From the NCBI GenBank assembly GCA_903884535.1, contig CAISEZ010000017.1, positions 1 through 40,982 on the forward strand: a stretch of 40,982 nt of DNA, written 5' to 3'. The stretch is from an uncultured Verrucomicrobia subdivision 3 bacterium. GTDB taxonomy: Bacteria; Verrucomicrobiota; Verrucomicrobiia; Limisphaerales; UBA11358. Below the pieces are notes generated by a model, which did not search any database, was not told the origin of the DNA, and saw only the letters and a program-made list of their open reading frames with translations. Below, piece after piece: positions 1-40,982 of this stretch (position 1 is the stretch's first letter; each line of letters starts with the position of its first letter). A program made the translations under genes and the position numbers.

Positions 1-204
1 CTTTCCGTCAGCCCAGCGGTCGGATTTCGGCCTCGGTTGGGACAAACGTTACTGCTGTTCCCACGCCGATTTCTGAAAATTTCACCCATAAAAATTGCAG
101 GTCCGAAAATTCACCCGTAGTTCAACAGACTGTTAGGCAATATTATTCAAACTAAAACCAATTTTGTTTGCCAACCTCGGCGCGCGAAAGCAGACTGCCT
201 TTTC
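1..204. other. Left-edge stretch, no gene assigned
   Basis: All three forward frames stay open for 75 to 150 bases from the window edge, so the tail of an upstream gene could lie here, but nothing identifies it. A short imperfect direct repeat (GAAAATTTCACCC near 76 and GAAAATTCACCC near 105) is present. The rest presumably contains the leader and promoter of the sigma factor gene; I see no convincing -35/-10 pair. Confidence 0.3.
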
Positions 205-846
205 ATGGACGAGGATCCGGACGAATTGATTCCGACGCGCGCGACGCTGCTGCACCGGCTGAAAGACTGGCAGGATCAGGCGAGCTGGCAGGTTTTTTTC
301 GACATCTATTGGCGGCTGATTTACGGCGTTGCCCTCAAGGCGGGTTTGAGCAAAACCGAGGCGGAGGAAGTGGTGCAGGAAACCATGCTTTCGGTGGCCA
401 AGCACATGCCCAAGTTTGAATACAAGCAGGACGGCGGTTCTTTCAAAGGCTGGCTGTTGACCATGACCCGCTGGCGCATCACCGACCAGATGCGCAAACG
501 GGGGCCGTTGACGCCGGTGTCGCTGGCTTCCGACTTGTCCGGATCCGACACGGAAATTGAAGCCCGTATGCAGGAGTTGTTGACGCAATCGGTCAGCCAT
601 TCGCTGGACAAATTTTGGGACGCCGAATGGGAGAAAAACATATTGGAGGCCGCCCTCAAAAAAGTGAAACGCCAGTTGGATCCGCAAAAATACCAGGTTT
701 TTGATTTTTATGTGAACAAGGGGTGGCCGGCGGAGAAAGTCGCTACGACGTTTGGAATCAGCGTCAATCAGGTTTATCTCGCCAAGCACCGCGTGACCGA
801 GTTGATCGCGGCAGAAGTAAAAAAACTGGAACAGCAGCCGAACTGA
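205..846 (+). CDS. ECF-type RNA polymerase sigma factor
   Basis: Predicted sigma-70 family factor of the extracytoplasmic-function type, directing RNA polymerase to a small set of promoters. The 213-residue length suits the family. Residues about 27-95 look like region 2, with an acidic helix rich in EAEEVVQET and the -10 recognition helix GWLLTMTRWRITDQMRKRG. After a linker, residues about 150-205 look like region 4, with a helix-turn-helix containing PAEKVATTFGISVNQVYLAKHRV. No anti-sigma factor gene is adjacent, unlike many classical ECF systems; the style resembles the ECF factors common in Planctomycetes and Verrucomicrobia. The first in-frame ATG of the homologous stretch was taken as start. 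Target genes cannot be read from the sequence. Confidence 0.85.
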   Translation: MDEDPDELIPTRATLLHRLKDWQDQASWQVFFDIYWRLIYGVALKAGLSKTEAEEVVQETMLSVAKHMPKFEYKQDGGSFKGWLLTMTRWRITDQMRKRGPLTPVSLASDLSGSDTEIEARMQELLTQSVSHSLDKFWDAEWEKNILEAALKKVKRQLDPQKYQVFDFYVNKGWPAEKVATTFGISVNQVYLAKHRVTELIAAEVKKLEQQPN

Positions 847-952
847 CCGGCTGGCTGGCGGAGGCTTTCACGGGTATTTCGCCCGTTCGGGAATTTCTTG
901 AAAAACCTGTCATTTTTGTCCGCGCCGACTAGACTTCGCCCCTGTTGCCAAT

Positions 953-2203
953 ATGAATCGCAAACCGTCCATGCTCGTCATTTTTCTCACGGTCTTCATT
1001 GACCTCATCGGCTTCGGCATCGTCGTGCCGCTGGTGCCGATGTTTAGCCGGCATTACGGCGCGAGCGGTTGGCTCATCGGGGCCATCATCGCCTCGTTCT
1101 CGGCGATGCAATTCATTTTCTCGCCCATCTGGGGCCGGTTGTCTGACCGTTACGGCCGCCGGCCAATCCTGCTGATCAGCACCGCGTGTGCGTCGGTGTC
1201 GTATGTGATTTTTGCCATAGGTTCCGGGTTGGAGAACCACACGCTCGCACTCTGGACGCTGCTGCTTTCGCGAGTGTTCGCGGGTGCGTGCGGCGGCAAC
1301 ATCACCGTGGCGCAGGCCTATGTCGCGGACATATCCAAACCGGAGGAACGCTCGAAACGAATGGGCCTCATCGGCATGGCGTTTGGTCTCGGCTTTATTT
1401 TTGGCCCGGCTATCAGCGGCGTGATGCTCAAGTTTTTCGGCGCGACCGGTCCCGGTTGGGCGGCGGCGGCGCTGTGCGCGTTCAACTTCATTCTCGCATT
1501 CTCGATTCTCGTCGAAAGCTGGAAGCCAGAGGCCAACCCGGTTGCGCGCCGGCCGCGTTTCACGCAATGGGGACACACGCTTTCGCAGCCCAAGATTGGC
1601 CTGCTCATTTTGATTTTCTTTCTTGCCACGTTCGCCTTTAGTTGTTTTGAAAGCACGTTGCCGCTGCTCGTGAGCGACAATTTCAACCTCGGCCTGTCCG
1701 CGAGCCAAACCGCGCCGGCCAGCAGCGTCATCTCCTTGTTTGTTTTTTGTGGATTGATTGCCGCGTGCATCCAAGGCGGCGCGATCGGTCGGTTGGTGAA
1801 AAAGTTTGGCGAGCCAAAATTGATCTGTGCGAGTCTGGTGATGACCGGCGCGAGCCTGGTGCTGCTGCCGCTGATTCACGGCGATGGGCCGCTGCGCTGG
1901 TCGGCGGTGCTGCGCGGTGCCGACGCGCCGTGGATTAAAATGCTCGCGGCGCTCGTGCTGCTTTCGGTCGGCTCCAGTCTGTCCCGCGCGCCGGTGTTTG
2001 GGATGTTGTCTAACCTCACGCCGGCGAACGAACAGGGCGCGACCATTGGCGTAGCCCAAAGCGCGGGCAGCCTCGCCCGCATCGTCGGCCCGTTATTCGC
2101 GGCCTCGCTTTATTTCCACCTCGCGATGCTGCCGTATTTAATTTGCGGCTCGATAGCGATCGTCACCGGTCTTCTCACCGTGCGGTCACTGACAGCAAAA
2201 TAA
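953..2203 (+). CDS. MFS transporter, TetA-like drug exporter family
   Basis: A 416-residue inner-membrane major facilitator protein with about 12 hydrophobic helices. It opens with a TetA-type first helix (FLTVFIDLIGFGIVVPLVP) and has the MFS motif A, GRLSDRYGRRP, in the loop after helix 2 (residues about 60-70). Further conserved features are RVFAGACGGN in helix 4 and GLGFIFGPAISG in helix 5. Members related to TetA export drugs in exchange for protons; the substrate here is unknown and tetracycline should not be assumed. The gene stands alone, 106 bp after the sigma factor gene and convergent with the Spy-like gene, with a stem-loop just after its stop codon. Confidence 0.85.
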   Translation: MNRKPSMLVIFLTVFIDLIGFGIVVPLVPMFSRHYGASGWLIGAIIASFSAMQFIFSPIWGRLSDRYGRRPILLISTACASVSYVIFAIGSGLENHTLALWTLLLSRVFAGACGGNITVAQAYVADISKPEERSKRMGLIGMAFGLGFIFGPAISGVMLKFFGATGPGWAAAALCAFNFILAFSILVESWKPEANPVARRPRFTQWGHTLSQPKIGLLILIFFLATFAFSCFESTLPLLVSDNFNLGLSASQTAPASSVISLFVFCGLIAACIQGGAIGRLVKKFGEPKLICASLVMTGASLVLLPLIHGDGPLRWSAVLRGADAPWIKMLAALVLLSVGSSLSRAPVFGMLSNLTPANEQGATIGVAQSAGSLARIVGPLFAASLYFHLAMLPYLICGSIAIVTGLLTVRSLTAK

Positions 2204-2235
2204 ATTTGGCCGCGGAAGTATATCCGCAGCCAAAT
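2204..2235 (+). terminator. Stem-loop after MFS gene
   Basis: ATTTGGC (2204-2210) pairs with GCCAAAT (2229-2235). Inside it, after a C/A mismatch, GCGGA (2212-2216) pairs with TCCGC (2223-2227) around a 6-base loop. It starts one base after the MFS stop codon. No clean T run follows on the plus strand, so factor-independent termination is not certain. Confidence 0.45.
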
Positions 2236-2258
2236 CTGGTATTTGAATTTTGAAAAGA

Positions 2259-2300
2259 GCGGCGGACTGACTTCGCACCCGGAATTTATCAATCCGCCGC
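2259..2300 (-). terminator. Terminator-like hairpin for Spy-like gene
   Basis: A 12-base arm at 2259-2270 (GCGGCGGACTGA) pairs with 2289-2300 (TCAATCCGCCGC) with one mismatch that becomes G-U in minus-strand RNA. The loop is 18 bases. On the minus strand the hairpin is followed by TCTTTT. It lies 28 bp beyond the stop codon of the Spy-like gene. Confidence 0.5.
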
Positions 2301-2327
2301 CTTGCCGTTCACACGAACGGAAGTTAT

Positions 2328-2771
2328 TCAGTTGCTTCCCGGAGGCGGACCGGACGGGGCATTGTTGCCGCCGTCTTCGCCCGCAGGCGGACCCGAAGGC
2401 CGGCCATCGCCCCCACCAGGGCCGCCGCGCATTTGGCCACCGCCCTGACGCATGGGCGGCCGCATATTTTTCAATTGTTGCATTTGTTCCGGCGTGAGGA
2501 TTTTTTCCAGCTTGGCCTTGGTGTCGGCTTCCAGGGCCGCGATTTGGGTTTTTTGATCGTCGGTCAGTTTGAGCTGATCTTGTGCGCGTGGCGGCAGCAG
2601 ATGGAATCCGCCGCGTTCACCGCGTCCACCGGGACCGCCGGTGTGTTGCATGTTTTGTTGCGAGTCAGATGGCGGCGGTCCGCCGGCCGGCTGATTGTTG
2701 TCTTGAGCATTGGCCGCCAGCGCGAGCGCGCCGATGATTGCCGCCAGTGCGATGGTCATTTTAGTTTTCAT
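2328..2771 (-). CDS. Spy/CpxP-like periplasmic protein, Met/Gly/Pro-rich tail
   Basis: A 147-residue exported protein. The signal peptide is clear (MKTKMTIALAAIIGALALAANA, cleavage near residue 22). The middle has an LTxxQ-type helix pair, LKLTDDQKTQIAALEADTKAKL then LTPEQMQQLKNM, the hallmark of Spy/CpxP periplasmic stress chaperones. The rest is low-complexity Gly/Pro/Gln with several methionines (MRPPMRQGGGQMRGG), which could bind Cu(I), though that is inference. The gene starts 39 bp after the orphan receiver gene on the same strand and probably shares its promoter, which carries the copper-island operator. Known Spy-family genes respond to envelope and metal stress. Exact function is unproven. 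Confidence 0.75.
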   Translation of the reverse strand: MKTKMTIALAAIIGALALAANAQDNNQPAGGPPPSDSQQNMQHTGGPGGRGERGGFHLLPPRAQDQLKLTDDQKTQIAALEADTKAKLEKILTPEQMQQLKNMRPPMRQGGGQMRGGPGGGDGRPSGPPAGEDGGNNAPSGPPPGSN

Positions 2772-2810
2772 AGTTTTGTTTTGTTGTTGTTTGTTTCAGG
2801 TGCAAATTGT

Positions 2811-3224
2811 TTATGCCTTTGCCAGTGATTCCATTTTCACTCCCGCCCCGACCAATGCCTCGCGGAGCACCGCCAGCGGAAATGGTTTGTTCAGCAGCGC
2901 GCAGAAACCGGCGTGCCGCGCCGCGGCCTCGGTGAAAAATCCACTGCCGGTCGCGAGGAAAATTTTCTGCGCCGGGGAAATCGCCCGCAGCCGCCGGCAC
3001 AACTCCACGCCGTCCATGCCCGGCATTTCATAATCCGTGATGACCAGATCATATCGTTCGGGCGCGGCGGCGAAGGCGGCCAGCGCCGACCCGGAGTCCT
3101 TATGGCACTCGATCTCCGCGTCCGTCAGGTTGCCGATGACGGCGGCGAGCATCAGCAAAATGTCCCGGTGGTCGTCCACCAGCATCCAGCGTTTGGTTTC
3201 GTTCGGCGTGAAAGGGTTGTTCAT
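2811..3224 (-). CDS. Stand-alone response-regulator receiver protein
   Basis: A 137-residue CheY-like receiver domain with no output domain. The acidic pair D17-D18 (MLVDDH), phosphoacceptor D64 (LVITDYEMPGMDG), the switch threonine in FLATGS and K113 (LLNKPF) are all present, so it should be phosphorylatable. The open frame extends to 3320, but the ATG at 3224 is preferred: it has GGTGG six bases upstream and removes a 32-residue tail unlike receiver domains. The Spy-like gene follows 39 bp later. A copy of the island operator with a matching -10 lies 110-143 bp upstream, so expression should follow the CusRS-like pair, possibly as a phosphate sink or partner for a kinase elsewhere. Confidence 0.85.
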   Translation of the reverse strand: MNNPFTPNETKRWMLVDDHRDILLMLAAVIGNLTDAEIECHKDSGSALAAFAAAPERYDLVITDYEMPGMDGVELCRRLRAISPAQKIFLATGSGFFTEAAARHAGFCALLNKPFPLAVLREALVGAGVKMESLAKA

Positions 3225-3267
3225 ACAGCCACCAGTTAGTTTTTGCGCACCACGCGCACCACAAACG

Positions 3268-3327
3268 TCACCAGCAACTCCCGCTTGGGACAATCCGGTT
3301 TGGACTGCGTCTGGTTTCAATTTTCAT
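3268..3327 (-). CDS. Possible 19-residue leader peptide (tentative)
   Basis: An ATG at 3327 opens a 19-codon frame (MKIETRRSPNRIVPSGSCW) ending in TGA at 3268-3270. The ATG coincides with the transcription start expected from the -10 hexamer at 3339-3334, the same geometry as at the YHYH operon promoter, where the ATG is also at +1. It could be translated from a leaderless mRNA ahead of the receiver gene. Nothing else supports it; it may be chance. Confidence 0.2.
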   Translation of the reverse strand: MKIETRRSPNRIVPSGSCW

Positions 3328-3333
3328 GGTGCC

Positions 3334-3367
3334 AATTTACCCCAGGCAACCTTAAGTGGACGTTAAG
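3334..3367 (-). promoter_or_regulatory. Operator/promoter a: receiver + Spy-like unit
   Basis: Read on the minus strand: repeat 1 CTTAACGTCCA (3367-3357), repeat 2 CTTAAGGTTGC (3356-3346), a 6-base spacer CTGGGG, then the -10-like hexamer TAAATT (3339-3334). It is one of four copies of the same arrangement in the window. The 11-bp direct repeats overlapping the -35 position match how OmpR/PhoB-family regulators bind. The expected transcription start is near 3327. Confidence 0.65.
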
Positions 3368-3385
3368 CTGATAGTTTTTTTATAT

Positions 3386-5167
3386 TTATTTTTCAGCCGC
3401 GCCAACCGGGGTGTTAACGGAAAGAAATGTTTCATCCGTCAGCGTTTTCAAAAACGCCACCAACGCGCGCTGGTCTGCGGCCGTCAGCGGCACGCCGCCG
3501 TCGGGATGCTTGGCGATGTTGGGATCCAACGTCGCGCTGCGCTTTACCCCGGTCGCGTAATGTTCGACAACTTCCGCCAGCGTGGCGAACCGCCCGTCGT
3601 GCATGTAAGGCGCGGTCAGGGCGATATTGCGCAGCGACGGCACGGCAAATTTTCCATTGTCGGAATCTTTGCCGGTGACCTTGCCGCGGCCCAAATCGGA
3701 AAATGCCGCATCAAGGCCATTGTTCGCAAAACTCTGGCTCTGGAACAGCGGGCCGCCGTGGCAATGAAAACAATCCGCACCGAACTGTCCGTGCCGCGGA
3801 TCGTATTCGGTGGAAAATAAGGCAAACCCGCGCTGCTCTTCCGGCGTGAATTTTTCCTCGCCGCGCAGCACGCGGTCGAACTTGGCGTTGAACGACGTGA
3901 GCGTGAGCAGATAATTTTCCAACGCGAGCGCGATTTTTTCCACCGAGATTTCCGGCGAGCCGAAGGCGCCGGTGAACAGCGCAGCGTAATCTGTTTCCAC
4001 TTTTCCAGATCTCAGTTTCTCTACCAGGTTCGTCAGCGACTGGTGCATCTCGATGGGATTCTGAATCGGCTGCAACACCTGCTCACGTAAACTTATTGCG
4101 CGGCCGTCCCAAAAAAATTCCCGCTTCCACGCGAGGTTGAACAGCGGCATGGAATTGCGCGGGCCGAATACGCCTTCCGCGCCGCGCGCGGTTTTGCGCC
4201 CGTCCGTGAACGCCTTTTGCAGCGCATGACAGTCGGCGCACGATTGCGCGTCATTGATGGAAATTCGCTTGTCGAAAAAAAGTTTTTTGCCGAGCTCAAC
4301 CCGCTCGACCGTCAGCGGATTGTCCCGCGGCAAATCCGGAATCGGAAACGTCGCGCTCATCTGGAACGGATACGGCGTGAATTTTTCCGGCAGATAAAGT
4401 GGCTTGGGATGGGCCATGGCGATTTCCGCATCCGTCAGCGACGTGATTTTATGAACGCGAAACGCGCCCGTCAGATTCACGACCAGCGCGGCGGAAATCG
4501 GGTCGCCATCGCGCGAATGGGTCGAGGAGCTGTCCTTGCCAAATGAAAGCGGCCGCGGCGCATTTAGCAACGTTGCCAGATCAAAATCCAGTTTCAGCTT
4601 GGTTTCGTTGGCGACGACGAGCGGCACGGCGAGTGTGATGCGCGTGGCGTTGGTGTCGCGTGCCAAATGATACGCCCAGCCGTCGAGTTCCCCGGCGGCA
4701 TTACGCCACAACCCTTCGAGCGCGAGAAAAATAAATCCACCCTGCCAGCTCCAGTGCAAACCGTTGAGATTGGGATTGAGCGGATGGCTCGCCGGAAATG
4801 TGGCGATATCGGTGTGGTTGAGATTGGTGTTTAGTCCGACGGTGAATCGAACAGTGCTGAATTCGCCAGCCGGGATTTTTTCCAGCCAGATGGAATTTCG
4901 GTTCTGGTCAAAATCCAGCCACGCCACGGAATTGGAAATCTCCAACCACGAGCCGTCGCTGCGTTGCAGCGCAAAATCGCTAACCAGATAACTGACGCGT
5001 GTGATGGAAAATGTTTCGCCGGCCGAGGTTTGGTAACGCAGCGAAGCGGGCTGAAGATTTTCTCCGGACACTTTCGGCGTGATTTCAATTTGCAGCGTGG
5101 CGGCCGGAACCCGGGTTCCAGCGATGATGAACAAGGTGGCCAGGCTGATTAACCGCAGCGCATTCAT
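3386..5167 (-). CDS. MbnP-like copper-binding domain fused to di-haem MbnH/MauG-like peroxidase
   Basis: A 593-residue periplasmic protein that joins two usually separate partners. After a signal peptide (residues 1-22), residues about 24-235 resemble the MbnP/CorA family (VSYLVSDFAL near the start, and H138-W139-S140-W141 in LHWSWQGGF). Residues about 265-585 are a di-haem cytochrome c peroxidase/MauG-type domain with CADCH at 310-314 and CFHCH at 466-470, plus RNSMPLFNLAW, PSLRNIALTAPYMHDGRF and similar family motifs. In known systems MbnH oxidises a tryptophan of MbnP to kynurenine, creating a copper site; a fusion would do this within one chain (inference). The ATG overlaps the stop of the preceding YHYH gene (ATGA), implying coupled translation. 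Confidence 0.8.
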   Translation of the reverse strand: MNALRLISLATLFIIAGTRVPAATLQIEITPKVSGENLQPASLRYQTSAGETFSITRVSYLVSDFALQRSDGSWLEISNSVAWLDFDQNRNSIWLEKIPAGEFSTVRFTVGLNTNLNHTDIATFPASHPLNPNLNGLHWSWQGGFIFLALEGLWRNAAGELDGWAYHLARDTNATRITLAVPLVVANETKLKLDFDLATLLNAPRPLSFGKDSSSTHSRDGDPISAALVVNLTGAFRVHKITSLTDAEIAMAHPKPLYLPEKFTPYPFQMSATFPIPDLPRDNPLTVERVELGKKLFFDKRISINDAQSCADCHALQKAFTDGRKTARGAEGVFGPRNSMPLFNLAWKREFFWDGRAISLREQVLQPIQNPIEMHQSLTNLVEKLRSGKVETDYAALFTGAFGSPEISVEKIALALENYLLTLTSFNAKFDRVLRGEEKFTPEEQRGFALFSTEYDPRHGQFGADCFHCHGGPLFQSQSFANNGLDAAFSDLGRGKVTGKDSDNGKFAVPSLRNIALTAPYMHDGRFATLAEVVEHYATGVKRSATLDPNIAKHPDGGVPLTAADQRALVAFLKTLTDETFLSVNTPVGAAEK

Positions 5168-6447
5168 TTTGCGTCATAACCACCGGCCCCGGCATTCCAT
5201 GTCAGCGTTTTGGGATTTGCTTTTTGGGTGCTAACCACAGATTGCGCGTGGGCGAGAAAGTTCGTTGTCACCGGCTCGTGAATGCCGGTGACGAGACGAC
5301 CGATCGGATTGCCATGATAACGACGACCCATGTTGTAAGGATAAACGGGTTTGCTGTGCGCATCAATCGTCGTGAAGTAGGCGTAAGTTCCCTGCGGAAA
5401 TTCCGGCGTGACACACCACCGGCCATTAAATTCATCGAGATCAAAATCTTTGCCGAGAATTTTTCCGCAATCACCCAGGTAGGCGTAGTCCTCGATATAA
5501 TGTCCCACTGGAAATTGTTCGCTGACGTTTGGGCCGAATTCATTCGCGTCGAGTTTGGCGGGCGTCTGGGTTTCGCGCGCGGCCCAGGCGGGCCAGGTTC
5601 TCCTGCCGAATTGCACAAGATTGTCCGCGCCGTTTTCTCCTTTGCGCAGGACAAAACCGGAAACCATCCGGCGCAGGCCGCTGGCGGAATTTGTCGGATT
5701 GGAATAGCCGTATGGTCCGTAAACAGGATAACCGTCCTGCATCCAACCCAGAATCGGTGAATGCATCGTCGGCGCGCCGAAACTCTCGCGATAAGTCTTA
5801 GTGCTCGGATCAAAATCCACATGGTCGCCGAGTTCATAGCGCAGCGCGATGGGCTCGACATGATAATGATAAGTGCCCTGGTTTTGTTGGTGCGCGAGCG
5901 CGGCGTCGAAAGTTTTTCCTTCGTTCACCAGCGCGTCGCGGTTCCAGACGTGATCGCCTTGGCCGATACCGGCGCGCGGATTGGCGTCCTGACCGTTTTG
6001 GTTAGAGTAGGAAAACGCGTCGCAGGCGTCGAACATCCGCACGCCGTCCACGAACATGCCGATTTCAAAAAGCCGGTTGAATCCGCGTGAAGTCTGCACC
6101 GTTGGATGTCGCGGGATGGCAAAAATAAAATGCTGGTCGGTCGGCAGGTTGGGGAAACGGCCGTTAAGCCACGGTCCCATGATCTGGCTGCCGAGGCCGG
6201 TGCTGAAAACATAAACCCAGTTCGACGACGACACGATTTTCTGCACGCCGCAATACGCCGGTTGCGACTGCGTATTGCGCCCGTTGCTCCAGCTGGTGGC
6301 TGCCTGACCGGAAACTTTCTCTTTTTCCGTGCGGTAGATTTGCGCGAACTTTTCGGAGTCCAGCGTGAACCAAGAGGTAATTTGCGGTTCGGCAAAAACA
6401 CTGGTGGCCATCGCAAGAAACTGAACGGCAATAAAAACGGTTTTCAT
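5164..6447 (-). CDS. Secreted YHYH-domain protein (first-type paralogue)
   Basis: A 427-residue exported protein with signal peptide MKTVFIAVQFLAMATSVFA. It has the family signature Y193-H194-Y195-H196 in GTYHYHVEPIALRYELGD, a conserved DGYPVYGPYGYSNP segment and HYIEDYAYLGDCG. The aromatic/His-rich signature suggests metal binding, but I know of no established biochemical role for the family. It shares about the same architecture as the next gene upstream and lacks that gene's C-terminal extension. It is sandwiched between its paralogue (14 bp upstream) and the MbnP-MbnH fusion (4-bp overlap), so it probably acts in the same periplasmic copper process. Confidence 0.8.
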   Translation of the reverse strand: MKTVFIAVQFLAMATSVFAEPQITSWFTLDSEKFAQIYRTEKEKVSGQAATSWSNGRNTQSQPAYCGVQKIVSSSNWVYVFSTGLGSQIMGPWLNGRFPNLPTDQHFIFAIPRHPTVQTSRGFNRLFEIGMFVDGVRMFDACDAFSYSNQNGQDANPRAGIGQGDHVWNRDALVNEGKTFDAALAHQQNQGTYHYHVEPIALRYELGDHVDFDPSTKTYRESFGAPTMHSPILGWMQDGYPVYGPYGYSNPTNSASGLRRMVSGFVLRKGENGADNLVQFGRRTWPAWAARETQTPAKLDANEFGPNVSEQFPVGHYIEDYAYLGDCGKILGKDFDLDEFNGRWCVTPEFPQGTYAYFTTIDAHSKPVYPYNMGRRYHGNPIGRLVTGIHEPVTTNFLAHAQSVVSTQKANPKTLTWNAGAGGYDAK

Positions 6448-6461
6448 GCAGAACGCGCAGC

Positions 6462-7982
6462 TTAATATCCGGTGGAATCAAAGGTGGCGACGCTTGTGCG
6501 AGCCAGCCGATAGAACCGCACTTTATTGGTTGCCGCCACACCCGATTCCGTCGCGGTCGCGGTATTGTTGGTGGCGGTCAGCGTGAGGGCAAGATTGGTG
6601 GTCCAAGTGGTGAGGTTGGTGGAAACCGTGACCTGATAAGATCCGCCTTCGAGCGCACTCCAAGCGAGGGTGACGTTGCCATTGGCGGCGTTGACGGCAG
6701 GCGAACTTAATACTTCCTGCAGGTTCGTCGCGCCTTTGAAGTAGAGGGTGAGCGGCGTGTCGGAGTTCATGACCGTCGTGGTTGTGCTGCCGCCGGTTGG
6801 ACTGTCCAGAAACCACCGGCCGATGTGATAAGGATACCAGGAGGTGCCATTGGAGGTGATGCTCTCAAAATAAGCCCAAGTGCCGTTGGTGTATTCTGGC
6901 GTGATGCACCAGCGGGCATTGTATTGGTTGAGATCGTAAAACGTCGCATCGCCGTTGGTCACGCCCTGCGTGTAGTTGTGGTCGCCGAGATAGTCGTAGT
7001 CTTCAGAATAATGGCCGAGGGGATAGGTGGAATTCGTGTTTGGTCCGTATTGCGACGAGAGCAGAATCGGCCCGCGCCCTTGTGCCGTCACCGCCCATGT
7101 CGGCAGCGAAGTCCGGCCGGTGAGTCCTAGGTTGGTCGTGCCGTGCTGGCCATCGCGCAGGACGTAGCCAGATATCATTCGCCGAACTGCGCTGGCAGGA
7201 TTCGTCGGGTTGGAATAGCCGTAAGGGCCATAGAGCGGCAGACCATCGTTCGCCCAGCCGACAATCGGGGAATGCTTGAAAACCACCGTGTTCGTATTTT
7301 CGGCATAATTCTTCGACGTGCTATCGTAATTCACATTGTCCCCGAGCTGGTAGCGGACGGCAATGGGGTTGGCGTGCGAATGATAATCGCCGCTGGGCTG
7401 CGCGTGGTTGAGCGCGTAATCGAATGAGACGCTTTCATTCGGCAACGCATCGCGGTTCCAGATGCCGTCGCCCAAAGATGCGCTCGGAGGCGAGTAATCA
7501 GCGCCGTGGGCGGTGCCGTAGGAATAGCCGTCCGAAGTGTTGTAAAAGGACACGCCGTCCACCAGCTTGCCAATCGCGCCCATCGGCGTGAGCGTCTTGC
7601 TGGCGGCCGTGCTAGTCACGCCGACGTTGCCGCGGGGAAAGCGATAGGCACCGGTGGCCGTGCCCTGATTCTTGGGCACGTTGGGATTGCTCGAAGGCCC
7701 CATGACATACGAGGCCAGCCCCGAGTTGCGGATGTAAACCCAGTTGGGCGAATAATCAATTTCATGCACGCCCGCATACGTGGGCGACGTCTGCCCGCCG
7801 GACCAGGTCGTCACGGCCAGGCCCGCGGTGCGGTTGGCCACGCTGGTGTAGTAGCGCGCGTATTTGCCGGTGTTGGCCGTGAACCAGGAGGACATCATCG
7901 GGTCAGCGGCGGTGGCGGAGCAGGCGCCGAGCAGCGCGGCGGCGAGGATGAAACTGTTTTTCGGTGTGAATGGAGTTTTCAT
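6462..7982 (-). CDS. Secreted YHYH-family protein with STN-type C-terminal module
   Basis: A 506-residue paralogue of the neighbouring YHYH protein. The N-terminus is a signal peptide (residues 1-26; LLGAC could also be read as a lipobox). The signature is altered to Y200-H201-S202-H203 (GDYHSHANPIAVRYQLGD), while DGLPLYGPYGYSNP and HYSEDYDYLGDHN are kept. The last roughly 90 residues form an extra module (GGSYQVTVSTNLTTWTTN ... VRFYRLA) similar to the C-terminus of the multicopper oxidase in this island. The gene is first in its operon; its ATG sits where transcription should start from the operator/promoter just upstream, and there is no Shine-Dalgarno sequence, which suggests a leaderless mRNA. 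Function unknown; copper handling is inferred from context. Confidence 0.78.
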   Translation of the reverse strand: MKTPFTPKNSFILAAALLGACSATAADPMMSSWFTANTGKYARYYTSVANRTAGLAVTTWSGGQTSPTYAGVHEIDYSPNWVYIRNSGLASYVMGPSSNPNVPKNQGTATGAYRFPRGNVGVTSTAASKTLTPMGAIGKLVDGVSFYNTSDGYSYGTAHGADYSPPSASLGDGIWNRDALPNESVSFDYALNHAQPSGDYHSHANPIAVRYQLGDNVNYDSTSKNYAENTNTVVFKHSPIVGWANDGLPLYGPYGYSNPTNPASAVRRMISGYVLRDGQHGTTNLGLTGRTSLPTWAVTAQGRGPILLSSQYGPNTNSTYPLGHYSEDYDYLGDHNYTQGVTNGDATFYDLNQYNARWCITPEYTNGTWAYFESITSNGTSWYPYHIGRWFLDSPTGGSTTTTVMNSDTPLTLYFKGATNLQEVLSSPAVNAANGNVTLAWSALEGGSYQVTVSTNLTTWTTNLALTLTATNNTATATESGVAATNKVRFYRLARTSVATFDSTGY

Positions 7983-7988
7983 GCGGTC

Positions 7989-8022
7989 AATTTACACAAA
8001 TGAACCTTAAGCGAACATGAAG
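7989..8022 (-). promoter_or_regulatory. Operator/promoter b: YHYH-YHYH-MbnP/MbnH operon
   Basis: Minus strand: repeat 1 CTTCATGTTCG (8022-8012), repeat 2 CTTAAGGTTCA (8011-8001), 6-base spacer TTTGTG, then -10-like TAAATT (7994-7989). The A of the ATG at 7982 falls seven bases after the hexamer, so the transcript would begin at the start codon. Confidence 0.7.
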
Positions 8023-8087
8023 CCGGACATATTTTGTCGGCGGCTTGGCAAAATCGGTTCATGTCCCGGCGGCCCTGCGAACGGGTT

Positions 8088-8573
8088 TCAATCCACCCCT
8101 TCCACCACGACCAGCGGCACTGGTGTTGTATTGGTGCCGCCGGCGGAATTGGTGGCGAACAAAGCGTAACGGCCAGAATCAGCCAAATGCGCGTTGGGAA
8201 TGATGAACTCGGCGTTGGTCGCGCTGGCGGACACCGGCAAAAAGCCATGGCCCTTGTCCACTTTCCACTGCTTGAAAACCGGCGGCGTTCCGCCGATTTC
8301 CGCCGAGAACGTCACGACGCGGGTCTCGAGATTTGTTCCCGGCGAGTCCGTAGCGGTGTCGGTCACAACAAACGGCGCCACCGGCCGCGGCTGGCTGGCG
8401 TTTTCCTGGGCAACATTTCCGGCGCCGTTTGAAGGATTGACCGGCGAGACGATTTGTTTGCGCGTGAGATTGTTTTGTTGCGAGAAACGGGTGAACAAGA
8501 GGATGACAATTCCCAGAAAAATCAGGCCGCAAATAAAAGTGGCTTGATGGCGGTTTGATTTGTGCATGACCAA
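8088..8573 (-). CDS. Small membrane-anchored protein with Ig-like domain
   Basis: A 161-residue protein of unknown function. Residues about 12-30 (ATFICGLIFLGIVILLFTRF) form one transmembrane anchor. A Pro/Asn-rich linker follows, then residues about 75-158 resemble an immunoglobulin I-set fold, with the typical end strand LADSGRYALFATNSAGG. Such domains are common in verrucomicrobial surface proteins and serve binding or spacing. Two ATGs two codons apart (8573 and 8567) are possible starts. It is the last gene of the oxidase-pump-sulfatase operon, only 21 bp after the TAA that ends the extended sulfatase frame. Confidence 0.65.
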   Translation of the reverse strand: MVMHKSNRHQATFICGLIFLGIVILLFTRFSQQNNLTRKQIVSPVNPSNGAGNVAQENASQPRPVAPFVVTDTATDSPGTNLETRVVTFSAEIGGTPPVFKQWKVDKGHGFLPVSASATNAEFIIPNAHLADSGRYALFATNSAGGTNTTPVPLVVVEGVD

Positions 8574-8594
8574 TATTTTTTGGCGGCGGGCGGT

Positions 8595-8726
8595 TTACGG
8601 AATGTAGGGAGTAACCTGATAATAAATCGAACTGTTGGTGGCATTGGCGTCTATCAGCAACCCATTGGTGGAAAGAAGAAAATTGTTGGTTGTTCCCGTG
8701 ATCAGATTCGTAGTGATTGGGGTCCA
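8595..8726 (-). other. In-frame sulfatase continuation beyond an amber codon
   Basis: Past the TAG at 8729-8727 the sulfatase frame stays open for 43 more codons, beginning WTPITTNLITGTTNNF and ending SSIYYQVTPYIP before TAA (8597-8595). The text looks like the normal end of a verrucomicrobial secreted protein (STN...W.P...YYQV.P), and including it shrinks the gap to the next gene to about 21 bp. This points to a recent nonsense mutation, a sequencing error or readthrough. CAG to TAG would be the simplest change. Confidence 0.65.
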
Positions 8727-10319
8727 CTAAAGCCAATCCATCAACGTGCTGGAACGCCAAAGAATTAAATCATAATCCAGATTTATGCCCCCTGACTTGA
8801 GTCGGGTGAGGCCGGACTGGTTCGCGTTGGCAAAACTGCCGTTTGTGCTCAATTGAGTATATGCCTCATTTACGGAAAATACGTGGTTAGTCAAACCAAC
8901 TCCTTTCACGGATGTGTAAGGTAGCAGGTCGCGGGTGGATGCCGTGTTGGCCAGAGTCAGGTATCGAGCGACATTAATCTTAAGCGAATAATAGTTGGAT
9001 AGTGCCAATGGCGTGAGTGCTGATACGAAGAGATTGGTGTGTTCGTAAGGATCGCTGGATAAATCGAAAAGCTGCTCGAGATGATTGTAAAAATGAACAA
9101 GTTTGAACTGCGCGTTGCGCAGCGTCCAGCCATCGGCCACGGGGCTTTCGTTGAATTGTTCGCCAAACATGTAGGTTGTGGGAATGATCACATCCGCTTG
9201 CAGTGCCGGCAGCAGGCTCTTGGAATCGATGATCACATTGGCCGGCAGCGTGGCGGCGACATTGATGCCGGCCAGTTCTTGAATCGTCTGAAAAAGGTCC
9301 ACCTCGTTCACAAACGTATTATTGGTCCGACCGCCATTGACCACGTCCGGTCCGGCGACGAAAAAGGGCGTCCGGCTACCGCCTTCATACAAGGTGAATT
9401 TCGCGTGTCCGTTCGTGTCCGGAGGCCCGTTGGTATAGTAGTAAGGCGGTTGTTGGAATTGGATTTCCGATCCGTTGTCGCCCATAAAAATGATGTCCGT
9501 GTTGGTCGGCACCACCGTCAGCAGGCGGCCGATCTCCGTGTCCATCGCCTGCGTCATGGCCTCCTGGTAGGCCCGGCTGTTGGTGTTGATGTCGTCGGTG
9601 GTGCCGCTCAGGTTAATATAAGCTGGCGTGGTCAACAGATTCGTGGGTGGTTTGTTGATTGGCCCATGCGGGGCGTTGAAAGCCAGCCACACAAACCACA
9701 AGTTGGTTCCTTTTCCTTGGATAAAAGAAATGGCGTCGTTCGCCTGGTCGGTCGTCGAATAAACGGTCGTATTTTGTGCGACCCCGTTTGTGACCTTGGT
9801 CCAATTCCGATAGTTTTGCACCGCCGGGCCCATGTAGCCGGCGAAGTTTGTCCAACCACCCGTGGTCAACGGGGAATTCAAATCCGTCGCGCTGGCCAAA
9901 TGCCATTTGCCAAAGGACGCCAGGCTGTATTGCGGGGCGTTGGTGGTGAAAGCTCTTGGCAGGGTGAATTCATTCGGACTTAGCGCGGGCTGGGTGTTGG
10001 TGCTGCCGATGGCGCAGCCCACGCCGGTGCGGAAGGATTCACGGCCCGTGAAGACGCACGCCCGCGACTGCGAACACGAAGGCCGGGCGTAAAAATATGG
10101 AAACAAGACGCCGCTCCGCCCCAGCCGGTCAATATTGGGTGTTGGCGCCAGGCTGGCTCCGGCATTCGTGGAATTGAATAATTCGCAACTGTCCGCGCCG
10201 AGGTCATCGGCGATGATGAGCAGGATATTGTTTTTGGCCGCCGCCGCTGGCGAGACCAAGCCGCTGGATAATGCAACGAGCAAAATCAGGCAGAAAATCC
10301 AACGCGGTGTTTTATTCAT
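8727..10319 (-). CDS. Secreted sulfatase (arylsulfatase family), ends at an in-frame TAG
   Basis: A 530-residue type I sulfatase. Signal peptide at residues 1-25 (ILLVALSSGLVSPAAA). Metal ligands in IIADDLGAD, the formylglycine motif in SCSQSRACVFTGR, FGKWHLA, APHGP and FMGDNGSE are recognisable. The motif has Gln where CxPxR sulfatases have Pro, so cysteine activation should be checked. The start is the ATG at 10319, which overlaps the stop of the CusA gene (ATGA); the open frame continues far upstream only as a shadow of the pump gene. The C-terminus appears cut by TAG, and the full protein would be about 574 residues. A sulfatase inside a copper operon is unusual; its substrate is unknown. 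Confidence 0.85.
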   Translation of the reverse strand: MNKTPRWIFCLILLVALSSGLVSPAAAAKNNILLIIADDLGADSCELFNSTNAGASLAPTPNIDRLGRSGVLFPYFYARPSCSQSRACVFTGRESFRTGVGCAIGSTNTQPALSPNEFTLPRAFTTNAPQYSLASFGKWHLASATDLNSPLTTGGWTNFAGYMGPAVQNYRNWTKVTNGVAQNTTVYSTTDQANDAISFIQGKGTNLWFVWLAFNAPHGPINKPPTNLLTTPAYINLSGTTDDINTNSRAYQEAMTQAMDTEIGRLLTVVPTNTDIIFMGDNGSEIQFQQPPYYYTNGPPDTNGHAKFTLYEGGSRTPFFVAGPDVVNGGRTNNTFVNEVDLFQTIQELAGINVAATLPANVIIDSKSLLPALQADVIIPTTYMFGEQFNESPVADGWTLRNAQFKLVHFYNHLEQLFDLSSDPYEHTNLFVSALTPLALSNYYSLKINVARYLTLANTASTRDLLPYTSVKGVGLTNHVFSVNEAYTQLSTNGSFANANQSGLTRLKSGGINLDYDLILWRSSTLMDWL

Positions 10320-13300
10320 TTGATTTTTTCTGGAATGGTTTGCTGGCCGGGTTTTAGAAGTTGGCTGTTTCGCAGCAGAAAATAAATCACTGGAGTAATG
10401 ATCAAAATCAGAATCAAACTGCTCGCCATGCCACCGACGATGGGAGTGGCCAGCGGTTTCATCACTTCGGATCCCGTGCCGTGACTCCAGAAAATCGGCA
10501 ACAGGCCGGCGACGATGGTGGCGACCGTCATCAATTTCGGGCGCAGTCGCAATCGCGCGCCTTCTTTGACAGCGTCCATTAAATCCGCCTGGCCAAAAGC
10601 CGCACCGAGCAGTTGCTGTTTTCGGCGCACCGCTTCGTCGAGATAAACGACCATCACCACGCCGGTCTGAATTGCCGTGCCGAACAGCGCGATGTAACCC
10701 ACCCACACCGCAACGCTGAAGTGCCAGCCCAGCACGAATTGCAAAAACACCCCGCCGCTCAACGCAAAGGGAATGGCGATGAGTATGTGCGCGGCATCGC
10801 TAAACCGGCCGTAAAGTTGAAACAGCAGCATGAAAATAATCAACAGAGTGGCCGGCACGATGAATTTCAGCGTCTGCGCGGCGTGAAGTTCGTTTTCGTA
10901 TTCGCCGCTGTATTCGAGCGTCATGCCCTGCGCGGCAAGTTTTGGCACAAGGTCATTTTGCAGTCGTGATTTCACCTCTTCGACAAAACCTCGGAGGTCG
11001 CGGTCGCTGACATTGGCCTGCACGAAAGCGCACAAACGTCCGTTTTCACTGGCGATTTCGTTCGGACCTTCCACGCGCACGATTTTCGCAAGCTGGCCGA
11101 GCGGAATCACTTTGCCCTCCGGACTCGTGACAAGAATATCTTTCAGCCGCGTCAAATCCTCGCGCTCGCCGCGTTGGAGGCGCACTTGAATGGGCACGCG
11201 GCTGCGGCCTTCAATGGCGGTTGAAATATTTTTGCCGCCGATGCCAGATTCCACCACATCGAGCACGTCTTGTGCGCGCATCCCATAACGGGCGATGGCG
11301 GCACGGTCAACTTGCACTTCGAGGTATGGCTTGCCTTCAATCCGACTCGGCGAGACGCCGGTGGCACCGGGAGTTGTCTGAACGATTTGCGCCACGGCCA
11401 ATGCGGCTTGCTGCAACTGGTCCAAGTTGTCGCCGAAAATTTTCACGCCGAGCTGTGCGCGAATGCCGGTGGAAATCATCAGCACGCGGCCCTCGATGGG
11501 CTGCAAAAATCCCGGAACAAAACCGGGCACCCGGCGCATCGCTGCCGTCATTTCGGCGATGAGTTTTTCGCGCGTCATGCCGGGACGCCATGCGCTTTCT
11601 GGCTTGAGCTGAATGGTTGTCTCGATCATTTCGGTGGGCGCGGGATCGGTGGCGGTGTCGGCGCGGCCGAGTTTGCCAACCACCGAGTGCACTTCGGGAA
11701 AATTTTTAAGCACCTGATCTTGCCAGGCCATCACGCGCTTCACTTCTGAAAGTGAAGCGGCGGGCGCGAGGCTGGGCATGAAGATCAGGCAGCCTTCGTT
11801 CAGCGGCGGCATAAATTCAGAACCCAGGCGGGGCACCAGCGACAAAGCAAATGCGAGGACAACCCCCGCGCCAATCAGAACGGTCTTCCGGTGGTTCAAG
11901 GCAAAATTGAGCGCCGGGTCGTAGAGCCGCAGCAGGAAGCGCATCACGCGGTTGCGTTCTTCTGCTTGGAATGGGCCGCGCACCAGCCACGTGCAAAGCA
12001 CCGGCACAATCGTCACCGCCAGCAATACCGAGCCGAGCATGGCGAAAGTTTTGGCGAAGGCGAGCGGATGAAATAATTTCCCCTCCGGGCCGGTTAGCGC
12101 GAACACTGGCATGAACGCGAGGATGATGATAGCCAGCGCGAACACAATCGGCCGGCCGACTTGTTTCGAGGCGGTCAGCACGGCAACGAATGTTTCCGGG
12201 CGGGTGAGGGCTTCGCCTTTGGCCCGCTCCGCCAATGAGCAATGACGGATGGCATTTTCGGTGATCACGATCGCGGCGTCCACCAGCACGCCGATGGCGA
12301 TGGCGAGGCCGGACAAGCTCATGATGTTCGACGTGACGCCGAACTGCTTCATCAGTAGAAATGAAATTAAAATACTGATCGGCAACGGCAGCGTGACAAT
12401 GAGGATGCTCCGCCAGTGAAATAAAAAAACGATGTGAACGAGCATCACCAAAATAATTTCCTCGATGAGTGCGCGCTTCAAGGTGGCAGCGGTCCGATCA
12501 ATCAATTCGCTGCGGTCGTAGAAGGATTTGATGCTGACGCCGGGTGGCAGGCTCGGTGTCAGTTCCGCGATTTTTGCTTTCACTTTGGCGATGACTGCGC
12601 GCGGATTTTCGCCAGTGCGCATCACGACCACACCGCCGACGACTTCGTGCCCGTCCACATCGAGCGTGCCACGCCGGTAATCGCCGCCGATTTCTATACG
12701 AGCCACATCTTTCAGAAAAATCGGCACGCCATCTTTTTCGGTGAGCGCAATTTTTTCCAGATCCTCCACACTCTTGACCAGGCCCACGCCCCGCACGATG
12801 AATTCCATGCCGTTTTCCTCGATGGTTTTCCCGCCGACATTCAGGTTGGACTCGCCGACCGCCGCCATCACGGTGTTTAGCGACACGCCGGCGGCACGCA
12901 TTTTTAGCGAGTCCACTGCAATTTGATATTGTCGGACGAAACCGCCAATGCTGCCAATTTCGGCCACGCCCGGCACCGCATTGAGTTGGTAGCGGATGAA
13001 CCAATCCTGCCACGAACGCAATTCACCGAAGTCGTAGCCGCGACCGTTCAGCGACTTTGTTTGGTCAACGTCTAGGTAGTATTGAAAAATCCAGCCAAGC
13101 CCGGTGGCGTCCGGGCCGAGTTTGGCTTGGACCCCCGCCGGCAGTTTGTCGCCGAGCAAATTCAGCTTTTCCAAAATACGTTGCCGCGCGGCTGCCTTGT
13201 CCACGGCGTCATCAAAAACAACCGTGAGCATCGAAAACCCAAACATGGAATTGCCCCGAACTGTTTTCACACCGGCGAGCCCCTGCAAGTTCACCGAGAG

Positions 13301-13504
13301 CGGATAGGTGATTTGGTCCTCAACTTCCTGTGGACTGCGGCCCGTCCAGTCGGCGAACACGATGACCTGGTTTTCGCTCAGGTCGGGGATCGCATCTACT
13401 GGAGTTTCCCGCAACGCCTTCAGACCAAACGCGACGATCAGCAACGTAGCGCTGGCCACGAGAAAACGATTTCTCAAGGACCAGTGGATGACGGCGTTAA
13501 TCAT
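10316..13504 (-). CDS. cusA: CusA/CzcA-family RND heavy-metal efflux pump
   Basis: A 1062-residue inner-membrane proton-driven efflux transporter forming a tripartite pump with the CusB-like adaptor. The N-terminus matches the family (RNRFLVASATLLI ... ETPVDAIPDLSENQVIV), as do the proton-relay helix with D409 (AIGVLVDAAIVITENAIRH) and the two porter halves. The three methionines that bind Cu(I)/Ag(I) in E. coli CusA (573, 623, 672) have equivalents here at M576 (FMPS), M626 (EMIETT) and M676 (LMISTG), so a monovalent Cu/Ag substrate is favoured over Zn/Co. The start codon overlaps the adaptor stop and the stop overlaps the sulfatase start, both as ATGA. No outer-membrane CusC-like gene is in the window. 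Confidence 0.92.
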   Translation of the reverse strand: MINAVIHWSLRNRFLVASATLLIVAFGLKALRETPVDAIPDLSENQVIVFADWTGRSPQEVEDQITYPLSVNLQGLAGVKTVRGNSMFGFSMLTVVFDDAVDKAAARQRILEKLNLLGDKLPAGVQAKLGPDATGLGWIFQYYLDVDQTKSLNGRGYDFGELRSWQDWFIRYQLNAVPGVAEIGSIGGFVRQYQIAVDSLKMRAAGVSLNTVMAAVGESNLNVGGKTIEENGMEFIVRGVGLVKSVEDLEKIALTEKDGVPIFLKDVARIEIGGDYRRGTLDVDGHEVVGGVVVMRTGENPRAVIAKVKAKIAELTPSLPPGVSIKSFYDRSELIDRTAATLKRALIEEIILVMLVHIVFLFHWRSILIVTLPLPISILISFLLMKQFGVTSNIMSLSGLAIAIGVLVDAAIVITENAIRHCSLAERAKGEALTRPETFVAVLTASKQVGRPIVFALAIIILAFMPVFALTGPEGKLFHPLAFAKTFAMLGSVLLAVTIVPVLCTWLVRGPFQAEERNRVMRFLLRLYDPALNFALNHRKTVLIGAGVVLAFALSLVPRLGSEFMPPLNEGCLIFMPSLAPAASLSEVKRVMAWQDQVLKNFPEVHSVVGKLGRADTATDPAPTEMIETTIQLKPESAWRPGMTREKLIAEMTAAMRRVPGFVPGFLQPIEGRVLMISTGIRAQLGVKIFGDNLDQLQQAALAVAQIVQTTPGATGVSPSRIEGKPYLEVQVDRAAIARYGMRAQDVLDVVESGIGGKNISTAIEGRSRVPIQVRLQRGEREDLTRLKDILVTSPEGKVIPLGQLAKIVRVEGPNEIASENGRLCAFVQANVSDRDLRGFVEEVKSRLQNDLVPKLAAQGMTLEYSGEYENELHAAQTLKFIVPATLLIIFMLLFQLYGRFSDAAHILIAIPFALSGGVFLQFVLGWHFSVAVWVGYIALFGTAIQTGVVMVVYLDEAVRRKQQLLGAAFGQADLMDAVKEGARLRLRPKLMTVATIVAGLLPIFWSHGTGSEVMKPLATPIVGGMASSLILILIITPVIYFLLRNSQLLKPGQQTIPEKIK

Positions 13505-14715
13505 TGATTTATCGCGGCCACGGAATTTTGCCCTTCAAGCTGCGCCTGACCGTCAATGAGCAGATTACCGGCGATCACGACGCGCTCGCCAGCTTGCAAA
13601 CCGGCGAGGACTTCCCACCCCGTGTCGCCAGCGCGACCGAGTTTAACCGAGCGCTGCGCGTAGGTGCCGGGCGTTTGTTCAACGTAAACGTGCGGCGCAT
13701 TTCCCGGCCAAAGCACGGCGCTGCGGGGAATCGTCGGGACTTCACCGGTATCAGTTTCCACCAAACCTTCGGCGAAGATTTTATTTTTGATACGCCGATC
13801 GGGGTTTTCCAAAACGACGCGGACCTGCGCGGAGTGGGTGACTTCATCCAGATTCGGACTGATGAAAAAAATTTTCGCCTTCAACTTTTCTCCGGGCAAC
13901 GACGCGGTGGTGATTTCGACAAATTGATCTTTGTGAATGAACGGCAAATCGGCTTCATAGGCATCAAACACAAACCACATTCTGGACAAGTCCGCGGTTT
14001 CAAAAAGTTTCTCGCCAGCCTTCACATACTGGCCTTCGCTGACGTAACTTTTCACGATGGTGCCGGTCAGTTGGGCAATAAGTCCGAAATGAATATCGTC
14101 CGGCTGGCGCGTCGGGATCGCGGCGATTTGTTCCGACACCAAACCGTCGCGTTCCAGATTTTGGCGGGCTTTTTCCAAATCCGCGCCGCCGGTTTTCAAA
14201 GCGCGTTTGTAATCTTCCGCCGCGTCGAGCAGCGTCCGGCTGAAAAAATTGGCGATCGGCTGGCGTTGGTGAATTTGCTCGCCGTCACAATTCATCGCCA
14301 GCCCGTCAATGCGACCTTCCACCGGCGCGGTGACGATGCCGTGGCGCGATTCGTCCTCGCCGATCATGCCTGCCACATGCAACGTGCGGATGAGCGGTTG
14401 CTTTTTGACTTCAATCATCTGGATTCCGACGACCTTCAAAGCGCTTTGCGACAACTTAACTATGCCCGCGCCGCCCGGTATTGCATTTTCCGAATTGGGC
14501 TTGGCTGCGGCCACCAACTTCATTCCGCAAACCGTGCAGTCACCGGCTCTTGCGGAGGTGACCCGCGGGTGCATCGGGCATTGGTAACTCGCTGGTTTAT
14601 TTTCCGCAGCCGCCGCGCAGGTCAGGGAAATATCCGCCGTTCGCGGCAGCAGCATGGCCGCACACCAGCCGGTCGCACCGGCGAGAACAGCCACGAGAAT
14701 AAAATTGGATTTCAT
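13501..14715 (-). CDS. cusB: CusB-like RND periplasmic adaptor with heavy-metal-binding domain
   Basis: A 404-residue membrane-fusion protein linking the RND pump to an outer-membrane channel. The ATG at 14715 is chosen because it opens a signal/anchor segment (MKSNFILVAVLAGATGWCAAM). Residues about 44-68 are a heavy-metal-binding domain with C46, M48, H49, C60 and C63 (YQCPMHPRV ... CTVCGMKLV). Barrel-sandwich and beta-barrel parts follow, with typical text such as GRIDGLAMNCDGEQIHQRQPIANFFS, GLVSEQIAAI, YVKAGEKLFETADLSRMW and VAIAGNLLIDGQAQLEG-like ending. It lies 25 bp after the multicopper oxidase gene and overlaps the pump gene by 4 bp. Confidence 0.9.
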   Translation of the reverse strand: MKSNFILVAVLAGATGWCAAMLLPRTADISLTCAAAAENKPASYQCPMHPRVTSARAGDCTVCGMKLVAAAKPNSENAIPGGAGIVKLSQSALKVVGIQMIEVKKQPLIRTLHVAGMIGEDESRHGIVTAPVEGRIDGLAMNCDGEQIHQRQPIANFFSRTLLDAAEDYKRALKTGGADLEKARQNLERDGLVSEQIAAIPTRQPDDIHFGLIAQLTGTIVKSYVSEGQYVKAGEKLFETADLSRMWFVFDAYEADLPFIHKDQFVEITTASLPGEKLKAKIFFISPNLDEVTHSAQVRVVLENPDRRIKNKIFAEGLVETDTGEVPTIPRSAVLWPGNAPHVYVEQTPGTYAQRSVKLGRAGDTGWEVLAGLQAGERVVIAGNLLIDGQAQLEGQNSVAAINQ

Positions 14716-14740
14716 ATTTCTGGCGGGTTTGAATTTGAGA

Positions 14741-16498
14741 TCAATACGAATTCGTCGGCTCGTTGATCCGATAAAAACCACGTGGCAACGCCAGGCGGTC
14801 GGTGTTTGTTTCGAGGTAATTCACCGACGTTCCGTCGCTCGTCACGGTGCCGATGTCGGACCAACTACCGGTGGTGAAATTCGTGGAGAAGAAAAGTTTG
14901 TAAGTTGTCCCGGTTGTGGATTTGAAATTCATTGCAATGTTCTGGTTGGTGCCGGTCCGCGTAAAACTGGAAATGTAGAGATCCTCGACTGCATTATTTA
15001 CCACCAAAAACTGCGCCATCGTGCCTTCATCCTCGTGATCAATCATGTGGCAGTGATACATGTAAGGATTGTAGGGACTGGCGAACGTGTCAAATTTGGT
15101 GATGAAGCTCACACTGGAATTCTGCTGCACATACACCGTGTCTTTCCAGCCTTGCTCCCAATTTTGAATCCCGTTCACCACGCCGGAGCCGCCGGTGCGC
15201 GAAACCATATTAAATTCAATGTCGTGAATGTGAAATGCGTGGCTGAAAATGGAACTGTTGGTGATCGTCCACTTTTCGACCGCATTGTAGTTCACGGTTT
15301 GGTTGATGGTATTGATACTGAATGGCGTGTTGTCAAAAGTGAACGGTGATCCGGGCGGCGCGCCGCCGACCAGGTGGATGGTCCGCGAATTGGTGAGCTG
15401 GCCAGTCGTCCAAAATGTGTTGGTGGTCAAAACAGCCGGCAGGTTGATGATGGAATTGGCCGTGCGGTTGGTGACGACAATGTGGAGGATTTGAAAATCA
15501 ATGTTGTTCAGCAGGCTGCCAAATTGACCCGAGGTGCCGGGTTCTCCGCCGGGATAACCAAAGGCAAGTTGCGTTCCCAGCGCGGCGGATGAATTGAATG
15601 ACTTCAAATCCAGCGTCGAGCCGACGGCATTGGTCGCGAGGTTCAGCACCAGTTCAATGCGTTCGCCGGGTGCGAGCACAAAACGCGTCAGCGGCACCGG
15701 CGCATTCACCAGCCCGCCGTCCGTGCCGATTTGGTAGCAGGTGACATTGCCACCGCTGTTCGTGAAACCAAGATTATAAACGCGCTCGATCTCCGCGTTG
15801 AGTATCCGCAGCCGGACGCATTGCTGCGGCAGCGCGACGGACACATTCGTCGTGCCGAAATTCATCACGCCATTCACCAGTTCATAATCGCCATACGCCG
15901 AGCCTGTGGCACCGTTGGTGACATTGAACTGGTTTAGTTGCGCCGCCGTGGTGTAAAACCGGCGGCTCGTCAGCACCAGCGGAAAATCATCGGTGCCGTA
16001 AGTGCGCGGTAGCGCAAGCGCCGCTTCCTGCGCATCCTTGACGATGATGAATCCACCGGCGCCGTGGCCGAGATGATTCTGCGTCAGCGTGTGCAGATGC
16101 GGATGATACCAATACGTCGCCGCCCGATTGATGACGGGAAATGTCGGCGACCAAACCGTCCCGGCCGGAATAATTTCATGCGGCCCGCCGTCCATGATCG
16201 CTGGAATATGAAAGCCGTGCCAGTGCGTCGTCGTCGTGTCCGGCAGATTGTTGGTGAGATTAATCTGCACGTTGTCGCCGTTGCTCATGATCAATGTCGG
16301 CCCCCAAAAATCGCCGCCGTTGTAGGCATAGGTAATGGTGTTCGAGCCGGGCAAATAATATTTGTTGGTGACATGCAGATTGAGATTGAAGGTCGTTCCC
16401 GAAAGCGTTGGCGGCACCCAGAGGTTGGAATAGGTGATCGCCCGGGCGTTGGTGATGACAAAGACGAGCAGCGCGGCAAGCAGGGAATTAGTTTTCAT
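14741..16498 (-). CDS. Multicopper oxidase (CueO/CotA-like) with STN-type C-terminal module
   Basis: A 585-residue exported oxidase with a signal peptide (residues 1-20). All four copper-ligand motifs are visible: HWHG (92-95), HPHLH (132-136), HAFHIHD (420-426) and HCHMIDHEDEGTM (482-494), giving type 1, 2 and 3 centres; M494 is the likely axial type 1 ligand. Relatives oxidise Cu(I) to less toxic Cu(II) or oxidise phenols. The last 60 or so residues (YKLFFSTNFTTGSWSDIGTV ... RGFYRINEP) are an added module also seen on the YHYH protein. It is the first gene of the pump operon, with the island operator 47 bp upstream of its ATG and the regulator gene divergent. Confidence 0.9.
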   Translation of the reverse strand: MKTNSLLAALLVFVITNARAITYSNLWVPPTLSGTTFNLNLHVTNKYYLPGSNTITYAYNGGDFWGPTLIMSNGDNVQINLTNNLPDTTTTHWHGFHIPAIMDGGPHEIIPAGTVWSPTFPVINRAATYWYHPHLHTLTQNHLGHGAGGFIIVKDAQEAALALPRTYGTDDFPLVLTSRRFYTTAAQLNQFNVTNGATGSAYGDYELVNGVMNFGTTNVSVALPQQCVRLRILNAEIERVYNLGFTNSGGNVTCYQIGTDGGLVNAPVPLTRFVLAPGERIELVLNLATNAVGSTLDLKSFNSSAALGTQLAFGYPGGEPGTSGQFGSLLNNIDFQILHIVVTNRTANSIINLPAVLTTNTFWTTGQLTNSRTIHLVGGAPPGSPFTFDNTPFSINTINQTVNYNAVEKWTITNSSIFSHAFHIHDIEFNMVSRTGGSGVVNGIQNWEQGWKDTVYVQQNSSVSFITKFDTFASPYNPYMYHCHMIDHEDEGTMAQFLVVNNAVEDLYISSFTRTGTNQNIAMNFKSTTGTTYKLFFSTNFTTGSWSDIGTVTSDGTSVNYLETNTDRLALPRGFYRINEPTNSY

Positions 16499-16532
16499 GG
16501 TGCTTAAAAGTTGATCGGATTAATTCGTCGCC

Positions 16533-16566
16533 AGCTTACGGGGCCCAACCTTAAGGGAACGTGAAG
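16533..16566 (-). promoter_or_regulatory. Operator/promoter c: multicopper oxidase-CusBA operon
   Basis: Minus strand: repeat 1 CTTCACGTTCC (16566-16556), repeat 2 CTTAAGGTTGG (16555-16545), 6-base spacer GCCCCG, then -10-like TAAGCT (16538-16533). The predicted start near 16526 leaves a leader of about 28 bases before the ATG at 16498. Confidence 0.65.
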
Positions 16567-16602
16567 CTAGCCAATTATTGCTCTGTGCTGGGCAATTTAG
16601 TT

Positions 16603-16636
16603 CTTCATCTTCCCTTAAGGTTTGCGCTGCGAAGAT
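16603..16636 (+). promoter_or_regulatory. Operator/promoter d: response regulator-sensor kinase operon
   Basis: Plus strand: repeat 1 CTTCATCTTCC (16603-16613), repeat 2 CTTAAGGTTTG (16614-16624), 6-base spacer CGCTGC, then GAAGAT (16631-16636) at the -10 position. The hexamer is the weakest of the four. It implies that the two-component system controls its own transcription. Confidence 0.6.
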
Positions 16637-16687
16637 TCACGCGCTGGCGGATTCGCGGTCATCGTGCTAAAACTCCACCAGCAGAAT

Positions 16688-17338
16688 ATGCGAATACTCA
16701 TCGTTGAAGACGAACCGGACCTGCTCGCAAGCCTCGCGCAGGCGTTGCGCGAGGAAGGCTACGCCGTGGACACCGCCGACAACGGCGCTGACGGTCTCTT
16801 CAACGCGGAGGGCACGGATTACGACGCCATTGTTCTGGATGTGATGCTGCCGGGCATAGACGGCTGGGAAATTCTCAAGCGCCTGCGCAAAACCAAAAAG
16901 ACGCCCGTGCTGATGCTCACCGCGCGTGACCAGACCCGCGACCGGGTGAAGGGCCTCGACACTGGCGCGGACGATTACGTGGTGAAGCCGTTTGATCTCG
17001 AAGAACTTTTTGCGCGACTGCGCGCCATCATCCGCCGCAGCACGAACAAAACCACAAACGTGATTGAAATTGGCGACGTGAAAATTGACACCGCCGCGCG
17101 GAATGTTTACTTCAAAAACAAGGCCGTTGAAATCACCGCGCGCGAATATTCGCTGGTGGAATTTCTTGCCCTCCACCGCGGCGAGCTCGTCACACGCACG
17201 CAGCTTTACGAGCATCTCTTCGACGAAAACGAAAGCTCGCTGTCCAATTTGCTCGATGTTCACGTCTCCAACGTTCGTAAAAAGCTCGGCGCGGAATTCA
17301 TCGCCACGCGTCGCGGACACGGCTATTGCATTGAATGA
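16688..17338 (+). CDS. OmpR/PhoB-family response regulator, CusR-like
   Basis: A 216-residue DNA-binding response regulator. The receiver domain (residues 1-120) has the acidic pair in IVEDEPD, phosphoacceptor D51 (IVLDVMLPGIDGWE), threonine in MLTARD and lysine in VVKPFD. Residues about 125-215 form a winged helix with REYSLVEFLALHRGELVTRTQLYEHLFD and HVSNVRKKLG. The ATG at 16688 starts directly with MRILIVEDE; the frame reaches further upstream but that part is unlike a receiver. Its neighbours make copper or silver the likely signal. It probably binds the four 22-bp direct-repeat sites of the island. The stop overlaps the kinase start (ATGA). Confidence 0.92.
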   Translation: MRILIVEDEPDLLASLAQALREEGYAVDTADNGADGLFNAEGTDYDAIVLDVMLPGIDGWEILKRLRKTKKTPVLMLTARDQTRDRVKGLDTGADDYVVKPFDLEELFARLRAIIRRSTNKTTNVIEIGDVKIDTAARNVYFKNKAVEITAREYSLVEFLALHRGELVTRTQLYEHLFDENESSLSNLLDVHVSNVRKKLGAEFIATRRGHGYCIE

Positions 17339-18978
17339 AGATTTTCAAATCCATCAAGTGGCGGCTGCAGATCTGGTATGGCCTGATTCTCGTGGTCGTG
17401 CTGGCGGGCTTCGGATTCACTGCTTATCAACTAGAGCGCAACCGTCAGTTCCGCCGGATTGACGATGAATTGCAGCGTCGCGTTGGCATTTTGGCTAATG
17501 TGCTGCGTCGTCCGCCGCCAAGAGGACCGAATGAGGGCGAACAGATTTTTGATCGCCCACCGCCGCGTCGAGATTCCGAATCTGAAACACAACCGGAATC
17601 ATCTGATTCCGGCCAAAATAATTCCCGTGCGCCTTTTCCGACTAAAGCAGTTCAGGATGCGCTTCAGCGGCAGCTTCATCGTGCGCCGGTTCAATTTCAT
17701 TTGCCTCCAGAAGCTGCCGGCTTGTTTAATGCCGGAGCAACGAATGCCTTTTATTACGTCATTATGGGACGTGATGAAAATGAAATTGCTCGCTCGACCA
17801 ACGCTCCGTTTGACGAGATTTACTCTTATAAATCCGGGTCGGTGGCGGGCAAACTCAACCGCTTTGCCCCGTTTCCACAGTGGAAGGATGATCGGCAGAA
17901 ATACAATGGCGAACAGTTTGTTTATGAGAATTTTCCGGCCAATGGCATTCCAGTTGGCCAGCCATTTCCGCCGTATAAGCGCGGGACTTTTCGTGAAATC
18001 GAAATTGATACGCCGCCGGGCGAGCGGATTTTAGTGGGGCAAAACATAATTAGTGAACTAACCGAATTGCGACTGATTGGACTCCAGTTAGCCGGTGTCG
18101 GCGGAATTGTTTTGTTTATCGGTCTTGCTGGTGGCTGGTGGCTGGTTTCGCGCGCCATCAAACCCGTCAATGAAATCAGCGCGACGGCGGTGAAAATTTC
18201 CGCCGGCGATTTGTCGCAGCGCATCAACGTGGCTGAGGCCGAAAGTGAACTGGGGCAACTGGCCGCGGTTTTGAATTCCACGTTTGCGCGATTGGAAACG
18301 GCGTTCGCGCAGCAGAAGCAATTTGCCGCCGATGCCGCCCACGAATTGCGCACGCCGGTGACGGTCATCCTCACGCAGACGCAGACCGCGCTGAACCGCG
18401 AGCGCGATGCCGCGAGCTACAAACAAACCGTGGAAGCCTGTCAGCGCGCCGCACAGCGGATGCGCAAATTGATCGAGGCGTTGCTGGCGCTGACCCGTTT
18501 TGACGCCGGGCAGGAAACCTTGAACCGCCAGCCGTTTGATTTTTCAAAAATGGTTTCAGAATGCGCCGAACTCGTGCAGCCGCTGGCCGAGGATCGCGGC
18601 GTGAAGCTTATTTTCGAATTGCCACCGCTGGAAATCACCGGCGATTCCGAGCGGCTGGCGCAGGTGGTCACGAATCTGCTGACCAACGCCATTCAATATA
18701 ACAAACCGGCCGGCGAAGTGCGCGTGAAACTCGAATCGCAAAACGGTCTGGCGGTGCTGACGGTTGTGGACACCGGGCAGGGGATTGCACCGGAAAATTT
18801 GCCACGCGTGTTCGGCCGATTTTTCCGCGCCGACGCGTCACGGACAGGCGCGGGCAATGCCGGCCTCGGTTTGGCGATTTCTAAAGCCATTGTCGAGGCA
18901 CACGGCGGTGCGATGGAAGTGGCAAGCGAAGAAAAATCCGGGACAACATTCACCGTCCGGCTGCCAACGGGCACTTGA
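17335..18978 (+). CDS. Sensor histidine kinase, CusS-like heavy-metal sensor
   Basis: A 547-residue inner-membrane kinase. TM1 spans residues about 10-30, a periplasmic sensor domain of about 200 residues follows (rich in Pro/Arg/Gln in its first part), and TM2 is near 243-268 (LAGVGGIVLFIGLAGGWWLV). Then come a HAMP linker (RAIKPVNEISATAVKISAGDLSQRI), the phosphoacceptor H336 (DAAHELRTPVTVI), the N box NLLTNAIQYN, and DTGQGIAPENLPRVFGRFFRAD and GNAGLGLAISKAIVEAHGG in the ATPase domain. All catalytic boxes are intact. The metal specificity is inferred from neighbours, because the sensor domain has no obvious Met/His cluster. It overlaps its regulator by 4 bp. Confidence 0.9.
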   Translation: MKIFKSIKWRLQIWYGLILVVVLAGFGFTAYQLERNRQFRRIDDELQRRVGILANVLRRPPPRGPNEGEQIFDRPPPRRDSESETQPESSDSGQNNSRAPFPTKAVQDALQRQLHRAPVQFHLPPEAAGLFNAGATNAFYYVIMGRDENEIARSTNAPFDEIYSYKSGSVAGKLNRFAPFPQWKDDRQKYNGEQFVYENFPANGIPVGQPFPPYKRGTFREIEIDTPPGERILVGQNIISELTELRLIGLQLAGVGGIVLFIGLAGGWWLVSRAIKPVNEISATAVKISAGDLSQRINVAEAESELGQLAAVLNSTFARLETAFAQQKQFAADAAHELRTPVTVILTQTQTALNRERDAASYKQTVEACQRAAQRMRKLIEALLALTRFDAGQETLNRQPFDFSKMVSECAELVQPLAEDRGVKLIFELPPLEITGDSERLAQVVTNLLTNAIQYNKPAGEVRVKLESQNGLAVLTVVDTGQGIAPENLPRVFGRFFRADASRTGAGNAGLGLAISKAIVEAHGGAMEVASEEKSGTTFTVRLPTGT

Positions 18979-19048
18979 TTATTCGGAAGGATAATGCCGT
19001 GCTGCCCAAATCCATGAGGCTGACCGGCAGTTCAGCCCTGCCAAAAAA

Positions 19049-20208
19049 TCACCGCAAAAACATTGCGGCGGCGGAATCGGCGAAGCGCAAGCCTTGATGC
19101 GTGAGCTGGAATTTTTCCGCGTTGCGCGAGGCCCAGCCGCGTTCGGCCAACTGGTCCATTTCTGACGCCCACTCGTTTCGCAGATCAAAATCCGTCGTGC
19201 GCTTGAAATCTGCGAACGGCCAGCCGGCGTTCATGCGCAGGCCGAACGCGGCGATTTCGCCGGCGCGGCGCAGCGGCGAGAGTTCCTCGCTGGATTCAAT
19301 CGCGCGTTTACCCTTTTCCAGCTGCTCGCAATAGAGCTGCGTGTTGGACCAGTTTTTCGTCCGCACGCCGCGCACGTAGCCGGAAGCGCTGGGGCCGAGG
19401 CCGTGATAGGAGCCGCCGCGCCAGTAGTTCACGTTGTGTTTGCAGGCGCGGCTCGGAATGTTGAGAGTTGAGAGTTGAGAGACTGGTTACGGGCGAAGTT
19501 GGCAATTTCGTATTGATGAAATCCACCGGTGGTCGCGCGGGCAATCAGTTCTTCAAACATTTCGCAGGCCAGTTCCTCGTCCACGGAAAATTCGCCGGCT
19601 TTGAGCTGTTCAAAAAGCGGCGTGTCATCTTCATAAATGACTTCGTAGCTGGACAGATGTTCGCTCTGCATCGCCATCGCTTCATTCAATGTCGTGCGCC
19701 AGATTTCCATCGTCTGGGTTGGAATGGCGAACATCAAATCCAGATTCACATTGTCGAAACCGGCCCGGCGCAAAATGTCGAACGACTTGAAAACCATTTC
19801 ACGCGAGTGGATGCGGCCGAGGCGGTCGAGCAACTTTTCATCCAGCGATTGCACGCCCATCGAGATGCGGTTGATGCCGAAGTCGCGGAATAATTTAGCT
19901 TTGTCGGCCGAAACGGTGGTGGGATTGCACTCGACGGTGAATTCTTCCGCGCCGAGCAGATTCAGTTTTTCCATCGCCCGGAGAATGGATTCCCATTGGC
20001 GCAGGTTGAGCAGCGACGGCGTGCCGCCGCCGCAAAAAATAGTTTTGGGTTTAAGGTCGGCCGCGACGATTTCCAGTTCCCGGACCAGCGCGGCGGTGTA
20101 GCGATTGATGAGTTCGCCGCTGGACGCCTCGGAATAAAAGGCGCAATACACGCATTTCTGCGCGCAGAACGGGACGTGAATGTAGAGGCTCGTGACAGGA
20201 TCCGGCAT
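19049..20208 (-). pseudogene. hemW: hemW-like radical SAM haem chaperone, split by a frameshift
   Basis: HemW (long annotated as oxygen-independent coproporphyrinogen III oxidase-like) is a radical SAM protein thought to insert haem into target proteins. The N-terminal part (20208-19429) has the cluster motif FCAQKCVYCAF, CGGGTPS and RISMGVQSLDEKLLDRLGR. It runs out of frame after YEIANFARNQSLNSQLST. The rest, NYWRGGSYHGLGPSASG onward, continues in another frame (ATG at 19432 to stop at 19049). Conserved SRACKHNVNYWRGG is readable in that second frame from just after the shift. Together about 380 residues, the usual size. The break falls on three copies of a 7-bp repeat, so the gene may be dead, phase-variable or mis-sequenced. 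Confidence 0.8.
19461..19481. repeat. TTGAGAG x3 heptamer tandem repeat inside hemW
   Basis: Three perfect copies of the 7-bp unit TTGAGAG at 19461-19467, 19468-19474 and 19475-19481. Seven is not a multiple of three, so copy-number change alters the frame. With one or four copies the two hemW halves would be in one frame; with three they are not. Confidence 0.9.
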
Positions 20209-20260
20209 GGCATCAGGCTACCGGAACCGGCGGCGTCCGTGAATGAAATTTATCCGTCGG

Positions 20261-20473
20261 TCATCCGGCCGGATTGACGCGCTGAACTTTTTCGGCTTTT
20301 AACCCTTTTTCGCTCGACAGGATTTCAAAGGAGACGGCATCGCCTTCCTCGAAGGTTTTGAAGCCGGAACCTACAATCGCGGTATGATGCACAAACACAT
20401 CCTGACCGGATTCTTCCGTGATGAAGCCGAACCCCTTTTTATTGTCAAACCACTTTATTTTTCCGCTCGCCAT
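20261..20473 (-). CDS. Cold-shock domain protein (CspA family)
   Basis: A 70-residue single OB-fold RNA/DNA-binding protein. RNP1 (KGFGFI) and RNP2 (VFVHH) are both present in the normal order after MASGKIKWFDN. The ATG at 20473 is preferred over an upstream in-frame ATG because the family always begins at this point and GGGAGAA lies seven bases before it. Members melt RNA secondary structure and are often general expression factors rather than strictly cold-induced. It stands alone between hemW and the glutamate synthase operon. Confidence 0.93.
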   Translation of the reverse strand: MASGKIKWFDNKKGFGFITEESGQDVFVHHTAIVGSGFKTFEEGDAVSFEILSSEKGLKAEKVQRVNPAG

Positions 20474-20622
20474 AATTTCTCCCGGGTTGCGAGGTGGGGA
20501 AAAAGCGAAATCCGGCACCGCCCAATTTTGGTCGTGCCCACCAAATCACTTTTACAAAACACCCAAGCCTCTTGTGACAAGACCTGTGTTAATTCTTATT
20601 GCCGGCTCCGTCAAGCAAAGTT

Positions 20623-20994
20623 TTAGTCCACCTGCAAGGCGCGGTCAATCATGTGCGGCAGATGGCTGGCGAGGCCGGTTTCGGTGACGGCAAAATTGGC
20701 GCCGGCTTTTTGGGCGGCCTCGATCATGGCCGTCTCACTTTCCGGTGCAAAGGCGATGATTGGCAGATGGCTGGTCTCGCTGTCCGCTTTGACTTTGGCG
20801 ATTGCCTCGAAAACATCGCCGGGCGTGGTGAGGTCGGCGAGCAGCAGCAGCGGCTTTTCGCGCTTGGCCGTGGCCGCGAGCAGGGCGACATTATTCAACA
20901 CCAGCACGCGATAATTCAAATCCTGCAGCCGGTTCACCAACTGGCTGCCGGGCATGAGCCGTTCGTAGCAAACCAATGCGAGAGGTTGCGGCAT
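20623..20994 (-). CDS. Degenerate receiver-like protein linked to glutamate synthase genes
   Basis: A 123-residue protein with the length and alternating hydrophobic pattern of a CheY fold. D54 (LLLADLTTPGD) sits where the phosphoacceptor is expected. The N-terminal acidic pair is missing (ALVCYERL) and the conserved lysine near the end is replaced (GANFAVTETG), so normal phosphorylation is unlikely. It starts 12 bp after gltD and is probably co-transcribed with gltBD. A role in regulating nitrogen assimilation by protein contact is possible but only an inference. Confidence 0.6.
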   Translation of the reverse strand: MPQPLALVCYERLMPGSQLVNRLQDLNYRVLVLNNVALLAATAKREKPLLLLADLTTPGDVFEAIAKVKADSETSHLPIIAFAPESETAMIEAAQKAGANFAVTETGLASHLPHMIDRALQVD

Positions 20995-21006
20995 AATCGC
21001 TAATGT

Positions 21007-22491
21007 TTACGGCAAATCCGTGGCGCCCATCAAATAACGGTCGCACTCGCGCGCGACGCCCCGGCCTTCGTTGAACGCCCACACGACCAGACTCTGACCC
21101 CGACGACAATCGCCGGCGGCAAAAACGCCTTTGACATTCGTGGTGTATTTTTCGAAGTCTGCTTTGGCATTGCTGCGCGGGTCGCGTTCGATGCCGAGCG
21201 ATTCGAGCAGCGGCTGTTCCGGCCCGAGAAAACCCATCGCGAGCAGCACGAGTTTCGCCGGCAGAACTTTTTCCGTGCCGGGAATATTTTTCGGAATGAA
21301 CTGGCCTTTGTCATTTTTCGTCCACTCGACTTGCACGGTGTGAACGGCTTTGACGTGGCCATTCGCATCGCCTTCAAATTTCGTCGCCGTGGTCAAATAC
21401 ACGCGCGGGTCCGCGCCAAATTTCGCGGCGGCCTCTTCCTGGCCGTAATCCATCTTGTAAGTCTTCGGCCATTCGGGCCACGGATTGTCTTTGGCGCGTT
21501 CCAGCGGCGGCTTCGGCAAAATTTCCACCTGCACCAGCGATGTGCAGCCGTGCCGGATGGAAGTGCCAACGCAGTCCGTGCCGGTGTCGCCGCCGCCGAT
21601 GACGGCGACGTCTTTGCCGGTAGCGTCAATAAAACTGCCATTTTTGTGTCCGTCCAAAACCGCCTTGGTGTTCGCGGTCAGAAAGTCCATCGCGAAGTGA
21701 ATGCCCTTGAGTTCGCGGCCGGGAATCGGCAAATCGCGCGGCTTGGTCGCACCGGTCGCGAGAATGACCGCATCAAATTCTTTTAACAATTTTTCCGCCG
21801 GCAGATTTTTGCCGACTTCCGTGCTGCAGACAAATTTCACACCTTCTTTTTCGAGCAAGGCGAGTCGGCGCAGCACGACTTCTTTTTTGTCGAGTTTCAT
21901 GTTCGGGATGCCATACATCAGCAAGCCGCCCGGACGATCCGCGCGTTCAAACACCGTGACTTCGTGGCCGGCCTTGTTCAACTGCGCGGCGGCGGAAATT
22001 CCCGCCGGGCCGGAACCGACGACCGCCACCTTTTTCCCCGTGCGAACTTTCGGCGGTTCTGCCGTGACCCAGCCGTTTTCCCAGCCGTGGTCAATGATTT
22101 CGCATTCGATGTTTTTGATCGTGACGGCGGGATTGTTCATGCCGAGCACGCACGAACCTTCGCACGGCGCGGGACAAACGCGGCCGGTGAATTCCGGGAA
22201 ATTATTCGTCTTGTGCAGGCGGTCCAGCGCCTCGCGCCACAGGCCGCGATAAACCAAATCATTCCATTCCGGAATGAGATTGTGGATTGGGCAGCCGCTG
22301 GCCATGCCGCTGACCAGCTGGCCGGTGTGGCAGAACGGAATGCCGCAATCCATGCAGCGCGCGCCCTGTTTTTTCAGGTCGGCTTCCGGCAGGTGGTGGT
22401 GAAATTCCTTCCAGTCGGCGACGCGTTCGAGCGGCGCGCGATCAGCAGGCAATTCGCGTTGGAACTCTAAAAATCCGGTTGGTTTTCCCAT
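21007..22491 (-). CDS. gltD: Glutamate synthase small subunit
   Basis: The 494-residue NADPH-oxidising beta subunit of glutamate synthase, which passes electrons through Fe-S clusters to the large subunit. N-terminal cluster cysteines appear in [25 protein letters not shown] and [15 protein letters not shown]. The FAD-binding Rossmann motif is [14 protein letters not shown], and the NADPH site is [15 protein letters not shown]. The final FAD contact segment [18 protein letters not shown] is intact. Length is normal. It lies 38 bp after gltB on the same strand, so the two subunits should be made together. Confidence 0.95.
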
Positions 22492-22529
22492 CTTGTTTTA
22501 GGTTTAAATTCTAAATCGGTTTTGCGTGA

Positions 22530-25500
22530 TCAGTGTCCGCCCTTAACATTTTCCTCGAACGCCGCCATGACGGCTTCGTCGCCGGTCAAGCCCTGCGACT
22601 GCACTTTTTTGAGCGATTGCAAAACGCGTTTGTAATCCTGCGGCATGACCTTCACAAATTTCGGAATGAAATTTTTCCAGTCGCCTAGAATTTTTTCGGC
22701 GCGTTCGCTATGCGTAAACGTTTGGTGGCGCTGGATCAATTTCCAGACTTCTTCGATCTCGTCCACGTCGGTCAATTTTTCGAGGCCGACCAGTTCCATG
22801 TTGCAGCGCGTGGCAAAATCGCCGGCTTCGTCGAGCACGAAAGCGACACCGCCGCTCATGCCGGCCGCAAAATTCCGGCCGGCCTTGCCGAGAACCACGA
22901 CGCGGCCACCGGTCATATATTCGCAGCCGTGATCGCCCACGCCTTCGACGACCGCGTTCACGCCGGAGTTGCGCACGCCGAAGCGTTCGCCGGCCATGCC
23001 GCGCACAAAAATCTCGCCGGCGGTCGCGCCGTAAAGAGCCACGTTGCCGATGATGATGTTTTCTTCAGCCGCAAAGGTGGAACCTTTCGGCGGATAAACA
23101 ATCAGTTTGCCGCCGCTCAAGCCTTTGCCGAAATAATCGTTCGCATCGCCTTCGAGTTCGAGCGTCATGCCTTTGGGCGTGAACGCGCCGAGGCTCTGGC
23201 CGGCGCTGCCGTTGAATTTCAAATGCACCGTATCCTCGGGCAAGCCTGCTGGCCCGTGTTTCTTGGTGATTTCGCTGCCGACGATGGTGCCAACAACGCG
23301 GTTCACATTGATGATCGGCATTTCCGCGTGAACTTTTTCGCCGCGTTCAATCGCCGGTTTGCAGATGTCCAACAGCTTGGTGACATCCAAGGATTTTTCC
23401 AAACCGTGATCCTGCGCCTGCGAACGGAAACGACCGACTTCCGGCCCGGCTTCGGGCTGATACAAAATCGGCGTGAGGTCGAGGCCTTTGGCTTTCCAAT
23501 GCTCAATCGCTTTCCACGGCGCAAGTTTGTCCGTGCGACCAACCATGTCTTCGAGTTTACGAAAACCGAGTTTGGCCATGATCTCGCGCAGTTCCATCGC
23601 GATGAACTTCATGAAGTTCACCACATGATCAGCATCGCCGGTGAAGCGTTTGCGCAATTTCGGATCCTGCGTCGCCACGCCGACAGGGCACGTGTTCAAA
23701 TGACAAACACGCATCATGATGCAACCCATCACAACGAGCGGCGCGGTGGCAAAACCAAATTCTTCCGCGCCGAGCAGCGCGGCAACCGCCACGTCGCGGC
23801 CGGTCTTCAACTGGCCGTCCGCTTCGACATAAATGCGGCTGCGCAGATTGTTCAACACGAGCGTCTGATGCGTTTCCGCCAAGCCGAGTTCCCAAGGTCC
23901 GCCCGCGTGTTTGATGGACGACAGCGGCGATGCGCCGGTGCCGCCGTCGTGACCGGAAATCAAAACGACGTCCGCGTGCGCTTTGGCAACACCTGCCGCG
24001 ACCGTGCCGACGCCGACTTCGGCGACGAGCTTCACGCTAATGCGCGCATCGCGGTTGGAATTTTTCAAATCATGAATTAACTCCGCCAAATCCTCGATGG
24101 AGTAAATGTCATGATGCGGCGGCGGTGAAATCAAGCCGACACCGGCGGTCGTGCCGCGAGTCTTGGCGATGTCCGGAAAAACTTTTTTGCCGGGCAGTTC
24201 GCCGCCTTCGCCGGGCTTCGCGCCTTGGGCAAGTTTGATTTGCAGTTCGTTCGCGTGAACCAGATAGTTGCTCGTGACGCCGAAGCGTCCGCTGGCAACC
24301 TGCTTGATCGCTGAATTTTTTGAGTCGCCGTTCGCCTCCAAAACATAGCGCGCGGGATCTTCGCCGCCTTCGCCGGTGTTGGATTTGCCGCCGAGCCGGT
24401 TCATGGCCACGGCCAGCGTTTCGTGCGCTTCCTTGCTGATGGAGCCGTAGCTCATCGCGCCGGTTTTGAAGCGTTTGACAATGCTCTCGACCGATTCGAC
24501 TTCTTCCAGCGGAATCGCGGTTTCAGCAAATTTGAAATCAAGCAACCCGCGCAAGGTGCAAAGATTTTTCGCCTGGTTGTTCACCAGTTCGGCGTATTCG
24601 CGATAAATCTTTTCGCTGCCGAGGCGGCAGGCGGTTTGCAGTTTGTGAATCGTCTGCGGATTAAACAAATGATACTCACCGCTGTCGCGCCATTGATATT
24701 GGCCACCGGCTTCGAGTTCGGCATTGACCGTTTCGCGCGGGAAGGCACGCCGATGGCGCGCGACGGCTTCTTCGGCGATGACGCCAAGTCCGATGCCTTC
24801 GATGCGCGACGGCGTCCAGGTGAAATATTTGTCCACGACCTCGCTGTTGAGGCCGACGGCTTCAAAGATTTGCGCGCCGCGATAACTTTGCACGGTCGAG
24901 ATGCCCATCTTGGCCATCGTTTTCACGACGCCCTTGATCGCGGCCTTGATGAATTTCTTCACCGCCGTTTTATGGTCGGTGTTGGTGAGCAGGCCTTCCT
25001 TGATGAGATCATCAATTGACTCGTAGGCGAGATAGGGGTTGATGGCGCTGCAGCCGTAGCCGATGAGCAGTGCGAAATGATGCACCTCGCGCGGTTCGCC
25101 GGATTCGAGCACCAGCCCGGTGCGGCCGCGCAGGCCGGTGCGGATGAGATGATGATGCAAGCCCGCCGTGGCCAGCAACGCGGGAATCGGCGCCATTTCG
25201 GGCGAAACGCCGCGGTCGGACAAAATCAAAATATTTGCGCCGTCTTCAATGGCTTGTTCGGCGATGGAAAACAATTCTTCCAGCGCCTGCTCCAGACCTT
25301 TTTCTCCATCGGCGGCCTTGAACAAAATCGGCAGCGTCGCGGCGCGGAAACCGGGCCGGTTGACCTGCCGCAATTTCTCCAGTTCCTCGTTCGTGAGGAT
25401 CGGCTGCTCCAGCCGGATGAGCGCGCAACTGTCCGGCTTGGAATTCAGCAGGCCGCCGCGGCAACCGACCATCGTGTGCGTGGCGGTGATGATTTCCTCG

Positions 25501-27131
25501 CGGATCGGATCAATCGGCGGGTTCGTCACCTGCGCGAACAACTGCTTGAAATAATTGTAAAGCAATTGCGGCTTGTTCGACAGCACCGCCAGCGGTGTGT
25601 CTGTGCCCATTGAACCGAGCGGCTGGATGCCAGTGCTGGCCATCGGGCCGACGATGATTTTCAGATCTTCAAACGTGTAACCGAACGCCTGCTGGTGCTG
25701 CAAAATTTTCCGGTGCGATGGCTCGGTGTCTTCCTTCGGCTCCGGCAGGTTTTCGAGCAGGACATGATATTTATCAAGCCACTCGCGATACGGCTGCGCC
25801 GCCGTGCATTTCTTTTTAAGTTCCTCGTCCGCGATGATGCGACCCTGCTCGGTATCAATTAAAAACATCCGGCCCGGTTGCAACCGGCCTTTGCTCGCTA
25901 CGCGCTCCGGCGCGATCGGCAACACGCCCGCTTCCGACGCCATGATGACGACGTCGTCTTTGGTGACGTAATAACGCGACGGGCGCAGGCCGTTTCGGTC
26001 CAGGCACGCACCGATGCGGATGCCGTCGGTGAACGCCATCGAAGCCGGGCCGTCCCACGGTTCGATCAGGCAGGAATTATATTCGTAAAACGCCTTGCGT
26101 TCGGCGTCCATGCTCTCATGATTTTCCCACGGCTCGGGAATCATCATCATCATCGCGTGCGGCAGTTCACGGCCCGCCATGACGAGGAGTTCGAGACAAT
26201 TATCAAACTGCGCCGAGTCGCTGCCGTCTTCGTTGATGACGGGAATGACTTTCTTGATGTCCTTGCCGAACAGCACGGATTTGAAATTCGCCTGCGCCGC
26301 CTTCATCCAATTGACATTGCCGCGCAGCGTGTTGATTTCGCCGTTGTGCGCGATGTAGCGGTTCGGATGCGCGCGGTCCCAGCTTGGAAACGTGTTCGTC
26401 GAAAAACGGGAATGCACCAGCGCCATCGCGGTGACCATGCTTTCGTCCTTCAAGTCGGGATAATAATTCGCGACCTGTTCCGGCATCAGCATGCCCTTGT
26501 AAATCATCGTCCGCACCGACAGGCTGGAAACGTAAAACCATTTGCCGCCGTCGATTTTGCTGCTGTAACGGATTTTCTGCTCCGCCAGTTTGCGGATGAC
26601 GTAAAGTTTTCTTTCGAACGCCGCTTCGTCCTTCAATTCGGAATTGCGCTCAATAAACACTTGCGTCATGTGCGGTTCCGCGGCGATGGCGGTTTTGCCG
26701 AGCGACGAATTATCCGTCGGCACATCGCGCCAACCGAGCAGCGTCTGGCCTTCGGCGGAAACAATTTTGGCGAACGCCGTTTTGACCAGGTTGCGTTCAA
26801 TCAGATTCGGCGGCAGAAACAACATGCCCGCGCCGTAGTCGCCGAACGCCGGCAGCTTGAAGCCGAGCTTGGCCGTGGCCTTGACGAGGAATTCGTGCGG
26901 CGTCTGGATGAGAATGCCCGCGCCGTCGCCGGTGTTCGGCTCGTGGCCGACCGCGCCGCGATGATCCAGATTCACGAGAATCTGCAATCCATCGGTCACG
27001 GTTTGATGGGACTTCTTGCCCTTGATGTTGACGACAAAACCAATGCCGCACGAGTCATGCTCGAACTGCGGGTCGTAAAGCCCCTGTTTCAACGGTGCGC
27101 CCGGAGGCGTCTGCTTATTAGCTGTCTGCAT
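22530..27131 (-). CDS. gltB: Glutamate synthase large subunit
   Basis: The 1533-residue alpha subunit, which makes two glutamates from glutamine and 2-oxoglutarate. The class II amidotransferase domain starts at C28 ([13 protein letters not shown]), so residues 1-27 are the expected propeptide. Central and FMN-binding domains follow, with [31 protein letters not shown] and [18 protein letters not shown]. The [3Fe-4S] cysteines are in [15 protein letters not shown]. The C-terminal GXGXG beta-helix domain contains [22 protein letters not shown] and [21 protein letters not shown]. It is first in the gltB-gltD-receiver-like operon. The main route of ammonia assimilation together with glutamine synthetase. 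Confidence 0.96.
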
Positions 27132-27472
27132 TATTTTCGGGTGATACGCGGGACGGATAAGCCCGCGTTCACTTATTTTTTACCCGTTTTATTTTCGGGC
27201 GCAATAATTGTTTTCAAAAATCAGCGGAAATCGCTCATTAGAATTCAAATTTTTCGCCGGGGTTTTATTAGTCGGAAAAACTTTGAGCTGAAAATAAATG
27301 GTTTCCCCTCCGCCTTGACGTTCGCCGCGCACGACGCTCGCCGCGTCTACCAGATCGATTCCGCAGCGCTGCGGCGGTTGGGCGCTGCGGAACTGGTGGA
27401 AAAATTAAGCGGCGGTTTTATCCGGTTTTCGCGACGGCAGACTGTAGTTTTTGGGAAATGTAAAAAACAAAT
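27132..27472. other. gltB upstream region, no gene seen
   Basis: AT-rich non-coding stretch between the gltB start and the prepilin terminator. It contains an inverted repeat, ACGCGGG (27146-27152) and CCCGCGT (27162-27168), with a 9-base loop, lying 14 bp upstream of the gltB ATG; in the mRNA it would fold next to the ribosome binding region. The gltB promoter must be here but I cannot place it with confidence. Confidence 0.45.
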
Positions 27473-27496
27473 GGCCCGGAGTTTTGGCTCCGGGCC
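27473..27496 (-). terminator. Intrinsic terminator of prepilin-like gene
   Basis: A perfect 9-bp GC-rich stem, GGCCCGGAG (27473-27481) with CTCCGGGCC (27488-27496), loop of six bases. On the minus strand it is followed by ATTTGTTTTTTA. It lies 21 bp beyond the stop codon of the prepilin-like gene. Confidence 0.85.
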
Positions 27497-27517
27497 GGTG
27501 ATGCAAAATTATTTATT

Positions 27518-27895
27518 TCAAGGCAGCACGTGCGCTGGCGTCACCGTCGTGCCGAGCGAGCAGGTAGGAATCGTGCCGATGACGCTGTCTTGGTAATAGT
27601 CGCCGCCAACGGGGCAGGGCGGAATGCTGCCCGCCGAGTTGAGCTTGATATACGGCGTGAGGTCCGTGGGGAAGTTGATTGACTGGCCGCTGGTCTTGCC
27701 TTTTTCCAGGGCGAACTGGTTGGCTGCCGCGTCAATCTGGCGGAGGTTGTTGATGCAGGCATTGGCCTGCGAGGAGGCACGGGCTTTGATGAAGTTCGGA
27801 ATCGCGATGGCCGCCAACAGACCGATGATGGCCACGACAATCATGATTTCCACGAGCGTAAAACCTGCACGGCGAATGTTATGATTGGTTTTCAT
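27518..27895 (-). CDS. Type IV pilin/type II secretion pseudopilin-like protein
   Basis: A 125-residue protein with a class III signal peptide: short basic leader (MKTNHNIRRAG), cleavage expected after G11, then FTLVEIMIVVAIIGLLAAIAIPNF with the conserved glutamate at mature position 5. The C-terminal part is a small globular domain with two cysteines (SIPPCPVGG and GTIPTCSLG) that could form a disulphide. The family makes fibres of type IV pili or type II secretion pseudopili, processed by a prepilin peptidase. No other pilus genes are nearby, which is common for the many dispersed verrucomicrobial pseudopilins. It has its own strong terminator. Confidence 0.85.
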   Translation of the reverse strand: MKTNHNIRRAGFTLVEIMIVVAIIGLLAAIAIPNFIKARASSQANACINNLRQIDAAANQFALEKGKTSGQSINFPTDLTPYIKLNSAGSIPPCPVGGDYYQDSVIGTIPTCSLGTTVTPAHVLP

Positions 27896-27928
27896 TATGA
27901 TGTCTTTCGTTGTGCGGCGTGAACAAAT

Positions 27929-27981
27929 GCGACCGGCGGATTATTTTGATTGCAGTTTTTGTCCACTGGATTGCCGGTCGC
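27929..27981. repeat. Perfect 9-bp inverted repeat in divergent intergenic region
   Basis: GCGACCGGC (27929-27937) and GCCGGTCGC (27973-27981) are separated by 35 AT-richer bases. It lies 34-86 bp upstream of the prepilin-like ATG and about 210 bp upstream of the divergent gene at 28193. It could be a regulator site or an RNA stem in the pilin leader. Confidence 0.5.
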
Positions 27982-28192
27982 AACCGCGTGCATCCAACTC
28001 AAGCAAACGGGATGCCAAGCGCATTTGCGCCCGAAAACCTCGTCCTGCCGCCCGGTTGAAATTTTTTATCCGCGTTGAGACTGTCCCGTATTTAAGCGAC
28101 CGTCCCAAAATTAAACCCGCGTTGGGCAGAATCCGAAACGGAATATTTGGCGCCGCTGCAACTTAATCCCATTTGCAGCGTTTAACCTGATC

Positions 28193-28783
28193 ATGATTCC
28201 GATGCTTTCCAACTGGAGAAATAGCTGGCTCCAGTCTGGGGCCGTTTTAATTGCCGCTGGCGCTCTCGCCAGCGCAGGCCACGCGCAAATCGTCACCAAC
28301 GCCCCGAAGACCGAGCTGGAAATATTCGAGGCCCAAACCGGAACCGTCATCGTCAAAGGTTTTGGCCAGGCCAATTCCGTGACCACGAGTGCGGTAACCA
28401 TTGCCGTGCGTTGCAAGGAATCGGTGGACATCTCCGCCGGCACCAAACAATACGGCCTGGAGATTGAACTGACCGGAAACAGTCAGCCCAAGGAAAAAAT
28501 CATTGTGGACTACGACGAACTGGACGCGCTGCTCAACGGCATTGATTATTTGATCAAAATTTCCTACGACGTGACGCCGCTGCCGGCGTTCGAGGCGGTC
28601 TTTTTGACGAAGTCAGGCTTGCGCTTCGAGGCGCACAGCAGCCGGCGAATGGGCGGCATCCAAACCTTTTTGCAATACGGCGACAACCCCCGCATTCCGC
28701 TCGCCTCCGACCAGGTGGCGCAGGTTCGCGATTTGATCAGCCAGGGCCGCACCGCGCTGGCGGCCATGATGACGCCGAAATAA
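28193..28783 (+). CDS. Secreted protein of unknown function
   Basis: A 196-residue exported protein I do not recognise. A signal peptide is visible (residues about 1-32, ending ALASAGHAQ). The mature part is mixed alpha/beta with no cysteines beyond one (VRCKES), no repeats and no catalytic motif I can name. It contains a stretch, IVDYDELDALLNGIDYLIKIS, suggesting a regular helix, and ends in a basic/hydrophobic helix. A second start at 28202 (MLSNWRN) is equally possible. A strong terminator follows, separating it from the DUF3047 gene, so it is probably a one-gene unit. Confidence 0.7.
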   Translation: MIPMLSNWRNSWLQSGAVLIAAGALASAGHAQIVTNAPKTELEIFEAQTGTVIVKGFGQANSVTTSAVTIAVRCKESVDISAGTKQYGLEIELTGNSQPKEKIIVDYDELDALLNGIDYLIKISYDVTPLPAFEAVFLTKSGLRFEAHSSRRMGGIQTFLQYGDNPRIPLASDQVAQVRDLISQGRTALAAMMTPK

Positions 28784-28790
28784 TCGGAAA

Positions 28791-28819
28791 ATGTCACCGG
28801 TTTGTGACATCGCTTTTTT
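28791..28819 (+). terminator. Intrinsic terminator after the unknown secreted protein gene
   Basis: ATGTCAC (28791-28797) pairs with GTGACAT (28804-28810) around the loop CGGTTT, followed after CGC by six T residues (28814-28819). It starts eight bases past the stop codon. Confidence 0.75.
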
Positions 28820-28843
28820 CTGCCGCTGAGTTATTTTCCCGCC

Positions 28844-29509
28844 ATGAATTTTTTTGCGTGCCGCCGTGCCGGCACTCGCGCCGCGATTTTTCTGGCGCTG
28901 GCCACAAAATTGTCGGCCGGTCCGACGAACACCGTGCTGTTCGCCGCGCATTTTGAGAAAGGTCTGGGCGACCGCTGGCAACAGGTGAAATTTGGCGTGC
29001 CGACGGATTACCATCTCGCGGTTGACGGCCCCAACACCTTTCTTTGCGCCGCCGCCACCAATTCGTGTTCCGCCTTCATGGCCAAATTAAATTCCAAGCC
29101 GCCGGCGCATTTGTTTATCCGCTGGCGCTGGAAAATTGATCACACGCCGACCAACGCCAGCGACCGGATCGTGCGCGACTATGACCATTCGGCCCGGGTC
29201 CTGATTGCCTTCGACACGCTGATCGGTCCGCCGCGCTCGATCAATTATCTCTGGGCCAACCAGGAAAAAATCGGCACCACGATGTCGCATCCGCTGACGA
29301 GCCGCGCGCAAATGCTGGTGCTGGAAACCGGCAACGCCCGCGCCGGCGAATGGATCACCGAGGAGCGCGATGTCACGGCCGACTGGCGGCGATTGTTCGG
29401 CAGCAAGACCATGTCCAAAATCGTCGGCGTCGGCGTCCTCACCGACACGGACAGCACGCACACGCAGACCACCGCCGGTTACGACGACCTCGAACTGTAT
29501 TCGCAATAA
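28844..29509 (+). CDS. DUF3047 family secreted protein
   Basis: A 221-residue exported protein (signal peptide about residues 1-25, ending KLSAGP). The body matches the DUF3047 pattern: LFIRWRWKID, D..HSARVLIAFD, SINYLWANQEKIGT, WITEERDVTADWRRLFG and VGVLTDTDSTHTQTTAGYDDLEL. Such proteins have a jelly-roll-like beta fold; no biochemical function is established. The ATG at 28844 is the only start that gives a signal peptide. It lies about 200 bp upstream of the respiratory operon and is not obviously part of it. Confidence 0.8.
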   Translation: MNFFACRRAGTRAAIFLALATKLSAGPTNTVLFAAHFEKGLGDRWQQVKFGVPTDYHLAVDGPNTFLCAAATNSCSAFMAKLNSKPPAHLFIRWRWKIDHTPTNASDRIVRDYDHSARVLIAFDTLIGPPRSINYLWANQEKIGTTMSHPLTSRAQMLVLETGNARAGEWITEERDVTADWRRLFGSKTMSKIVGVGVLTDTDSTHTQTTAGYDDLELYSQ

Positions 29510-29704
29510 CTTCCTGTCGTCCGGCCGCGAAAAAGCGAGTCGCCTGCCATTTTCAAATCCAACGGTTTGCGCGGAAACCGAATTTTGCGGGTCACGTGAA
29601 AAATTTCACAAACTTTTCTTGCGGGCAGCGGGCGCAGTTGTTAAATAAATGCGCTCAACTTTGCGGTTGGAATGACAATTTTAGTTGATTGGATTTTTTA
29701 AGCA

Positions 29705-30367
29705 GTGATTTTCCCGAAATGGACAAATAGTTTGCCGCTGGCGTTGGGCCTGGTTGCGGCGTTGACCGGTGGCGCCATCGCCGCCGGCGTGACGATTTAT
29801 CTCACGCCCAAATACACGCGCGCCGGCTACCAGCCCGTGCAGCCGGTGCCGTTCTCCCATAAAATCCACGCGGGCCAGCTCGGTGTGGATTGCCGCTATT
29901 GCCACAACGGCGTGGAAAAATCCTGGTTCGCCAATTTGCCCGGCGCGTCCACCTGCATGAACTGCCACAACCAGGTGCTCAAAGACGATTCGCGCCTGCA
30001 AATCGTCCGCGACAGTGCGGCGAACAACACGCCAATTCCGTGGGTGCAGGTTCACAAGGTTCCCGATTACGTTTATTTCAACCACTCCGTCCACGTTCGT
30101 CGCGGCATGAGTTGCGTGGAATGTCACGGGCGCATTGACCAGATGGACGAAGTCAGCCACGCGAAATCCTTGAGCATGAGTTTCTGTCTGGATTGCCATC
30201 GCGATCCGGCAGCCCACATCCGCCCGGTGGACAAAGTCACCAAACTGGATTGGCAATGGAGCACGAACGCCGATGACGCCGCGAAATTGCAGGACGCGAA
30301 CGGCAAAAAATTCGTGCATGATTGGAAAGTGGAATCGCTGCAAAGCTGCTCGGCGTGTCACCGATGA
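29705..30367 (+). CDS. actA: Alternative complex III subunit ActA, pentahaem cytochrome c
   Basis: A 220-residue multihaem cytochrome of the periplasmic side of alternative complex III, which oxidises quinol and reduces a c-type electron carrier. One N-terminal membrane anchor (residues about 10-32) precedes five haem-binding motifs: CRYCH (63-67), CMNCH (84-88), CVECH (137-141), CLDCH (161-165) and CSACH (215-219). The start is GTG at 29705, with no in-frame ATG upstream and only a poor ribosome binding site; this fits the family's N-terminus. The stop overlaps the actB start by 4 bp. Confidence 0.92.
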   Translation: MIFPKWTNSLPLALGLVAALTGGAIAAGVTIYLTPKYTRAGYQPVQPVPFSHKIHAGQLGVDCRYCHNGVEKSWFANLPGASTCMNCHNQVLKDDSRLQIVRDSAANNTPIPWVQVHKVPDYVYFNHSVHVRRGMSCVECHGRIDQMDEVSHAKSLSMSFCLDCHRDPAAHIRPVDKVTKLDWQWSTNADDAAKLQDANGKKFVHDWKVESLQSCSACHR

Positions 30368-33300
30368 AAAATAATTTGAACAACTCCTCCGTCACCGGCC
30401 GCCGTTATTGGCGCAGCCTCGATGAGCTGGCCGACACGCCGGAGTTCAAGGATTGGCTGCATCGCGAATTTCCCACGGGCGCCAGCGAGTTGGAAGACGG
30501 CGTTTCCCGCCGGCATTTCGTCAAGATCATGTCCGCGTCGTTCGCGCTGATGGGCGTGGCGGTGCTCGGCACCGGTTGCCGCCGGCCGGAAGAAAAACTG
30601 GAACCGTTCGGCCAGCAGCCGGAGAATTATACTTTTGGCGAAGCGCAATATTTTGCGACCGCCATGCCTACGCGCAACGGCGCGATTCCGCTCGTCGCCA
30701 AATCCTACGAAGGCCGGCCGGTCAAAGTGGAAGGCAATGCGCTTTTCCCGAATGGCAACGGCGGCACTGACCGCTACGCGCAGGCTTCGATTCTCAATCT
30801 ATACGATCCCGACCGCGCCCGCCGATTCACGCACGCCGGCAATAAAGTTTCACGCGAGGACGCGTTGAGCTTTCTCGACACGCTGGCGAAAAAATTCGCG
30901 GCGAATCAAGGCGCTGGCTTGGCGTTGCTGGCCGAAAGCAGCAGCTCGCCGTCCCGCGCCCGGCTGCAAAAAATTCTCACGGACAAATATCCGAAGGCGA
31001 AATGGTTCACCCACGACGCGATTGACAGCGGCATTCATCAACGCGCCGCCACGCAGGCGTTCGGCCAGTCAGTGCGTCCGGTTTTCAATTTTGAAAAGGC
31101 GAAGGTCATTCTGTCGCTCGACGCTGATTTTCTCGGTGGCGAGGACGACGCGCACAATCATATTCGCAAGTTCTCGGCCGGTCGCAAGGCGGGCGCGGGG
31201 ATGAGCCGGCTTTACGCGGTGGAATCGCTGTTCACGCTCACCGGCGCGGGCGCGGATCATCGGTTGCGCGTCGCTGCGAGTTTGGTTGGCTCAATTGCGG
31301 CCGCGATTTTTGCGGCAGTTTCCGGAACCAGCATTTCCATTCCCGCCGGCGTGGATGCCAAATGGATTTCTGAATGCGCCAAAGATTTGGTGGCCAACCG
31401 CGGCTATGTCTTGGTCGTTGCCGGCCAGCGCCAGCCGCTGGAAGTTCATCTGTTCGCGAACGCCATCAATTCTGCGCTCGGCGCGATTGGCAACACGGTC
31501 ACTTTGCTCCCGGCAACGGAAATCATTTCCCAGGACTTGAAGAATTTGGATGCGAGCGCGACGGACACGCTGGTCATTCTGGGCGGCAATCCGGCTTACG
31601 ATTTGAACTGGTCGCCGAAGTCCAAGCCCGGCACGGTCATGCGCTTGGGCTATTACGAGGATGAGACCGCGGCGAAAGCTGACTGGCATTTTCCGGCGAC
31701 GCATTATCTCGAATCCTGGGGCGATGCGACGACCAGCGACGGGATCGTGGTGCCGGTGCAGCCGTTGACGCAGCCGCTTTTCGGCGGCTTGACTGAGCTG
31801 GAATTTCTCGCGCGGCTCGCTGGTGAATCCACGACGAATCCGCACGACATCGTCCGCGCTACCTTTGGCGGCTCGGATGAAAAGTGGAAGAAATTTTTGT
31901 TCCAAGGTTTTGAAAATCCAATCCGCACGGAATCGTTGGCCGCACCGTTTGTCGGTTCGGTGCCGACGGTTAAATCTGTTGCGCCGACCGCCAGCAGCCT
32001 CGAAGTTGTTTTCTATCGCGATTCAAAAACGGACGACGGCCGCTATGCCAACAACGGCTGGATGCAGGAACTGCCGGATCCGATCACGAAGATGACGTGG
32101 GACAACGCCGTGCTCGTCAGCCGCAAGACGGCGCGCGAGCTTGGCGTGGCGAACGGCGATCTCGTAGAAATTTCGTTGAACGGTCAGAAAGTCATCGGGC
32201 CGATTTGGACGCAGCCGGGCATGGCGGATTATTCGCTCGGCCTCGCGCTCGGTTACGGCCGCGAACGGGCAGGTCGCGTCGGCACCGGTGTCGGCTTCAA
32301 CGCGTTTAAAATTTTCAACGGTAAATACATTGAGGCCGGCGCGACGATTCGCAAGACGGGCGAAACGCATGTCATCGCCTGCACGCAGCATCATTGGGCG
32401 ATGGAAGGCCGGCCGGCCGTGCGCGAGGCGAACCTCGCCGAGTTCATCAAGCTGCCGAATTTCGCGGAAGAGATGCACGGCAAAGAGCCGCCGGTGATCA
32501 AATCGCTTTATCCAAACCCACTTGATGAGGCGAAGAAAACCGCTTTGCACCAGTGGGGCATGGCGATTGATCTCACGTCCTGCGTCGGCTGCGGCACCTG
32601 CGTCATCGCGTGTCAGAGCGAGAATAATATTCCGATCGTCGGCAAAGACCAGGTGAGCCGCGGCCGCGAGATGCACTGGATGCGCATTGACCGTTATTAC
32701 ACGGCCGATCCCGCGAAGGAAAATCCGGCGGACAAATTCAAGGCCGACGAGGACCAGCAGTTCTCCGAGTGGATTGACGACGTGCAGGCGGTGAACCAGC
32801 CGATGGTTTGCCAGCAGTGCGAAGCCGCGCCGTGCGAAAGCGTCTGCCCGGTCAACGCGACCGTCCACGATCAGGAAGGCTTGAACGTGATGGCGTATAA
32901 CCGTTGCATCGGCACGCGCTATTGCTCGAACAACTGCCCGTATAAAGTTCGCCGTTTTAATTATCTCGATTTCAACAAGCGCCCGTTGACCGAACTCAAG
33001 GGGCCGATTTATTCGAGCGCGATGTTTGGTCACAAGACAGATGGCGAACTCGATATTTTGCGCTGGTGGAAAGATCCGAACAGCGGGATGCGTTCGGAAG
33101 ATGAATGGGATCTGATTAAGTTGTCGAAGAATCCGGACGTGACCGTGCGGATGCGCGGTGTCATGGAGAAATGCACTTACTGCACGCAGCGCATCGAGCA
33201 CGCCAAAATTTCGCAGAAGGCCAAGGCCGGCGGTTCGGACAATGTCCGGCTCACGGAAGCGGCGGGCACGGTTCCGAAGACGGCGTGCCAGCAGGCCTGT

Positions 33301-33546
33301 CCGGCCGGCGCGATTGTGTTCGGTGACATCAGCGACCCGACGAGCGTGGTTTCCAAATTGAAGGCGCAGCCGCAGAATTACGCGGTGCTGGCCGACTTGC
33401 TCACCAAGCCGCGCACCACTTATCTGGCGCGAGTGCGGAATCCAAATCCGCTCATGCCGGATTATCGCGAATGGCCGCACAGTTTTGAGGAATACGAACA
33501 GCTCAACGGGAATCCGTTTGAACATGAGAAGAAAGGGAACGGTTAA
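30364..33546 (+). CDS. actB: Alternative complex III subunit ActB, iron-sulphur protein
   Basis: A 1060-residue protein in which a molybdopterin-oxidoreductase-like half (about 100-700, without cofactor in characterised members) is fused to a ferredoxin-like half. A Tat-type signal with twin Arg at 49-50 (SRRHFVKIMSASFALMGVAVLGTGC) also carries a lipobox cysteine. Fe-S ligands are CVGCGTCVIAC starting at C740, CQQCEAAPCESVCP, CIGTRYCSNNCP and CTYCTQR ... CQQACPAGA, enough for the usual three [4Fe-4S] plus one [3Fe-4S] clusters. The ATG at 30364 overlaps the actA stop; it is better than an upstream in-frame ATG inside actA. It relays electrons between the quinol site and ActA/ActE. Confidence 0.92.
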   Translation: MKNNLNNSSVTGRRYWRSLDELADTPEFKDWLHREFPTGASELEDGVSRRHFVKIMSASFALMGVAVLGTGCRRPEEKLEPFGQQPENYTFGEAQYFATAMPTRNGAIPLVAKSYEGRPVKVEGNALFPNGNGGTDRYAQASILNLYDPDRARRFTHAGNKVSREDALSFLDTLAKKFAANQGAGLALLAESSSSPSRARLQKILTDKYPKAKWFTHDAIDSGIHQRAATQAFGQSVRPVFNFEKAKVILSLDADFLGGEDDAHNHIRKFSAGRKAGAGMSRLYAVESLFTLTGAGADHRLRVAASLVGSIAAAIFAAVSGTSISIPAGVDAKWISECAKDLVANRGYVLVVAGQRQPLEVHLFANAINSALGAIGNTVTLLPATEIISQDLKNLDASATDTLVILGGNPAYDLNWSPKSKPGTVMRLGYYEDETAAKADWHFPATHYLESWGDATTSDGIVVPVQPLTQPLFGGLTELEFLARLAGESTTNPHDIVRATFGGSDEKWKKFLFQGFENPIRTESLAAPFVGSVPTVKSVAPTASSLEVVFYRDSKTDDGRYANNGWMQELPDPITKMTWDNAVLVSRKTARELGVANGDLVEISLNGQKVIGPIWTQPGMADYSLGLALGYGRERAGRVGTGVGFNAFKIFNGKYIEAGATIRKTGETHVIACTQHHWAMEGRPAVREANLAEFIKLPNFAEEMHGKEPPVIKSLYPNPLDEAKKTALHQWGMAIDLTSCVGCGTCVIACQSENNIPIVGKDQVSRGREMHWMRIDRYYTADPAKENPADKFKADEDQQFSEWIDDVQAVNQPMVCQQCEAAPCESVCPVNATVHDQEGLNVMAYNRCIGTRYCSNNCPYKVRRFNYLDFNKRPLTELKGPIYSSAMFGHKTDGELDILRWWKDPNSGMRSEDEWDLIKLSKNPDVTVRMRGVMEKCTYCTQRIEHAKISQKAKAGGSDNVRLTEAAGTVPKTACQQACPAGAIVFGDISDPTSVVSKLKAQPQNYAVLADLLTKPRTTYLARVRNPNPLMPDYREWPHSFEEYEQLNGNPFEHEKKGNG

Positions 33547-34973
33547 TGTCTGAACCCGTGACCAACTTGAAAAACTACGCCGCGCCGGCCGAACTCCGCC
33601 GCGCGCCGGTCGTGGAATGCAGCGGCGGCCTCGGCGTGCTGACGGACAAACTGTCCGAATTTGCCGAAGCCAAAACGCCGCTGTGGTGGTGGCTGCTGTT
33701 CCTTCCCGCCGCGTTTTGCGCGACGGTGGTGCTGCCGTTCTGTCTGTTTTATCAGGTCTTCACCGGCGTCGGTGTTTGGGGCAACAACCATCCGGTGATG
33801 TGGGGCTTGGACATCGTGAATTTCATCTGGTGGGTCGGCGTCGCGCACGCCGGCACGTTGATTTCCGCGCTGCTCTTTTTGACGCGGCAACACTGGCGCA
33901 CGACCATCGGCCGCATGGCCGAGGCGATGACCGTTTTCTCCGTAATGATGGCGGGACTTTATCCGGCAATCCACGTCGGCCGCGCGTGGTTTGATTGGTA
34001 TATGTTTCCGGTGCCGAACTCAAACGGTCTGTGGCCGCAGTTCAAGTCGCCGTTGATGTGGGACGTGTTCGCTGTGAACACTTACATGACCGTTTCGATG
34101 CTGTTTTGGTTCATGGGCATGATTCCTGACTTCGCGGTTTTGCGCGACCGTGCCACGACGCGGGTGCGGAAAATTATTTTCAGTTTTCTCGCGATGGGTT
34201 GGACGGGTTCCGCGCGCCACTGGCACAATTACGAAAAAGCCTACGTCGTGCTTTCCGGCCTCTGCACGCTGCTCGTGTTCACCGTGAGTTCCATCGTCGG
34301 TTTGGATTTCTGCACCTCGCAGATCGCCGGGTGGCACGCCACGATTTTTCCGCTCTACTTCGTCATCGGTGCGGTGTTCTGCGGCTTCGGCATGATCCTG
34401 GTGATTTTGATTCCGCTGCGCAAATGGTGCCATCTCGAAGAAGTTATCACGATGTCGCACATTGACAAAGTGGCGAAGCTGACGTTGGTGAGCGGATTGA
34501 TTATCGCCTACATTTACGCCATCGAATTTTTCATCGCCTGGTATAGCGGCGATCCCTATGAAAAATGGGTGTTTGGTCACCGACTGTTCGGCCACACGTA
34601 TTGGATTTTGGGCTGGATGCTTATCGGCATCAACGTCTGCGTGACGCAATTGCTCTGGTTCAAGAAAGTCCGCGCGAATCTCGCGCTGCTGTTCATCATC
34701 GGCGTGCTGATCAACTGCGGTATGTGGTGCGAACGCTTCGTCATCGTCGTTGGCTCGCTCTATCAGGAATTTCTCCCGGCTAACTGGGGCAAGTATATGC
34801 CGACGATCTGGGACATCGGCCTTTACATCGGCACGCTTGGTGCGTTCTTCATGCTGTATCTGCTGTTCGTGAAATTTTTGCCGGTGATCGCCATTTCCGA
34901 AGTCAAAGGCGCGATGCCGCACGGTGATCCGCATCATCCGCTTGGCGGCGCCAAAAAAGGAGGCCACCAATGA
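33546..34973 (+). CDS. actC: Alternative complex III subunit ActC, NrfD-like membrane protein
   Basis: A 475-residue integral membrane subunit of the NrfD/PsrC family with about ten hydrophobic helices. It forms a quinol-binding part of the complex. Recognisable segments include GVGVWGNNHPVMWGLDIVNFIWWVGVAHAGTLISA-type text in helices 2-3, RHWHNYEKAYVVLSGLC, and MWCERFVIVVGSLYQEFLPANW near the end. Length and order are as in other act clusters. The start shares one base with the actB stop (TAATG), and the stop overlaps actD by 4 bp. Confidence 0.92.
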   Translation: MSEPVTNLKNYAAPAELRRAPVVECSGGLGVLTDKLSEFAEAKTPLWWWLLFLPAAFCATVVLPFCLFYQVFTGVGVWGNNHPVMWGLDIVNFIWWVGVAHAGTLISALLFLTRQHWRTTIGRMAEAMTVFSVMMAGLYPAIHVGRAWFDWYMFPVPNSNGLWPQFKSPLMWDVFAVNTYMTVSMLFWFMGMIPDFAVLRDRATTRVRKIIFSFLAMGWTGSARHWHNYEKAYVVLSGLCTLLVFTVSSIVGLDFCTSQIAGWHATIFPLYFVIGAVFCGFGMILVILIPLRKWCHLEEVITMSHIDKVAKLTLVSGLIIAYIYAIEFFIAWYSGDPYEKWVFGHRLFGHTYWILGWMLIGINVCVTQLLWFKKVRANLALLFIIGVLINCGMWCERFVIVVGSLYQEFLPANWGKYMPTIWDIGLYIGTLGAFFMLYLLFVKFLPVIAISEVKGAMPHGDPHHPLGGAKKGGHQ

Positions 34974-35509
34974 GCGAAAAAGTTTATGGCCTGATTGCCG
35001 AATTTGACACGCCGGCGGACATTTTGCACGCGGCGAAAAAAGTTCGCGATGCCGGTTATCGTCGCTGGGACACGTTCACGCCGTTTCCGATTCACGGCAT
35101 AGACGGCGTCATGAAACTTGGCAACTCGCTCGTCGGCTGGGTTTCGCTCGCGATGGGCGGCGGCGCGTTTATGTCCGTCGTCGGTTTGCTCTGGTTCACG
35201 AACGACTTTGATTATCCGATGATCGTCGGCGGCAAGCCGAATTTCAGCCTGCCGATGACCTTCGTGCCGTCCTATATCATGCTCATCATGGGCGGCGCGG
35301 TCGGTGCGCTGGTCGGGATGCTCGCGTTGAACCAGCTTCCGCGCCTGCATCATCCCGTGCTGCACAAACCGCGTTTCGTGCTCGCCTCGCGCGATAAATT
35401 TTTTCTCCTCATCGGTGCGCTCGACGAAAAATTTTGCGAGACCGAAACCCGCAAGCTGCTCGAATCGCTCGGCGGCAAGCACATCGAAATCGTGGAGGAC
35501 GCAGAATGA
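34970..35509 (+). CDS. actD: Alternative complex III subunit ActD (DUF3341)
   Basis: A 179-residue membrane subunit. The N-terminal soluble part begins YGLIAEFDTPADILHAAKKVRDAGYRRWDTFTPFPIHG, the DUF3341 signature. Two helices follow (near 60-82 and 100-125), with a C-terminal ferredoxin-like cytoplasmic tail. It holds the two NrfD-like subunits in contact with the rest of the complex in known structures. It overlaps both neighbours by 4 bp. Confidence 0.92.
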   Translation: MSEKVYGLIAEFDTPADILHAAKKVRDAGYRRWDTFTPFPIHGIDGVMKLGNSLVGWVSLAMGGGAFMSVVGLLWFTNDFDYPMIVGGKPNFSLPMTFVPSYIMLIMGGAVGALVGMLALNQLPRLHHPVLHKPRFVLASRDKFFLLIGALDEKFCETETRKLLESLGGKHIEIVEDAE

Positions 35510-36162
35510 TCCGCATCATCGTTTCCATCCTTTTGATTGGTGCCGCCATCGGTGCTGCCACTTTCGGCATGTTGGGGTTGCAGGGCAAGATGTCGCGCAA
35601 ACCGCCGTTTGAACTGTTCCCGGACATGGATCGCCAGGCGAAGTTGCGGCCCATGGAACCGAATCATTTTTTTGCGAACGGTATCAGCTCGCAGTTGCCG
35701 CCCGCCGGCACGGTTGCTCGTGGCGAACCGATTCAGACCACGGCTGGCGCAGTTTACGGATTTGAAGATTCACCCGTTAACACCGGCTTCGTTGCCGGCA
35801 CGACTAATTTTGTCGAATTGAATCCGTTGCCCGTCACCGCCGAAGTCATCGCCCACGGCCACGACCGTTTCGATATTTATTGTGCGCCCTGTCATGGAAA
35901 ACTCGGCGACGGTAACGGCATCACCAAGAAACTCGGCGTCATGCCGGCGGTTGCGAACTTGCACGACAAACGCATCGTCGAAATGACCGATGGCGAAATT
36001 TTCAGCACCGTGACGCACGGCAAAGGGTTGATGGGCGCGGCGGGTCCGCTGCTGCCGGCGACGGATCGCTGGGCGACCATCGCGTATCTTCGCGCCTTGC
36101 AATTGAGCTGGCTCGGCTCGACCAACGATTTGACGGCGGAACAGAATGCGGCGTTGAAATGA
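35506..36162 (+). CDS. actE: Alternative complex III subunit ActE, mono-haem cytochrome c
   Basis: A 218-residue membrane-anchored cytochrome c. N-terminal helix at about 3-22 (IIVSILLIGAAIGAATFGML), then FELFPDMDRQAKLRP, a conserved ActE lead-in. The haem motif is CAPCH (126-130), with a methionine-containing region (GLMGAAGPLLPATDRW) near the expected axial-ligand position. The ATG at 35506 overlaps the actD stop; the open frame extends further upstream only inside actD. It is probably the electron exit of the complex towards a c-type acceptor such as the downstream CcoO/CcoP-like proteins. Confidence 0.9.
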   Translation: MIRIIVSILLIGAAIGAATFGMLGLQGKMSRKPPFELFPDMDRQAKLRPMEPNHFFANGISSQLPPAGTVARGEPIQTTAGAVYGFEDSPVNTGFVAGTTNFVELNPLPVTAEVIAHGHDRFDIYCAPCHGKLGDGNGITKKLGVMPAVANLHDKRIVEMTDGEIFSTVTHGKGLMGAAGPLLPATDRWATIAYLRALQLSWLGSTNDLTAEQNAALK

Positions 36163-37418
36163 ATATGAATCCGTCGAACCAAAATTTTGCCAATCCTCCG
36201 AAATCCGGTCTCGGTCTGGGGGCGTTGCCCGTCGTGATGATGGCGCTGGGTGGAATTCTCACCCTGCTTGGTGCGCTGGTCAGCTTCCATAAAAACGGCG
36301 GCGTTGAATTGGGGATTTCCTGGCTGCTCGCGTTCATGTTCTTTTTGAGCATCGCGCTCGGCTGTTTGTTTTTGGTGCTGGTGCATCACCTGACTGACGC
36401 CGGTTGGTCGGTCGGCATCCGCCGTTTCAATGAACACATCGCCGCGCTGTTGTTTCCGCAGCTCGCGTTGATGTTTTTGCCGGTAGCGCTGCTCGCGCCG
36501 AAAATTTATTCATGGATGACGATTGATCCGGCGACCGACAACACTGTGGCTGCCAAATTGCCGGTGTTCACCATGCCTGGATTCTGGATTGCGTCGGCCG
36601 TTTTATTTGGCATCTGGTGGCTGCTCACCTCGCAGTTGAAACGCTGGTCGCTCAAGCAGGACGAAACCGGCGCGGCCGAATGCACGCACAAGATGCGTTT
36701 CCACTCCGGCTGGGGGATCGTGGCGTTTGCGGTGACGCTGACCTTTTGCGGCGTGCTGTGGATGAAATCGCTCCAACACGAATGGTATTCCGCGATGTAT
36801 GGCGTTTATTTCTTCGGCAGCAGCACCTGGGTTGCGCTGGCCACGGTTTATATTCTCACCGTCCGCTTGAAATGTCGGGGCGTGATCAGCGGCGTGTTTC
36901 AGGATGGAAGTTTCTATTTCATCGGCGTGCTGTTTTTCGCGTTCACTGTTTTTCAGGCCTACACCGAATTCGCGCAATACTTCGTTGTCTGGAACGCCAA
37001 CATGCCGTCGGAAACGTTCTGGTATCTCATCCGCGAAAACGGTTCGTGGTGGACGGTCAGCCTGATTTTGATCTTCGGCCATTTCATGATTCCGTTTTTC
37101 ATCCTGCTGCCGGTCGCGGTGAAAAGTAATGCCAAAGTCGTCATCCCCGTCTGCCTCTGGGCGTGGGCCATGCACGCGCTGGATCTGGCGTTTAACATTT
37201 TGCCCGCGCGGCATCCGCACGGTTATCCGTGGCAATGGCTCGGTTTGGAACTCGGCTGTTTTCTTTTGATGGGCGGATATTTGTTGCGTTCGCTGGATAA
37301 AAATTTCGCCCAGCACGCGCCGTATCCGCAGAAAGATCCGCGTCTGCTCGAAGCCATGGGCGTGAATATGAATGTCGCCAACGATCTCGCTGGCACCAAC
37401 CCGGCGGAGGCTAACTGA
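36159..37418 (+). CDS. actF: Alternative complex III subunit ActF, NrfD-like membrane protein
   Basis: A 419-residue integral membrane protein with about ten helices, distantly like ActC. Family text includes FWIASAVLFGIWWLLTSQLKRWSLKQDE, MSLQHEWYSAMYGVYFFGSS-like sequence after helix 4, and FAYTEFAQYF-like helix 6. It is thought to contribute to the proton path or quinone site. It overlaps actE by 4 bp and shares one base with the next small gene (TGATG). Confidence 0.9.
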   Translation: MNMNPSNQNFANPPKSGLGLGALPVVMMALGGILTLLGALVSFHKNGGVELGISWLLAFMFFLSIALGCLFLVLVHHLTDAGWSVGIRRFNEHIAALLFPQLALMFLPVALLAPKIYSWMTIDPATDNTVAAKLPVFTMPGFWIASAVLFGIWWLLTSQLKRWSLKQDETGAAECTHKMRFHSGWGIVAFAVTLTFCGVLWMKSLQHEWYSAMYGVYFFGSSTWVALATVYILTVRLKCRGVISGVFQDGSFYFIGVLFFAFTVFQAYTEFAQYFVVWNANMPSETFWYLIRENGSWWTVSLILIFGHFMIPFFILLPVAVKSNAKVVIPVCLWAWAMHALDLAFNILPARHPHGYPWQWLGLELGCFLLMGGYLLRSLDKNFAQHAPYPQKDPRLLEAMGVNMNVANDLAGTNPAEAN

Positions 37419-37786
37419 TGAACCTGCAAACCCTCAACCGTTCGTCCGCCGCCGGTATCGGAGTGCTCATCGTCAGCGTGATTTTTGCCGTGCTGTCCGT
37501 GGCCGTGAAATTATTGGCAACCGCACCGGCCATTGATGCGGACCGTGACGCCGCGCGCGCCAAAGCGCTGACAGAAATCCGCACGGCGGAAATCGCTTCG
37601 CTGAACTATGGCGGTTGGGTTGACCAATCGCGCGGAATCGTCCGTCTGCCCATTGCCACCGCCGAACAATTGGCCGCGCAAGCGTGGCAAAACCCGTCGT
37701 CGGCCCGTGCCGATTTGACCGCCCGCGCCGAAAAGGCCGCTGCGCCCGCCCCAAAGGCACCTGAAAAACCGAGTGCATTTGAATGA
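37418..37786 (+). CDS. Small single-helix membrane protein of the respiratory operon
   Basis: A 122-residue protein with one N-terminal transmembrane helix (residues about 12-33) and a periplasmic tail. The middle reads YGGWVDQSRGIVRLPIATAEQLAAQ. From memory, a similar GWVD...G.VR.PI..A pattern occurs in small proteins within other complex III and oxidase clusters, but I cannot name a family. The end is Ala/Pro/Lys-rich. It sits between actF and the CcoN-like gene, overlapping both by 1-4 bp, so it may be an accessory subunit bridging the two modules. Confidence 0.7.
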   Translation: MNLQTLNRSSAAGIGVLIVSVIFAVLSVAVKLLATAPAIDADRDAARAKALTEIRTAEIASLNYGGWVDQSRGIVRLPIATAEQLAAQAWQNPSSARADLTARAEKAAAPAPKAPEKPSAFE

Positions 37787-39219
37787 ACTTGAACGAAAAT
37801 AAAATTTCCACCGACGCCGAGATCAACGCCTCGTTGCGCGTGTCGCTGCTCGCCTTGTTTGGCGGCGCGGCCGTGTGGCTCGTGGTCGGACTGGCGTTGA
37901 GCATTGCCGCTTCGCTGACCTTTCATCTGCCGAACATGTTCGCGGATTGTTCCTGCCTGACTTACGGCCACGCCGCGCCCGCCGCGAATGACGCGTTGCT
38001 CTACGGCTTTTGCATTCCCGCTGGACTCGGCGTGATCCTCTGGATTTTTGCGCGCCTCGGCCAGACGCCGCTGGCGTTGTCGATTGTGCCGGTCGTCGCC
38101 GCGAACCTCTGGCATCTTGGCGTCTTCATCGGACTCGTGGGCATTTTGTTCGGCCAGACCAGCGGTCACACTTGGCTGGAATTTTCCCGCGCCTCTTCGG
38201 TGCTACTGTTCGCCGCTTTCATTTTGATCGCCGTTACCGCCGCCGCCACATTTGGTGCCCGGCGCAATCGCGAGCTGCAGCCAACGCATTGGTTTTTGTT
38301 CGCCGCGTTGCTGTGGTTCCCGTGGATTTATTCGACGGCGAATTTGTTGCTCGCGCCCAACCAGCCGGTTCGCGGCGTCGCGCAGCCGATCATCGGCTGG
38401 TGGTTCGCAAACAATCTTGTTTTCGTCTGGCTCGCATTGGTCGGCATCGGCACGGCGTTTTATCTTTTACCAAAAATTGCCGCCCGTCCGCTGGCGACCA
38501 CCGGCTACGCGTTGTTCGCGTTTCTCACCCTGATTTTCTTCGGTGCCTGGTGCGGCATTCCCGCCGGTGCGCCGGTGCCCGCGTGGCTGCCGACCTTTAG
38601 CCGCATCGCCGGTGCGTTGTTAATTGTGCCGCTGATCGCGCTGGTCATCGTCGTCGGCAAAACCGTTTGTGGTGCCAAGGTTAGTTGCAACGGTGGACCG
38701 TTTTGCTTCACCAAATTCGGCATGGTTTGTTTTATTTTGTCCGGCCTGATGTATGTCGCCGAGGTTTGTCCGCGCCACACCCGGTTCTTGGAATTCACCT
38801 GGTTTGCTCCGGCGCAGGTGCAACTGCAACTGCTCGGCTTTTTTGCGATGGTCGTGTTCGGCGCAATTTACGAACTGCTGCCCGGCGTGATGAACCAGCC
38901 GCTGCCATTTCCCAAATTCGCCAAGGCGCACTTTTTCGTTTCCATTTTTGGCGTGGCGCTGTTTGTGATTCCGCTGGCGATTGCCGGGGTGGAGCAGGGG
39001 ATTAAATTGCATAACCCGGACATTGCGCTGGCCGATGCGAATCAATCGGCCTTGATGTTTCTCCGCATCAGCACCACCGGCCAACTGTTCCTACTGTTCG
39101 GCGCACTTTTGTTTGCCGTGAATATTTTCGTCATGACGATCCAGTGGAAAATCGCGCTGCTCAAGGCGGCGTTCGCGGCCATCACCGCTCCGCTGCCTGT
39201 CTCGGAGGTGAAAGCATGA
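37783..39219 (+). CDS. CcoN-like haem-copper oxidase subunit I without metal ligands
   Basis: A 478-residue, roughly 12-helix protein clearly derived from cbb3 oxidase subunit I. Helix VI (GWWFANNLVFVWL) aligns without gaps to CcoN QWWYGHNAV, but the CuB histidine is N210. In helix VII the HH pair is P260-A261 and the cross-linked tyrosine is G254. In the helix carrying both haem ligands, HVH is Q345-V346-Q347. The helix II haem histidine aligns with A68; H63 is five residues away. It should therefore hold no haem b, haem b3 or CuB in the usual sites and cannot be a normal oxygen reductase. Cysteines cluster at 56, 58, 296, 302, 308 and 316. A structural or proton-related role is inference. 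Confidence 0.8.
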   Translation: MNLNENKISTDAEINASLRVSLLALFGGAAVWLVVGLALSIAASLTFHLPNMFADCSCLTYGHAAPAANDALLYGFCIPAGLGVILWIFARLGQTPLALSIVPVVAANLWHLGVFIGLVGILFGQTSGHTWLEFSRASSVLLFAAFILIAVTAAATFGARRNRELQPTHWFLFAALLWFPWIYSTANLLLAPNQPVRGVAQPIIGWWFANNLVFVWLALVGIGTAFYLLPKIAARPLATTGYALFAFLTLIFFGAWCGIPAGAPVPAWLPTFSRIAGALLIVPLIALVIVVGKTVCGAKVSCNGGPFCFTKFGMVCFILSGLMYVAEVCPRHTRFLEFTWFAPAQVQLQLLGFFAMVVFGAIYELLPGVMNQPLPFPKFAKAHFFVSIFGVALFVIPLAIAGVEQGIKLHNPDIALADANQSALMFLRISTTGQLFLLFGALLFAVNIFVMTIQWKIALLKAAFAAITAPLPVSEVKA

Positions 39220-40100
39220 AAACCGGCATCGGCATATTTTTCGCGACGGTGTTCGCGCTGGGCGCTTCCTGGTGTGGGCTCGTGTTGGCACCGACGTTGC
39301 AGCTCGGCGGCGCCAAATTGGAAACCGTGTTGAATTCCACCGACACCTATCCGGTCCAGCGCACCGGTGACGCAACGCTTGGCTTGCAGATTTATCGCGC
39401 CAATGGCTGCGCTGCCTGCCACACCGAGCAGGTTCGGCAGGACGGCGTCGCCTGCGAAGTGTCGCTGACCGGACTCGGCAACAATCCGCCGGATGGTTTC
39501 AAGAAATTTCTCCAGTCCATCGAGACCTTGCCGGAATGGCAAGATCACAGCAAGGAATTGTCCGCGGCATTTGCCACTTGGGACGGAACGCTGCCCAAGG
39601 TGGTCATTGCTTGGACTGATAAAGACAGCGCGGACAAGATGGCCGATCTTTTGAAAGCCGCTGGTTGTAAATCGGAGTCCCGCATTTACGCCTTTGGTCC
39701 GGACATCGCCCGCGATTGGGGCGTGCGCCACAGCGTGGCCGCCGATTTTCTCTACGACAATCCCGTGCAACTCGGTAGCCTGCGCGCCGGACCGGATCTC
39801 GCCAACGTCGGGGTCCGCATGGGCGATGCGAACATTCAGTTGCAGCATCTTTACGCACCGCAGGCCGGCGCCAAAAATTCCACGATGCCCGCGTTTCGTT
39901 ATCTGTTTGAAGTGAAAAAAATCGGTGACGCGCCGTCGCCGGACGCCGTGAAGCTGCCCAAGGAATTTGCGCCCGCCGCCGATTATGAAGTCGTGCCGAA
40001 ACCGGAAGCGCGTCAGTTGGTCGCCTATCTTTTAAGCCTACGTGCCAACGTGCCGCTTTACGAAGCCCCGTTCACGCCGGTCATCTCCGCCAAGCCATGA
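39216..40100 (+). CDS. CcoO-like mono-haem cytochrome c with an inserted domain
   Basis: A 294-residue cytochrome c with an N-terminal anchor (residues about 5-25). CAACH is at 65-69 (IYRANGCAACHTEQVR), and a CcoO-like second half follows: DWGVRHSVAADFLYDNPVQLGSLRAGPDLANVG with GPDL at 192-195 and MPAF (M224, likely axial ligand). Between the two, residues about 78-150 are extra compared with ordinary CcoO and look like a small alpha/beta domain (PKVVIAWTDKDSADKMADLLKAAG). The ATG at 39216 overlaps the stop of the CcoN-like gene. With its partner lacking haem and copper, it probably carries electrons for complex III rather than feeding an oxygen-reducing site. Confidence 0.82.
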   Translation: MKTGIGIFFATVFALGASWCGLVLAPTLQLGGAKLETVLNSTDTYPVQRTGDATLGLQIYRANGCAACHTEQVRQDGVACEVSLTGLGNNPPDGFKKFLQSIETLPEWQDHSKELSAAFATWDGTLPKVVIAWTDKDSADKMADLLKAAGCKSESRIYAFGPDIARDWGVRHSVAADFLYDNPVQLGSLRAGPDLANVGVRMGDANIQLQHLYAPQAGAKNSTMPAFRYLFEVKKIGDAPSPDAVKLPKEFAPAADYEVVPKPEARQLVAYLLSLRANVPLYEAPFTPVISAKP

Positions 40101-40705
40101 GCGACGAATCCAATTCCGGCGATTGCGCCTTGACAGCGGACGAATCAACTGTAGAGCGCTCGACAGTGCCGATGTGGATCGTTGTGTTCACGCTGATCTT
40201 GTTGTTTGTCGGTGGCATTTATTTCGACCGGCACAGCGGCTGGTTTAATCCGCAGGTTTACGGTTCGTTCAGCTCGGCGGAACAATTGGAAGCCTACCAG
40301 CCCAAGTCCGGCGCGGCGGCGGCGCGGGCGCACGGCAAAGTCGTTTATGAAGCCGTCTGCGGCATCTGCCACGGACTGGACGGACGCGGCAAACCTGGCC
40401 AGGCACCGGCACTTGCCGGTTCCGAGTGGGTGCTCACCAAAGGTATCAATCGCCTCGCACACATTCCGCTGCAAGGCGTCAGCGGCGTGATCCGGGTGGA
40501 AGGTCAGGATTGGAATTTGAACATGGCTGCAATGGGGGCCGCTTTACCCGACGAAGACCTCGCCGGCGTTCTCAGCTACATCCGCAGTGCTTGGGGCAAC
40601 CAAGCCGGCACCGTCACAGCCGACGACATCAAAAAAATCCGCGCGGAGATGGGCAAGAGCGTGCAGCCGATGAGTGGCCAGCAGATTATGAGCTTGCCGG
40701 ATTAG
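40097..40705 (+). CDS. CcoP-like membrane-anchored cytochrome c
   Basis: A 202-residue protein with a single helix at about 26-44 (MWIVVFTLILLFVGGIYFD) and one cytochrome c domain. The haem motif is CGICH (88-92), in VVYEAVCGICHGLDGRGKPGQAPALAGSEWV; a methionine in NLNMAAMGAALPDEDLAGVLSYIR is the probable axial ligand. True CcoP has two haems, so this is a reduced version or a general class I cytochrome. It ends the operon with TAG and overlaps the CcoO-like gene by 4 bp. It may be the electron shuttle between complex III and a terminal oxidase coded elsewhere. Confidence 0.85.
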   Translation: MSDESNSGDCALTADESTVERSTVPMWIVVFTLILLFVGGIYFDRHSGWFNPQVYGSFSSAEQLEAYQPKSGAAAARAHGKVVYEAVCGICHGLDGRGKPGQAPALAGSEWVLTKGINRLAHIPLQGVSGVIRVEGQDWNLNMAAMGAALPDEDLAGVLSYIRSAWGNQAGTVTADDIKKIRAEMGKSVQPMSGQQIMSLPD

Positions 40706-40857
40706 TCCGGCGGCCCAGCTTGCATTTTGATTGCGATGGATTGGGTGCCCCGCAACTCAAGTTTAATTTCCATTTGGATGCTGCCCGGCTCACCGCAGTG
40801 TTTATGATTTGCCCCGTGCATTTTCCCTACGCCGTTGGCGTGCCAGGTAAAAAGATA

Positions 40858-40889
40858 AAACCCTTATTGCACTCGTGAAACAAGGGGAT
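40858..40889 (-). terminator. Possible terminator of the tRNA-Ala transcript
   Basis: On the minus strand, CCCTT and AAGGG arms (about 40883-40887 and 40861-40865) surround a loop of about 17 bases and are followed by TTTTATCTTTTT. The stem is short and the loop long, so this is tentative. The remaining 40706-40857 stretch shows no gene. Confidence 0.35.
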
Positions 40890-40905
40890 TTACCGGCGAA
40901 TTAAA

Positions 40906-40981
40906 TGGTGGAGCCTAGGGGGTTCGAACCCCTGACCTTCTCATTGCGAACGAGACGCTCTACCAACTGAGCTAAGACCCC
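40906..40981 (-). tRNA. tRNA-Ala (anticodon CGC), CCA encoded
   Basis: A full 76-base cloverleaf on the minus strand. Acceptor GGGGTCT pairs with AGGCTCC and includes the G3:U70 pair that marks alanine tRNAs. D stem GCTC/GAGC; anticodon stem TCTCG/TGAGA with loop TTCGCAA, anticodon CGC (codon GCG); T stem AGGGG/CCCCT with TTCGAAC loop. The CCA end is encoded (40908-40906). The gene ends one base from the window edge. Confidence 0.95.
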
Positions 40982-40982
40982 A

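Follow-up and report, generated by a model that had tools for sequence, protein, structure and literature searches.

In one operon with genes for alternative complex III (ACIII), the window analyzed here, a stretch of 40,982 nucleotides from an uncultured member of the Verrucomicrobiota, encodes a protein that is, judged by its sequence, derived from the catalytic subunit (CcoN) of a cbb3 oxidase, but does not itself qualify as one. This protein, referred to as N in the following, retains none of the seven ligand residues and is probably a haem-free remnant that scaffolds c-type cytochromes beside ACIII. Many relatives seem to have lost the ligands independently. On balance, we favor the broader reading that within one class a cbb3-type catalytic subunit was converted into a haem- and copper-free ACIII scaffold with a preserved c-haem arm at least 12 and perhaps more than 20 times, and that the ACIII-side oxidase of Methylacidiphilum is among these cases; if this is true, Methylacidiphilum would have no cbb3 oxidase.

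An earlier note on this DNA, made from the letters alone, had credited N with a CcoN topology, and independent lines of evidence bear this out. Pfam COX1 spans residues 24–430 with 102.6 bits (cut-off 34.8), the top PDB chain is the CcoN subunit of 3mk7 (E = 2.6e-16), and the predicted structure comprises 12 long helices in the CcoN fold that characterizes C-type haem-copper oxidases. Against the NCBIfam ccoN model, N scores 94 bits, below the cut-off of 583; its relatives carry the deposited annotation cbb3-type subunit I. Chance or a frame error can be ruled out, as the frame is open, 38 of the 40 genomes searched (the window's genome included) yield a match, and the ligand columns are altered in relatives as well.

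The genes around N are listed in Table 1. Upstream, a multihaem ActA, an iron-sulfur ActB, an NrfD-type ActC, ActD and a haem c-bearing ActE are clustered, as their Pfam matches indicate for an ACIII. Downstream lie O, a CcoO-like monohaem subunit, and a cytochrome c (cytc), which has a single Cytochrom_C domain and a single CXXCH motif, not those of a dihaem CcoP. The order ActA–F, 122-residue protein, N, O, cytc recurs in relatives, with variants: the 122-residue protein has no match in 10 of the 143 rows (N loci) compared, and a cytochrome-like gene occupies its place in some relatives. Weak relatives of it (37–43 bits) are found in act-cox clusters of other phyla (L199, L212, L215, L241, L245), so that it may be an unnamed general subunit of ACIII-oxidase assemblies. 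Further upstream, between glutamate synthase and the act operon, a small protein on the minus strand (27518–27895) has what looks by eye like a type IV pilin N-terminus.

Table 1. Genes of the operon and replaced ligand positions of N in the window
Feature	Coordinates	Strand	Basis
ActA-like multihaem cytochrome c	29705..30367	+	Pfam Cytochrome_C7 1.3e-12
ActB-like, 4Fe-4S domains	30364..33546	+	Pfam; start codon inferred
ActC (NrfD family)	33546..34973	+	Pfam NrfD 2.8e-18
ActD	34970..35509	+	Pfam ActD 7.1e-53
ActE-like monohaem cytochrome c	35506..36162	+	named from place in cluster
ActF-like membrane protein	36159..37418	+	named from place in cluster; no Pfam match
Small protein (122 aa) separating actF from N	37418..37786	+	no Pfam or NCBIfam match
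N, ligand-free CcoN-like subunit	37783..39219	+	478 aa; ATG start; open frame
A68, replaces haem b His	37984..37986	+	alignments
N210, replaces first CuB His	38410..38412	+	alignments
G254 to A261, replaces active-site Tyr and second/third CuB His	38542..38565	+	alignments
Q345-V-Q347, replaces haem b3 His (Q345) and haem b His (Q347)	38815..38823	+	alignments
O, CcoO/FixO-like c-type cytochrome, one CXXCH	39216..40100	+	Pfam FixO 1.1e-17; conserved in relatives
cytc, CcoP-like cytochrome c, one CXXCH, N-terminal hydrophobic stretch	40097..40705	+	domain match and sequence

For the comparison of ligand positions, we call an N protein intact if it keeps all seven residues (three CuB histidines, the haem b3 histidine, two haem b histidines and the tyrosine) and ligand-poor if it keeps three or fewer; altered rows are the ligand-poor ones plus L056, which keeps six. 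The positions are named by what we take to be Pseudomonas stutzeri numbering. With the intact CcoNO of the same genome (L002) and 38 relatives as the reference, all seven replacements listed earlier (A68, N210, G254, P260-A261, Q345, Q347) were recovered, and the alignment with ligand-bearing CcoN-type proteins places no histidine at any ligand column of N. The low-spin haem b site lacks both histidines (A68, Q347), the haem b3 site its single one (Q345), and the binuclear site all three CuB histidines (N210, P260, A261) as well as the tyrosine, whose column is occupied by G254. The assignment of P260-A261 to the second and third CuB columns could shift, given a two-residue gap right after A261; a profile-profile alignment with 13 ligand-bearing members arrives at the same columns (100%, E = 2e-149, 477 columns). 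Since three alignments agree, an artefact at these columns can be dismissed. His207, His257 and His258 are also given as CuB positions in the available extract of PMC3578206. This strongly supports that N would be unable to bind haems b and b3 or CuB in the usual way and, having lost both the binuclear center and the low-spin haem site, could not reduce oxygen.

N is nevertheless not decaying, as the earlier note had held. In addition to the open frame, dN/dS, computed on stop-to-stop frames, is 0.14 and 0.18 in two pairs from the window's genus and 0.10–0.19 in six further ligand-poor pairs (groups f43, f39, f45 and f12), compared with 0.04–0.19 for intact pairs; one f43 pair yields 0.06 at saturation, and two distant ligand-poor pairs yield 0.31 and 0.42. 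A pseudogene is thereby ruled out. N evolves faster after the loss: relative to ActB and ActC, the terminal branches of N have a median ratio of 3.4 in 72 altered rows versus 1.25 in 35 intact ones (p = 1e-10).

Within the class, a profile built from 18 N members matches 309 of 384 genomes, a count that takes in canonical CcoN. In a draw of 387 genomes across the phylum, 124 match; outside the class there are 30 matches, and all 11 that were examined are intact and of the canonical type. In a first alignment of 39 copies (26 of them from the window's genus), the number of residues kept out of the seven never exceeds two. Among 143 N proteins, all seven are kept in 39, six in one, five or four in none, three in two, two in 10, one in 36 and none in 55. 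Within the window's order, 58 of 59 rows are ligand-poor and only L173 is intact; among the matches listed, a further 22 N proteins from named genomes (one cut by a contig end) comprise two intact and 20 that are not. The N proteins of Cephaloticoccus, which is available in culture, have QQARHQQ and QQSRHQQ in the seven columns. In L056 (G148), the first CuB histidine is replaced by arginine, which represents either an incipient loss or an error in the sequence. Five rows of group f45 (L063, L065, L118, L119, L120) keep both haem b histidines and have lost the binuclear site, which suggests that catalysis was lost first and the low-spin haem later; their N proteins are possible haem b electron carriers without an oxygen site. 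Three f47 genomes (L085, L086, L087) hold another intact CcoN type of 550–634 residues, with an O gene, in a stretch without act genes.

The search for other ligand-free CcoN-like proteins next to act operons, suggested in the earlier note, returned these 104 altered rows, every one of which has ActF in its stretch (104/104), as do 36 of the 39 intact rows. At the level of gene neighborhood, N is thus tied to the act genes, and it may be attached to complex III. The three exceptions, L058, L149 and L136, are intact N-O-cytc sets without act genes in the stretch; ActB lies on other contigs in the genomes of the former two, while that of L136 (G258) offers only a weak and partial ActB match, so that the L136 oxidase may operate without ACIII. 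We also scanned named public genomes with ActB, taking 80 of the existing loci. Among the matches listed, 24 verrucomicrobiotal ACIII stretches extend to ActF, and 21 of these have N; L228, one of the remaining three, is possibly long enough to show it but does not. N is in none of the 34 listed stretches from other phyla that extend as far, and 28 of them have an aa3/caa3-like CoxA instead.

How often the ligands were lost depends on which gene is asked. The trees are quick searches with SH-aLRT support, for which the window's genus and f43 were first thinned of near-identical rows. The tree of ActB and ActC (113 rows) requires 17 state changes, 12–13 of which are forced by branches with support of at least 95; when regain of ligands is disallowed, it requires 23 losses, or 17 with weak branches collapsed in favor of few losses (L056 counted). 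N itself tells a different story: four changes suffice in a tree of 132 rows, where 63 ligand-poor rows are joined, and three in a tree of 53 rows, and among the 104 altered rows, the closest N is ligand-poor for 94, L056 for three and intact for seven. This pattern would be expected if there had been few losses, and if recombination or differential paralog loss had swapped two old forms, one intact and one ligand-poor, between operons. An example of a genome with both forms is G399, which has N L119 in its act operon and elsewhere another N that bears the ligands and comes with an O gene (L256, contig C78, 1773–3260; the contig starts 1.8 kb before this N), and paralog exchange is accordingly possible. 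We still deem such an exchange unlikely as the general explanation. The ligand-poor rows form long branches in the N trees, and such branches attract each other; in the 53-row set, the log likelihood rises by 18.1 (p-AU 0.89) if intact and ligand-poor f47 rows are held together, and the f51 group, which includes both states, forms a clade with a support of 97. Moreover, the adjacent gene O needs 11 changes, six of them forced. The seven altered rows with an intact nearest neighbor also speak against few losses, even though nearest-neighbor identity proved weak as proof of separate ones. We conclude that the ligands were lost many times separately, possibly with some paralog exchange. The earlier note had seen an oxidase fold put to a new use, and the fold without ligands agrees with this; a single ancient re-use does not, since relatives in the same operon, such as L173, keep every ligand, which points to repeated secondary loss within an oxidase lineage.

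We propose that N goes back to a cbb3-type catalytic subunit whose gene shared an operon with those of ACIII; other Verrucomicrobiota have this arrangement with all ligands in place. In the window's lineage and many others, the binuclear center was lost, in most cases along with the low-spin haem site, and N would have persisted as a membrane core of 12 helices, free of haem, on which the CcoO-like and CcoP-like cytochromes are held next to ACIII. Going by the gene neighborhood, N, O and cytc would form one membrane unit with ACIII, and electrons from menaquinol would leave ACIII through the c haems of O and cytc and pass on to soluble carriers or a separate oxidase. The CXXCH motifs are kept in all O (142/142), cytc (136/136), ActE (110/110) and ActA (102/102) genes found, and O has many invariant columns (17 rows). 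These observations also make it very improbable that O and cytc merely depend on N for folding in a module that no longer carries electrons, a neutral retention with which the faster evolution of N after the loss would be in line. A periplasmic conservation patch in ligand-poor N, which would support cytochrome docking, was not found (p = 0.33).

Separate oxidases are indeed at hand: outside this operon, the window's genome encodes an intact CcoNO and a CoxA of the aa3 type. Our searches for aa3-type CoxA and canonical CcoNO covered 119 genomes of the 143 rows (79 with ligand-poor N, 39 with intact N and that of L056), and those for bd covered nine genomes. CoxA is matched in 77 of 79 ligand-poor versus 31 of 39 intact genomes (Fisher p = 0.002), and the two ligand-poor genomes without it, G036 and G039, have cytochrome bd, so that another oxidase is present in all 79. 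Of the eight intact-N genomes without CoxA, four also have no canonical CcoNO (G040, G042, G047, G074); bd has no match in G040, G047 and G074 and partial remote matches only in G042. The intact N adjoins act genes in G047 (99% complete; L067) and lies apart from them in G040 (94%) and G074 (76%). Intact N can therefore be the sole terminal oxidase found, whereas ligand-poor N never is in 79 genomes. By raw counts, type I aa3 oxidases accompany 52 of 79 ligand-poor and 4 of 39 intact N; across 12 phylogenetically independent pairs, this association is not significant (3.3 same, 0 opposite), nor is that with any aa3 oxidase (2.3 same, 0 opposite). A link with canonical CcoNO was discarded (1.4 same, 2.9 opposite of 12 pairs).

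The presence of another oxidase in all 79 genomes would also suit N serving that oxidase, often of the aa3 type, as an assembly factor or a sensor instead of as a dock in the electron path. CoxA is encoded in 19 of the 104 altered-N stretches, many of which are too short to show it, but also near 5 of the 39 intact N, and a pure assembly role would have no need for the haem c motifs that O and cytc preserve throughout; we consider this role improbable. Proton or ion conduction by N, coupling ACIII redox chemistry to translocation, had been raised in the earlier note and comes out weakened. The twelve-helix fold is kept, and among the polar residues, some of which would form the proton route, Y227 (87%) and Y363 (82%) mostly stay in the 79 ligand-poor rows, as does K231 (within 80–87%). 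Many further polar positions that are invariant in intact N have mostly changed (T218 remains in 18%, S243 in 15%, H292 in 22%, T318 in 13%), while W32, W207, P266 and G62 are kept in 99–100%. Although proton translocation by ACIII is debated (PMC8498564, in extract), conduction by N seems quite improbable to us, and we retain the scaffold as the preferred reading.

The scaffold reading has consequences for the verrucomicrobial methanotrophs. In group f43, 12 genomes match the profile, and the five examined (2.2–2.5 Mb) each contain two to five matches to the AmoC/PmoC (pmoC) family. Their N proteins are strongly diverged and lack the ligand set, the seven columns, as checked by profile alignment, reading SESSHFV in four and ADAAHQT in one. 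In L077 (G070; 6843–12533), the act operon includes nosZ-like and NosD (Pfam) genes, which separate actF from the small gene; nos genes inside an act cluster are described for M. caldifontis IT6 (PMC11102522, in extract). From the pmoC-family matches and this nos insertion we infer that f43 is Methylacidiphilum, a genus absent among the matches listed in the ActB scan of named genomes. No strong match to canonical CcoN was found in the f43 genomes G052 and G093, the best (E = 1e-12) lying within the O gene. A cbb3 oxidase is listed for Methylacidiphilum in the extracts of PMC8498564, PMC6688271 and PMC10205796, and the second of these ties the gene to a high affinity for oxygen. Provided that the strains are correctly identified, our evidence would make the gene so listed a pseudo-oxidase.

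Haem-copper oxidase subunit I is normally recognized by its ligands, and the N family repeatedly loses them while keeping the fold, the operon and the neighboring haems. Natural before-and-after pairs, such as L134/L111 of one genus in f51 and L116/L115 in f44, allow us to ask which non-catalytic roles an oxidase subunit can have inside a III–IV assembly. Claims of microaerobic respiration in Verrucomicrobiota that are drawn from genomes need checking if they are based on the N gene. While the ACIII-'cbb3' neighborhood itself is already published, the loss of ligands is reported in none of the titles or abstract openings that our literature searches returned.

Among known systems, the closest in composition is the cbb3 oxidase (CcoN/CcoO/CcoP; 3mk7, 8smr), with which the window shares the fold and length of CcoN, a monohaem CcoO/FixO-like neighbor and a further cytochrome c. 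Unlike this enzyme, N is without the ligands for haem b, haem b3 and CuB and without the active-site tyrosine, the third gene has one haem c motif instead of two, and the whole is encoded together with ACIII. An ACIII-oxidase supercomplex of Flavobacterium johnsoniae was reportedly described by Sun in 2018. It is also mentioned in the extract of PMC8361435; the act cluster followed by oxidase-like genes is common to both, although in the window the oxidase-like core is C-type and ligand-free. The cbb3 oxidase of Nitrospina likewise has an unusual CcoN with altered residues at the CuB site, but it keeps the three CuB histidines and is proposed to work (PMC3578206, in extract). In Verruconatronum, the three genes after actABCDEF are annotated as a caa3 oxidase (PMC13274419, in extract). 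Finally, for verrucomicrobial methanotrophs and Opitutaceae, ACIII is described beside a C-type oxidase (PMC8498564, PMC6688271, PMC11102522); the extracts of these accounts speak of a cbb3 oxidase and make no mention of missing ligands, yet gene arrangement and phylum are those of the window, and we regard it as the same system.
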